From positions 25,562,356 through 25,626,355 of the forward strand of contig NC_089273.1 in assembly GCF_963678975.1 (NCBI RefSeq): 64,000 nucleotides of DNA, read 5' to 3'. Source of the DNA: Dysidea avara. Lineage: Eukaryota > Porifera > Demospongiae > Dictyoceratida > Dysideidae. Positions within the stretch are counted from its first letter, which is position 1. Each line of letters opens with the position of its first letter. The notes below the pieces were generated by a model. That model was not told the origin of the DNA. It worked only from the letters and a program-made list of their open reading frames with translations, and searched no databases. The translations under genes were made by a program, and so were the position numbers. Shown here piece by piece: positions 1 through 64,000 of this stretch.

Positions 1-209
1 TTAATGGTAAAAATTTTAATAATGACAATTCAGGTAAATTTTGTGAAGCGGCACAAAAATTCACCTGAATTGTCGTTATTAAAATTTTTACCATTAACCT
101 ACCATCACAGCCATTTCTTGGCCGCCACCTTGGATTTCACATCTTTTTTCACCATAGCCTTTCTGAGGGCCGCACACTTTTTTTACAGCTTGGCTGTTTT
201 GGATTAGAT
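1..209 (+). mobile_element. Right end of a composite element (terminal fold-back module, cut by the window edge)
   Basis: This matches the right half of the terminal modules at 5815-6146 and 23710-24034, ending in the same GGCTGTTTT-GATTAGAT word at about 209. An internal inverted repeat (CAGGTAAATTTTGTG against the facing CACCTGAATTGTC arm) is visible at 1-100. The rest of the element must lie left of the window. A 67-aa open frame here also occurs in the other modules and follows from the palindrome, so it is not called as a gene. Confidence 0.75.
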
Positions 210-1130
210 TATACCTTTCATATAATATTACACCTGTATGCAGAATTATATTTAGTAGTTATATTGAAATATTATGTTTTCTTGTATAGCATATCATGTA
301 CAAAGAGAATTAGGGATTGCTGCAAATTTGGCTGTTTTGACTCTGCACTTAAACATCTGTATTGACACCTTGCATTTTGCATATTGATGGAATAGGGGTT
401 ACTCTGAAGCAGCTTGTTACTATAGAATAAACTGCAATGAATTCTTGTGAGCATACCATTGAGATGTCACTTGATGTCAGAGGTTTGATTATATTATTAG
501 GTATTACTATTAAAATTTTGATGACTAATAATTATATTATAATTCTTTATATCCCATTGGACCCATCCTTACATGTTACACATTGTTACATCATGGCGTT
601 ACACATTGTTACATCATGGTGTTACACACCATGGGTACTTATATTATGTGTTTCAGCACCTGAACCACGTGAATGAGTTATACACAACCAAGGCTAAAAG
701 TGGTTAGTATTTTTCATAAAATGCTCTCAATGAATAAAAACATTTGCTGGTGAGAAGTCGATGTTCAAGTACAGGTTGAATGCAGAGAATATCTCAGATC
801 CTGGCTGTTGTGGCTGCTTTGGCGCATGCCTAGACTGAATGTTGCGGGGGTCAAGTCACCACTGGGTCTGGGAATTTTTTCCACTTTCTTCATGTTTCAG
901 CTACATGTTTCTGACTCACAGGCTTCTCACAGGTCCCTAGTGGGATAGCATTCACAGAATAATGAACACCATACACCATGCAGCTAGTTAACCTTAGTAG
1001 ATATACCTATCAGGAGTCCTGAAATTGTTTTCTATAATGTTGCTTTTGGATTGATAACAAATCTGTACACAATGATCAGAAGCAGTAGCACTGTAGCAGC
1101 AAACAAAACTAATAAGACTTATTGGCATAA
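210..1130. other. No gene seen; small repeats only
   Basis: AT-rich sequence without recognisable coding. It holds a two-fold tandem repeat of about 24 bp at 573-628 (GTTACACATTGTTACATCATGG) and one copy of a dispersed repeat at 851-965 described separately. A 79-aa open frame at 437-676 has no recognisable features and crosses the tandem repeat. Confidence 0.5.
851..965 (+). repeat. Dispersed repeat, copy 1 (second copy at 11097-11220)
   Basis: The segment shares long runs with 11097-11220 in the same orientation, including TCAAGTCACCACT-GGTCTGGGA, CATGTTTCTGACTC and CTAGTGGGATAGCATTCAC. No termini or coding are evident. The family is not recognised. Confidence 0.6.
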
Positions 1131-1340
1131 TTATGAAGGTAAGAAGAACTGAACTAAAATGACATTTTCACACCTTTGTATCTCGGTGATACTTCATCCG
1201 ATTGGAACCAAATTGCTGCAGAGTTGCCCGCCAGCTAGGGGAGTCCACATTCCAAATTTGAAGGAAATCGCTCAAGTCATTTTCGAGTTACGAGCAGTCA
1301 AAGTTTCGGGTTTTTTTCTTTTTTTTTCTTAGGCAAGTTA
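1130..1340 (+). repeat. Fragment of the composite element's left block
   Basis: It matches 2765-2950 and 18960-19145: CACACCTTTGTATCTCGGTGAT, then GATTGGAACCAAATT, then the CCAAATTTGAAGGAAAT stretch and a T-rich tract. Neither the CAAGACACACG terminus nor the tandem array is present here, so this is a truncated third copy of the block. Confidence 0.7.
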
Positions 1341-1345
1341 TATAG

Positions 1346-1510
1346 TGCCGGTGTCACGGTGATATAGACCTATGTTTCCCCGGGTAACGTGTTTCCCGCA
1401 CACATATCCCTAGGGATCCGTGTTTCCCCGCACACATATCACTAACTCGCTAGCGACCTACAAGTCACCGGCAGTGATATGTGTTTCCCCGGGTAATATG
1501 TTTCCCCTTT
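1346..1510 (-). repeat. Short minisatellite with GGGAAACACG units (inverted partner at 6774-7003)
   Basis: About three to four degenerate units read on the minus strand as GGGAAACACGGATCCCTAGG plus GATATGTGTGCG. The same units lie in the opposite orientation at 6774-7003, upstream of the carbonic anhydrase gene. The two arrays could be termini of one disrupted element or independent insertions. Confidence 0.6.
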
Positions 1511-1779
1511 ATAAAGTCATGTGCAACGTACGTAGTGTTATAGCATATAGGCGCGTATGCACTTTTAATAATCATAGCTAGCCATACCTATACAACTAAT
1601 ACTATAATTATACATGTTGACGGAGGAAATCAATCCATTCACTTGCATTCAACTATAACTGCTAAAGCCTAAACTGTGCTGTAATTTGGCTACGTAGCTA
1701 TAGCATCAGTTTAATAAAACCTCGAATAAAACAGTAGCTACAAGTACATGTATAAAATACTATCTCTAGCTATATAGAC

Positions 1780-2245
1780 GAGTTGCCTTTTTAAGGCGTG
1801 GTCGTTTTACCGTACATTTTCCACATACTTTCCGAGTTCGCTAAGTAAAAAATGTATTACGGCTAATGGAGAAAATGAACGTTTCGGTTAACTTTAGCAA
1901 GCAAGAGTTAGCCAACCTTCAGAACAGAAAGTATGTTATAGAGAAAGGTCCAGCGTGTAAGGTGAAGGCTGAACGAGAAGATGATTTTCTCTCAATCTCG
2001 GGTTTTTGGAAAGTGATAGCTAAAACTCGCTGAAAACATTCTTTGTAAGACTTTGTTACTACTTAGAATGATAGACTGGATGATTTTAACTCACCTTGTA
2101 CCTTTTAAGAATCAAAAACGTTTGTCAAACTATTTTAAAAAATGGGTTTTTTTGTTGACTTCTTGACCAACATTGTAATCATGCTTAAAACGGAAAGTCG
2201 CGTTTTCTCGCGTTACACAAGGGACACGCCCTAAATAGGCAACCC
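1780..2245. mobile_element. MITE-like element with GTTGCCT...GGCGTG inverted ends
   Basis: The left end reads GTTGCCTTTTTAAGGCGTG (1782-1800). The right end at 2225-2243 is its near reverse complement, CACGCCCTAAATAGGCAAC. The ~430-bp interior has no coding. Possible short direct flanks of the TATAG type occur on both sides, but they are in AT-rich sequence and are weak. Superfamily not assigned. Confidence 0.55.
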
Positions 2246-2304
2246 TTCTATAGAGTAAATCATGTGATTGCAGCTATGTATAACTAATCAATGTAGCTAC
2301 AGCT

Positions 2305-2660
2305 TTGGCATGCAGTCAGTCATTATCTACCCCCTTGCCAGTTCTATCTGGGGTTTCTCAAGGGAGTATTTTGGGACCCCTACTCTTCATTATTTACATG
2401 AATGATTTACCATCTTGTGTTACCATCAGTAAAACTTTACTATTCATTGACGACACCAAGATTTATAATACTGTTTGTAGTCCTGGAGATATTTCACTGT
2501 TTCAAAATGATTTAGACTCAGCAACTTTGTGGAGTACGAGATATAATATGTCCTTTAATTCAATAAAGAGTGTCCACTTATATTAATGCAAAAGTCATCA
2601 CTAATTACAAAATAGCTGACACACAGGTTTTAACAAATAGTTCACATAAAAATCTCGGAA
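2305..2660 (+). pseudogene. CR1/L2-like LINE reverse transcriptase fragment (5' part)
   Basis: The translated frame carries the non-LTR RT motifs GVSQGSILGPLLFIIYMNDLP (family: GVPQGSILGPLLF.IYINDLP) and FIDDTK in place of the catalytic FADDTK. After a frame change near 2583 the reading goes on as TNSSHKNLGI, where the composite element begins. The remaining C-terminal part resumes at 6147. Endonuclease and N-terminal RT are absent, so it is 5'-truncated and dead. The D-D pair of the active site is kept, but the preceding A is I. Confidence 0.8.
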
Positions 2661-3489
2661 TCAAGACACACGGTAGTGTGTCGTGCGGCCCAAGAAGCCG
2701 GCGTGCCACCCGTGAATATCATGTATTCAAAGATATACTATAGCCTATGGTATATTAACAGGAAGAAAGAAAACGCACTTTTCACACCTATGTAGCTCTG
2801 TGATCCCTTATCCGATTGGAACCAAATTTGCTAGAGAGGTGCCGGCGAGTAAGGGGAGTCTACACACCAAATTTGAAGAAAATTGCTCCAGCCATTTCCG
2901 AGATACGAGCGAACACAATTTCGTTTTAATTTCTTTGTTTTTTTCTTCTACTTCATTTCGCACTCTTCGCAAAATCCGCCATAAAACACGAATGCGTGCT
3001 CGGATCGGACTGAAATTTGGCACACTTAAAGGGCTCATTAAGTCGAATCTGTGTACCAACTTTGGTAGGAATCCGATGAACATTCACGGAGTTATGACCG
3101 ATTATTTGCGTAAAATAAGGTCGAAGGTCTGTCACGCCTACAGGGTAAACTCCTTTGAGGAATCAGTTGAAAATTGCTATGTAGATGGAGAAACCATCGT
3201 AGGAGTGCCTTTTTGTGGTTTGAAAGGAATCAGGATAAAGACCATGGAGATATGACACAAAACCCAACCTGTGTCAAAATTACGCGATCAATTTTTATGA
3301 ATAAAAAACTATTAGTTTTCGTGTCTATCAGGCAAACCGCTTAGAGCAATGAGCTGAAAATCAGTATGTAGCTGGAATAATCATCATAGAAAGTCCTTGC
3401 AGTAGTACAGAAGAATCGGAGTACAAACCACTGAGTTATGATTCGAAAGGCAACTACGTGTAGCAAATGCGAGATCGAGATACTCTAAT

Positions 3490-5575
3490 AGAACAGTCAC
3501 CCTAATAAAGCATTCAGCTGCATTTATAATTTACTCAATTATATTACATTGCAAATTATTCTGTAGGGAATTCAGTTACAAACAAGTCACCCTGTAGTCA
3601 GATTAGCCAGAAGAAAGTACCTAATAGAGAGTTCAGCTACAAAGAAACCATCATGTAGAGAGTTCAGCTCAGAATTGCCCTGTAGAGAGATCAGCTAGAA
3701 GAAGTTATCTTGTAGAGAGTTCAGTTACAAAGAAACAATCATGCAAAGTGTTCAACTACAAACAAATCACCCAGTAGAAAGTTCCGCTATGAACAGATCA
3801 CACTGTAGAGAGTTCAGTTAGAAGCAAGTCATGTTGTAGAGAGATCAGCTAGAAGAAGTAACCTTGTAGAGAGTTCAGCTACAAAGAAACCACCATGTAA
3901 GAGAGTTCAGCTGCAAACAAATCACCTGTAGAGAGTTCAGCAGGAACAAGTCACCCTGTACAGAGATCAGCTAGAAACAAGTCACCCTGTAGAGAATTCA
4001 GCTACTAACAAATCACCCTGTAGAAAGATCAGGTAGAAGAAGTTACCTTGTAGATAGTTCAGCTGCTAACAAATCCCCTGTAGAGAGTTCAGCTAGAAAC
4101 AGGTCACCCTGTAGAGAGATCAGCTAGAAACAAGTCACCCTGTAGAGAGTTCAGCTAGAAGAAGTCACATTGTAGAGAGTTCAGCTACAAAGAAACTACC
4201 ATGTAGAGAGTTCAGCTGCAAACAAATCACCCTGTAGAGAACTCAGCTACAAACAAATATGCCCTGTAGAAAGATCAGCTAGAAGAAGTTACCTTGTAGG
4301 GAGTTCAGCTACGAACAGATCACCCTGTAGAGAGTTCAGCTACAAACAAATCACACTGTAGAGAGTTCAGTTACAAAGAAACCACAATGTAGTCTAAGAG
4401 AGTTCAGCTGCAAAAAAATCAATCACTCTGTAGAGAGTTCAGCTAGAAGAAGTCACCTTGTAGAGAGTTCAGCTGCAAATAAATCACCCTGTAGAGAATT
4501 CAGTTCTAACAAATCACCCTGTAGAAAGATCAGCTAGAAGAAGTTAACTTGTAGAGAGTTCAGCTACAAAGAAACCACCATGTAGAGAGTTCAGCTACAA
4601 ACAAATCACCTGTAGAGAATTCAGCTAGAAACAAGTCACCCTGTAGAGAGATCAGCTAGAAACAAGTCACCCTGTAGAGAGTTCAGCTAGAAGAAATCAC
4701 ATTGTAGAGAGTTCAGCTACAAAGAAACTACCATGTAGAGAGTTCAGCTACAATGAAACTACCATGTAGAGAGTTCAGCTAGAAGAAGTCACATTGTAGA
4801 GAATTCAGCTACAAAGAAACTACCATGTAGAGAGTTCAGCTGCAAACAAATCACCCTGTAGAAAGTTCAGCTATGAACAGATCACCCTGCAGAGAGATCA
4901 GCTAGAAACAAGTCACCCTGTAGAGAGTTCAGCTAGAAGAAATACCTTGTAGAGGGTTCAGCTACAAAGAAACCACCATGTAGAGAGTTCAGCTGCAAAC
5001 AAATCACCCAGTAGATAGTTCAGCTATGAACAGATCACCCTGTTGAAAGTTCAGTTAGAAACAAGTCATCCTATAGAGAGATCACCTAGAAGTATCACCT
5101 TGTAGAGAGTGCAGCTACAAGCAAATCACCTGTAGAGAGTTCAGCTACAAACAAATCACCCTGTAGAGAGATCAGCTAGAAGAAGTCACCTTGTAGAGAG
5201 TTCAGCTATAAAGAAACCACCACGTAGAGAATTCAGCTGCAAACAAACACCCTGTAGAGAACTCAGCTACAAACAAATCGCCCTGTAGAAAGATCAGCTA
5301 GAAGAAGTTACCTTGTAGGGATTTCAGCTACAAACAAATCACCTTGTAGAGAGTTCAGCTACAAAGAAATCATCATGTAGAGAGTTCAGCTGCAAACAAA
5401 TCATCCTGTAGAGAATTCAACTACAAACAGATAACCCTGCAGAGAGTTCAGCTAGAGTCAAGTCACCCTGTAGAGAGAATCCTGTAAAGAGTTCATCTAC
5501 ATACAAGCAGATCACCCTGTAGAGAGTTCAGCTACATTTCAAGTCACCCAGTAGAGAGATCAGCTGTAAATTATC
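3490..5575 (+). repeat. ~31-bp tandem array, copy 1 (about 65-70 units)
   Basis: Units follow TGTAGAGAGTTCAGCTA + CAAACAAATCACCC, with variants GATCAGCTAGAAGAAG, AAGAAACCACCA and CAAGTCACCC. Length is 29-31 bp, so no frame is kept and it is not coding. Unit number is estimated from array length. Units are contiguous without spacers. The first units (from 3484) grade into the dispersed word ACTCTAATAGAACAGTCAC. Confidence 0.95.
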
Positions 5576-5757
5576 CTGTGGGGATTAATTGACACGTAAT
5601 AAATATATGCTCTGTTTTTATATTATGAACTCTTGATATATGCATTATATATATAATTTGTACATTTACTGATAAAATCAGAATGAGTTAAAGTATTTAT
5701 AAAATCTGCTTCATCTTTTTCTTTTTCCTGTGGTAAAGAAAAATATATAGGTTAAAA

Positions 5758-5791
5758 AGCCCCAAAGCTGGCCATAGGCCGGCTTTGGGGT
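5758..5791. repeat. Small hairpin before the terminal module
   Basis: GCCCCAAAGCTGGCC ATA GGCCGGCTTTGGGG folds into a ~15-bp stem with a 3-nt loop. The same feature precedes the module in copy 2 (23652-23686). Its conserved place near the end of both copies suggests it belongs to the element. Confidence 0.7.
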
Positions 5792-5814
5792 ATGCAAATA
5801 CAAAAAGAAGTGAA

Positions 5815-6146
5815 ATCTAATCAAAAACAGCCAAGCTGTAAAAAAAGGAGTGCGGCCCTTGAAAAGGCTATGGTGAAAAAAGATGTGACATCCAAGGTGG
5901 TGGCCAAGAAATGGCTGTGATGGTAGGTTAATGGTAAAAATGTTAATAACCACAATTCAGGTGAATTTTGTGCCAATTGACCAAGCGGCACCAAATTCAC
6001 CTGAATTGTCGTTATTAAAATTTTTACCATTAACCTACCATCACAGCTATTTCTTGGCCACCACCTTGGATTTCACATTTTTTTTCACCATAGCCTTTTC
6101 AAGGGCCACACTCCTTTTTTTACAGCTTGGCTGTTTTTGATTAGAT
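5815..6146. repeat. Terminal fold-back module of composite element, copy 1
   Basis: A near-palindrome of ~332 bp. ATCTAATCAAAAACAGCCAA at the left is the reverse complement of the right end. The arms continue through TGGTGGCCAAGAAATGGCTG and CAGGTGAATTTTG to a centre near 5980. The open frames on both strands (about 69 aa each) come from the palindrome. Related modules: 1-209, 23710-24034 and diverged ones at 38865-38990 and 44335-44545. Confidence 0.85.
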
Positions 6147-6339
6147 TATAATATCATCAGACGGGATCAACACTACAAAAACATAATCCCTAAGACCTAC
6201 AGAATGCTAGGACTGTTCCATCGCAGCTTTAGCAAGCATCAAGAAACAGTGACAGCCAAGAGAACTTTGTTTATTTCCTTAGTGAGATCGCAAGTTATAT
6301 ATGGTTCAGTGATTTGGAAATCTAACCATATCAAGCAGG
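6147..6339 (+). pseudogene. LINE reverse transcriptase fragment (C-terminal part after the insertion)
   Basis: The frame reads DQHYKNIIPKTYRMLG then LFHRSFSKHQE and LVRSQVIYGSVIWK, typical of the region after the RT domain in CR1/L2-like LINEs (family: AYRMLGL.RR.F....LY.SLVRSQL.Y.S..W). It continues the fragment ending at 2660 and is cut off at 6339 by the next insertion. Confidence 0.75.
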
Positions 6340-6745
6340 GGCGGATCCAGCTGCAGGGGGGGGGGGCTGAAGCCCCCCTTCATATTTAGGCTTTACTTGA
6401 TCAATATGCTGAGAATTATCATGAAATTTTGTCTTAGCATAATTATATGATCACTAATAATACAAATACTCATAAACCACCTTATAAACATCTTTCCAAG
6501 GTATTATCAGTGGATTTATGCTAAAGTTTATGCAACAAGGACCTAGATCAGCATTAGAGGTGTACAAGATCGAGATACTCTAATAGAGCAGTCAGCTAAC
6601 TACTCTAAAGAACATTCACTGGAAACATGTAGTTGGTTCTGTTATGAAATTTTTCCAAATCTGCCTACACCTATACATACAATGAAGTGTATTGGTCTGT
6701 TTAAAAGGCTTCATTCATCCACTTGTGTAGTTAATATGTTAGGAC
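6339..6745 (+). mobile_element. Truncated CAGGGGCGGATCC-type MITE
   Basis: It starts CAGGGGCGGATCCAG and a G/C tract, then is collinear (as reverse complement) with 50463-50871 of the full-length copy at 49996-50871. It ends near CACTTGTGTA without the second terminus. It contains the dispersed word GATCGAGATACTCTAATAG at 6568. It sits directly in the LINE remnant. Confidence 0.75.
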
Positions 6746-6773
6746 CTTGGAGTTACTGCACGATGGCTATATC

Positions 6774-7003
6774 TTAGTGGGAAACACGGATCCCTGGTGA
6801 TATATGTGCGGGGAAACACGAATCCCTAGGGATATGTGTGTGCGGTGAAATATTTAAAAAATCGCTACGGGAAACACATATCACTGACAGCTTTTGGTGG
6901 GAAACACGGGTCTCTAGTGATATGTGTGCGGGGAAACACAGATCCTTAGGAATATGTGTGCGGGAAACACGTTACCCGGGGAAACATATATCACTGTGAC
7001 ACC
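6774..7003 (+). repeat. GGGAAACACG minisatellite upstream of the carbonic anhydrase gene
   Basis: Five or so degenerate ~33-bp units: GGGAAACACGGATCCCTGG then TGATATATGTGCG. It is an inverted partner of 1346-1510. It ends about 85 bp before the TATA box of the gene, so it may be part of its upstream region, though nothing shows a regulatory role. Confidence 0.65.
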
Positions 7004-7010
7004 GCCATTG

Positions 7011-7149
7011 ATTTTCCACTCTTCCTTTGCTCCGCGGAAGTTGCGGTTACGCGTTTTACGTAATTAAAAGTTACGTATATTAGCTAGGTATATAAAGACA
7101 GTGCATAATGTGATTTGCCAGCTTGGTGATTATAGCTTGTGAAGCGGAT
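7011..7149 (+). promoter_or_regulatory. Promoter region of the first carbonic anhydrase
   Basis: A TATA box (TATATAAAG, 7090-7098) lies about 55 bp before the ATG. The block from CATTGATTTTCC to the ATG is also found before the second gene (58409-58490 and 58749-58809), apart from the MITE there. Conservation through the TATA box shows the gene was copied as DNA with its promoter. The segment has CpG-containing words (GCGGTTACGCG). Confidence 0.65.
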
Positions 7150-8040
7150 ATGAAGCTGTTAGAGGTGTCGCTGTGCATTCTGCTTTCCCTGGTAACAGCA
7201 AACGCGATTGGTGTAGCGTGGAACTACTCCGACCAAGACGCTTGGAAGACTGTAGACGGTTGGGATTGTGATGGTAGACGCCAATCACCTATCAATATTG
7301 TCACTTCTGCTTTGGTTAGAAGATCTAGTCTAATTGATTTAGTCTTGACGAATTTCGATCAAACCTACGACGGCAACTGGACAAACACTGGCCATGCCTT
7401 GCAGTTCAATCCCGATACCAGCTCACTTGTGCCAACATTCCAGAATCATTTGGGTACCTATCAGTTAGTGCAATTTCACTTCCATTGGGGAAGAACTAGT
7501 GCGGTGGGATCGGAGCACCAGGTTGACGGGAGCACTTACGGCGGTGAGCTGCACTTCGTCACTAGAAAGACCACCGGAAGTGCTACAGCTGGCGACGCGT
7601 TTGCTGTCTTGGGTGTACTGCTAAGAGGTGACAGCTCCTTATCATTGTCCGGGGTATGGAGTTCACTCGCTAGTGACATTCCAAGCGATGAAGGAGACTA
7701 CGTGTCACTTAGTGGAATACGACCAATGGATATGATACCAGCAAACCTAAGCTACTACTATTATCAAGGATCACTGACCACACCAGCCTGCAGTGAAGTT
7801 GTCCAGTGGTTTCTACTCAGAAATGCCGTCTCTGTCCCAGAGCAATTCCTGCAAGCCATGCGTACCAGTGTTTTAGATGCTGACGGTGCAGTCCTACAAC
7901 AGAATTACCGAGACACACAACCTCTTAATGGTCGAAAAGTCATGATACAAGGAACTGGCGGATCACCTGTCAGACAAAATAGTCTCAGCATAATTCTACT
8001 GGTGCTTTTGTCAGTTTTTATACTAGGACTCTGCCATTAG
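7150..8040 (+). CDS. Alpha-class carbonic anhydrase, secreted and probably GPI-anchored
   Basis: Zinc enzyme that interconverts CO2 and bicarbonate. The ATG at 7150 is chosen because a hydrophobic signal peptide (MKLLEVSLCILLSLVTANA) follows at once; upstream frame has no ATG. The 296-aa protein has the family blocks in order: QSPINI, NTGHALQF (proton-shuttle His), FHFHWG (two zinc His), GSEHQVDG, ELHFV (third zinc His), and LTTPACSE. Cys in GWDCDG and in TTPACSE could form the disulphide of secreted CAs. The C-terminus (LSIILLVLLSVFILGLCH after a polar spacer) looks like a GPI signal or membrane anchor. A TTP-P to TTP-A change distinguishes it from the second copy. It is a single exon, unusual for animal alpha-CAs. 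ATTAAA about 33 nt after the stop may be the poly(A) signal. Function is known from the family; anchoring is inferred. Confidence 0.93.
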   Translation: MKLLEVSLCILLSLVTANAIGVAWNYSDQDAWKTVDGWDCDGRRQSPINIVTSALVRRSSLIDLVLTNFDQTYDGNWTNTGHALQFNPDTSSLVPTFQNHLGTYQLVQFHFHWGRTSAVGSEHQVDGSTYGGELHFVTRKTTGSATAGDAFAVLGVLLRGDSSLSLSGVWSSLASDIPSDEGDYVSLSGIRPMDMIPANLSYYYYQGSLTTPACSEVVQWFLLRNAVSVPEQFLQAMRTSVLDADGAVLQQNYRDTQPLNGRKVMIQGTGGSPVRQNSLSIILLVLLSVFILGLCH

Positions 8041-11000
8041 CTAATGTGTGTGATAGCTAAGTCACTGGCAACATTAAAGATAATTGTGTTATAGCTACAA
8101 TTTGATGTAAAATTCATTGCAGACTCCATGCATGTATATATGTTCAGTATAGTTCAAGAATTTTTTGTAAAAGTTATTCAGTAAATGGAAATACAAGCAA
8201 GATAAGCTCACTGTATAGATTAAGTTTTTTGATGTTGTGTGACACTATATAAAGATAATAACTATACACTTTATTATGACTTCTTTATATATACACTTTT
8301 CACATGTTCTTATGATGTGCTAAATGGAACATGATAGCTATATGCATGCACTCATCACCTATACCTATTAACCTCATGGTAATCGGCAAAGCGTTCTTCC
8401 TTACTGGAGCGAGCACACATACATACACATTACATGAAACAACAAAGGAATAAGTATACAATACTATGGGATGATATACTGCAAATGGGCCTTGGGTGGT
8501 GTGGGCAGCTGCAGTGGTTACTCTAATTGAATTCAGTGCAGCTAAAAGTGGCACACACACAGAGGTCAGCAGGCATTGGTCACATGTTTGCATCATAAGC
8601 AATTTTTGTTAGTTACAATAAGTACTTACGCCACCCTGCATGATAATTTTGTTATTACGCCACCCCGCATGATAATTTTGTTAGCTATGAGACAGTACTG
8701 ATAAATTAAGGCTAACTTGAGTTTGGAATGGAAGCCTGATAAAATTTAACTGGAGGAGAGTGACATCACACATGTGTGCTAAATGCATTTGGGATGATGT
8801 AATATTGACACCTACATTACAGTAAGCAAGTGTCTATATACTCATGTATACCTTGCTTTCCAAACATGACATGCCAACATAATTTTATAGCCACACACAT
8901 GAGGTAGCTAAAACACTTGTTTAGTAAAGTGTAAAGTATATAAATCCTGTATGGAATGTGAATGTCATAAATGCCATATATAGTAAACAATATAGCAAAG
9001 ATTCAAAGCTAGTTATCTTTGTGGCAAAAAATTTCTTCTTCTTTGATACATAAAATAATGTGGTCATAAACTTTGTGCATAAGAGACTTAGTTTTGTGGT
9101 GTTTGTGTAAGCCAACAATGTTATGTTATTGGCAACTGTACACAAAACTAAACAATATACACCTTGTGCCTGCATCCACTCTAAAAATGAAATCTGCTTT
9201 GCACACAAAAACAGTGCACACATTGAGACCAAAAGTGTGCACCATGACACCAACTTAATTTTTTGCAGACATATATGGACTTATATCTGTGCAATGATGA
9301 AGATTTTGAAGTTTATTTAGCTTCATAAATTATATATACGATCAACATGCACTTTTCAGCCAGCTTTTATTATAAACTGTTACCAGTGAATTTCATATAA
9401 TAATATTATGTAGATATATGATGGCTCAGGAGCCCACTCATACTTGCCTGCATAATGGGTCTACATATCTGGCCAATGTGCTCAAATCTTCCCTATTGGC
9501 TGTTATACTGAAATAGTAACCATTCAAATAGTATCTACAAGTATTCATGGCTTTATGGTGCCATTTTTGGTAAGAAACACAATTCATACAATGCCATGCA
9601 TCAGTAATTGCATATAATATAATTCATCAGTATAAGTTTTTATTACATACGTAGGTGTTAATATATTTAAAAGTAAGGCAGCTAAATGTTTGCAAAATCA
9701 GCCGGGATAATAATTTGAATCATGTTTCATCTCATAATGGAGGTTTAATGGTATGCACTTACTATGCATCTAATGATATTCCTGATAGTAAGGTCAGTTA
9801 GTATGCTTGGGGTAACCACATGTAATAATCTAACACTTATGTGTCCTCAAATCCCACAGATGCTTTTCATAGAGACCTCCCTAGACTAAATTAATATAGT
9901 GATAAGCACATCTCACACATGATAACGTGATAACGATGTGCTAGCATGTATTTTTTGATTGAATTTCCAGCATTGTTGACTATGCTATTGAATTACTTGA
10001 TAATATATACAACTGATGTTATCAGTGCTAATCAAGGCTAAGATCAGCCAAAAGCCCTGGTATACAGCCCTGGTAATCATGAAAGACTGGCTATGCCTCT
10101 GAGTGTTATTGGCTTGATAAAATGGCTTGATACAATGTGTCACTTTCTGCATCTGTATAGTGGTCATTGATAGCAGGCTGGTAGCAAGCTGGTTCTCTAT
10201 GCTTACAGGTGAATATCAAGCACATAATTATATTCATTTAGAAACTTAGAAACAACTGTTACAGTTAAATAAAAGTAGTACTTCTTCTTGTGATATGTAG
10301 ATCTTGAGTGCATATGTATATATACATATATTACTGTGCCTCCCTCCCATCTCAGCTATACATGTATGAGTGTATATATATAGTAACATTAAACATTTTA
10401 ACTATGTGGTTATTGTCTGTAGTTTATTATATTCACTGATGTGGGTATATTCTAAGTCTATGAGCTACTCATTACCTGTAGACTATTAACTAGAACTATA
10501 AAACTAACTGATAATTAAGCACAGCTTTCATCACAAATGTCAACAGAAAAATGTGGAACTTCAAGATATCTACACAGCTATGTAAGTTAGCTACACATGT
10601 ATACTTTGAAATTTGATACAACACTTGTATACTTGTATAACCATATAGAGGTCTGTAAGTGATAGCTACAAGGAAGTCAGTCACTCATTAAATTTCTGCA
10701 CCTTAAATTAAGATATTACTATGAAAATTATCACCAAACATTATTTTATTCCACATTAGTAGTCTATGTCATCATGTAGGTTTTTGTAACTAAGGAGACA
10801 ATGAAGCCTTGGGCATGGTGTTGATATGCTACACATCCCACTACACAGCATTGACAACTATTTACAGTCTTGACACAGTAAAGCTCTGTTGTTAATGGAA
10901 TGGTTTGAATAATTAAATGCCTGGAAATGAAAAAAAAACATGGACCTGGAGACAAAATAATAAAACGTTATGAAGATTTTGATACTGTATCCCAAAGATT

Positions 11001-14000
11001 ACATAAAATTCATAGTGCTTTTAGATTTAGTACATAGACTGGTTATCAGCTAACTGGTTAGAGTGGCAAAGATTGCATTTAATGCATTTGCAAAATCAAG
11101 TCACCACTTGGTCTGGGATTCTTTCCTGCATTCTTCACATTTCAGCAACATGTTTCTGACTCCCTGTATTCACAGACTTTAAGCCTTCTCACAGGTCTCT
11201 AGTGGGATAGCATTCACGGAAAATAATTATTTCCCTAGCTATTGATCCAGAGTATAAATACGATCGGGCGGCCTGCAAAAATAGGGTTGCTTCTGATGCT
11301 CTATAAATAGAATTAGTAACCCATTTGCCAAATTAGCAGTCCAGCAATATTCCGTCATGATCCCAGCAATAGAGTGATACACTGATATTTATTACATATA
11401 AACTAGAATAACTGTACCTGCAGATAACATAGTTATTTCTAAAATGGTCAATGCAGGTGCGGCAGAAGCCCACAGTGCTTATGTATGTACAGTAAATGTA
11501 TACGGCCTCAAGTGACTTATAACCAACAACTTATTAAATTTTCACGGTGATTAAAACAGCTCCCTGATCATGACTGGCATTCACTTCACACATGTACTAT
11601 CAGCAGCACATTCAAGCTGTAGTTCTTATTTGAAGGAATGCTATAATTATAAAGGCTGTGATGTGTTAACTATGCAAGGGTAGTATAAACCACAATAGCC
11701 ACATGCAGCTATAAAGGTCAGCAGTAATATAACATAAAGAAACAGCAAAAATTCTATAATCAAGTACCATAATATTATACTGTATTAAGAGATGTGGTTT
11801 TAGTATGTGGAACCAATAAATGAAAAAGGACATGTATGTATGGTGCACACTATACAGAGCCAGGAGCTAACAGAGCTAACAACTGTGGAACAACTTCTAA
11901 CCACTTCAAACAGTTCTAAAACTATGTGATGCAGACATGTATAGGCTATGGTTAAACCCCCACACATTTAGCAGTAACAGTGATAATGCTAGTAGTAAGT
12001 AGTTTGATTAATCAAGTCATGTGATGAACACATGTGTATAGTTGGTGTGGTTTTAACATAGAATGTTTATGCTATAATGTTAACCTTGTTTCAGCACATG
12101 TGGGAGCAAGTTAGGGCATACATTAAGCCCACTTTCACAGTATGTGCTTCAAGTGACTCTTTTCAGGATTGTGAAAATGTTATTAGTCTGTGGGAATGAC
12201 CTATCTACATGAATAAATTAATTGATTTAATCCCATTATCCATTTGTTAATTCTCAACAACTGTGTCACTAGTTACATGTATTATCGGTATAGTCACCAG
12301 TAGACAACCCTGGTCTAGCAGGTATGTCATACTGTGTTTAATGTGCATTGTTATGTAACATGATTATTGTACATTGCTAATACTCTGTTGTACATCTATT
12401 TCAGTTCCTTTATTTGTGTTTATATGTACTCGTATTAAACATTTCGTGCATTTGATTAAAACCATAAATACTTTGTTGCCCCACTATAGCCACCTATAAA
12501 GTTATTAGCAAAACTTTGAACAACATCAATTGTAATTATTAAAGTGTCTACTGTACCTTTTAAATTGCATCCATCACTGTGTTAAGCTCAGTCAATTATT
12601 ATTTCTTCTGGTGATACAGAACTGTTGATAGGTGCTTATTAGTGTTAATAAGGTAAAGGCTTTATTCCGTGAACAGGCTTAATGTGTTACTTAACCTGTG
12701 ATTTTCCAGTTAAATACTCTCTTGTATTACAAACTCTTGGTACCATGGCCTATAGCCAAACCAATAATAATGAGAGCATCTTAGTGACCAAGTAGCTGTT
12801 AACATCTCAGCAGGATAATTTTATCCTCCCTTGTAACAATATGCATGAAAGTGGTTGTTGTATCACCATGAACACTTACACGCAAGCTTTCAGTATAGTT
12901 GTTGTCACATGTTTGCCTATTAGGCCACACCAACTTTATTATTAGTTTCTCATCTATCCCTTAACACAATTTGCTAACCACATCAGTGGCTTAAGCAACT
13001 TTGTAACTTATTAACTAGGTATAGAGCAGAATAAGAAGTTGCATTCTGAGTTAGCTACGTATCAATGATATAATAAACAAAACAAAACATCCACAATTCC
13101 ACACTGTTAGTTATTGGGTGGATGAGAATAAATTTATGCGGCCTTTTAGATATCTGTGCTTACAGATCAAACATGTAGATAAGTAGGTATGTGCCAACTA
13201 CAGTACATGACATGTGTGATTAAATTTTTGGTATGCAATGTGTCCTGTTGCAATGCATTTATATTATTACTGGAGTATACATGGTATATTATCATGCTAT
13301 GGTCAAGCAATTTCATTTGCTTCACAATACAAGTTACATAAAACAAATATTCTTTTCCAGCACTGAGATAGGACCTGTTGTGGTGTAACAGCAAGTATTT
13401 TTGGCCCACATACCCTGTTTTTGCAGGCACATAATTGTACAAATATCTCTGTAAGGCTTAAAATTATTCCCTTGTATAGGCATGTGGGTTATAAATGTAA
13501 AATAGGGATATAAAAGTATTATTGATATGCCGCAAAAAAATTTGATTTCAGAACATGACAATTACACAAGTCCTTTACCATCAGACAAGACCTCACAAAA
13601 CAGAAACCTTTAAACATTTATTTTAAAAATGACCCCCAAGATTTGGGAAGGAACCAGTATTAGAATTTTATGAGGCATGTCAGAGTATGTTCCAATAATC
13701 TCTCAGTGATGAACTTACATTCAAAATTCATGTATACAAGAACTGTTACACAATTATACACAGTGATTGGCTATTTGCTATAATTTTTTAGCCAGGTACT
13801 AACTACTCTGTTGATACGTCATGTATGCTCAGCTCTTGACTTGTACCAACAATATCACGGTTTTGTATAGGCATCTAATCATGTCTGTAATTTTCTTCTC
13901 ACAACTAAGTATAATTTTATTCTCACTATTGTGTTGTAGCCTACATGTGGGTGTACAAATGTACATCTTAAAGTAGTGGGTGTGTGACTAAATTTAGGAA

Positions 14001-14317
14001 AACATTGAAATTAACACTTGAATACATTGGAAGATACCATTGAAAATATGAACACATATTTCAATCCAGTATAGCCAACTTGGGATGGTCAACATATGGA
14101 AATTTTATATTTCACCGTGATGTAGCTCAGTAACTATACATGTGATCTTTAGTCCATTATAAGCTAGGCCATGCGCGGTGCAACCAGAGTTGTTACATGT
14201 GCATGTACTCATAACTGTAACCAGCTAGTATTGACAGACTCCATAAAAAGAACATTAACAGAAGCTGTGCAACACGATGCTGAGTTGTGTTATGTGGACT
14301 AATAGATGCACTACATT
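8041..14317. other. Long AT-rich intergenic stretch, no gene supported
   Basis: No protein family, RNA gene or TIR element is recognised. Small items: a 28-bp tandem duplication at about 8628-8685 (TTACGCCACCC-GCATGATAA twice), the dispersed repeat at 11097-11220, a diverged half of the TGTGACC/CAGGC MITE type near 13380-13440, and a segment at 13680-13860 resembling 39720-39900. All open frames here are 60-110 aa, with no motif, and lie in low-complexity AT-rich sequence. Confidence 0.5.
11097..11220 (+). repeat. Dispersed repeat, copy 2
   Basis: Counterpart of 851-965 in the same orientation, with an extra ~15-bp stretch (TGTATTCACAGACTTTAAGC region). No terminal structure seen. Confidence 0.6.
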
Positions 14318-14753
14318 TGTGACCGGATTTCACATAACAAGGCTTCCACACACACAAAATCAAACTTACGTTTTTACCAGAAATGGATTGCTGGCCTAAT
14401 ACACTATCATATTCCACACTGTACTTCCTTCAGGACTGGCAAGTCTGGTTTCTGTGGCAGCTTTCTTCCGACCCTGTCAAAGCCACAAGTGGGAGATTGG
14501 TGCCATTGAATGGCCATGTCTTTGTGATAATGGTGTGTAGTGAGCTGGTACTTCACAGAGAGCTCGCCAATAGTGTTCTCAGTCAATTTGGAGTGATTTG
14601 AGGGCCATGGGGAGCCCAAACTTGGCTTCTGGATTCCAATCGTCTTCTTGCTTCATTTTATACCCCTATATTAAGCCCACCCACCCCCACCCTCCTACCC
14701 ACCGCCCCCCACCCTCCCACCCACTGCCCCCCACCCTCCCACCCACTGCCCTC
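14318..14753 (+). mobile_element. TGTGACC-type MITE, left part (split by an LTR element)
   Basis: It begins TGTGACCGGATTTCACATAA and is collinear with the intact copy at 55779-56375 as far as the CCCACC-rich tract (14680-14758). The right part resumes at 24206 and ends at 24506 with TTTTGTCAAATTCAGTCACA. The two halves are separated by the Ty3/Gypsy element, which lies in the expanded C-rich tract. No coding. Confidence 0.8.
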
Positions 14754-14758
14754 CCACC

Positions 14759-14930
14759 TGTAATAGTATTAGTTCTATCACTAACTAGATTCTCATAGAT
14801 TAACTAGAGAGCACAAACTACACAACAACTCATAAAGCCTACTACAACAACTCTAAGGATGCATCATACATTATGTGGTTACATCACACCAATTACATAA
14901 TTACCATAGAAACCTAATGTGTCTACTACA
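14759..14930 (-). repeat. 3' LTR of the Ty3/Gypsy element
   Basis: 172 bp with TG...CA ends. It is nearly identical to 24035-24200. The purine-rich tract is immediately adjacent at 14931-14941. Confidence 0.9.
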
Positions 14931-15158
14931 TCTCCCTCCTTAAGTATGATGCATGCTACAAAATGTTTGTCATTGTTCACTCTCAACAAACCGTATAGGA
15001 GGTCTAGAAATTCTTCCACTTCTAGTCTGAACTACAGAAGGGTTTTCATCTGTAACAGTGATAAAAGTTTTGTCTGGAATTTCTATTGGTGTTGGTATTG
15101 GATTGTCAACACTTGAAGCTGTTTCTTGGTTGGCTAGAGGTATCAAATCTCTTCTGTT

Positions 15159-17493
15159 TCATCTGTAATAGTGGTAAGGTGTTTGGACCATATAGGATCT
15201 GTTGGATAGTTCTTCTGTGACTACACCTTCTGCTTCAATGTCAATTATCCAAACTGACTCTCCTTTTTGCAAGGGAATTAAATCCTTTGCACGATGTCGC
15301 TGATCAAAGTTGATTTTTTGTCTTTTTCTCATGGACTTCTCCTTTTTCCTCAGTTTGTTGGCATCTGGTAATTTTGGCTTTAACTGCTTTGGGAGTACTG
15401 GAATAGTAGTATGTAGCCGTCTCCCCATCAGTAGTTCAGCTGGACTATAACCATTCTCTAAAGGAGTAGAACAGTAAGCAAGCATTGCTAAATATGGGTC
15501 ATCGCTTTTGTTTAACAGACCTTTTACTGTTCTGACAGCTCTTTCTGCTGCACCATTGGCTTGAGGGTATTTTGGGCTGCTTGTAACAAGTGTAAAACCG
15601 TATTGCTCAGAAAATGACTTGAACAATGCTGCTGAATATTGTGGACCATTATCTGAAACGACAGTTTCAGGAATGCCATGACGAGCAAATATTGACTTAA
15701 GATGTTGTACTATGTTTTGTGATGTCATGGAAGACAACTTGGCAACCTCAATGTAACGAGAATAGTAATCTATGACTAGTAAATAGCTAGAATTTCTCCA
15801 TTCAAAAATGTCAGTCCCTACTTTCTCCCATGGTCTATTTGGAAATGGTGATGGCAACAATGGTTCCACATGGTTCAATCTGTGCTTAGAGCAAACAATA
15901 CACTTTGAAACTTTTTCTTCAATGTCCTTCTTTATGCCTGGCCACCACACGGAATCTTTAGCTCGCTGTTGGCATTTTGTCAAGCCTTGATGACCAGAAT
16001 GTAATTTTTCAATAATCTCAGGACGGAGAGAGGAAGGAATAATCAGTCGATTGCCTCTTAGGAGAATACCATTGTTAACACTCAGCTCATTTTTAACAGG
16101 AATGTAGTACTTCAGCATACCATTCAGGTGTTTTCTGGCTGGCCACCCATTTTGACAGTATACTTTAAGTTTCTTACAGGTTTCATCCTGTTCTTGGAGA
16201 CATTTGATCTCCTGTAGCCGCTTTGTAGCAGCTGGAAGACGATACATAAGCATTTACCTCTTTATGAAAGGCTTCTGCAGTGTGGTCTTCAGTCAGAACT
16301 GGTGCTCTGGAAAGAGTGTCTGCTGTGCAAATATCTTTTCCAGGAACATGATAAATTGAGTAACTAAATCTCATCAGGCGTAGTCTAAAACGTTGTACTC
16401 TTATTGGCATTTCGTCAAGGCTCTTTGTAGATAGCAGTGGAACAAGAGGTTTGTGGTCCGTTTCCAATTTGAAGTGTATACCCAACAAATACTGTTGAAA
16501 TCTTTCACAAGCCCAGGTTGCAGCAAGGGCTTCTTTTTCAATTTGGGCATAGTTCTGTTCAGCTGCACTTAATGCTCAAGAAATATATGCAACTGGACGA
16601 AGGCTGCAATTTTTCTGCTGCTGTCATAAAACGGCTCCCAGTCCATATGCTGAAGCATCGGCAGAAACAATGGTTTCTAGAGTTAGATCATACATTGCGA
16701 GAACTTCACTGGATGTGATAGCATTTTTGAGACTTGTAAAAGCTCTGTCTTGTGCTTCTCCCCATACCCACTGAGTTTTAGTACTAAGGAGTTCTTGCAA
16801 GGGCTGAGTCTTGTCAGTTATATGTGGAGAAAATTTGCTTAGTTGATTAAGCATACCAAGAAATCGACGAAGTTCAGTGAGGTTACTTGGTGGTTTCATG
16901 TCACAAATTACATGGATTTTGTTTTGATCAAGCTGAATTCCTTCACTGTTTACAGTTTGGCCTAGGAAACTGATGCTGGTAGCACCGAAAATGCATTTCT
17001 CTTTGCTAAGTGTAAGGCCTGCTTCACTTATTCTTCTGAGAGTTGCTTTGAGACACTGATCATGTTCCTGTTCTGTTTTGCCATAAACTAAAACGTCATC
17101 AATTAGACAGATAACTCCCTCAAGATCTGACAAAATACCACTCATCTTTCGTTGGAAATGTTCAGGTGCAGAGGTTATTCCAAATGGAAGACGATTAAAG
17201 GCATATCTCCCAAATGGAGTAATAAATGTTATCAGTTTTGAGGATTCAGGTGTTAATTCAATTTGCCAGAAACCAGAATTAGCGTCAAGTTTTGAAAAAT
17301 ACTTTGCATCTCCAACTTGAGCTAACGTCTGTTCTACAGATGGCAAGATGTGACGCTCACGGCAAACACTTGTGTTAAGTTTTGTCAGGTCAACACAGAT
17401 TCGAACTTTGCCATTGGGTTTTGGAACAACAACAATCGGAGAACACCATTCTGTGGGCTCTTCAATCTTTGAAATCACCCCAAGTGCTTCCAT
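15159..17493 (-). mobile_element. Fossil pol region: RT, RNase H, integrase
   Basis: RT motifs include YFSKLDANSGFWQIEL and CLIDDVLVYG. RNase H shows SADASAYGLGAVL. The integrase shows an HHCC-type zinc region (HSGHQGLTKC...CIVC) and a DDE-type core (GTDIFEW, SDNGPQYS, ANGAAERAV). Family order is Ty3/Gypsy. The region is broken as a coding unit. Confidence 0.9.
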
Positions 17494-17538
17494 TCTTTGG
17501 AGCTCTTCTTTAACTTTAGGTAGCAGTGGTATTGCTAT

Positions 17539-18855
17539 TCAACGTGGGGCATTTAGGGCAAATGGCTTAGCATCATTTCTGAGTTTGATCTGGTAACTGT
17601 CTTGAAGCTTGCCTAGTCCTGTAAATAATTGTGGGAACTGAATGAAAATATCACTGGCTTGTACTGGCTCAACAAATGACAGAATCTGTAGGGCTTCAAT
17701 GGCAGGACTTCCTAACAAAGCTTTGTGTAAGTCTTCTATCACATAGACTGTTTGCTGGATTGATCTGTGGTTTCTTTCAAGGTAGCCCTCAAACTTCCCT
17801 TTGACTTTCAGTACATGTTGGCCTGGACCACTGAGTGTTCTGTCTGCTGGTGACAATGGACCATCTCTGCTTCTAGAGTATTCTGTGTTGGGAATAACTG
17901 TCACATCTGCTCCTGTGTCAATTTTAAACTGAACTGCTTGATCATTCAATGTCAGCTCTATCACCCATGGGTTGCTTTTATTTTCATGAATCATTCCTAG
18001 AAAGGAATTATCATCTGATTCTTCAGCTGATTTTGATGTCACTAGAGAATCTACACCATCTTGAATTTCTGTTGTTTCAGCTAGTTGGTCAATGGCACTT
18101 TTACTTCTACAAAATGCTTTGAAGTGGCCTTTCTTTTTACAGTTGTGGCAAATGGCTTCACTTGCTGGGCAGTAAGCTCTACCATGTGATGGAGTTTGGC
18201 CACACCTGGAGCAATTGTTAGGCCTTCCTGGTGGATTTTGTGGTCTTGAAGAATCCTTACTGTGGTGGGAGTATGGTTGCTTCTTCACCAGTTCAATTTG
18301 TGCTTCTCTTAGCAAGTCATTTCTCACTGTTCTCTGTTGCAGTTTTATGGATTCGCTCTGTCAAGCCATCGCTGTGGCTTTTTCTAAGGTAAGCTTACTA
18401 TCCATCTGCAGTTTTTCTGACAGCTGGCTGTCTCTGATACCAACAACTATTCTGTCTCTGACCATTTGATCATGTAACTATCCATAATCACAATGTTCTG
18501 CCAAGGAATAGAGATCATTTATGAAGTCATCAACGGGCTCGCCTTCTTGCTGCACTCTTCTGTTAAATTTGGCATGCTCAAAGATAACATTGCAGCGCTT
18601 AACAAAGTGAGAGTCAAACTTGACTTTTACTGTATCGTACACTTTTGCCTGCTCTTCACTGAGGTTAAATGACTGGAAAATATAATCAGCCTTTGCACCC
18701 ATAGAGTACACAAGAGTATTTACTTGGTTTACCTCTGACTTTGAGGATAGGCCAGAAGCTACTCGAAATCTCTCAAATCTGCAAATCCACTGGGGCCATT
18801 CTTCAGGTCTCTTGAAGTTGAATGGTTTAATTGGCTTAATCTGGTAGGATGCCAT
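17539..18855 (-). mobile_element. Fossil gag and protease region
   Basis: Gag begins near 18855 (MASYQIKPIKPFNFKRPEEW) and carries two CCHC-like knuckles (CSRCGQTPSHGRAYC and CHNCKKKGHFKAFC). The aspartic protease follows with FKIDTGADVTVIP near 17920. It belongs to the same element as the pol region and is likewise not intact. Confidence 0.85.
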
Positions 18856-19699
18856 AACTGGTAACAAGGTTCTCAATTTCTGACACCATGTAATCAAGAC
18901 ACACGATAGTGTGTCGTGCGGCCCAAGAAGCCGGCGCGCCACACCGTGAGTATATTGACAGGAAGAACGAAAACGTCATTTTCACACCTTTGTATCTCGG
19001 TGATCACTTATCTGATTGGAACCAAATTTACTACGCAGTTGCCCGCCAGCCAAGGGAGTCTACATTCCAAATTTGAAGGAAATCGCTCCAGCCATTTCCG
19101 AGATACGAGCTTCCAAAGTTTCGTTTTTTTTTCTTCGTTTTTTTTTTCTTCTTCTTCGTCTTTTCGCACACTTGCAAAAATTGCTGTAACAAGCAAACGC
19201 GTACTCCGATCGCCTTGAAATTTGACACACATAAAGGGAGTCCAAAGGCGAATCCTAGCATCAAATTTGGTACAAATCCGATGAATGGTTCAGGAGTTAT
19301 GACCGATTATTCGCGTAAAACAAGATCGATTTGTTGTCACGCCTACAGGGTAAACCGCTTCATGGAATGAGTTGAAATTGCTATGTAGATGGAGTAACCA
19401 TCGTAGGAGTGCCTTTCGGTGGTTTGAAAGGAATCGAGATAAAGACCACGGAGATATGACACAAAACCCAACCTGTGTCACAATTACGCGATTGATTTTT
19501 ATGAATAAAAAGTATTAGTTTTCACGCCTACTAGGCAAACCGCTTAGAGCAATGAGCTGAAAATCGGTGTATAGCTGGAATAATCTTCATAGAAAGTCCT
19601 TGCAGTAGTACAGAAGAATCGAATTACAAATCACTGAGTTATGATTCGAAAGCCAACTCCGTGTAGCAAATGCGAGATCGAGATACTCTAGTAGAACAG

Positions 19700-22600
19700 T
19701 CACCCTAATAGAGCATTCGGCTAATTTATTTACTCCATTATAGAATTTTATTACATCACAAGTTATTCTGTAGGGAGTTCAGCTGCAAACAGTTAATCTT
19801 ATAGACAGTTCGGCAAGAAGACAGTCACCATGTGGAGAGTTAAGCAAATATATCACTATAGAAATTCAGAACATTACAAGTCACCCTGAAGAAAGTTCAG
19901 CTATAAACAAGTCATGCTCTGTGTAGAGAATTCAGCTACAATTAAGTCACTCTCTAGAGAATTCAGTTACACAGAATTCAGCTACACACAGGTCACTGTG
20001 GAGAGAGTTCAGCTACAAACAAATTACCCTTTAGAGTGATCAGCTACAAACAAGCCACTTTGCAGGGTGTTCAGCTGCAACAAATCAACCTTTAGAGCAA
20101 TCAGCAATGAACAAATCAACACAAATCTACCTGTAGAGAGATCAGCTAGAAACAAATCACCCTAAAGAGAGTTCAGCTACAAAAAATCACCCTGTAGAGA
20201 CATCAGCTAGAAACTAGACACAATGTAAGGAGTTCAGCTACAAGCAATCACCCTGTAGAGAGTTCAGCTAAAACAAATCAACCTACAGAGAGATCAGCTA
20301 CAAACAAATCACCTTATAGAGAGTTCAGCTACAAACAAATTACTCTATAGAGAGATCGGCTACAAACAAATCAACCTGCAGAGAGATCAGCTACACACAA
20401 ATCAACATGTAGAGAGATCAACTACAAACAAATCACCCTGTAGAGAGATCAGCTAGAAACTACACACAATGTAAGGAGTTCAGCTACAAATAAATCACCG
20501 TGTAGAGAGTTCAGCTAAAACAAATCAACCTGCAGAGAGATCAGCTACACACAAATCAACTTGTAGAGAGATCAGCTACAAACAAATCACCCTGTAGAGA
20601 GATCAGCTAGAAACTACACACAATGTAAGGAGTTCAGCTACAAACAAATCACCCTGAAGAGAGGTCAGCTACAAAAAATCACCCTGTAGAGAGATCAGCT
20701 AGAAACAAATCACCCTGAAAAGAAGTCAGCTACAAAAAAATCACCCTGTAGAGAGATCAGCTACAAACAAATTGCCCTGTAGAGAGATCAGCTACAAGCA
20801 AAACACCCTGTAGAGAGTTCAGCAACAAAGAAACCACCAAGTAGAGAGTTCAGCTACAAACAAATTACCCTGTAGAGAGATCGGCTACAAACAAATCAGC
20901 CTGTAGAGAGTTCAGCTAAAACAAATCAACCTGCAGAGAGATCAACTACAAACAAATCACCTTATAGAGAGTTCAGCTACAAACAAATTACCCTATAGAG
21001 AGATCGGCTACAAACAATCAACCTGCAGAGAGATCAGCTACACACAAATCAACTTGTAGAGAGATCAACTACAAACAAATCACGCTGTAGAGAGATCAGC
21101 TAGAAACTACGCACAATGTAAGGAGTTCAGCTACAAATAAATCACCCTGTAGAGAGTTCAGCTAAAACAAATCAACCTGCAGAGAGATCAGCTACAAACA
21201 AATCACCTTTTAGACAGTTCAGCTACAAATAAATTACCTTGTAGAGAGATCGGCTACAAACAAATCAACCTGCAGAGAGATCAGCTACACACAATTCAAC
21301 TTGTAGAGAGATCAGCTACAAACAAATCACCCTGTAGAGAGATCAGCTAGAAACTATACACAATGTAAGGAGTTCAGCTACAAGCAAATCACCGTGTAGA
21401 GAGTTCAGCTACAAACAAACCAACCTGTAGAGCGATCAGCTAGAAACAAATCACCCTGAAGAGAGGTCAACTACAAAAAAATCACCCTGTAGAGAGATCA
21501 GCTAGAAACAAATCACCCTGAAGAGAGGTCAGCTACAAACAAAACACTTTGCAGAGAATTCAGCTACAAACAAATCAGCTTGTAGAGAGATCAGTTACAC
21601 ACAAATCAACCTGTAGAGAGATAAGCTAGAAACAAATCACCCTGTAGAGAGTAGCTACAAGCAAAACACCCTGTAGAGAGTTCAGCAACAAGGAAACCAC
21701 CATGTAGAGAGTTCAGCTGCAAACAAATCACCTTATAGAGTTCAGCTACAAACAAATCACCCTGTAGAGAGATCAGCTAGAAACTAGACACAATGTAAGG
21801 AGTTCAGCTATAAGCAAATCACCCTTTAGTGAGTTCAGCTACAAAACATCAACCTGCAGTGAGATCACCTACAAAAAAGCACGTGCACCTTGTACAGAGT
21901 TCAGCTACAAACAAATTACCCTGTAGAGAGATCGGCTACAAACAAATCAACCAGTAGAAAGATCAGCTACACACAAATCAACTTGTAGAGAGATCAGCTA
22001 CAAACAAATCACCCTGTAGAGAGATCAGCTAGAAACTAGACACAATGTAAGGAGTTCAGCTACACAAGTAAATCACCCTGTAGAGAGTTCAGCTAAAACA
22101 AATCAACCTGCAGAGAGATCAGCTACAAATAAATCACTTTACAGACAGTTCAGCTACAAACAAATTACCTTGTAGAGAGATCGGCTGCAAATTAATCAAC
22201 CTGCAGATAGATCAGCTACAGACAAATCAACTTGTAGAGAGATCAGCTACAAACAAATCACCCTGTAGAGAGATCAGCTAGAAACTAGATACAATGCAAG
22301 GAGTTCAGCTACAAGCAAAATCACCCTTTAGTGAGTTCAGCTACAAACAAATCAACCTGCAGTGAGATCACCCACAAAAACGCACTTGTACAGAGTTCAG
22401 TTACAAACAAATCACCCTGTAGAGAGATCAGGTAGAAGAATTCACCTTGTAGAGAGTTCAGCAACAAAGAAACCACCATGTAGAGAGTTCAGCTGCAAAC
22501 AAATCACCCGGTAGAAAGATCAGCTAGAAGAAGTTACCTTGTAGAGAGTTCAGTTACAAAGGACCATCATATAGAGAGTTCAGCTACAAAGAAATTACCC

Positions 22601-23470
22601 CGTAGAGAGTTCAGCTAGAAGAAGTCACCTTGTAAAGAGTTCAGCTACAAAGAAACCATCATGTACAGAGTTCAGCTACAAAGAAACCACCTGCACAGAA
22701 TTCAGCTACAAACAAATTACCCTGTATAGAGATCAGCTAGAAGAAGTTACCTTGTAGATAGTTCAGCTACAACAATTCACCCTGTAGAAAGATCAGCTAG
22801 AAGAAGTCACCTTGTAGAGTGTTCAGTTACAAAGAAACCATCATGTAGAGAGTTCAGCTGCAAACAAATCACTCTGTAGAGAGTTCAGCTACAAAGAAAC
22901 CGCCATGTAGAGAGTTCAGCCTCATACAAACCACCTTGTAGAGAATTCAACTACAACAAATCACCCTGTAGAGAAGAAGTTACCTTGTAGAGAGTTCAGC
23001 TACAAAGAAACCTTCATGTAGGGAGTTCAGCTACAAAGAAACCACCATGTAGAGAGTTTAGCTGCAAACAAATCACCTGTAGAGAGTTCAGCTAGAAAAA
23101 AATCACCCCGTAGAGAGATCAGCTGGACGAAGTCACCTTGTAGAGAGTTCAGCTACAAAGAAACCATCATGTAGAGAGTTCAGCTGCAAACAAATCACCT
23201 TGCAGAGAGTTCAGCTACAAAAAAATCACCCTGTAGAGAGTTCAGCTAGACGAAGTCACCTTATAGAGAGTTCAGCTACAAAGAAACCATCATGTAGAGA
23301 GTTCGGCTACAAAGACACCACCATGTAGAGAGTTTAGCTGCAAACAAATCACCTGTAGAGAGTTCAGCTAGAAACAAAATACCCTGTAGAGAGACCAGCT
23401 AGAAGAGGTTACCTTGTAGAGAGTTCAGCTATAAAGAAACCATCCTGTATATAGTTCAGCTACATTTCAA
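19700..23470 (+). repeat. ~31-bp tandem array, copy 2 (about 120 units) with higher-order structure
   Basis: The same unit as copy 1. A variant unit with AAACTA-ACACAATGTAAGG recurs at about 20209, 20457, 20611, 21104, 21351, 21781, 22033 and 22282. Four of the gaps are close to 248 bp (eight units) or twice that, so a higher-order repeat has been amplified between about 20.2 and 22.4 kb. The right part (22.4-23.4 kb) uses the AGAAGAAGTCACC and AAGAAACCACCA variants common in copy 1. Confidence 0.93.
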
Positions 23471-23709
23471 GTCACCCAGTAGAGAGATCAGCTGCAAAAA
23501 AATATCCTGTGGGGAATAATCAGCATGTAATAAATATATGTATATAATTTGTATAATTACTAATAAAATCAAAAATAATTGAAGTACTAAAATTCTTCTT
23601 TAAGTTCTTTTCTTCATCCTGTAGTAAAGAAAAAAAACACATGGGTTAAAAAAGCCCCAAAGCCAGCCATAGGCCGGCTTTGCAGTATACAAATACAAAA
23701 AGAAGTGAT

Positions 23710-24034
23710 ATCTAATCAAAAACAGCCAAGCTGTAAAAAAAGGTGCGGCCCCCAAAAAAGGCCATGGTGAAAAAAGATGTGAAATCCAAGGTGGCGGCCA
23801 AGAAATGGCTGTGATGGTAGGTTAATGGTTACATTTTAATAACGACAATTCAGGTGAATTTTGTGCCGCTTGGTCTTGGCACCAAATTCACCTGAATTGT
23901 TGTTATTAAAATGTAACCATTAACCTACCATCACAGCCATTTCTTGGCCGCCACCTTGGATTTCACATCTTTTTTCACCATGGCCTTTTTGGGGGCCGCA
24001 CCTTTTTTTACAGCTTGGCTGTTTTTGATTAGAT
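23710..24034. repeat. Terminal fold-back module of composite element, copy 2
   Basis: A near-perfect palindrome of 325 bp. ATCTAATCAAAAACAGCCAA at the left matches the reverse complement of the right end, and the centre lies near 23873. It is more symmetrical than copy 1, as expected for the younger insertion. Confidence 0.88.
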
Positions 24035-24200
24035 AGTATTTGCTCTATCACTAACTAGATTCTCATAGATTAACTAGAGAGCACAAACTACACAACAACT
24101 CATAAAGCCTACTACAACAACTCTAAGGATGCATCATACATTATGTGGTTACATCACACCAATTACATAATTACCATAGAAACCTAATGTGTCTACTACA
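24035..24200 (-). repeat. 5' LTR of the Ty3/Gypsy element (main part)
   Basis: It matches 14765-14930 with two differences. The last six bases of the LTR lie on the far side of the composite insertion at 18888-18893. Confidence 0.88.
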
Positions 24201-24205
24201 CCACC

Positions 24206-24506
24206 CACCACCCCCCACCCTATTACTACCACCCTATTACTACCACCCTATTACTACCACCCTATTACTACCACCTGTGATATTATTACCCGCTCGAGAA
24301 AAGCTGCCCAAAACAGGGCTAATTTCAGGTATCAGAAATGTATACACCCACTCAATGATAGCTAGTAAATAGATGCATACTTGGTGCAAATTTTGTTTGC
24401 ACAGCTGTAGGCACTGGGAAGTTATTACACAATGATTACTTAAAATTGCCATATCTCCTAACGAAGCTTTGTGCGTCGAAGCCGGGTTTTGTCAAATTCA
24501 GTCACA
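24206..24506 (+). mobile_element. TGTGACC-type MITE, right part
   Basis: Continuation of 14318-14753 after the LTR element. It begins with a CTATTACTACCAC tandem tract (about five units, 24228-24280), then is collinear with 56140-56375 and ends TTTTGTCAAATTCAGTCACA. Confidence 0.8.
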
Positions 24507-27330
24507 TTTAATGAAAATATTGAACCACATGAATTGAAAAAGTGTCACTGTTATACACGCCACTTACAATCACATATACGCATAGGTGTGTGCAAACAGT
24601 ATAATAACTATATAGTATATGCTTTGGTCTACTCATGTAAGTCTTTGATACACATCACACTTAGTGTAGTATAAAGATAAGCCTTGCTTCATATACGCAC
24701 ATGGAAGTAACCTACCTAAATCATTCCTCAGCCAATACATGTTCACAGAAACCATAATCCATGATGTATACATGTATCTGTCCATGCCTACATCATTGCA
24801 CATGTCTCTTATCCATGAACAAGTTTGAAAAAGTAGGTAAATTTTATGTGCCCACGTGCCCTATTTTTGCAGGCCTGGTCACGTTTAGTAGTAGAGTGGC
24901 AAAGCAACAAAATTAAGTTTGATGAAATCATTCACTTTGTGATAAAGCAACAAATTTGCAGTGGAAGTTGAGGTATACTAAATTATTTGAGATACGGTGC
25001 CATGGCAAAATCATTGCCTTAGGTTATGTTTGGAAACTTTTAAACTAGGTTATAAACCCATGTCTAGCTGATCAGAAACCATACAAATTGATTCAAAATC
25101 TTTGTTTCAGCTTAAATAGCATGAATGAATTTCAAATTTACAACTGCAATCAGAAAATCTTTCAAAGTGCAGTAAAATAAATGTTCTTAAACACGTCTAA
25201 TGGAGTCAAAGTTTCAGTATCAGCACTTTTATGGCTTCTGTAATGTATTTTTTTCTATTTGGTTTTATTTGTCTGGTTCTGTAAGTGTTTGTAATATCAA
25301 TTGCATTGTATCTAATATGAAATAGTAAACATTGAATCAAAAAGTGAACGATTTTTCGCTTAGCCACTCTACTAATTACATATTAGTGATAATAAATTAT
25401 GTGTGTATGCATTTAGCTACATTAGCTACTTCCTTGGAAACCTTATTATTGTGTTACCAAGTACACATCATGTTCAAGGCCATGGATGTGTAGTGCTTGT
25501 GGCTTTGTTGATGTAGGAGGTAATAAAGTTAACAAATTATATTGTAGGTGTAAAATATGTAAGCAGCTGTTAAGAAGACAACGGGTATGTAATGGTTGTA
25601 ACGCTGTAGGGAGTGCATTGCCTGATATGTACGCACGGTGCCCTCAGGCGCACAGCGCCCGAGGGCGAGTGCGTACATATCAGGTAATGCACGACTTACA
25701 GTGTTGCAACTAATATGTTACACTTCAAAGTAGCTTTTTAAGCCTTTGAAGGTGCTTTTTAAAGTACTTCTAACCCTTTCAAGTTACTTTTACAGTAGTT
25801 TTAAGCTGCTAAATTCACTGTTAAGTTAAATTCCTTTGATGTGGTTGAGGGTGCCTTCAATATGGTCTGGCATTTGTCCAGGATCCTCTGTGGTGGTTGA
25901 ATATATCATTGTGGTTACTATATAAAAGCTTCATATTAGCTCTTACTATAACACTAGTACTTACTATGTAAGGTTTTCAAAATGTATAAGAAACCTTATC
26001 ACCACGAGACAGTTTTGATTGTGGGATTCGGTTGGTCTCAATTGAGAGCCACAGGAGGCTCAATTGTAGGCCACAGGAGATCACTGAAGCCCACAATGTA
26101 AAGTGGATCTTGCTTATATAGGTTTCATATACATTTTACTACAGTATTCAATAGTAAGAAGCATTAAAGCTGTACAGTTTGTGGAATGCAGTAATGAGTT
26201 GTCAGCACACTTTGCAGTGCGACATCTAGATGTTGCACTACTAAGTGTGCCACATCACATTTGTAGCATAAAGAATTCCTTTGATCTGAGGTGTGAAAGT
26301 GTTACATATATGTATAAACTATATACTGTGTCATAAAGTTGCAGTAATGTACATGCTAACTACTCTCCATGAACTATTACAGATGTGCATACTCAAGACA
26401 GGTGGCTGTTAAACATTGTATCACACATGCCAAAATCTTGTACAATTTGGGAACAACATACATTATTTGATTCTTGTAATTATATGTACCTGGGTGTACC
26501 TATATCATGTGTAGCATGTTTACATATAAAGCTTGATTTGGTTCAGATAGTTCTTTTTCTCTTACAGTAGCACATATTGAAACTATCATTATCATAGTGT
26601 AATGAAATCATTGTGCAGTGTATAAAGATGAGAGTCTTTGTATGATTTCCTGAAGATTTTAAAATCATCACATCATAGTTTCTTGGAACAAAAATAATAG
26701 CTATGTAATTGTCCACAGATGTTGAAAAGTGATAACCTTGATCCAAGTGTTGGTGATGATATTCATACACTACATGTAGTACTGATGGTACATCACTTAT
26801 ATAGTGAAACAGTGAAATCTGCTCATTGGCTACTTACAGGTATCTATCACTTGTTTATATCTCAATAGATTATTGTCACTTAAGTGATACAAAACACAGC
26901 AATTACACGTCTGTAACATTGGCAATTCATGAGCATTTAACTGTATAACAAGTTCCATACTAATTATTAGAGCAAGGTGTTTCTACTATTAAACACACTA
27001 TAATATTATTTCTCATGCCACAAGCACCTGTGAAGGTAGAACAAGCATTGAAGGTACAACAACGAGCTGCGGTCTAATTAATAATATAAGTAGGACTTCA
27101 AGGTTCTATGGATGTGTTTTCGAAGTCTAACTATTATGTTAAACCAGTTTTATCAGTATCCTCTATAATTGAGCACTCATCAAAATGCACTGACCAACTA
27201 CCCAATACAATTGATCACCTGATTAGAAATGTGTCACTTTAGCAATGTTGACAATCAACACCTGAAAAGAAACAAGTAGCCTATACAAAAAGGTAGATAA
27301 GATGATACTTTGTGACCCAAATTGAGTAAT
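24507..27330. other. Intergenic, no gene supported; one strong hairpin and half a MITE
   Basis: 24831-24893 ends GCAGGCCTGGTCAC and matches one end of the element at 58021-58271. A 75-aa Cys-rich frame at 25486-25713 overlaps the hairpin at 25613-25692. Other open frames are short and featureless. Confidence 0.5.
25613..25692. repeat. 80-bp perfect-type hairpin
   Basis: Arms of 24 bp (GTGCATTGCCTGATATGTAC plus GCAC and its reverse complement, one mismatch) enclose a second GC-rich stem (GCCCTC-GGCGC facing GCGCCC-GAGGGC). It stands out from the AT-rich surroundings. It could be a small fold-back element or a structured RNA; there is no evidence of transcription. Confidence 0.7.
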
Positions 27331-28900
27331 CCACATAAGCCAGGCGCAATGCATATGTTGTCAAGCAAATTGTCTTAATAGTAAATGAGCAAGGTACGTA
27401 CATGAATGTTCACACTTGTGCATGAGAATAAAACACCTAAGCTTTTTTAGTAAAACCTAATCACTACTGTTGTATAAATACTGCTGGCTTCACTTAAATA
27501 TTGTTTAACTAAAGGATATTGCACTGAAAGACAAATCACAATATGTGGTTATGATTTAAATAGTCTACCCAAAACATAAACACAGTAACTCAATATTGTT
27601 AATTCATATTATAGTGGGATGTGATCTAATGGCAATATTATGTGTAATTGTGCAATTGTGCAATCTTTGTAGAGAATCCAGCAAAATTTTGCATCAGAAC
27701 AGTAATTGGGAACATGATAATGATAGTCATCATAAATTATATCACACCAAATTTAGTTTAGTGCAAATGAATTTGTTTATAAAACATGTACACATACAAG
27801 CTGAAAAAGTCTTTCAAAACTTTGATGAATATCGACTATGAACCTTTAATTCTTACAGTAGTTTCCACAACCTCCATAGTTACAATTTCACCTTGTGGAG
27901 ACTGTTGTGTTAGATCATGATCTTATAATTAGATGCTTTTCCCAAAGGACAATAATACATTCTTTTCTAAGACTGTTCCATCAAATTACAAGATCCAGAA
28001 GTGATTATAAGAGTTGGCCATCAGTCATCATGTCAAGTTTGGGTGTAGACTGTAGTTCTCAACTGCATAGTTACTTTAGTTGACATACCGGTAATGAGAT
28101 TGATTACCAGGTGTGGCCACTGTACACCATAGTATTATTAGGCAAATAGTGTTGTTGGCTGAGTGGCTGATCATCCAAAAAGTTTATCTGATATTTGTGT
28201 GGTAATTGCTGAAAAAATAATAATTATCATATCTGGAGTAGCGCTATATCTTGATCTAAAAATATCCAAAAAATATGTACTCCAGTATCCACTTTACGAA
28301 AACTGTACTGTACACTATGTATGTACATATGTGAAGTGCTAAATGTAGACATGTGTATTGAAGTTGTCTTTTGACAAAGGTTTGAGCACATAATTATAAA
28401 AGTGTTTGATCAGGCTTCATGTGCTCACATGCATACAAGTGTGATGCAATGGAATTGATCAACAACATGTTACCGTGACAGCAAACATAAAAAATGGTAT
28501 CAATTTCTTAACATTAGCTAGGGAATTACCACCAATATTCACAGAGGTTTATGGTGAATATAGCGTGGTAACCAAGAGACAATCTATCCAAAAATCTACA
28601 GCAGGATTCCATTATGTAGTCTAAAATGTAGAAGTATTGTTCTTTATCAAAACAACTATTGATTGTAGCTATTGCAATTCTTAGTACAGCCTATACTCCT
28701 AATAACAGGTACAATTAATGTGCGATTGAAGCGCACACTTGTATGCTAGCACTTAAAACACATAGCTACATTTGTAAAGATTCACGTACAATTATATTAA
28801 TATGTACATTATGTCACTTCAAGACTACACATACCTGTATGTATGGATAACATTGGGTTTATGGGTGGGTGCATGGGTGAGCATTGAAACATTTAATCAG
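27330..28900. repeat. Diverged segmental duplication, block A1 (partner 40200-41880)
   Basis: Collinear islands with block B in the same orientation: TATAAATACTGCTGGCTTCAC (27475 and 40250), GGCAATATTATGT, TTGTGGAGACTGTT, ACTCCAGTATCCACTTTA and TGCTAGCACTTAAAA. No coding is recognised in either copy. A piece of A1 (27360-27530) also lies inverted at 55540-55770. Confidence 0.7.
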
Positions 28901-29110
28901 TACTAATAGCACCATACCATCAGCACAGACTATGGGAATCCCTATAGCTACACCAATGGTAGTAGCTTAGAACATGCATTCTGTCAATTCTTGTACTATG
29001 GTGACATTATCATACAGTACGATAGTAACTGTATATTAGGGATCCACAAGGTTTGGGATTTCTTGCCCAATAAATATCACCTTAAAACCAGCTAATATTA
29101 ACTTTCTGAC
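28901..29110. other. Unassigned spacer
   Basis: Nothing recognised. Block B has a different ~880 bp at the corresponding place (41880-42730). Confidence 0.4.
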
Positions 29111-29770
29111 AGATTAGCAGTATTGGTTAGGCATAGCCAAGCTCAAAAATGTCTTCAGATCAACGCTAGAACGTTCCGCCAAGTTGCTATGAAATTTTAA
29201 AAAATTCGTATTTAACAGAATTTTCTACTGACTGACTGACTGACTTACTAACTAACTAATGCCTTCAGACAAGCGTAACTCGATAACGGCTAAGGCTACA
29301 GGCCTGATTTCTTCACTGTTCAACGTCGCTTCGACCCGAGACGTGCCTTTTCGCCAACCGCAGCAGCTACAATGCATGTGTCATGGTGCTACCTTTGTCC
29401 TCCTAAAAGATCCTTTGTACCCATTTCCTTACTCCAGTACTACGTGGGTGACGATTTGCGGTACGCGTAATGGCTTCAGTGCGAGCGTTATGGCTTCAGT
29501 GCAAGACTTAAAATTACTCAGGCGTTTCTTGCACTACTCTTTGCTTGAAATGTTATGTAGGTGTTTAACATACCATTAGCCTCGTTGGTAGCTAAAAACA
29601 GAGTGCATTCGCCTTACACTAATCATAGATATCAGAGGCGCGTACAATGTACTTAAGCGCCTCTAAAAATATTTTGGATTAATCGACTGCTGAGGCGCGC
29701 GTTTTGACAAGCTTTTCCACTATTGAACTAAAATGTTAGAATACACGAGTAACACGTGCAATCTATAAGC
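29110..29770 (+). repeat. Probable dispersed repeat with GACT/ACTA tract and a 106-aa frame
   Basis: It contains (GACT)n-(ACTA)n at about 29226-29258, immediately followed by an open frame 29259-29579. The frame has no domain I recognise. The sequence is more CpG-rich than its neighbours. I think it is a repeat family rather than a host gene, but only one copy is in this window. Confidence 0.35.
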
Positions 29771-29873
29771 ACGCGCGTCTAGATCTAGAGTGGAGTGTCA
29801 GGCTGACTCTTGACATTATTAGTCGCGTGAGTGATATATATATATATCGTAGCAAGTATTTGATTATAAAGGC

Positions 29874-30230
29874 TTGAAAAGAAAACACAAAGAAGCAGAC
29901 AGTGATGATGTAGGAAGAGTAGATATTGGAAGAGGCAGTGGAGGTGGTGGCAGAGGAAGAGGAAGAATAGATACTGGCAGAGGAAGACGAGGTGGTGGCA
30001 GAGGCAGGGGAAGTGACAGATTTAGAGGCAAGGGAGGTGGCGCTAGAGGAAGAGGAGCATACAAACCAATTAATGATATGCAGGATGGCTATAGAGGAGG
30101 AGGTAGAGGCTACAGAGGAGGGACTAGAGGGAGAACAGACAGAAGAGAGCATGCTGAAACAATGATGAAATATGATGATGAATTTTATAGAAAAGATCAA
30201 TCATTTGTAATTAATTATTATTGTACTAAG
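29874..30230 (+). CDS. RGG-box protein, candidate exon
   Basis: The open frame encodes a stretch dense in RGG/RG repeats (GRGSGGGGRGRGRIDTGRG, FRGKGGGARGRGAY, YRGGGRGYRGG), then an acidic-aromatic tail (KYDDEFYRKDQSF). RGG boxes bind RNA and are arginine-methylation sites; they occur in fibrillarin, FUS/hnRNP-like and Piwi N-termini, and I cannot choose. The frame has no ATG before the RGG part, so it would need an upstream exon. A possible donor (TTT|GTAATT) lies near 30207; the frame beyond it runs into a repeat (30225-30300) that recurs near 31290-31350. It could also be a processed fragment. Confidence 0.4.
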
Positions 30231-30299
30231 GCCACTCCAAGTCATACCTTAGTTTCTGGTCACTCCCAAGCCTACAAATGGATGCGGGCGGGCGGATGA

Positions 30300-31370
30300 T
30301 CAGGACTTCAGGACTATAGACTCTACTGTGACAATATACTGTATGGTATTATTATTTGCTCAATTTAGCAAATTCATCAGTAGTGTTGATTTTATACTTA
30401 ACCAACAACATAAGTAGTTGTGCTTCGGCAAAAAATGCACTAGGAAAGTTGTTGATGGATCATGGCTAGTTATACACTGATGTATAGCATTTAAGTATAT
30501 ATTTATTTATTTATTTAGAATATACTATAGGAAATGTTTTGCTCATGTAGCTACTTATGCTTTCCAAGTGAAATAAATGTCTCATTAGCTATGTCAGGAA
30601 AGTATTACTATGACTTATAGCTAAGTTGTTCAAATGATCATGATACACAATGAAATTTAACTTCTATTTTCACATCAGAAATTCTTCATTCAAATGTAAA
30701 GTCTTAGCCCACTAGCTATGTGTTTCCAGCCTTCTATTCAGTAACCTTGAGAAAGGTAACTGTCAAAGTTTTGAGTCATTGAGTGCTCCATGCAGACTAC
30801 TGTTTTTTAGTGATCATCTGGGAATGTTTAAACTATAAGGGTTTCTGCTTGCCAATCTAATTTTAGTTATGGAAAAGTTTAAGTTTAAGCTCACCGAATG
30901 TTGCCGGCTTTCCATACCCCTGTAGTGTTCAGTGATAAGGAATTAGACTAATCATTAGAGGACTACATTTGAATTATAAAGTTAAAGCTATGGCCCATCT
31001 GCATGGACTAGTAGTTAATGCTACTGAAATTACTTTGGTTACAGAAGCTTTAGTAACAGTTATAATCTGAACAGCTATATAATCAAGGACAAAACTAGCT
31101 ATAGTTAGAAACATTTTATTAGTGTGGCATATATACCTAATATATACCTAATATTAGAGTTAAGAGTAGTGTGACTGCTCTATTGGAATCCCTGAATGCT
31201 CTATTAGAGTATATCGATCTTTTGCAGTAAAAAATAAGTGTCTTGCTGGGTCACGTGCACTTAAGCACCTGTAATATTAATAATAGTCCTCATAAACTAG
31301 GGTTTCAGGTTTACCATGCGGGCGGGTGACCAGAAACTAAGGTTTGACTTGGTGTGGCCTAAATAACTTT
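30300..31370. other. Intergenic, repeats only
   Basis: A TTTA-repeat tract at 30505-30520, the dispersed word on the minus strand at 31171-31220 (GCTCTATTAGAGTATATCGATC), and a GGGCGGGTGACCAGAAACTA repeat near 31320 shared with 30240-30295 in inverted orientation. No gene seen. Confidence 0.45.
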
Positions 31371-31671
31371 TGCTGAGTTCACATGCTTTTGTCCTTTTAA
31401 CACTTATCAGATAAAATATGCATAATGACTGATATATATGATTGAAGCCAAACTATAGCTATTATAAATGTCACTATCAACACTTTCTTATAGCTTTAAT
31501 TACTTAAAGCCTCCATTTGCTGAGTTCACATGCTTTTGCCCTTTTAACACTTATCAAAGAAAATATGCATAATGACTGATATATATGATTGAAGCCAAAC
31601 TATAGCTATTATAATTGCATATAATGTCACTATCAACACTTTCTTATAGCTTTAATTACTTAAGCCTCCAC
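31371..31671 (+). repeat. 147-bp tandem duplication
   Basis: Two head-to-tail copies starting TGCTGAGTTCACATGC at 31371 and 31518, nearly identical, with a short insertion (TTGCATATAA) in the second. No coding. Confidence 0.85.
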
Positions 31672-32001
31672 TATAAAACTACTGCATGCATGTGGTTATT
31701 TTATGCTGCATTTCACTGCTACTATAATATCACAACACATGCACGTGCATGTTCTGACTTGATGATCTCTACATATGTAATATGCACAGCATCGCAGGGT
31801 AACATTCCATAATCTGTATGCCTGTATAGCTCGATCCCCCTGCAGAGATAAAATTTATGTTACAAAAAAGTTTTCAAACAAATATGTTAAGAAAATTAGA
31901 AATTTTAAACTGGAGTAAGGAGCATATAGTACATAAATAAGTGCATGGTGCAGGCATGATATTAAATTTCAGTAAAACAATATAACAAGTGTTATATCCC
32001 T

Positions 32002-32311
32002 CAGGGGCGTACCGAGGGGGTTTCCAGGGGTTTCAGGAAACCCCTTCGAATTTTACACACTACTTGAAACAGTAAGAAATTGAAACTTCAGGTTTCCAGA
32101 ATCTGGAATCTATCATGGAACAGGACACATTGCAAACTTTTATCTTAGTTAAATAATAGTTTCTCACACGATAACAACACTTATAGCTTATGATTTTGGT
32201 GAAAAGATCGAGATACTCTAATAAAGCAGTCAGGCAATATAAACTACTCTAATATAACAGTCACTTGGCTGTAGTGGAAACCCCTTTTCAAAATTCCTGC
32301 GTACGCCCCTG
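32002..32311. mobile_element. CAGGGGCGTACC-type MITE (310 bp)
   Basis: The ends CAGGGGCGTACCGAGG and GCGTACGCCCCTG are inverted, flanked by a 5-bp direct repeat TCCCT (31997-32001, 32312-32316). It contains the dispersed word at 32205 and a second partial unit. The CAGGG ends recall hAT elements; the 5-bp duplication is shorter than the usual 8 of hAT. Confidence 0.8.
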
Positions 32312-32372
32312 TCCCTATACTCTGCAATTTCAAATTATAGCTAATTATGGTTTTTTTTTTAAAGTAAACAAA

Positions 32373-32672
32373 CAAGTAGAAGCAAAAATTTGTAATTTTA
32401 CATTCGATTAGGGATCTACATTCGATTAGGGATCATAGTAATAAAAAGTAAAGAAACAAGGTGGTTGCCTATATATGCCTGCAAATGTACTAGTGGACAT
32501 TTAATCCCTAATTCAGTCTATAGCTGTACAACAGAGGTTCTGAAGACTGAATTACGGATTAAATGTCCACTAGTACATTTGCAGGCATATATAGGCAACC
32601 ACCTTGTTTCTTTACTTTTTATTACTATGATCCCTAATCGAATGTAAAATTACAAATTTTTGCTTCTACTTG
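32373..32672. repeat. 300-bp near-perfect palindrome
   Basis: CAAGTAGAAGCAAAAATTTG at the left is exactly complementary to the right end. Arms of about 135 bp continue through GTTGCCTATATATGCCTGC and GTACTAGTGGACATTTAATC to a short centre near 32530. The left arm has an extra 17-bp duplication (ACATTCGATTAGGGATC twice). Near identity of arms implies recent formation or maintenance. A 60-aa frame inside is a by-product. Confidence 0.9.
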
Positions 32673-32735
32673 TACATTAACTACCGTATACTGTATGTAT
32701 GCATGGCTGTACATACTAGCATAGGCGGTGGAGAC

Positions 32736-32955
32736 GGGGGGGGGGGGGGGGGGGGGGGGCACTTTTATGGGACACTGTTTGCAAGAAAAGATCGAGATAC
32801 TCGAATAGAACAGTCAGGATCTGGATACTCTAATAGAGCAGTCACAGTATTCAGAGAAGCAGTGTAGCAAGTTACTTAGCTACGTATGTGTAGTTATAAA
32901 TAAGGAGATGGAGATATAATTGGTGGAGAGCAGCTATTGTCAGCAGGCCGTGACC

Positions 32956-32990
<35 letters not shown>

Positions 32991-32992
32991 TT
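32736..32992. repeat. Poly-G tract, paired dispersed words and (TTA)n microsatellite
   Basis: 24 G at 32736-32759; the dispersed word twice at 32787-32845 (GATCGAGATACTCGAATAG and GATACTCTAATAGAGCAGTC); (TTA)n at 32956-32992; then CTGGCCTGCCCCCCCTCTTTG and TGCCCCTGCATAC. This looks like a CAGGGG-type MITE whose ends are CATAGGCGGTGGAGACGGGG and TCTGCCCCTG, about 32718-33043. Confidence 0.6.
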
Positions 32993-33126
32993 TGGTTTTC
33001 AACTTACAGCTGGCCTGCCCCCCCTCTTTGGTCTGCCCCTGCATACTAGGACTCTGAGTATATAGCTACATAGCTTGTACATGTGTATGTACATTCATAT
33101 CTACTTAGAGAGCCACATTCTCTGAG

Positions 33127-33204
33127 TCACTTTAATACAATGGCACACATCTCATCATTCTGCTCATCATCCAACTCTATTTCATTTTCTTCATATTGTG
33201 CCAA
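33127..33204 (-). CDS. Candidate terminal exon, unknown protein
   Basis: On the minus strand an acceptor-like AATTAGGTAG is followed by 25 codons rich in acidic residues (QYEENEIELDDEQNDEMCA) and a stop. Codons look natural, but the piece is short and no family is recognised. No upstream exon was found between 33205 and 33500. Confidence 0.22.
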   Translation of the reverse strand: MAQYEENEIELDDEQNDEMCAIVLK

Positions 33205-33389
33205 CTACCTAATTTTAATTGTCATGAACCATTGTAAGTAAACACGTATATAAATATTAAAGGGCTATAGACTATATGCCTTTGGAGGCACTGTAAGTTT
33301 CTCTTATATGCAAGCGGGTTTTGTTAAGCGTAATAGGTCTACCAACACCAATTCAAAATTTAAAATACGTAATATTTACATAGCTAGCT

Positions 33390-33960
33390 AATGCGTACAC
33401 AGTGCGCCTCGCGTGTGACAAGTGCCGAACCACGCACCATGTTAGCACCACCCAGCCACGTAGCTACGCAGCACTTTTGCGCGCAATATACCGCGTGATC
33501 TTGCTTTACCATGTCAGATAACTTGAAATAAAGAGAATGTAGCTATCATTTAAAGTTTAGTTAAATAGCAAAAAAAGTGATTCAGTCAAATGAATTGATC
33601 CTACCCCTTTTGCCATATAGTAGGGAATATAATTATAATCTATACCTTTGCACACGCAAGGTCAATAGCTGCAGACTCTTGGCCAAAGCGGCCGGAACTA
33701 GGTCTAGGATGACCTAGAGCCTCTCCAACAGGTAATCTGATTTGTCACGTGATCTGATCTACCATGCACGTAATCCGTAGTATGCCACGCCTGGCTGACG
33801 CCTCTAAAAACAGATTTGTGCACCCACGTGTGATATAGTCACGCGTGGATTCATAGCTTTTTCATACCCACGCGTAGCATATTATGCTTTGGCCCCGGCG
33901 GAACAATGTGTGGCACCACGCAATGCAGTTATAAGTATGACTTGACTTATTAATTGCGGC
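33390..33960. promoter_or_regulatory. CpG- and CACG-rich non-coding stretch
   Basis: It is locally richer in CG than the flanks: GCGCGCAATATACCGCGTG, CACGTGTGATATAGTCACGCG and CCCACGCGTAGC. Several CACGTG/CACGCG words are present. It could be a promoter or enhancer, but no adjacent first exon could be supported on either strand. Confidence 0.25.
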
Positions 33961-34959
33961 AATCTATCTCACCTACCCACTAGTTAGCTATATCTCAAGT
34001 AGGAAAGGAATGCATAGCTATGTACTGATATAACTACAACAATAGAAATAACTAATAATGACCTTTTCTTTTCAACACCTATACTTTTACAACTGTGCAC
34101 ATGAGCCGGCCATGTCCTGGGGGGTTTATTATTCCGGTATTGTAACGTACATCAACTGCATTTCAACACATAATTAGTATAATAATATACATCAACACAA
34201 CTAGTACTCTCTACAAATATGACTGACACGATACTCGTTTAATTGTTAAGTCAGGCAGTATACTCCTTATCAGAATAAAATTCTGTTGCTTACAATGAGA
34301 ATTACACTGATACAATATTTCAATAAAGTCACAATACAATGTGAAAACGCTATGAAGAACAATGTATGACAGTGATTAGCGATCTTTTAAATACGTAGGC
34401 ACTGTATCTAAGAAAAGAATGGCCAGTCACCCGAGACTGACACAATATAGTCTATAAAATGCAAAGCTTCAAAATAGTTGACAAAGCAAAAAGCAAAGAA
34501 CCACACTACTATACTCAATCTTATAAGGTACGTATATTCTAACTGTTACACAGACATGCATGCATACAGAAAAGACTATGGGTGTCCAATCACTTTGGCT
34601 TTAGCAAGCATGGTGACAAATTATACAGATCTAGCTACAGATGAATGTTTTTTTTTCTTGATAGAAATACACATTGATGTACTACCCATGAATAATTTGT
34701 CGTTAGTACTAGAAGTATAAGAAATTAAATACCAATTAATGATTATGTTTAACATTAGATTGAAGCACTACACAAATTCATACGATAGTTTCTCATGATG
34801 GCTTCATACTTGTAATGACTGATCATGATGTAACTGATAAGGTAACATATTCAGGGGCAGATCTAGAAATTTTCAGAGGGAGTTCTGTTCTGGTTCTCTG
34901 GAATTGCAACTTATTTGAATAATATGGTTCAGCGGCATCAACTCTACCTGATTAAATGG

Positions 34960-35086
34960 TTACAGACCCAAGGTATATTCAGTATCCTTGGAGAATGACT
35001 GTCGAGATTTCAGTTTAGATGGTGTCTTTGTGATCACATCGGTGAACTCATCCAGGAGACTGGAGGCATACAAGTCCTCGTAGTTT
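34960..35086 (-). CDS. Candidate terminal exon, unknown protein (copy a)
   Basis: Minus-strand reading after an acceptor-like CATAAGTAG gives 41 codons and a TAA: NYEDLYASSLLDEFTDVI then TKTPSKLKSRQSFSKD. A related coding-like segment lies on the opposite strand at 35271-35385, sharing SSLLD...D.I..TP and SFxKD. Similarity at protein level between two inverted copies argues for a former exon. The family is not recognised. Confidence 0.35.
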
Positions 35087-35270
35087 CTACTTATGGAAAT
35101 AAAATATCAAAAGTTAGTTTATATGCAAATAAACTTGTTTATATTATATTATATTGGTACAGAGAGTAAATTGAAGACAAAAGAGGAACTCTAGATCTGT
35201 AAAGACAGTTAGAATTCTGGTAGACTCTGACAATGGTATTGTCAATAGTCAGGTAACTAAGAACTATTAT

Positions 35271-35385
35271 TGAAGACATGGATAGTAGTCTCCTGGATGT
35301 GTCTGCAGATATCATCGGTGAGACCCCCAAGGCCTATGTCCCCGAAGTCATTTGCCAAGGACGTTGTTGAATGCCTGACAATAGT
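35271..35385 (+). pseudogene. Inverted, diverged copy of the exon at 34960-35086 (copy b)
   Basis: The plus strand reads DMDSSLLDVSADIIGETP, then a frame change, then SPKSFAKD. It shares AGTCTCCTGGATG with copy a (inverted). It sits in the same ~580-bp insert. The frame change marks it as non-functional. Confidence 0.35.
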
Positions 35386-36624
35386 AACACCATCAGGTAG
35401 AGTCGATGCCGCCGAATTCTTAAGTTCCAATACTTGTAATGATCATGACTGATCATGATGTAACTGATAAGGTGACATATTGATTGTGTTTTATCACATA
35501 CAATGTAACCAATTATATCATTAACATGACGTAAAGAAGAAGCTTTAAAGTGAAAATTACATGGTAAGATCAAGTCAGGCACTAACACTCCATAGTTTTC
35601 ATAGGTATACACTTGCTGTAAAATTCTTGTCACAATTTGAATATGTAGCTATTTATATGATATATATTCTGATTACAGCATTCGTCAAAGTAAAAAATAG
35701 CTGTCAGTGGCGGATCTAGAAATTTTCAGAGGGGGTTTCAGGTTCAGGAAGTTTTCAATGACTGTGATGCCAGACAGAGAAGTGTATATAGTCCAGCTGG
35801 GGTAAATGTAAGTTAACTTAGCTCGGTGGCCTGTAGTTAGCTACATAGACCTAAAGCTTGCAATTAATCAGTAACAATCATTGTTTCACAGTAGAATCTT
35901 ACTAATCCAGGCCTTTACAAGTAAAACAGCACTTGCACTAATTGAAACAATAATTATTTTAGAGGCATTTAACAAGCTTAAACGCCAACGGCCATAATGG
36001 CATTTTCAGTGATTTCACAGGTAAAAGTATGGAGTTGGCCAGTAGAAAATTCCCAATATAATGCACTTCGGGTGATTTTATCACCTACACGAATCATAAA
36101 TAAATTTGGAGCACGCTCACTATACAGAGGGGTTTAGCTGTATCCACCATTCCCTGTGGCAGTAGTATTATAAAAGTAATTGTGCATTCGTACATGCACC
36201 AATTATGATAACTATCAATTACTGAGTCATAATTGTATTCTGTTTTCAGCTGTATGTTCTACAGTTACAAATGAAACATGTACAGTATGAAAAGTGCCAC
36301 TGCAATCAATCCACTTACTCTCAAATATAAGAAGTGTAATACATCCATTATAAGTGTGATATAGTTTCTGCAGAGATTGTTAGCTATGAAGCAGCAAAGG
36401 GAAAAAGGGTATCAATGGCTTTGTTAGAACAATTTGACAGCTAGTGTGATTGAAATAGAACATAAAGCAAGCCAGCACAAGAAGCCATTGATGCATGGAC
36501 CTCGGCAGAATTAGGCAATGCAGAAATCACTCCTGTAGTGTTTGGTATAGAAAGAACCAGTCCATCAGTTAGTTAGTTAGTCTGGTACACTAAACCACAA
36601 TATGCACAGTACCCTTCTATATTA

Positions 36625-36923
36625 CAGTGGAACCTCAGTTATCCAGACCACACTTATTCGGATTCTTGGTTAACCTAACTACGGAAATGACTGCTCAATT
36701 AGAGTAGTGACTGTTCTATTAGAGTAGTTGATAATGATAAAAAAATTAAAATATTTTTATGCTATTTTAAGGTTATTTATACACTATTAATACTTCTGTT
36801 TAATCTCGTGATTATACCTGTGTACTATGCCTCCAACTGTATACACAGTTTCAGAGGTACAGACTTTTCAGACTTATGGACCACACCTGGTCCCGAGGGG
36901 TTTGGATAACTGAGGTTCCACTG
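36625..36923. mobile_element. Pogo/Tigger-like MITE
   Basis: TIRs CAGTGGAACCTCAGTTATCC and its reverse complement, flanked by TA on both sides. CAGTGGAACCTC-type ends with a TA target are typical of pogo/Tigger relatives of Tc1/mariner. Block B near 43940 shows the empty site. It contains the dispersed word on the minus strand (36690-36730). Confidence 0.85.
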
Positions 36924-36970
36924 TATTGTATAGTTGCTTGCTGTTAATGTTCTTGTAGGTAGCTACGTAT

Positions 36971-37805
36971 GATTGATTGATTGATTGATTGATTGATTTT
37001 TAAATTAGCCTCAAGTCAGTCGGCAATGCCGTTCTTCCCTGACTGAGAGGACACACAAAAATAGCATACATATACACATATAAATTACAACAGCACACAC
37101 ACAATAACTGAACAAAAAATTACAACACACACATAGCACATATAAAACAATTAAGCAAAAAATTTACAAACACAAAAATCATCAACAAATTTTACACAAA
37201 TAAGAAAATAAATTGTCCTGAAAAGTTGGAGATGTTAACATGTCGTTAGGAACTGCATTCCACCAGTGGGCAGCTTGAGATCTAAAATGCTTTTGAGTAA
37301 AAGAAAGTCTACATCTTAGTGGCTGTGCAAATAACTGTGTAGTACGAGTAGCATACTGATGTTGACGTCCAAATGATATTGGTGGAACTAATGGTATATG
37401 TTTTGGTTGAAAGTACTGATGGTGCATTGCACAGAGTGTGCGATATTGTATCATACTACCTATTGGCAGCCAGTGTAAAGTGTGAAAATGATGGGATATA
37501 TGGTCATACTTACGAAGACCCAAACATAGACGAATGGCTCGATGTTGTAGACATTTCAAGCGATTGACATTAGCATTTGTGAGGGATGGACCCCAAACTG
37601 GTAAACAGTACAAAACATGAGAAAATACCAAAATTTCAATAAGCATCTTAAACAAATCTGTCTTAAAGATCAACCTCTGTTTGTACAACAGTACTCTGCG
37701 TTCCACTATGAAACTTACAACTAGTTCACGAAATGCTTTAACTTCAACAATGAATTTTACATAAATGTATTTAATAGTTTTTATTATTATGTTTGTTATG
37801 AAGTC
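36971..37805 (-). pseudogene. CR1/L2-like LINE, 3' end
   Basis: The minus-strand frame ends the ORF2-type protein: LFKMLIEILVFSHVLYCLP, VWGPSLTNANVNRLKCLQHR, LHWLPI, then YATRTTQLFAQP and WWNAVPNDM before a stop near 37182. The 3' region has a stem-loop (CCTCTCAGTCAGGGAAGAAC facing TGACTTGAGG) and ends in a (TCAA)n tail at 36971-36998, the usual 3' structure of CR1/L2 LINEs. The 5' part is missing and a MITE starts at 37811. Confidence 0.82.
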
Positions 37806-37810
37806 TCTCT

Positions 37811-38625
37811 CAGGCCCGTAGCCAGGGAGGGTTCGGGGGGTTCTGAAGAACCGCCCTCTTGGAAAAAAGGTCCATAATTGATCCATAATTTAACCAAAAA
37901 GTCCACAATTTTAGTATACAAGTCCAAATTTTCAGGAGCAAAAGTCCGTTAGCTACAATTTACTAGATACCACTAATAAGAAGCTAAATTAAGTGCTCCG
38001 AGTAACTCATTTAGTGCTGTAGTAAATGCAATTCAAGATCGAGATACTCTAATAGAGCAGTCAATCACTCTAATAGAACAGTCACAATTACATTTTCTTT
38101 TAAAAGTTACTTAATTTGCATGTAGATTGTCTAAACCAAGCTTTCATTAAAATATAATATTTTGGTGGACAAGCCCCTCCATGCAGAGCTCATGAATAGC
38201 ATCCATGTTTCAACTCCATGCAATGCGTAAATTTCATTGTTTAAGACACTCTTTGTTCTGCTCCACTGCCAATGTTGATCATGGCAGAGTGCTCATTCTT
38301 ATTCATTGTGACATTCCGATATATTATATTTAGACACATGCATGTGCAGATGGTATAATTACATTAGCAGTAGAGATATTTTTCCAGATATCATCCATAC
38401 AGCTGGTCTTCAGCTTACCTAAAAAATTGTTATTTTTATTGACTGAAATGCCACTAAATTCAACCTTTTAGTATCTATTTTCAAAAAATTTCCTGGGGGG
38501 GGGATGCCACCAGATCCCCCTAGTTTCAGCATGCGAACCATAATATAATCTGAAACATGTCATATAAAAAGGTCCACTTTTCTTCTAAAAGAACCTACCA
38601 AGATAAAAGTCTGGCTACGGCCCTG
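37811..38625. mobile_element. CAGGCCCGTAGCC-type MITE (815 bp)
   Basis: The ends CAGGCCCGTAGCCAGG and CTGGCTACGGCCCTG are inverted, flanked by TCTCT (37806-37810, 38626-38630). It contains the dispersed word twice (38036-38090) and GGGGG/CCCCC tracts near 38500. No transposase frame. hAT-like ends with a 5-bp target. Confidence 0.82.
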
Positions 38626-38639
38626 TCTCTGTATACATT

Positions 38640-40200
38640 GCTGGTACACAAAAAAGGTAATGTTAATTACATGTAGCCATTATAATATTGCTAACGTACT
38701 AAATGCAAATATTAAAACGTGCTAAAATCACAAAAGAGGTATATACATGTCAAGTTCTTTAATAAGTACTTAGCTTAATCATCACTGCGGAACAATATTT
38801 CTGTAATGAAACATTGTACACAGCATCCTATAGGGCATTATATACACTTTAACTAATCTAAAACAGTCAAGCTGTGTAAAATGGATGCGGTCTTCCAAAA
38901 CTAGCTAGGATAGCATGAAGAAGATGTGTCTGATGTGATACAGTATCAGAGATGGTTACCAAGTAATGGCTACAATAATGCACGTTACAAATTAATTGAC
39001 ATTTAGGTGGCATTTTTTACTGTTTGAAATTCATTTCTGTATTATTCATATATGATTGTATATATGACTGCTCTTCAGAGATATCTCAAAATATACTATT
39101 GTGACACCTCAGATCAAAGGAAACCACAGGGTTATATTATTTCACATATCATGTTGCTTAATGGGACTTATATTATGTAAAAGTAATAGAGATTTTCTAG
39201 GATATTACACTTGAATGCTTAAGGAATGGCTATAGATCATGTACCATTTGATGACAATCAGCTTACACACATGAAGTTTGTATGAATTGATTATAACTAT
39301 TTCACAGAAGTGTCTATATATGTAGCTCTCATAAGTAAGGTGTCAGATGTACCAAAGATATAGTCTCTCTTCAGACTACCTTGAATGGTGAAGCCATTTG
39401 GGTTGCTGCAGAGCAAACTAGAAATAAAAGGTAGCTAGCTAGCCTTAGGTTCTTGCTGGCAGTAAATTATGAAATATGATCAGTTTTGTGCTTACAGAAT
39501 ACAACAGCACTAATAACTGAATCATTAATAATTTAACTGCAAGCAACCAAATGTGTGTATGATATATACACACACAAGTAAACATGGCTGCTCAATTAGA
39601 AAAGTTTATATGCAATTAATTGTGGTCTCAATTACAAGGGCAGATCCAAGGTTTGACAAGGGGTACACCATGAACTGGGTAGCAGGTAGCTACGTATAGC
39701 AGGGATGCAGCCCCATTGTTAGAATTGTCAGAGTATGTTCCTATAATATCGGTGATGACACATTTCAAACATTTTTTAAAATTCGTGTATACTAAAACAG
39801 TATAAGCAATTGGCTATTCCATATTAATTTTACCTTAGCTATTGCATGACCACTACCCTGCTGACACCCACTACTTCATGAGTACACCCACATGCACGCC
39901 ACATCATGGTTGTGAAAATGAAAATTATGCTTAGCTGTGAACAGAACATGACTAGATGTAGCCTATACAGGACAGAAACATTGCATGCTGGTCCAAAAAG
40001 AGCTGAACAATCATGATTTGTATGACTAAATTAACAGCCACATGGTCAATATACGTAGCAATACAATTCAGAATTGTTTCAACTGTAAAAATAGACAACC
40101 AACACTAATAGGAAACAATTAAAGTAAAAATATGACAAATGGTATTTTGTGAGTACTCCGTGGTACGGTACATAGTGAACAGTACTCACGAAGACAGTTA
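38640..40200. other. Intergenic, old repeats
   Basis: 38865-38990 is a degraded terminal fold-back module (CAGTCAAGCTGTG, AAGAAGATGTG, TTACCAAGTAATGGCT). 39150-39360 resembles 46790-46975 (ATGCTTAAGGAATGG..., TTCACAGAAGTGTCTAT). 39720-39900 resembles 13680-13860. No gene is supported. Confidence 0.5.
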
Positions 40201-43200
40201 TTATTAAGTGTTCACTATGTATGAGAAGCCTATATAGCCCCTATTGTATAAATACTGCTGGCTTCACATCAACATCATTACATACAGGATGTTATATTGA
40301 AAGACAACTTGGTGTCTGTATATTAATTGAAAGACTACAAACACAGTAACTGATACTGTTACCTCAAATTAAGGATGTAATCCAGTTTCAAAATGACAAT
40401 ATTATGTACATATGATTGTGCAATCTTGATCTTGTGTAACTGTATAGAATCTAGCAAGAGAAATTTACAGCAAGTGTGAACATAATAAAATGCTTAATAT
40501 TTTACTATTAAAATATATCAAACTAAATGTTTTAGTGTGTATGGATTTATAAAAGTAATATGTGTGCAGCATACAATAAAAAATAAGTTTAAACTCAATT
40601 TTTCCTGAATATCATCAACCATGATTCTAAACCATTTCCAATAACATAGTTATAATTCCATCATGTGGAGACTGTTCTGAGTATATTGATCATACAATTA
40701 GATACTTTTTTCTAAAGCACAATAAATTATCTTGTACAACAGTTACCAGAGTACCAGTAGCTATCTTGATGTAAAGAGTATACTCCAGTGTCCATTTTAC
40801 AAAAACTGCATCTATCTGCCGGAATTTTATTACCAGTGACAATTAAATTGACTTGTCCTAGCTTATCTGACCATTTGTAAAAGTTACAAAACAACAATAA
40901 TTATATGTGACCGGATTTGACAAAACCAGGCTTCCACACACATCCAGATTTGTGACTTCAAAGAACTAGTTATCACCTTCTAATTTGCCCTGTTATTGTG
41001 CAATGCAATGAGAGAATTGTGTGAAAATTGTAGGTCAATAGCACGCAGACTGGGCAAGTTACAAGTGGTCAAAGTCGAAGAATTGGATGTGTGTGGAAGC
41101 CTGGTTTTGTCAAATCTGGTCACATAATTATTTTCAATTTCAAATACAGAGTGGATACTAAATCATCAAGCTAGCAAAAAATATAACTAGCTATCTGCAT
41201 AAAACCTTTGACCAGTGCATCTTTAATATGGATGGCTTTTGTATGTACAAAGCAAAGAGCACAAAAAAGTATGCAAAGTATAGCTACGGCCATATCAAAC
41301 ACTTTTATAATTGTTTGTTCAAAACTTTGTCAAAAGATCACCTTGCTGTATATAGTGACTTCATGCATGCTTAGGTCTACATTTTTCACTTCACATAGTG
41401 TACTCTAACTGTACATGTGGTTGCTTAGTGTGCAATACATACAAGTGTGTTGCAATGGAAATGATAAACATCACATTACAGCAGACATAAAAAGACGAAG
41501 CAATCCACCACCATATAATTATGTATATTGATCAAATTTCATTGAGGAATATCACCCAGTACATTGTTAGAATTTTAACTTGGTAGCATAGGAGACAAAC
41601 TGTCTTATCTAACACATCAGACAGGCTGCATTCCATTATGTACACTAAAGTGTCACCAAAACAAGACCATTAGTGTAATATAGAACCATTTTTCCTTCCT
41701 CGCCAAACACAACTGTTGTATTGCAAGTCTTAATACAATGGTGCCAGCTTATCCTCTTAATTACAAGTACAGTTAATATCTGTAATTGAGGCACACAGTG
41801 TGTTTGCTAGCACTTAAAAACATGCATTTGTTAAGATTCACTAGTATGTTGTCCTGTGTGTACATAAACATACTTACATCATGTCATTTCAAAAATACAA
41901 CAGCATTAGTAATGGGTTACTATTAATATGTGTGGATGTATGTGAGTATTGAAGCATTTAATTAATACCACATAATCCATATTGGTACAGTGCACTAGTA
42001 CTATGCAACATTTTGTAGCATTGTACAGCATAGCATTGTGACATTAGACTATATACATAGCAACTGTATAACAACTACGTATACATACTATGGCTACAGT
42101 ATTACCTCAGATCATGCCCAGTCTCATCACCAAGGTATTAGTCACCAGGGTAGATAACATCATAGCCACAGTAAATTGCTCTTTCAAGTATTCATAGTTT
42201 TAATAGACATCAGCCTTCGGTGTGACAATGCATGTGCCACACAACCACACACCATCAATTTTACGTGGACTTTACTGTAGTTTCTGATATCACAAATGCA
42301 CAGCTTAGCTATTCATCATTAATTGTAATTCTATGAACTCCCTGAGTGGTGTATTATTGTACATATCTAAACCTTATGATTGAGTACAATAGTTGTTAAG
42401 AATCACTACCCAGTTTTATAACTATGTAATCTGACCTACACACTAGCTACTGTACATAATATCTCCAAGGAATACATATGTATACAACTGTAACAATAGA
42501 AATAGCCTCTTCCATTCATAATCAACAAATCACTACTTAACAAGTAATTATGGATTATGTAGTAATCACTCAACACTTTATTTTATTACATAACTTGTTG
42601 GCAATGACGATGTTATGAGAGCACTTTCTTTTTAAATGATATGTGCAATGTAGCTAATACACATGTGGGGGCTTCAGAAGTGTTCATAAATAATGATTCA
42701 TTACACAGCAACACAATGTAGTACTCTGTGACTGACACAATAGGAGTTTTACGGTTTAGTCAGGCAGTATACTACTTCACTTGGAATTTACAATTAGACT
42801 GACAAGATGGTTCAGTAATATTCTAACACTATGTAGATCAATGTATGGCAGTGATTACCAATCTTTTACATAGGCATTGCATCTAAAGAAAGAATAATCA
42901 CCCCAAACTGACACATCACTCAAAATGCACGGCTTCAAAATAGTCGATAAAATGGAAAGCAAAGAAACCTACTACTCAGTCTTAGTAGGTATTATTCTGA
43001 CTGTTACACAGACATACACACAGAGATGAGTACAACAAGGATGTCTATTGTACATATCTTATTATTTGTAATGTCACTGATGATTATGGAAGCACTATAC
43101 AAACTCATAATTATGATGGATTCTCATGATGGCTTCATACTGTATTTGTAGTGACTGATGTAACTGATAAGGTGACATCACTTGTTGTCTATCACACACA

Positions 43201-43960
43201 ATGTAATCTAACAATATATCACCTGACATGATGAAAAAAAGATGTTTTCAAAGCATGTGGTAAGAACCAGTCAGGCACTAACACTCCATAGTTTTCATAT
43301 TATGCACAATCATGCTACAATTTTGCTTACAATTTGACTTGTAATTCTAGCATACCATGTCAAAGTACAAATACCTGTGACAGTAGCATTGTAAAAGTAA
43401 TTCTGCATTTTTACATATACTATAACTAGTTAACTACCAATTACTGAGTCAAAATTTTTAGCCATAGTGATGTTCTACTGTTTACACAACTAAAGTCTAC
43501 TATTACAACTGAAGTGAATGACTGGAGTGAACAACTACTGTCTGAACGTCTATGTCCACTAGAGTGTCTACAGCTGTTTACAAATGAAGCACAGTATGTA
43601 TGACTGGAGAAGGTGCCACTGCAATCAATCCACTCACTCTTAAATGTAGGAGGTGTAATACAGAAATTACTTTCATGCAGAGATTGTTATAGCTGTGAAG
43701 CAGCAAGGGGAAGAAGGGTATCAATGGTTTGTTAAACCTTGACGGTGAGAAAATAGAAACAGAAACAAAGATGAGTCTTCATGTAATGCACATACTGTAG
43801 TTGAGCAAAGGGAATTCTTGGACTTCGCTGGCATCAAACAATGAAGAAACCAATCCTGTATAGTGTTAACCAAATAGTATCTCGGTTGAAATAATCAGTC
43901 AGTTAGTCTGGCACAAACACAATATGCACAGTGCCCTACCATAATAATGTAGTTACTTGT
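40200..43960. repeat. Diverged segmental duplication, block B
   Basis: Collinear with A1 then A2. It lacks the ~5 kb found between them in A (29.1-34.2 kb) and lacks the pogo-like MITE, but has its own MITE at 40906-41124. No coding is recognised. Confidence 0.7.
40906..41124. mobile_element. TGTGACC-type MITE (219 bp)
   Basis: TGTGACCGGATTTGACAAAA at the left and its near reverse complement TTTTGTCAAATCTGGTCACA at the right, flanked by TA. It is absent from block A1, so it came after the duplication. Confidence 0.85.
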
Positions 43961-44224
43961 TGTTAACATCCTTGTAGGTGTGTATTGCACAACAGAAGTC
44001 CGTGGTCTGCACTATATGCTTTTTGAATTTTACCTAAAAAGTATCCGTTGCTGGTATACACAAAAACCATAATATACAGGTAATATAAATTACATATATG
44101 CAGCTATATTACTAACCAAATATTAAAAATGTATACTACAATCACTATAAATGATTTTATCTACCCAACTTATCGCTGAACAACCCAGCTATACCTTTTC
44201 AAATATACTTAATGCAATGTAATA

Positions 44225-44312
44225 TTTTTAAACAGGCTGTAAGACCAGGTATCGTACAGACCTTCAGCACTTGTGCTGTAAAGCCTTAATAAATAAATAT
44301 AAATAAATAAAG
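44225..44312 (+). repeat. LINE-like 3' tail with AATAAATA repeats
   Basis: GTAAGACCAGGTATCGTAC, then CTTCAGCACTTGTGCTGTAA and AATAAATAAATATAAATAAA. A short stem plus an A-rich microsatellite end resembles tails of LINEs. No coding remains. Confidence 0.5.
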
Positions 44313-44334
44313 TATACTTCTGCAATGAAACAGT

Positions 44335-44545
44335 TGTTAGAAAGATATGCAGCCTTCCAGTATGAAAAAGATGTGATGTCAAAGGTGGCTGCCAAGAAAT
44401 GGCTGCATCAATGCTATAAAATGTCAATTACTATGCAACCTTTCAAAATAATTAAAGTATGACATTATTGCAGCCATTTCTTGGCTGCCACATTAATATC
44501 ACATCTTTCTTTATCTACAGCTTGGCTGTTTTGGAATAGATATCA
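44335..44545. repeat. Degraded terminal fold-back module
   Basis: GCTGCCAAGAAATGGCTGC faces GCAGCCATTTCTTGGCTGCC around a centre near 44435, followed by ACAGCTTGGCTGTTTTGGA. It is clearly related to the modules at 5815 and 23710, but has no attached tandem array, so modules also move or survive alone. Confidence 0.7.
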
Positions 44546-44599
44546 TTTCTTTTTGCATTTGCAAGCACCAAAACCTTTTGCTGCATGTGGGCTGGCATA

Positions 44600-44762
44600 T
44601 GACTGGAACAATTTAGATATGGAAGATCTTGACAATATAGACTTACTTACTTTCAAGAACCGTTTGCAAAATGCATAGACACTAAAATTTTGTTTTTGTA
44701 CATTAGCGATTTACCCAATGGGTTTTGCTAATCAATGATAATAAATAAATAAATAAATAAAT
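44600..44762 (+). pseudogene. LINE 3' end insertion
   Basis: The frame WNNLDMEDLDNIDLLTFKNR ends with LQNA and a stop, typical of LINE ORF2 C-termini (WN.LP......S...FK..L). Then comes a non-coding end and (AATA)n. In the paralogue at 56436 the flanking sequences (GGGCTGGCAT and TGTCTATCTTTA) are adjacent, giving the empty site. It is a short 5'-truncated copy. Confidence 0.78.
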
Positions 44763-45168
44763 GTCTATCTTTATTAATTTTTCAGGAGGTAGACAAAAGA
44801 ACTAGATTTTAACTGCCAAATTTTACTCTTTTGAAATATTATTTTGAAACTTCATGTATGACTGCTCTGTATGAGGTACCTGTATCTCAAAATGCGCTTG
44901 TTACATACAAGTATGAGGTATTGCCACAGTGCATTGTAATATTGCCACAAGGTATTAATATTGCCATTAATATTGCCACTATTGTAATATTGCCACAGTG
45001 TATTGCCACAGTTTCTATTAACTAAAAGAGTTGTAACACACAAAAATCAACCATAAGGTCCTGTATCATGCATAATGACATCACTGGACATCTCTTTGGA
45101 TTATATTCTAGGCACACACCTTAAATTATGGCTTTCAGAAGTTTCATTGCATACACACCCACACACAC

Positions 45169-45648
45169 CAAGGGCGGCTCTAGAAATTTTGGTGACAGGT
45201 TTCCAAATTTTCTGTTGCATGGAATTTAAATCTAGGGGGTCTGCATGGGAGCTTGCTCCCCTAGGACATTTATGCATTCTGAGATTAAATCTGTTTACCT
45301 AATTCTTTAAAATCTGACATTTTAGGAAATTGATATAGGCTGCTTATGCTTGCTCCTGCTGGCATAGTATCAGGGGCAGTCTAAAGAGTTAAGATCTAGA
45401 GGTAGAGAAATTTGAAGGATGATCATGCAACAGACATGGATACGGGACTGGAGGCATCCCCCCCATTTCAGGTCTTTTAGACTGTAAACTTAAAAATACA
45501 ACATTAATGTGACTGTCCTGTTAAAGCAGTTGACTGCTCTGTTAGAGTATTTCGATCTGAACCTTGATACCTTTGCATATCTATAATTGCCTGAAATAAT
45601 ATACTTGACCATTTTCTGGAATTCCCAGAAATTCCCCTGGATCCACCC

Positions 45649-45651
<3 letters not shown>
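45169..45651. mobile_element. CAAGGGCGGCTC/CAGGGGTGGATCC-type MITE in a CA repeat
   Basis: Left CAAGGGCGGCTCTAGAAATT and right GGGGATCCACCCCTG are roughly inverted, flanked by CACAC. It contains the dispersed word on the minus strand at 45510-45556. The (CA)n tract runs on at 45652-45709. Its relative at 56788 begins AAGGGAAGCTCTAG. Confidence 0.65.
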
Positions 45652-45707
<56 letters not shown>

Positions 45708-45709
45708 TA
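45652..45709 (+). repeat. (CA)n microsatellite
   Basis: About 28 CA units with two TA interruptions. The open frames on the minus strand across it are artefacts of the dinucleotide. Confidence 0.97.
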
Positions 45710-46156
45710 CCCTATCCAAAGTACAGAGTAAAAATCTAGCAAAATAAAATGTTTGTGATAAGGCTGGCAACATGTAAAAGTTTGTGGCATGTAGATAAAT
45801 GCAATGACTATTTATTTGCACACATATGGGCTTCCTATATATTAACAGTATCTGTACCAATAGAAAACTTCTTATGAAACATGTAGTGTACTACAGTTGT
45901 TCTAATACTCACATATATACCACACATTGTCTACATGTAAGTGGAAACTGACTAAAGCAAATACCAGAATAATTATAACTATAGGCTTTCAGACCTTTTA
46001 ACATTAGCATGACTGTATTATTAGAGTGTCTTACTTCTTATATTGCAGTAATGTAAAATCAAGCGTTAAGGAAGAATTACCTGCACACTACACACTGTTG
46101 ACTGCACATGTACTATATTAAGTTCACATTTCCCCAAACTAATACCTATAGAATTG

Positions 46157-46452
46157 CAGGGGCGAATCCAGAGTTTGGAAAGGGGGGCCACACTTTGCTG
46201 AAAAAGTTGAAGAGCAAAAAATAAATAAATAAATTTTTAAAAAAGGTCATAGCAATAATGGTTGTCCTTTACCAAATATATATGCTATAAAGTATAAAAA
46301 GATCATAGTATTCATAGTTAAGCTACACTGCCTCATGAACACTGTGACTGCTTTATTAGAGTGATTGACTGCTCTATTAGAGTATCTTAATCTTGTATGC
46401 AATCTTTTTAAAGAAGGGGGGCTGTGCCCCCCCTCCCCCAGATCCGCCACTG
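46157..46452. mobile_element. CAGGGGCGAATCC-type MITE (296 bp)
   Basis: Ends CAGGGGCGAATCCAG and CAGATCCGCCACTG, flanked by AATTG (46152-46156, 46453-46457). G-rich and C-rich tracts sit just inside each end. The dispersed word lies on the minus strand at 46343-46394. Confidence 0.82.
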
Positions 46453-47259
46453 AATTGTACATGTTGATTGGTACTATCCCCTGTAAATGAGGTAAATACT
46501 TTGTATTCTGTTGATGACACTTAAGTGAGTTTGTAGTTTATATAGTTTTAATTTGCTCCAGATCCACAGGTAAGCATTTAAAGTGAGAACTACATGGTAA
46601 GATCAAGTCAGGTAACAAAAGCAAATTTAATTATTTTCATGAATCGACAAATTTAAGGATTTTTGTAGTTGCACATGCATTTTGAGGATCCACTCATTTT
46701 TACACAGGTTGCTTATTATAATATTACATGTACCCTATTAATGATAAAAATTCTCACAATTGCATGAAGTTTGCATTCCCTAGAATATGCTTTTATGTTG
46801 TTTAATGGGACTTTGTGCAACAGTAGTTTGATGCATGAATAAGAAATTAATGCTTAAGGAATAGATTGTATACATACCATTTCATGACAATTAGCCTACG
46901 ATATCTGTATGAATAGACTATACCCATCCTTCACAGAAGTGTCTATTATAGCTCTCATGTATATAGTGTCAGACGTCATAGGTTGGTGATACAGATATAA
47001 GTTTTCATACTTGGTGGAGGATTCTTATAAAGTGTTACATATGGTGACTGTTCTATTAGAGTATTTGACTTATTTCTCTATTAAATTATGTATAGGATTT
47101 TTTTCTTTGGGGGGGAGGGGAGGAGGGAGCATAGCACAAACCAAAAGAAGCATAATTTTGAGCTTGCAACATGGCTCCACAGCATAACACAACCAATTGA
47201 ATAATTTCTGGAAATTTATAAACTTGTAAAGAGACCAAAAGTAAATATTTGATAATATT

Positions 47260-48143
47260 TGTGACCGGATTTGCAAAAAGGTACCTTTTTCATACACAAA
47301 ATTTGACCCATTGTTTGAACTTTGAGGCTTCATAATTTTTTATCATGACATATAATTGCCTGAAATTTTCCATTAGTGTAGCTATAGTATCCGGCTGCAT
47401 TTTTATACTAAGAGGAAGTTAATCAGTATAAAGAGTCAACTGTTGTATCATTTTATTTGCTTGTATGCAAAATGTGTGGAAAAGGTACCTTTTTTGCAAA
47501 TCCAGTCACATTTTATTCAATCTACAATTTTGATGGTGTGCGGTGTGCAGGTTTTTACACACAAACACATACATGTAATCTGCGAAAAGGTATCTTATAG
47601 CCTTTCATGTACTCGGCAATCCATAACTTGACTTGTGTGTACGGTACCAGCCTGAAATTTACCTTTCTAACATTGCACTGTCCCTGGATGTAATTTTAAG
47701 ACAATAGGTTAAACACATGATGAGTTATGACTCGTCAAACTTGGAAATTTGGAAAGGCCTTAAGACCCCGGCTCTTTTCGCAGATCTGGTCACATATGCA
47801 CTGCAGCATACATGATCTGTTCATTGTTCCTGGGACTTTGCTTTGTATAGTATGTACAGATCTGGCCAACAAATAGTGCTGACACAGCATTGTGGTATAT
47901 GCAGTGATAAAGTGTCTATAGGGTAAAATGTGACCCAGTCTGACAAAACTCTTATTAACAGCTTTCCAGATTACTAACTTTGACAACTCATAACTTCCCA
48001 ACTCTCTCTGATGAATCTACTTAACATTGGCCACAGTATTGTGCCATGCAGGGACTACATTCTGAAAAAATTTCAAGGATATCATTTGTCAAATTGAGCT
48101 AATTGGAAAAGCTATTAGACTAGTTTCGTCAGACTGGGTCAGA
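47260..48143. mobile_element. Cluster of three TGTGAC-type MITEs
   Basis: 47260-47510: TGTGACCGGATTTGCAAAAA with AAGGTACCTTTTT inside both ends. About 47578-47794: ends TTTTCGCAGATCTGGTCACA, left end eroded. 47929-48143: TGTGACCCAGTCTGACAAAA and its partner GTCAGACTGGGTC. The three differ in interior but share the terminal pattern, so this looks like a superfamily of short elements landing near each other. Confidence 0.75.
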
Positions 48144-48149
48144 AATAAT

Positions 48150-49830
48150 GGTGAAGATTGGACATTGTACAGTATATGTTTCACAACTGCATGATGTACA
48201 CATGTACATTCATCACATTCTTAGGCATATGGCTACATGGTTAAGTTAAGACAACTAGTAATAGTGAATAATAATCCATGATAGTGAAACATGAAAATAT
48301 GTTTGTACATTTCAAGGTGACTAAGGTGTATATACCGTAATCATAGGCAATGAAAGTGTCTATGTATTGTATATTTTTATCTACCGCACATCAATTGAAC
48401 ACCAGCTTTGACATGAAATACAAATATCATTTTTGTGGGTAAGCATTCTTAATGACTTTAAGAACAGATAAGGCCATCATTATTTTATTCCTTGTTTCCC
48501 GTCACCACCTGCATCAATTTTTAGATAGCCGCACCAATTTTTTTATTTTATTTGATTATAGATCACATGTCTGCACTATTTCATGATAGAGGAAAGTGTT
48601 AAGGTAAATGTATTAGTTGTGTATATAGAAGGGTAACTACAGGGTTGGAGTCCTCCACTCTTGTTCAACAGGAATCATGGGGGCAGCACAGTCTTTCCAC
48701 CTTTGAAGATCGAGATACATACAGGTAAAGTTACAGAAAAATAATACACACGATTCTACAATATGTTTAGTTGCTCTGTAAAATTAATGCCAAACTGAAC
48801 ATACTATAATAACAGAAATAATCTAGCATAATTCTTCAGCCATAGTCTGTTCAATTCAGCAATACCTGTAATTCTACAGAGCAATAAACCTATTGTAGAA
48901 TTTTTATGTATAATTTCATTGCATGTGCCTTTTCCTGTGACATACTCACATAGCTACTCTAATAACAAGAGTCAACTATACATATATAATTAATAATAAA
49001 TAATCTTTAGCTAGGTGATGGGAAACAAGCAATATAATGATAATGGCCTAAATACATTGATTCAAAAAACACTGAAAGCAAACTAAAACATAAATCAAAC
49101 TACTGTTCACACCATACACAGAAAGCCAGGAAGGCTATTATCCTCCTTCCCCCACTTTTATTGGTCAGTACTTTTATAGCATATAGAGCAAATCAATCAC
49201 TCTTATACAACAATACCACGATTATAAATACTGTTGGTAGCTCCCAGTGTATGCATGCACTACTTCACATGTGGTGGCAGCCTAATCGATTACCTATTTT
49301 ATTGCCACTATACTGTATGTAGCTACCTAGTTATTCATGGAGTATGCAATGAATTTGGTTGCTTAACTTTTCCTGATTAGGTTATACTCTAACATTGTAT
49401 TCTTATTGTTTGCTAAACACACCATTAGGGCACTTGTATGTTATCTTAGAATATGGCTAATTGCTACATGGAGTACAGACTCATTTTAGTTACCTCCTCC
49501 CCTACTAAAAAGTGTACTAATAAAAGGTTGATGCTAAACTTATTCTCAGGTATATATGAATAATCTAAGTTACAATGTTTTTGGTTTCCCACATTGCATC
49601 TACTTCAGAGTTTGTCAGAGTATATTGTATGTAAGTATTGAAATAGCCTTGCGTACAATATTAAATATAGCCAACAACTGAAGCAAATATCAATGTAATT
49701 TGACTAGCTACTAAGTTTCCACCACCTTTATAACATTCTAACCAAACACTAGCACTAAATTATTATGAAAGTTATCATATAGCTATATTGCTACTAAAAG
49801 CAACACTTTAAAAGCATGCAAGTTGGGCTT
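48150..49830. other. Intergenic, no gene supported
   Basis: AT-rich, with no recognisable coding, TIR or tandem structure. GATCGAGATACAT at 48709 is a partial copy of the dispersed word. Confidence 0.5.
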
Positions 49831-49832
49831 AC

Positions 49833-50964
49833 CCCTCCCCCTGGAAAACTCTTTGTACTCTTGTACAATGATGAATGCCAATAAAGCAAACCAACTTCAT
49901 TTCTCCCTTCATTATCCAGCCTCAGCAGGGTCGTTTTACCTGATCCTCTATAGCACCCAAGAGCAACAAAACCACTTCACTGTGACGCCTATGTCCAGGG
50001 GCTGATCTAGGATTTATAAAAGGGGGGGGGGGGGGCTAACTCAAGGTACTAATCTCTTGGGTAGAGATAACGAAGCACACTTCCCAGCATGCAAAGCATG
50101 CTGGAACTAGGGGGGTCTGGGGGCATGCCCCCCCAGGAAAATTTTGAAAAATAGATGCTAAAACACTGCAATTTGGAGACATTTCCACATAAAATTCATA
50201 ATATTTTCTGCCTGTAGATATTTTATATACTGCCTTTAGATTATAGGTATGGCTCTCTGAAGCATTTTGCTAATGGAAAAGTTTGGGTAGGTACAGACAA
50301 CCAAGTACATGATGCACCCCTCTCACAATTGCACAACACTGAATAGATGCATGTTAGAATAATAATGTTGAAAGTGGAAAATTTTGAAATTTGAACAATA
50401 CAAGATTGAATCTGAGAGCATTTTCAATGGAAATTGTGAACCTGAATTAAGTATTGTCATACACAAGTAGATGAATGAAGCCCTTTAAACAGACCAATTC
50501 ATTTCATTGCATGTATAGGTGCAGGCAGATTTGGAAAAATTCCATAACAGAACCAACTACATGTTTCCAGTGAATGTTCTATTAGAGTAGTTAGCTGACT
50601 GCTCTATTAGAGTATCTCGATCTTGTAAACCTCCAATGCTGATTCGGGTCCTTGTTGCATCAATTTTAGCATAAATCCACTGATAATGTACCTTGGAAAG
50701 ACGTTTATAAGGTGGTTTTATGAGTATTTGTATTATTAGTGATCATATAATTATGCTAAGACAAAATTTCATTATAATACTCAGCATATTGATCAAGTAA
50801 AGCCTAAACATGAAGGGGGGGCTTCAGCCCCCAAAGCCCCCCCCCCCCCCCCCCCCCTGGATCCGCCCCTGATGTCGACGCTTTTCTTGTTTTATCTCTC
50901 GATCTACCGTCTTGCTAATTCTTCTTTGTTCTCGAAATTGACGATTTCCACTCAGGCAACTCAT
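49833..50964 (-). pseudogene. G-protein alpha subunit-like first exon, split by a MITE
   Basis: The minus-strand ATG at 50964 opens MSCLSGNRQFREQRRIS then KTVDREIKQEKRRH, resembling the N-terminal helix of Gq-type G-alpha (CLSEE..E.RRI..EI.R.L..DKR). The MITE 49996-50871 with duplicated GACAT interrupts it. Past it come HSEVVLLLLGAIE, one base too few, then GSGKTTLLRLDNEG, matching the switch-less P-loop region (KLLLLG.GESGKST). A donor-like GTAAGC follows at 49832. A Cys near the N-terminus could be palmitoylated. Later G-alpha exons (DVGGQR, NKxD) were not found downstream. Insertion plus frameshift imply a dead or duplicated gene piece. Sequence after the P-loop does not match KQMKIIH well, so another P-loop GTPase remains possible. 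Confidence 0.55.
49996..50871. mobile_element. Full-length CAGGGGCGGATCC-type MITE (876 bp)
   Basis: Ends CAGGGGCTGATCTAGG and GGATCCGCCCCTG, flanked by ATGTC (49991-49995, 50872-50876), with G and C runs just inside each end. It contains the dispersed word on the minus strand (50573-50622). The right half matches 6339-6745 inverted. No transposase frame. Confidence 0.88.
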
Positions 50965-51330
50965 TGTTACTGATTTGAATGAGAAACTAAGCTAGTGAGC
51001 CCGTGTAATTAAGTACCATTATTAATTTTCATGCGCAGCCATAGCAATCACGTGCGTGAATCACAAAAAGTTCACATGAAATAGCTTGGACCACACGTGT
51101 CCAGGGGAAGCCAACGTCTTGGGACTCTCGTACACTATCTGAGAAATCCAATAAGTATTTAGAAATCCCAAATCCAGAATCACGTACAAAATAAGTTATT
51201 CTCGTTTCCGTCCGTTCATGAATACAATTACGGTCGCCGCTCTATATAACCATTCAAATCGACAGTGCAAAGTACACCTGTGTCTCTTCTGAAGTTCCTC
51301 TCAGCTACTCTCTTAGGTGTTTTCTGCACA
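50965..51330 (-). promoter_or_regulatory. Likely upstream region of the G-alpha-like gene
   Basis: CpG words (ACGGTCGCCGCTC, TTTCCGTCCGTTC, CACGTGCGTG) and a TATA-like TTATATAGAG on the minus strand near 51243 stand out from AT-rich flanks. The TATA-like word reads acceptably on both strands, so direction is not settled. Confidence 0.3.
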
Positions 51331-52020
51331 AATCACATAATAAGATTGATATACTCTGATACACTGTATCAAGAGTCCATAACATAATGGACTCTTTTTG
51401 ATTGTAATAAAATTGTAAGCTCTCAATTAGATTCTAGTAAACCAACCTTATTAAATAGTGTCCAAATTCTTAAGTGGGTATGAAAATTTGACCTCACACT
51501 TGTAAGATGATCCCTTTATGACAATATATCAATGTTTGTCTCATCTCTATTTGCACTGTTACATGCAGTAAACAAAAATTGGGTGGACTGAGGGTAAAAA
51601 TTGGGTATGGTACAGCATTCCATAAAAAGATATGTTCACAAAAAAAAGGGGGAATTGATAGTAGATTGTAGTGGTACAATTTAAGTGACAGAGAAAGAGC
51701 TTGAGCACAAGACAAATTGAAATTACAGTAGTCAGATACATAGCTTCAAGGAAATTGGCATTCACAGTAGCATAACTTCTACACACATTCTGAATTATGA
51801 ACTTTCTACTAATCTGAACACCACATGGATACTAGTGCAATCTCCCCACCCCCAATTCGGTCATGACAGGTGTGTATGAGCCATTGAAGGAAGCAAACTC
51901 CATTGGTTCATAACTTTAAGGTGACAAATATACACAATACACAAATTTTCGTATTACAGAAAAATTATACAGCAGTTAAGTAAATATTTGTGTCATTTTT
52001 CCAGTAACACTTTAGTGTGG
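51330..52020. other. Short intergenic spacer downstream of ALDH6A1
   Basis: No coding recognised. Minus-strand frames of 73-75 aa at 51494-51786 have no motif. It probably includes the 3' UTR of the ALDH6A1 gene. Confidence 0.45.
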
Positions 52021-52024
52021 TGGA

Positions 52025-53285
52025 TCACTTCATTGTTGGCATCACAGTGGCTGAAGGGATCTGTTCAGCATCCTCTTTCCTCCATAAGCTAGTAATGGTC
52101 TTCAGTTGAGTGTAGAATTGTATACCCTATAAATTACGATGAGATAAATGTACGTATGTGTGAAGTATCCAGTGGTTCATAGCTATGTAGTTACTAAAAG
52201 TGTTAAAGACAATCAGCAAATAGAAGCCAGTGATAGTAATGTCACAGCAGTCGTAGAATCTTACTTGTCCTAGGCGTTGCCTCAGACTCATGTCAATAAC
52301 TTAGATATTAGTACTGAGATACCTATGCACTCCTTATGTATAGCTAAGAGTTATTGCAAGCAAAATCTCGGGCTGCATATGACATACAGCATTGTAAACA
52401 CACAGACAGACACATACAGTAGACAATACTTACTGCCTTCCCATAGAAGTTGACGTCACCTCTAAAAGAAGCATGTGATCCAGTGAAGGAGAACATGGGC
52501 AGTGGTACTGGTATGGGAACATTGATACCAATCTATGGGGAGAAACATGTACATACAAGTGTGCATGTACGTATGTGCATACATATGGATGTATGTACTT
52601 TGTACTGTACTGTACTGTACTGCATTGTATTGTATTTGTGCAGAGCCTCTACCAGGGAATATAAGGCACAGGAAAATTACAATTTTGCACAATAGATTGG
52701 ATGATTAGCTACAAACTAGTGAAATGAATTATATGAAGTTTATCAATCTCTCTAGTGCTGTTCCTGCTGCATCAGAGGGTAAGTTGTTCCATAACTTTAT
52801 TGCTGATTGGAAGGAGTGTAGATGTCAGATATCGGTCTATTTTTGATAAGGGTCTCATGTAGTAGAAACGATGGCCTCGAGTTGTGGTATGTAGAGGGGT
52901 TATGTAGATAGTTCATGCTGAACAACCATGCAACTTATAAAACAACTTAGTAATACTTATGTTTGTTTTCTCAATACCTGGGAAGTATACGTAGCCATAC
53001 AATATGTGTATGTTTGTACACAGTGTATATAGCGTACATACCTAAGACATGTGGTGATATGCATGCAAGTACATATATAAGAAGATACTCATGCGCATGT
53101 ATACAAAGCAGTAAGTCCACTTACTTCACTACATACACAGATGCATGACTACATACACAACCCAACAACACTTAACTCACTTGTCCAACATCCACTTTGT
53201 CCTGGTAAGCTCTAGCAGTAGCTCCAGAATTGGTGAAGATGGCAGTACCATTACCATAAGGATTGTCATTGATCACCTTCACTGC
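52025..53285 (-). CDS. ALDH6A1: Methylmalonate-semialdehyde dehydrogenase, last three exons
   Basis: Mitochondrial CoA-acylating aldehyde dehydrogenase of valine and pyrimidine breakdown. Exons on the minus strand: 53285-53181 ([17 protein letters not shown], then [18 protein letters not shown]), 52532-52434 ([18 protein letters not shown], then [15 protein letters not shown]) and 52126-52025 ([19 protein letters not shown], ending VMPTMK-stop). All introns are phase 0 with GTGAGT and GTAAGT donors and AG acceptors. The match to the animal protein C-terminus is strong in length and order. Catalytic Cys and NAD-binding parts would be in earlier exons, which I did not find between 53286 and 64000; that stretch is filled with MITEs and duplicated blocks. 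So either a long intron or a truncated gene. Confidence 0.92.
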
Positions 53286-53319
53286 CTGTACATGTACAAT
53301 GGTGATAACTTCCAAAATA

Positions 53320-53503
53320 CAGTGGAACCTTTCTATTACGGGCATTTTTGGAGCCAGAATCTTTGGTCACTTTTTGTTGTAATATAAAGGTTTCCCTCTT
53401 TCAGTGGTAAAAGACCTGTTGAGACCAAAACTTTTATATTTATTATGGGGTTTTTTTCTATTGTGTCCTTAATTCGGAGAGTTGGTTAAGAAAGGTTCCA
53501 CTG
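53320..53503. mobile_element. Pogo/Tigger-like MITE (184 bp) in the ALDH6A1 upstream intron
   Basis: TIRs CAGTGGAACCTTTCT and AAGAAAGGTTCCACTG, flanked by TA. It starts 34 bp from the acceptor of the first visible ALDH6A1 exon. Confidence 0.85.
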
Positions 53504-54870
53504 TAACATCTATAACTCTTAAACTCTGGAAGTAACTTAATTTAAAAGTACAAATACTGAAAAGCAATATTCAAGTACAAGTGTTCATGTACGTGTTTTG
53601 AAAGTACTGAAGTATAAGTACTTGCTCCAGTTGCAGGGAAAATATGTGAAAATATAGGGAGTCTTGAATATCAAGTGTACTCTCAAACAGAATCAGGACA
53701 CAATAGTATTGTTGTGTGACCATCAGTGTCAGTGGGTGTGTGACAGATAAGTGTGTATTTTAAAGGAACCAATAAAATGCTGTTTTTGCTGATTTGTACC
53801 TTGACAATGTATGAACGGAAATGAACCAATTTTGCTGTGGAAACCTCTTTGGGGTGGGGTACCTCCTGTTGTTAATCCAAGCTGAAGCCTGAGATATGCA
53901 TCTTCAAATTTGTCTTGTTTTCTTATACTTTTCATTTTTCCTCTTGACATGCTTTATATAACTTGCAAGTGCTTTAGTTGATTTACTTCAAATTTGGAGG
54001 ACAGTACAGGTACATATAATACAGTACATATACAGTCCAATTTATTGTACAGATTAGATAAAGAACACAAGGGGGTTATGTAAAGTGGGGGTTATGCTTT
54101 CGTTTTACTACTTTAGGTCTATGTAGCTAACTACAGGCCACTGAGCTAAGTTAACTTACATTCACCCCAGCTGGACTATACTATGATACACTTCTCAGTC
54201 TGGCATCACAGTCATTGAAAACTTCCTGAACCTGAAACCCCCTCTGAAAATTTCTAGATCCGCCACTGACAGCTATTTTTACTTTGACAAATGCTGTACT
54301 ATAATATTATATCATATAAATAGCTACATATTCAAATTGTGACAAGAATTTTACAGCAAGTGTATACATATGAAAACTATGGAGTGTTAGTGCCTGACTT
54401 GATCTTACCATATAATTTTCACTTTAAAGCTTCTTCTTTTCATCATGTTAATGATATAATTGTTGGGTTACATTGTGTGTGATAAAACACAATTAATATA
54501 TGTCACCTTATCAGTTACTTCATGATCAGTCATGATCATTACAAGTGTGAAGCCATCATGAGAAACTATCATATAAATTTGTGTAGTACTTCAATCTAAT
54601 GTTAAACATAATCATTAAATAATTGGTATTTAATTTCTTATGCTTCTAGTACTAATGACAAATTATTCGTGGGTAGTACATCAATGGTGTGTTTCTACTG
54701 ATCAAGAAAAAAAACATTCATCTGTAGCTAGATCTGTATAATTTGTCACCATGCTTGCTAAAACCAAAGTGATTGGACACCCTTAGTCTTTTCTGTATGC
54801 GTGCATGTCTGTATAACAGTTAGAATATACGTACCTTATAAGACTGAGTAGTAGTGTGGTTCTTTGCCTG

Positions 54871-55297
54871 AAGTAAGAAGACGAATGGAATCCAGAGGCC
54901 AAGTTTTGGCCCTCCATGGCTCTCAAATCACTCCAAATTGACGGAGAACACTATTGGCGAGCTCTCTGTGAAGTCCCAGCTCACTACACACCATCATCAC
55001 AAAGCCATGGCCATTTAATGGCGCCAATCTCCCACTCGTGGATTTGACAGGGTCGGAAGAAAGCTGCTACAGAAACCAGACTTGCCAGTCCTGAAGGAAG
55101 TACAGTGTGGAATATGATAGTATGTTAGACCAGCAATCCATTTCTGGTAAAAACGTAAGTTTGATTGTGTGTGTGTGTGTGGAAACCTGGTTACATGAAA
55201 TCAGGCCTGCCAACCTGGAAAGTAAAAAAATCTTGAGATTTCTGTACCTTTATTGCAGTGTGTAGTAAAAAAAACTGGTAGATGCTATGCTGAGACC

Positions 55298-55328
<31 letters not shown>

Positions 55329-55507
55329 TCTCAACTTTTTAAACTTGAAATCCGTGACATTCGCGCTACAAACCGTGAGATTCTATCCAACGAAGGTTAG
55401 TGAAACCGTGAGAGTTAGCAGGCCTCAAAAACCGTGAGATTCGATCTGCTGCCCTTGAGCAGGGTAGTGAAACCGTGAGACTGGCAGGCCTGTGAAATCC
55501 GGTCACA
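54871..55507 (-). mobile_element. TGTGACC-type MITE (half) with a nested CAGGCCTGCC element
   Basis: Reverse-complement match to 55779-56140. It ends GAAATCCGGTCACA at 55507. Inside, 55202-55492 is a separate element with ends CAGGCCTGCCAACCTGG and CTGGCAGGCCTG flanked by TGAAAT, containing a poly-A run and three CCGTGAGA-type repeats. Confidence 0.78.
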
Positions 55508-55680
55508 TAATTATGATTAGTCTTTCAGTGAAATATCCTTTAGTTAAACAATGTTTAAGTGAAGCCAGCAGTATTTATACAGCAGTAGGGATTAGGTTTC
55601 ACTAAAACAAGCTTAGGCGTTTTAATTTCTCCTATTCTTATGCACAAGTGTGAATATTCATGTATATCTCACCGTAACTG

Positions 55681-55732
55681 GCCTAATGTATTTCGCAGAC
55701 TGGACTCGCAGTCCGCGAAATACATTAGGCCA
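55681..55732. repeat. 52-bp hairpin insertion
   Basis: GGCCTAATGTATTTCGC and its perfect reverse complement around a ~18-nt centre with a short inner stem. The paralogous place in block A1 (near 27385) lacks it, so it is a small insertion. Confidence 0.75.
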
Positions 55733-55778
55733 CCCTAACTTGCTCATTTACTATTAAGACTATTTGCTTTATAACTTA

Positions 55779-56375
55779 TGTGACCGGATTTCATATAACA
55801 AGGCTTCCACACACACAAAATCAAACTTACGATTTTACCAGAAATGGATTGCTGGTCTAATACACTATCATATTTCACACTGTACTTCCTTCAGCACTTG
55901 CAAGTCTGGTTTCTGTAGCAGCTTTCTTCCGACCCTGTCAAAGCCACGAGTGTGAGATTGGCACCATTAAATGGCCATGGCTTTGTGATAATGGTGTGTA
56001 GTGAGCTGGGACTTCAGAGCTCGCCAATAGTGTTCTCAGTCAATTTGGAGTAATTTGAGGGCCATAGAGAGCCCAAACTTGGCCTCTGGATTCCAATCAT
56101 CTTCTTACTTCATTTTATACCCGTATATTAAGACCACCTGTCACAGTGATATTATTACCCTCTCGAAAAAAGCTGCTCAAAACAGGGCAAATTTTGGGTA
56201 TCAGAAATGTATACACCCACTCAGTGATAGCTAGTGAACAGATGAACAATTGGTGCAAATTTTGTTTGCACAGCTGTAGGCACTCGGAAGTTATTACACA
56301 ATGATTCCTTAAAATCGCCATATCTCCTAACAAAGCTTTGTGCGTCAAAGCCTTGTTTTGTCAAATTCAGTCACA
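55779..56375 (+). mobile_element. TGTGACC-type MITE, intact long form (597 bp)
   Basis: Ends TGTGACCGGATTTCATATAA and TTTTGTCAAATTCAGTCACA, flanked by TA. It serves as reference for the copy split at 14318/24506 and the half copy at 54871. No transposase. Confidence 0.85.
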
Positions 56376-56389
56376 TATCATTTATTTTT

Positions 56390-57155
56390 ACATTTGCAAG
56401 CACCAAAACCTTTTGCTGCATGTGGGCTGGCATCTGTCTATCTTTAATATTTTTATTTTTCAGGAGGTAGACAAAAGAACTAGTGCCAATTTTTACTCTT
56501 GAAATATTATTTTGTAACTTCATGTATGACTGCTCTGTATGAGGTGTCTCAAAATGTGTTTGCTACATACAAGTATGAGGTAGAATTCAGCTAGAAGCTG
56601 GGTATTGCCGTAGTGCAGAGGCTGCCGGTTTTCTATATTAACTACAAAGAGTTATAACAAAAATCAATCATGAGGTCTTCATAATATCATGGATAATGAT
56701 ATCACTGGAGGATTATATTCTAGCACACACCTTAAATTATGTCTTTTAGAAATTTCATTACATACACACACCCACACATACCAAGGGAAGCTCTAGAAAT
56801 TTTGGTGACAGGTTTCCAAGGGGGTCTGGGAGCATGTTCCCCCAGGAAATTATGAGATTGAATCTGCTCACTTAAAATCTTTAAAAGCTAAAATTTTAGA
56901 CATGTGTTAGGAAATTAATATAGGCTGCTTATGCTTGCTTCTGCTGGCATAGTATCAGGAGCAGTCTAAAGAGTTAAGAGGTGGAGAAATGTGAAGGATC
57001 ATCATACAACAGACATGGATACAGGACTGGAGGCATGTCCTCATTTCAGGTCTTTTAGACTGTAAACTCAACATTATTATGACTGTCCTGTTAGAGTGGT
57101 TGACTGCTCTGTTAGAGTATTTCGATCTGAATCTTGATACCTTTGCATATATATA
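56390..57155 (+). repeat. Segmental duplication E', partner of 44556-45560
   Basis: Same orientation as E, without the LINE tail. It includes the paired dispersed words on the minus strand at 57080-57128. Confidence 0.8.
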
Positions 57156-57162
57156 TATATAT

Positions 57163-57359
57163 ATATGAGTAGGGACTGCAGCAATAAAAAGCACTGAAAC
57201 AAGCCGCTGAGACAAAACACAACTGAATGATTGCATTTCAATCCCCACTTTAACCATACATCATAGCAGGCTAAAGTAGGTTAAAATGTAATCATTCAGT
57301 TGTGTTTTGTCTCAGTGGCTTGTTTCAGTGCTTTTTATTGCTGCAGTCCCTACTCATAT
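57163..57359. repeat. 197-bp inverted repeat
   Basis: 66-bp arms (GAGTAGGGACTGCAGCAATA at the left; complement at the right end) with one mismatch and a ~57-nt centre that also has weak symmetry. It lies in an AT microsatellite (57148-57166), with AT flanks on both sides. Likely a fold-back MITE. Confidence 0.88.
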
Positions 57360-58020
57360 GGAAAATTCCTATTTTTTTCTTGCACGTTTGTGTACTTTTT
57401 TAATTGAATAGCTAACCGTATTTAGTAATTCATCTCCCCTCTGCAATTCTCGAAATACACAGCTAAACGTGCAGACTGATTTTTAACAAGCTATTCGGGA
57501 AAAATCAAGGTGCGATCATTGTGCATGTATTTATTTACTATTGAACGGTAGCTGATGCTCTCAATGTTCATAAAAATAGCTTTGAATCCGATATAGGTAA
57601 CTATTTGATTTGCACGAGCTTCACATGTGGCCTAGTTTAAGATTGCACGACAGCGGTGACTTTGGAGCTTTGTAATTCACAGCCAATAAGGACTAAGCCA
57701 AATATCTGCATATATTTGGAGAGTATAAGAGTTGCTCTTTCATATCAAGCATAGAAAGACTTGATCAGCTTCAAGCATTACGAGCAGTGCCACTCGACCG
57801 ATAATACATATTTTTGTCCGAGAATTGAGAACATTCGGACAGGTCACTTTTGCAACTCCTGTAGCCAGACGAAGAAAGCTGCAGTTCTGAAATTTTGCAT
57901 GCAAGAGTTTATGGCCTAGACCTCTCCAAAGGCATAGCAAGAGCAGAAATTTTCTTTACGGGTTTAAAGAAAAATCGCGTCCGAACCTATGGTGGTCGAA
58001 CATTGGTGGCTTACTCTATA
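57360..58020. other. Spacer, no gene supported
   Basis: Moderately CpG-containing sequence. Open frames of 66-76 aa (57740-57940, 57895-58125) have no motif. 57890-58015 has a coding-like look (GGCCTAGACCTCTCC, CGTCCGAACCTATGG), but no family was recognised. Confidence 0.4.
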
Positions 58021-58271
58021 TGTGACCGGGCCTGCGACTATAGGGCATGTGGGCACATAAAATTTGCCTACTTTTTCAAGTTTCTATCACCCATAACTTT
58101 TTATACCATCATGCTATGGCCTTGAAAGTTTCAGCATGCATTAAATAATCAATGGGCTTTATACCAAAAGTTCCAGAGTGCAAATATTCTACTCCTGTAC
58201 TGAGATATTCCCTATTGTGTGAGAGGGTGTAGTTTGTGCCCACATGCCCTATTTTTGCAGGCCCGGTCACA
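58021..58271. mobile_element. TGTGACCGGGCCTGC-type MITE (251 bp)
   Basis: Ends TGTGACCGGGCCTGCGAC and TTGCAGGCCCGGTCACA, with GGGCATGTGGGCACA and its complement inside; flanked by TA. A relative is cut off at 24831-24893. Confidence 0.85.
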
Positions 58272-58492
58272 TATACGTATAGCTGGCTGATCCCCAAATA
58301 ACGATTGTCATTGTCTTTTCCAACTTCTGTTCTATGTTCTTTGCAAGTTTGATGCGGAATCAATCGCCAGAAGCTGAGTTGTAGCCTCTCGAACTGAGGA
58401 GACCCGCCATTGATTTCCCCCTCTTCCGTTGCCCCGCGGAAGTTGCAGTTACGCATTAAAACTTAGAATTTAGCTAGGTAGCTAGCTATATT

Positions 58493-58748
58493 CACTGTAA
58501 AAATTTAGTAGTGAATTGCTCTGCCACAATACTCACTACTTTTAAGTAGTGACGCTCACTACTTTTTGTAGTGAACGTCACTACTTTTTGAAGTGAACGT
58601 CACTACTTGGTGGTCAATGTAATGACGTTCACTGACTACAAAATTAGTAGTGAACGTCACTACACAAAAATAGTGAGTGTTGTGGCAGACATTAGTAGTG
58701 ACGTTCACTACATTTAGTAGTGACGTTCACTAGTTTGTTTTTACTGTG
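58493..58748. mobile_element. CACTGTAAAAA-type MITE at the second carbonic anhydrase promoter
   Basis: Ends CACTGTAAAAATTTAG and TTTTTACTGTG. The interior is made of repeated TAGTGAACGTCACTA palindromes. It sits immediately before TATATAAAG; the first gene lacks it at the same place. CACTG ends are reminiscent of CACTA-type elements, but the 3-bp target duplication is not clear here (flanks TATAT on both sides). Confidence 0.8.
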
Positions 58749-58809
58749 TATATAAAGACAGTGCATAATGTGATTTGTCAGCTTGGTGATTATAGCTTGT
58801 GAAGTGGAT
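58749..58809 (+). promoter_or_regulatory. Core promoter of the second carbonic anhydrase
   Basis: TATATAAAG at 58750-58758 and the following leader match 7090-7149 nearly base for base. Upstream elements are pushed 256 bp away by the MITE, so regulation probably differs from the first gene. Confidence 0.6.
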
Positions 58810-59619
58810 ATGAAGCTGTTAGAGGTGTCGCTGTGCATTCTGCTTTCCCTGGTAGCAGCAAACGCGATTGGTGTAGCGTGGAACTACTCCGATCAAGACG
58901 CTTGGAAGACTGTAGATGGTTGGGATTGTGATGGTAGACGCCAATCACCTATCAATATTGTCACCTCTGCTTTGGTTAGAGGATCTAGTCTAATTGATTT
59001 AGTCTTGACGAATTTCGATCAAACCTACGACGGCAACTGGACAAACACTGGCCATGCCTTGCAGTTCAAACCCGATACCAGCTCACTTGTGCCAACATTC
59101 CAGAATCATTTGGGTACCTATCAGTTAGTGCAATTTCACTTCCATTGGGGAAGAACTAGTGCGGTGGGATCGGAGCACCAGGTTGACGGGAGCACTTACG
59201 GCGGTGAGCTGCACTTTGTCACTAGAAAGATCACCGGAAGTGTTACAGTTGGCGACGCGTTTGCTGTCTTGGGTGTACTGCTAAGAGGTGACAGCTCCTT
59301 ACCATTGTCCGGAGTATGGAGTTCGCTCGCTGGTGACATTCCACGCGATGAAGGAGACTACGTGTCACTTAGTGGAATACGACCAATGGATATGATACCA
59401 GCAAACCTAAACTACTACTATTATCAAGGATCACTGACCACACCACCCTGCAGTGAAGTTGTCCAGTGGTTTGTACTTAGAAATGCTGTCACTGTCCCAG
59501 AGGATTTCTTGCAAGCCATGCGTACCAAGGTTTTAGATGCTGACGGTGTAGTCCTAAAACAGAATTACCGAGACACGCAACCTCTTAATGGTCGCAAAGT
59601 CATGATACAACACTATTAA
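58810..59619 (+). CDS. Alpha-class carbonic anhydrase, secreted soluble form
   Basis: 269 aa, about 94% identical to the gene at 7150 over the shared part. Signal peptide MKLLEVSLCILLSLVAANA; QSPINI, NTGHALQF, FHFHWG, GSEHQVDG, ELHFV and LTTPPCSE are all present, so zinc His, shuttle His and the gatekeeper Thr are kept, and TTPP is the canonical form. It ends VMIQHY-stop: identity with the first gene stops abruptly at ATACAA, and the GPI-like tail is missing. Predicted to be released to the extracellular space. Also a single exon. The ratio of silent to amino-acid changes was not computed. The two genes are ~51.7 kb apart in the same orientation. Confidence 0.93.
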   Translation: MKLLEVSLCILLSLVAANAIGVAWNYSDQDAWKTVDGWDCDGRRQSPINIVTSALVRGSSLIDLVLTNFDQTYDGNWTNTGHALQFKPDTSSLVPTFQNHLGTYQLVQFHFHWGRTSAVGSEHQVDGSTYGGELHFVTRKITGSVTVGDAFAVLGVLLRGDSSLPLSGVWSSLAGDIPRDEGDYVSLSGIRPMDMIPANLNYYYYQGSLTTPPCSEVVQWFVLRNAVTVPEDFLQAMRTKVLDADGVVLKQNYRDTQPLNGRKVMIQHY

Positions 59620-60764
59620 AACAATTGGTTGCATATCACACCTAAATGTGTATGATATGCCTCCTCACACCGTGCACAACTTTTGTAGCGTGTATTACTG
59701 ACCATTTCACCCATAATGTACGCTAATATTTCGGTATGATCTACATCCATTTAAATACTGTTTATATTTATATGCATATTTTGAAATATTTTAAATTACA
59801 ATTATTATTCCAGGGTATCTTATTAAACCAGCCAATGCTGATGCATTGAAATCAATCATACAAAGATGAATGGTAGCCTTGGGAACTCTGTGACTATCAG
59901 TATGTCCTATTTCCATGACCAATGTTTCTAGGGTAGTATACGGTGAACAAATGAAACCAGTAAAGGAAGTTCTCACCATGCATAGTTGAAATATCGAACT
60001 TCTTTCAGTTGCTGCAGTTACATACAATTTTGTCTATAAGTGACAAACTCTGTTATATAGTCATACAGTATACATACAGTACAAATGTATACCTCAGTCA
60101 AGCACATGATACAACTGCAACAACTCAAATCAGTGTTCTGTGAAGTCAAGTTGAGAATAAATTACAGATCATTGCACTTCACTATCTTACCATGTTTTGA
60201 TTGTCTACCCATCGAACCTGAAGCAGTGTCACTGTGTACTTGCATCAGTCTCAGGAGGAATGGGAGGGGGGCTCAATCACTGCATGCTATGTCAACGTCA
60301 CTGAACTACAATGCATCGATAACAACTGCGACTTTATGTGACATGACTCCATCCTGGTCCTTGCCTAAGTAAAAACTATGAGCTAATGGAAGTACCACAG
60401 TGTTACCAATAGTCTAGGACCTGGCTTGAGTTTGTATGCACTTAATTTAGGAGAGGATAACTCAATTGTTCTTGGCTAATTTGACCCCAAGGAATAAGAT
60501 GGGATATGTGCCAAATGCTCTATCCAGGGCAAAATACCCAAAATGACCACGCCATTTTTTGGAAGACATTTCACTTGTATTTTCTAAAACGCTGCAACTG
60601 TAGACTTGCTAAGGTGCTCAAAATGTTTATAATGGCCATATTTAGGGGGAACATTGAATGATACAAAATGTATACTTGCAATTTGATGTTAAATTTATTA
60701 AGTAAGGGTAAATAATGCATGTTAGGACCTAATTAGTACATGCAACTGCGACACCTGCATGTAT
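59620..60764. other. Spacer, no gene supported
   Basis: A minus-strand frame at 59791-60027 (78 aa) and a plus-strand frame at 60085-60372 (95 aa) have no domain I know. Their codon use is not clearly coding. 60240-60380 has higher GC and could be an exon remnant. Confidence 0.4.
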
Positions 60765-61001
60765 CACTGCTTGAAGTATCTTAGTTTACTACAGTGGTAT
60801 ATCCCCAGTATATGGAACAGTTAATTGTTTGTTATTTTAGTAGTTTTTCAGTAAACCCACATTCACTGATGTTTTACTGAGAGTTTAAAACTTAGTAAAA
60901 TAATTATGTTCCATATACTTAGGTTTACTGACACTTTACTATCAGTATAACTACAGTAAGGCATCTTAACAAATTAGTAAACTAAGAACCTTCAAGCAGT
61001 G
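60765..61001. mobile_element. CACTGCTTGAAG-type MITE (237 bp)
   Basis: Ends CACTGCTTGAAGTATCTTAG and its near reverse complement, flanked by a 3-bp repeat TAT on both sides. A second inner inverted pair (AGTATATGGAAC/GTTCCATATACT). CACTG ends and a 3-bp target fit CACTA/EnSpm-like elements. Confidence 0.78.
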
Positions 61002-61019
61002 TATATACCTGATAATCTA

Positions 61020-61200
61020 GTTATAGGAGGTCAGCTGGGCATGCATGTAGCTACATGCCTAAAAGTTGAGATAAATGCCAGCACAGCTGCATGCCTAATA
61101 TTTTATTAAATGAGATAAATACTAGCACAGCTACATGCCTGTTATTTTTGGTTCTATTAAATGAGCAGTACAGCTGCTTATCTGTCATTTTGGTTCTGGC
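61020..61200 (+). repeat. Short tandem repeat of CAGCTACATGCCT units
   Basis: Three to four degenerate 45-55-bp units, each with CAGCT-CATGCCTA then AAATGAGATAAAT. It lies just before the gene-like region at 61281. Confidence 0.6.
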
Positions 61201-61280
61201 AAAGTGAAAGAAGCTCCCTTGTTTATATAATAAAGCAAGAACTACAAGATCTGGAGAGAGAAAGGTCCATCACCAGTGTA

Positions 61281-63480
61281 ATGGTAAGACAAAATAAGCA
61301 TGCAATTTCTGTGGGCTAGATTTTAAGTAGTGAATGGTGATACTCCATGTTGAGAAACACATTTCCCTACAGGATGAGGTACGACTTACTGCTCCTTGTG
61401 CTGCACCAAAGGCAATCAACCTTGATGAGTGTATCCTATGTCAAAAAAGAAGCGATCTGAATACCTCTCTAGTGGTGAAACTGGCAGGAGTTGTATTGTT
61501 TCACTTGCCAAACAAATAGAGAGTAGTGACATTTGGGCAGCTAGGGTCCTCCAACTGACAGTGTCAGAGCAAGGTATCATTAAATACCATGCCTCTTCAT
61601 GCTACAGAAGTTTTCAGAGGGGTGTGACAAAAACTGTTAGCACATTAGCTCAACCAGAGCAATCTGAATCACCTGAGCAGGCCCAGGGACTAGGAAATGA
61701 TCCAACAGAACAGCGATGCAAAAGATTTAAGCCTAGTGAAGCTATAAATGTCTGCATTTTTTGTGGAGCAGATCGCAAGACTGTCAAGCAAAAAAAGATT
61801 CACACACTATACAGAGTCTGTGAAAAACCAATGGCCCAAAAACTATTGAATGCAGCTATGTTATTTAAAGACCAAGTCTACACTGAGACAGCAGCAATGT
61901 GTGATGTAATTGATGTTTTTGCAGCTGATATCTTGTACCATGACTACTGTTGCAAGGCCTATTCAATAAATATCAGGCTAAAATAGCAGAAATAATAGGG
62001 AACCTTGAAATGGAGGACTCGGTAGCTGCCAAAGATGATACTTTCAAGACTAGATTCTTGGCCCTTAACCTTGATTTCAGCAGTATCCAAAGTTGATATC
62101 AAAAGTGAGACTATCAAAGCTCTTATGTTTATTGAGTATGCCAGTCATCGGGGCTACACTGCTGATGAACTACTTCAGCATGAGATTACCAACTCTGCTT
62201 TCTTTTTGATGGATGAAGATGGTTACCTGAGGAAGAGTGTCAAATCACAACTTGGAACTGAGCTGCTTAAGTTGTGTCCACTAATAGACAAGAAAGGGCC
62301 AGAGACCCCACCTCAAACTCATGCTATAGTCATTGACTTCATGGCCTTGGTGAAAAAGGTCCCTTTAAAGAAGCTTGATCCTCCTGTCAAGACATTCCAT
62401 GATTTTGCTATTGCATTGACATCAATGATTACCAAAGCTGGACACAACAGTGATGAGGTCCATATTGTTTTTGATAATTACAGAGAATACAGCATCAAGA
62501 ATGGAGAGAGGGATAGAAGAGCTAAGTCCAAAGAAATGGTTGTCCTTGATGTAATCTCACCGAACCAAAATGTTCTAGTGATTTAGAGAATTTTTGGTCA
62601 TCTTCTACCAGCAAAAGTGCTTTCCAAGCATTCTATGTTGAATGGCTCACCACCAATTATCATGGCTCCAAACCTTTATATCTTGGTATATCACCACAAG
62701 CATGGATAGTGTCGGCTGGTTGTGCTTCTGTATTTCCTCAGCTCAACTGCACACATGAGGAAGCTGATGACAGGATGATGTTTCTATACAAGACATCTTA
62801 AGTCGCCGGTCGTGACCTACATCCATGACACTGTCATCAGGTGATACAGATGTCTTTGTGTGCCTACTGTACCACCTTACAGTGAATTGGAGAGACTTTG
62901 GTCTACAAGAACTCTGGCTAATTCGCAATTCTGGAATGAGAAGAGTGATCTTGCCACTCCACGACATTTGCAGTGCATTGGGAAATGACTTGATCGAGTG
63001 CCTTCCAGCAATTCATGCGCTAACTGGATGTGATACCACCAGCAAGATAGCAACCAAGTCTGCAGCCCTAAATGCTGTTCAGAAACCAGGAAGTTTTTCT
63101 TTGGTGCTTGATTTGAACTCTCCAGAGCTACAGAAAGCTCAATACAGATGGCAGAGACATTCTTGGTCAAATGTCTCAAACCAACAACGGATCTGGAGAC
63201 ATTTGATGACCTACGTCTTGCTGCATTCAATAGCAATGCCCTCAAGTTGGACTTTGCAAGAACTGCTTGCACCTCAACCAATGCAAGGAAGCATATTCAT
63301 AGAGCATAGTATCAAGTGCAGCTGTGGGTTCAAGCACCATTTAGAGATGACACTTTGACCATGGATGCTGAGGCTTATGGTTTTGAAAGAAGGGAAAATA
63401 TAATGGTACCCAGAGTACAATATAACGGTCGGCCCTCGGCCATTTTCCGACCAAGTGATGCTGTTGACCGATCAATGTAG
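61281..63480 (+). pseudogene. Broken gene of a multicopy metazoan family with FEN1/XPG-like acidic motifs
   Basis: An ATG at 61281 is followed at once by an 89-nt GT-AG intron (GTAAGA...TTCCCTACAG), then exon DEVRLTAPCAAPKAINLDEC with zinc-like CILCQ. Next come GIIKYHASSCYRSF, CIFCGADRK...H, IVIDFMALVKKV, HIVFDNYREYSIK, THEEADDRMM, SGDTDVFVCLL and HALTGCDTTS. The order vD, vFD, EEAD, DTD, GCD mirrors the acidic residues of FEN1/XPG/asteroid PIN-fold nucleases. I know similar proteins as repeated hypothetical genes in cnidarian, sponge and fish genomes, possibly from a mobile element. The frame changes at least four times (for example near 61500, 62030 and 62590) and one stretch ends near 63480. 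So it is dead or badly assembled. No terminal repeats were found. Confidence 0.65.
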
Positions 63481-63650
63481 CCGTTGGTCGGCCATTTGTG
63501 CCGATCAAATTTTTTACAACTGTAATTCTTTATTATTAGTCTTTATAACATGTAATATTATAGTTATTATTATTGTCGTATTGTTAACTTTCCTTACCGA
63601 AGCTATTTAATCACTACGTGAAGTCTTGATCCCGTCGAAGCATCAACTCG

Positions 63651-63815
63651 ATGCGCATGCGTAAGCTAGAGCATTGCACCTCGTATTTACCCAAATTATC
63701 GATTGTGGGTTACTGTCGATGTTGTGAAGAAGCAATCACTACACTGACTACACGAGTGGCGCCTTCCAAGAGAAGAAAAGAAAGTAATGCTTGGGAAGTG
63801 GAGGTACGATATTAA
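63651..63815 (+). CDS. Candidate first exon, unknown protein
   Basis: ATG at 63651 opens 54 codons (MRMRKLEHCTSYLPKLSIV, later CRCCEEAITTLTTR and APSKRRKESNAWEVE), with a donor-like GAG|GTACGA at 63804. The area 63590-63800 has more CpG than its surroundings (TACGTGAAG, CCCGTCGAAG, CGATGCGCATGCG), as expected of a promoter. No family recognised, and no downstream exon fits in the remaining 200 bases. Confidence 0.28.
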   Translation: MRMRKLEHCTSYLPKLSIVGYCRCCEEAITTLTTRVAPSKRRKESNAWEVEVRY

Positions 63816-64000
63816 GTATAAGATGGCCATTTCGTGGTTATAATCTGTAGAGATGCAGTGGCTGGAGAAAGTTGAATGAAAGTCACGTGATAAAAGTGTT
63901 TTGCCGGAATGTTCGAGATTAAGTTTTGATCTATTGCTATTCACAAGAGTTGATAATTCAATCTGTGCTGACTCAACACCAATTGTAACAAACCATTTAG

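Follow-up and report, generated by a model that had tools for sequence, protein, structure and literature searches.

A high-copy, gene-less element of the sponge Dysidea avara resembles Helitron rolling-circle transposons and ends in a long palindrome

The described systems closest to the element reported here are canonical Helitrons, Helitron2, and the HINE group, each of which shares part of its build. According to the available excerpts of PMC5876387 and PMC4067079, canonical Helitrons (Helitron1, e. g., Helraiser) begin with 5'-TC, insert precisely between A and T without target site duplication (TSD), form head-to-tail junctions, carry a subterminal hairpin ~11 nt ahead of their 3' end, and have a stricter need for their 5' end than for their 3' end. 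The sponge element shares these traits except that the subterminal hairpin has a candidate counterpart only, which measures 13 nt as compared to 16–20 nt in Helitron1 and is weak alone. It differs, however, by an extra 5' hairpin, a 3' palindrome of 310–332 bp, a minisatellite, and a 3' end that reads TTAGA instead of CTRR, the last of which argues against membership in Helitron1. Helitron2, as portrayed in excerpts of PMC3627910 and, for FoHeli of Fusarium, of PMC5148889, shares with it a hairpin at either end as well as an inverted repeat that is short and asymmetric, and FoHeli1 likewise starts with TC followed by a hairpin. The element was nevertheless not assigned to Helitron2, since both the position of the repeat (nt 23 as compared to 0–2 nt from the 5' end) and the target (A|T rather than TTTT|T or C) differ. 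The HINE, DINE-1, pearl, and Cg_HINE elements are described in parts of PMC4067079 and PMC7492417 as non-autonomous, with two modules flanking a central tandem array and a 3' palindrome, and the central array and lack of genes of the sponge element support the resemblance to this group that had been noticed in the original prediction. Membership in Helentron/HINE is contradicted by the target, which is T|T or T-rich in HINEs; furthermore, the 3' palindromes of the mite families measure 5–10 bp and the oyster array units ~140–180 bp, in contrast to 310–332 bp and 31 bp, respectively. The long 3'-terminal palindrome is an unusual feature, and no Helitron with such a terminus was found among the titles and abstract openings listed in literature searches, which is no proof of absence.

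In the window, i. e., the whole stretch of 64,000 nucleotides analyzed here, two full copies and an end fragment with a shared order of parts had been proposed; these are real, with limits refined to 2661–6145, 18894–24033, and 1–208. Copy A (2661–6145, + strand; 3,485 bp) is a complete element inserted A|T, as seen from its flanks and from paralogous empty sites. Its 5' terminus (2661–2682, +) consists of TCAA and a hairpin with a 7-bp stem, GACACAC-GGTA-GTGTGTC (2665–2682), followed by GTGCGGCCC (2683–2691, +), the 5' arm of an asymmetric inverted repeat (9 bp), the 3' arm of which carries mutations in copy A. The left block (2661–3560, +), which holds two diverged ~146-bp units (3144–3289 and 3331–3476, 66 % alike), precedes the 31-bp tandem array (3561–5566, +; ~62–64 units), the small hairpin GCCCCAAAGCTGGCC-ATA-GGCCGGCTTTGGGGT (5759–5791, +; z −4.4), and a terminal palindrome of 330 bp (5816–6145, +). 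Copy B (18894–24033, +; 5,140 bp), also complete and inserted A|T, belongs to a different subfamily and comprises the 5' hairpin with GTGCGGCCC (18894–18924, +), an array with 116 core hits (19769–23494, +), and a 323-bp palindrome (23711–24033, +). Of a third copy, the window edge leaves the right end (1–208, +; part of the palindrome with the foot GGATTAGA), and a left-block fragment without terminus lies at 1140–1330 (+; 77 % over 194).

Both complete copies are inserted in other mobile elements, as had been anticipated. Copy A interrupts a dispersed, multi-copy reverse-transcriptase repeat, the decayed reverse transcriptase of which occupies 2302–2660 (+) and resumes at 6146; Pfam RVT_1 was detected in the left flank at 29.6 bits, barely at cut-off. 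Copy B sits at the junction of LTR and primer site of an LTR element of the Ty3 type that contains integrase, RVT_1, and RNase H, with one LTR at 14763–14939 (−) and its partner at ~24034–24209 (97 % identity over 177). As the hosts differ and the left blocks are ~82 % alike, the window copies do not represent one duplicated segment.

Genome-wide, the 30-nt left terminus occurs in 6,419 exact copies, as compared to 0 matches for the reversed control, which is far more than chance would give, and 8,751 left termini are obtained if any base is allowed in the hairpin loop and in the stretch that follows the hairpin; viral_contigs and prokaryote genome_contigs gave 0 matches to the terminus. All counts for complete copies are based on 20 copies with a median length of 4.2 kb, and in 20/20 the order is terminal hairpin, ~0.87-kb block, 31-bp array, small hairpin, and long palindrome, which bears out the earlier view of a single mobile unit. 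It extends from TCAAGACACAC...GTGTGTC on the left (5'-TCAAG...) to ...GATTAGA-3' on the right. Across 8 subfamily representatives the first 30 nt are 98 % identical (later windows mostly 0.55–0.89), and the central array varies between 30 and 180 core hits per copy. The asymmetric inverted repeat is placed at nt 23 from the 5' end and 33–35 nt from the 3' end, measuring 9 bp in 17/20 copies and 8 bp in L018, while it is absent from copy A and L017. In agreement with the earlier remark that no transposase is seen, the longest ATG ORF of each complete copy encodes 59–93 aa, and a 151-aa ORF with GTG start (2800–3255) has no Pfam match. As a rough upper estimate, with truncated copies counted as full-length, this one gene-less family may occupy up to ~5–7 % of the 550-Mb genome.

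The suggestion that the target matches no known class is not supported, since it is A|T without duplication, as in canonical Helitrons, and not the T|T of Helentron/HINE. Comparison of flanks gave A|element|T in 20/20 complete copies. An A precedes 23 of the 24 left ends read (the exception, L027, follows T) and 6,345 of the 6,419 exact left termini (98.8 %), as compared to 32 % A among the window bases, and right ends read GATTAGA|T in 19/19 cases. Joined flanks of copy A matched at 40/40 scored places (190 candidates), and in the four paralogous empty sites that were read the junction is unbroken, i. e., insertion was precise and did not duplicate the target; the sole gap (7 bp) lies within the host, 17 bp from the junction.

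A genome pattern search furthermore revealed exact tail-to-head junctions at 115 places, as compared to two head-to-head and no tail-to-tail joins, the latter having the longest of the three search patterns and corresponding to ~660-bp palindromes, which assemblies may lose. Random adjacent insertion would predict ~0.45 tail-to-head joins, with direct and inverted joins being equally frequent. The observed excess is what rolling-circle concatemers would give, and five joins lie within one 24-kb run on C3, all on the minus strand. Tandem duplication of loci could be a partial source of the tail-to-head joins. Same-strand left ends were also found 55 and 69 bp apart among the 100 matches listed (0.12 expected within 150 bp), a third such pair in this set (133 bp apart) involves a lone hairpin unit, and L027 contains another pair spaced 57 bp. 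L020 and L027 lie on different chromosomes and are 99.6 % identical over 2,077 bp, a stretch that begins at the left terminus and in both cases stops at ...GGTA|T; the flanks differ. This 2.08-kb derivative contains the left block but neither array nor palindrome, and it has also moved, its 5' end being unchanged and its 3' end new.

Altogether, the element works like a Helitron: it has 5'-TC, hairpins at both of its defined ends, an A|T target without TSD, no long ORF, and a central 31-bp array of variable length, to which the head-to-tail joins and the new-3'-end derivative are added. We thus consider it very probable that this abundant element is a Helitron-like DNA transposon, non-autonomous and spread by rolling-circle copying. 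Its left (5') end would be nicked by a RepHel enzyme acting in trans, which would peel off one strand and halt at the right end; there, the displaced strand could form the long palindromic fold. Failure to stop would yield tail-to-head copies, while stopping too early or elsewhere would leave short heads or new 3' ends. The family offers thousands of natural replicates for studying the termination of rolling-circle copying, the origin of concatemers and new 3' ends, and the growth of a minisatellite within a mobile element.

Chance does not account for the palindrome, as the last 399 nt of the element have a folding energy of −193.7 kcal/mol, as compared to −47.8 ± 4.0 for 100 shuffles. The subterminal hairpin ACAGC-TTG-GCTGT (13 nt, 11 nt ahead of the 3' end), found in the right ends read bar single changes, is weak alone (z −1.3; 25/200 shuffles equally good), which counts against the Helitron-like reading. 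A role of the palindrome as terminator is proposed. The palindrome might even be a working, oversized rolling-circle terminator that arose when the 3' end of the element was duplicated by snap-back, with the last bases as hairpin foot and arms that are re-copied from each other during single-strand passage. We regard this extended scenario as rather unlikely, and it is weakened because the palindrome-less derivative moved, which also implies that the palindrome is not indispensable. If true, it would constitute a third terminal design for rolling-circle transposons of eukaryotes, in addition to those of Helitron1 and Helitron2/Helentron, combining the A|T target of the former with the double hairpins of the latter. 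A possible, if tentative, alternative is that the arms are alike due to recent origin and not to maintained pairing: most fetched copies are members of a single young subfamily (median divergence of the left blocks 2.4 %, 15 copies), mean arm identity in the whole set is no higher within copies (0.958) than between them (0.954–0.961), and a tree of 12 arms has no starred fork. However, subfamily-specific changes occur in both arms, and within-copy arm differences sum to 151 as compared to 212.2 ± 14.1 for re-dealt arms (1/20,000 as low), a test that does not correct for shared descent and covers 18 copies (the palindromes of L023 and L025 are interrupted or shortened).

It is improbable that the element is instead a HINE of the Helentron type, for which a RepHel-endonuclease would catalyze insertion at T-rich sites. 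Its central array, hairpins, and lack of genes and TSD would fit, and one RepHel family of the genome is Helentron-like in two respects, namely its 62-bp array and its terminal inverted repeat; yet the ends of this family are unlike those of the element, A|T prevails at nearly all exact termini, and the inverted repeat is not at the 5' tip. For the preferred Helitron-like reading, an autonomous partner was sought among the 150 genomic matches to Helitron_like_N (PF14214). Rep and PIF1 domains share one open frame in L029, L030, and L032, but a RepHel between the element's ends, for which the original prediction had proposed to look, was found in none of nine regions examined, some only in part (L029–L040; 9/150 matches), and a motif scan for hairpin plus CTRR/TTAGA ends gave no match in L030, L032, L033, and L034. 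RepHel families Ia, Ib, and II end in CTAG|T, the 3' end of L029 having been read by eye, since a DNA search with its 3' flank ran into another abundant repeat. The left end of the L027 element lies ~8.2 kb ahead of the RepHel ORF of L030 on the same strand, but the element stops after 2.08 kb and hence does not include this gene. A weak 27-bp match to the palindrome arm (85 %, E 0.003–0.005) occurs at L030:9829–9855, 564 bp behind the RepHel ORF.

That the element is a foldback or MITE-like cut-and-paste transposon, with the palindrome as a separate mobile unit joined to the minisatellite, would suit the long palindrome and missing coding capacity but is most improbable given the absent target duplication, the differing sequences of the two ends, the almost exclusively direct joins, and the retention of the element's small hairpin by 4/4 unlinked palindromes read. 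The parts were not seen to occur mostly apart: for 33 of 55 palindrome modules in C1:0–7.49 Mb, an exact left end is located no more than 8 kb away on the correct side (9/55 on the wrong side). Four of the 22 unlinked modules in this region were read: three have the same small hairpin and the array, and the fourth has the small hairpin, the tail, and a MITE-like insert. The designation as a composite is hence doubtful, with 0/4 reading as a separate element. Degraded palindrome pieces are indeed present elsewhere in the window, though weak, namely at 38853–38900 (80 % over 49) and at 44365–44541 (three matches of 33–42 bp, 83–88 %).

The original prediction described a composite mobile element with its own minisatellite, present in the window as two full copies and an end fragment. 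This description was borne out by tandem-repeat and repeat searches and by reading the sequence, which set the exact borders to 2661-6145 (copy A) and 18894-24033 (copy B). The searches revealed left blocks common to both copies, 31-bp tandem arrays (3561-5477 in copy A, 19978-23510 in copy B), inverted arms of 166 bp in copy A (5814-5979/5982-6147) and of 132 bp in copy B (23736-23867/23878-24009), and, at 57-184, an end common to the copies. A short motif around GAGATACTCTAATAGAGCAGTCA, located at the border between left block and array, also occurs alone in the window (6567-6594, 32789-32816, 38030-38084, 46345-46398, 50571-50623, and 57098-57140) and may represent a separate repeat. Two similar ORFs assigned to carbonic anhydrase by Pfam lie ~52 kb apart (7123-8040 and 58783-59619).

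The leftmost 740 bp of copy A matched 5,015 places in the genome at first look, with identities of 91-100 % among the 40 scored, and 20 of these left-block matches were fetched with flanks. Together with the window, the fetched loci provided 20 complete copies as defined by their ends (2,225-7,042 bp, median 4.2 kb), all 20 with the same order of left block, array, small hairpin, palindrome, and end. Their arrays comprise 30-180 core hits, and the palindrome is complete in 18 of them, being interrupted in L023 and shortened in L025. Locus L013_787+ was left out, as the palindrome assigned there is a neighbour's, and no right end was found within the fetched stretches for the left ends of L019, L021, and L027. 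In the first 7.49 Mb of contig C1, an exact left end lies at most 8 kb away from 33 of 55 palindrome modules on the correct side and from nine on the wrong side; of the 22 unlinked modules four were read, all of which proved to be parts of the same element. One copy (L046, ~760-1010) carries a MITE-like inverted repeat inserted between small hairpin and palindrome.

The element inserts without target duplication. The joined flanks of copy A match all 40 scored places over (nearly) the entire query, and the empty-site junction ...CTCGGAA|TTATAAT... is unbroken in the four places read, with CTCGGTA in L044. Copy B interrupts a Ty3-type element at the junction between LTR and primer site, and joining its flanks GTAA and TAGTATT gives the sequence that the host's other LTR shows. 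An A precedes 23 of the 24 left ends read, the exception (in L027) following another left end at a distance of 57 bp, as well as 6,345 of 6,419 exact 30-nt termini genome-wide, while all 19 right ends read GATTAGAT. Since the element runs from T to A and is flanked by A before and T after, the cut could lie one base away; A|T is the conventional reading of the target.

Neighbouring copies are joined with a strong polarity: 115 tail-head joins were counted, five of them in a single 24-kb run on contig C3, as compared to two head-head places (found with a shorter and thus more permissive pattern) and no tail-tail join (searched with a longer pattern, and such joins may go missing in assembly). 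Random adjacent insertion at A|T sites would produce direct and inverted joins equally, with only ~0.45 tail-head joins expected. In PMC5876387, head-to-tail junctions are cited in support of rolling-circle transposition, an intact left Helitron end is described as crucial and the right end as not strictly needed, and the hairpin acts as a terminator; PMC7492417 reports that inner copies of Helitron tandems are 3'-truncated. Two kinds of evidence identify the left end as the 5' end of the element. Firstly, short heads precede full heads: among 100 listed rows, two pairs of same-strand left ends have spacings of 55 and 69 bp, against an expectation of 0.12 within 150 bp, a third close pair (133 bp) includes a lone hairpin unit, and L027 holds two left ends 57 bp apart. 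This lone 5' hairpin, which forms an entire inverted unit flanked by A and T, lies at C1:6071160-6071187 of the assembly (G000) and precedes a full left end by 133 bp.

Secondly, a 2,077-bp derivative occurs in L027 (contig C8, 456-2531) and on the minus strand of L020 (contig C2, 340-2417) with 99.6 % identity and different flanks on both sides. Its sequence opens with the family's left terminus and left block, contains neither array nor palindrome, and has a different 3' half that ends alike in both loci, ...CAGCAAGGTA|T, which resembles a newly acquired 3' end. Because this palindrome-less derivative exists, the palindrome is not indispensable.

The first 30 nt show 98 % identity among eight left blocks taken from various copies and subfamilies, and later windows mostly range from 0.55 to 0.89, with lower values in gap-rich windows only. 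The 5' hairpin beats 197 of 200 shuffles. Most copies (17 of 20) also carry the 9-bp inverted repeat GTGCGGCCC, placed at nt 23 counting from the 5' end and at 33-35 nt from the 3' end; L018 has 8 bp of it, and copy A and L017 have lost it. When folded as single-stranded DNA, the 3'-terminal 399 nt are predicted to form the small hairpin and one long hairpin (-193.7 kcal/mol), and the palindrome may conceivably serve to stop copying. Within-copy arm differences of 18 copies sum to 151 versus 212.2 ± 14.1 with arms re-dealt (1 in 20,000 as low), and subfamily-marking changes are present in both arms (e.g., arm-alignment columns 8, 35, 45, 48, 126, and 128). As counter-evidence, mean arm identity over the whole set is equal within (0.958) and between copies (0.954-0.961), and support for the arm tree is poor. 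The arms have thus changed in pairs between subfamilies, which may reflect either selection or arm-to-arm copying. In the main subfamily (15 copies, median left-block divergence 2.4 %) the copies carry between 58 and 159 core hits in their arrays, and 23 copy pairs diverged by <2 % differ by 0 to 67; the array changes fast.

The element works like a Helitron and is not assigned to any of three subgroups, as these are defined in PMC4067079, PMC3627910, PMC5148889, and PMC7492417. It matches Helitron1 in target and 5' end, but not in the 3' tetranucleotide; Helitron2 in its double hairpins, but not in repeat position and target; and HINEs in body plan, but not in target.

Copying would presumably be carried out by a Rep/helicase (RepHel). 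Of 230 genomic Helitron_like_N candidates, 150 matches were scored and nine loci examined, three (C13, C11, and C9) by end stretches only, and none was found to share the element's ends, except for a 27-bp stretch behind the RepHel ORF of L030 that weakly matches the palindrome arm; for L030, L032, and L034 this comparison was made with borders not fixed. L030 encodes RepHel with UCH and L032 with OTU, both with DUF6570. In two copies read, RepHel family Ib starts with TCTATATTATAAG, preceded by A in one and T in the other, and ends in ...CTGCCC...GGGCAGGTACTACAGCTAG|T, an end shared by family II (one copy, by eye); family Ia ends in ...CGCGCATTTTGCGCGGGTACCACTAG|T in tandem arrangement (one locus, by eye). 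For a fourth family, two copies fixed the 3' border; a 62-bp array and inverted repeats make this family Helentron-like.

Several further observations concern RepHel loci. L029 (1-155 and 5820-5960) contains an exact head-to-tail tandem (CACTAG|TCTATATAAT) of a RepHel Helitron with an N-terminal OTU domain. In L033, L039, and L040 (C5 and C9 copies, 99.9 % identical), a RepHel element carries a 62-bp tandem array near its 5' end and the inverted repeat GGGGCGAGCCTGA close to both ends. Repeated units, seen by eye, follow the RepHel-OTU gene of L032 in a long run (7640-9130), and the small contigs C14 and C15 (~5 % of the assembly) hold 17 of the 150 Helitron_like_N matches, mostly low-scoring and divergent.
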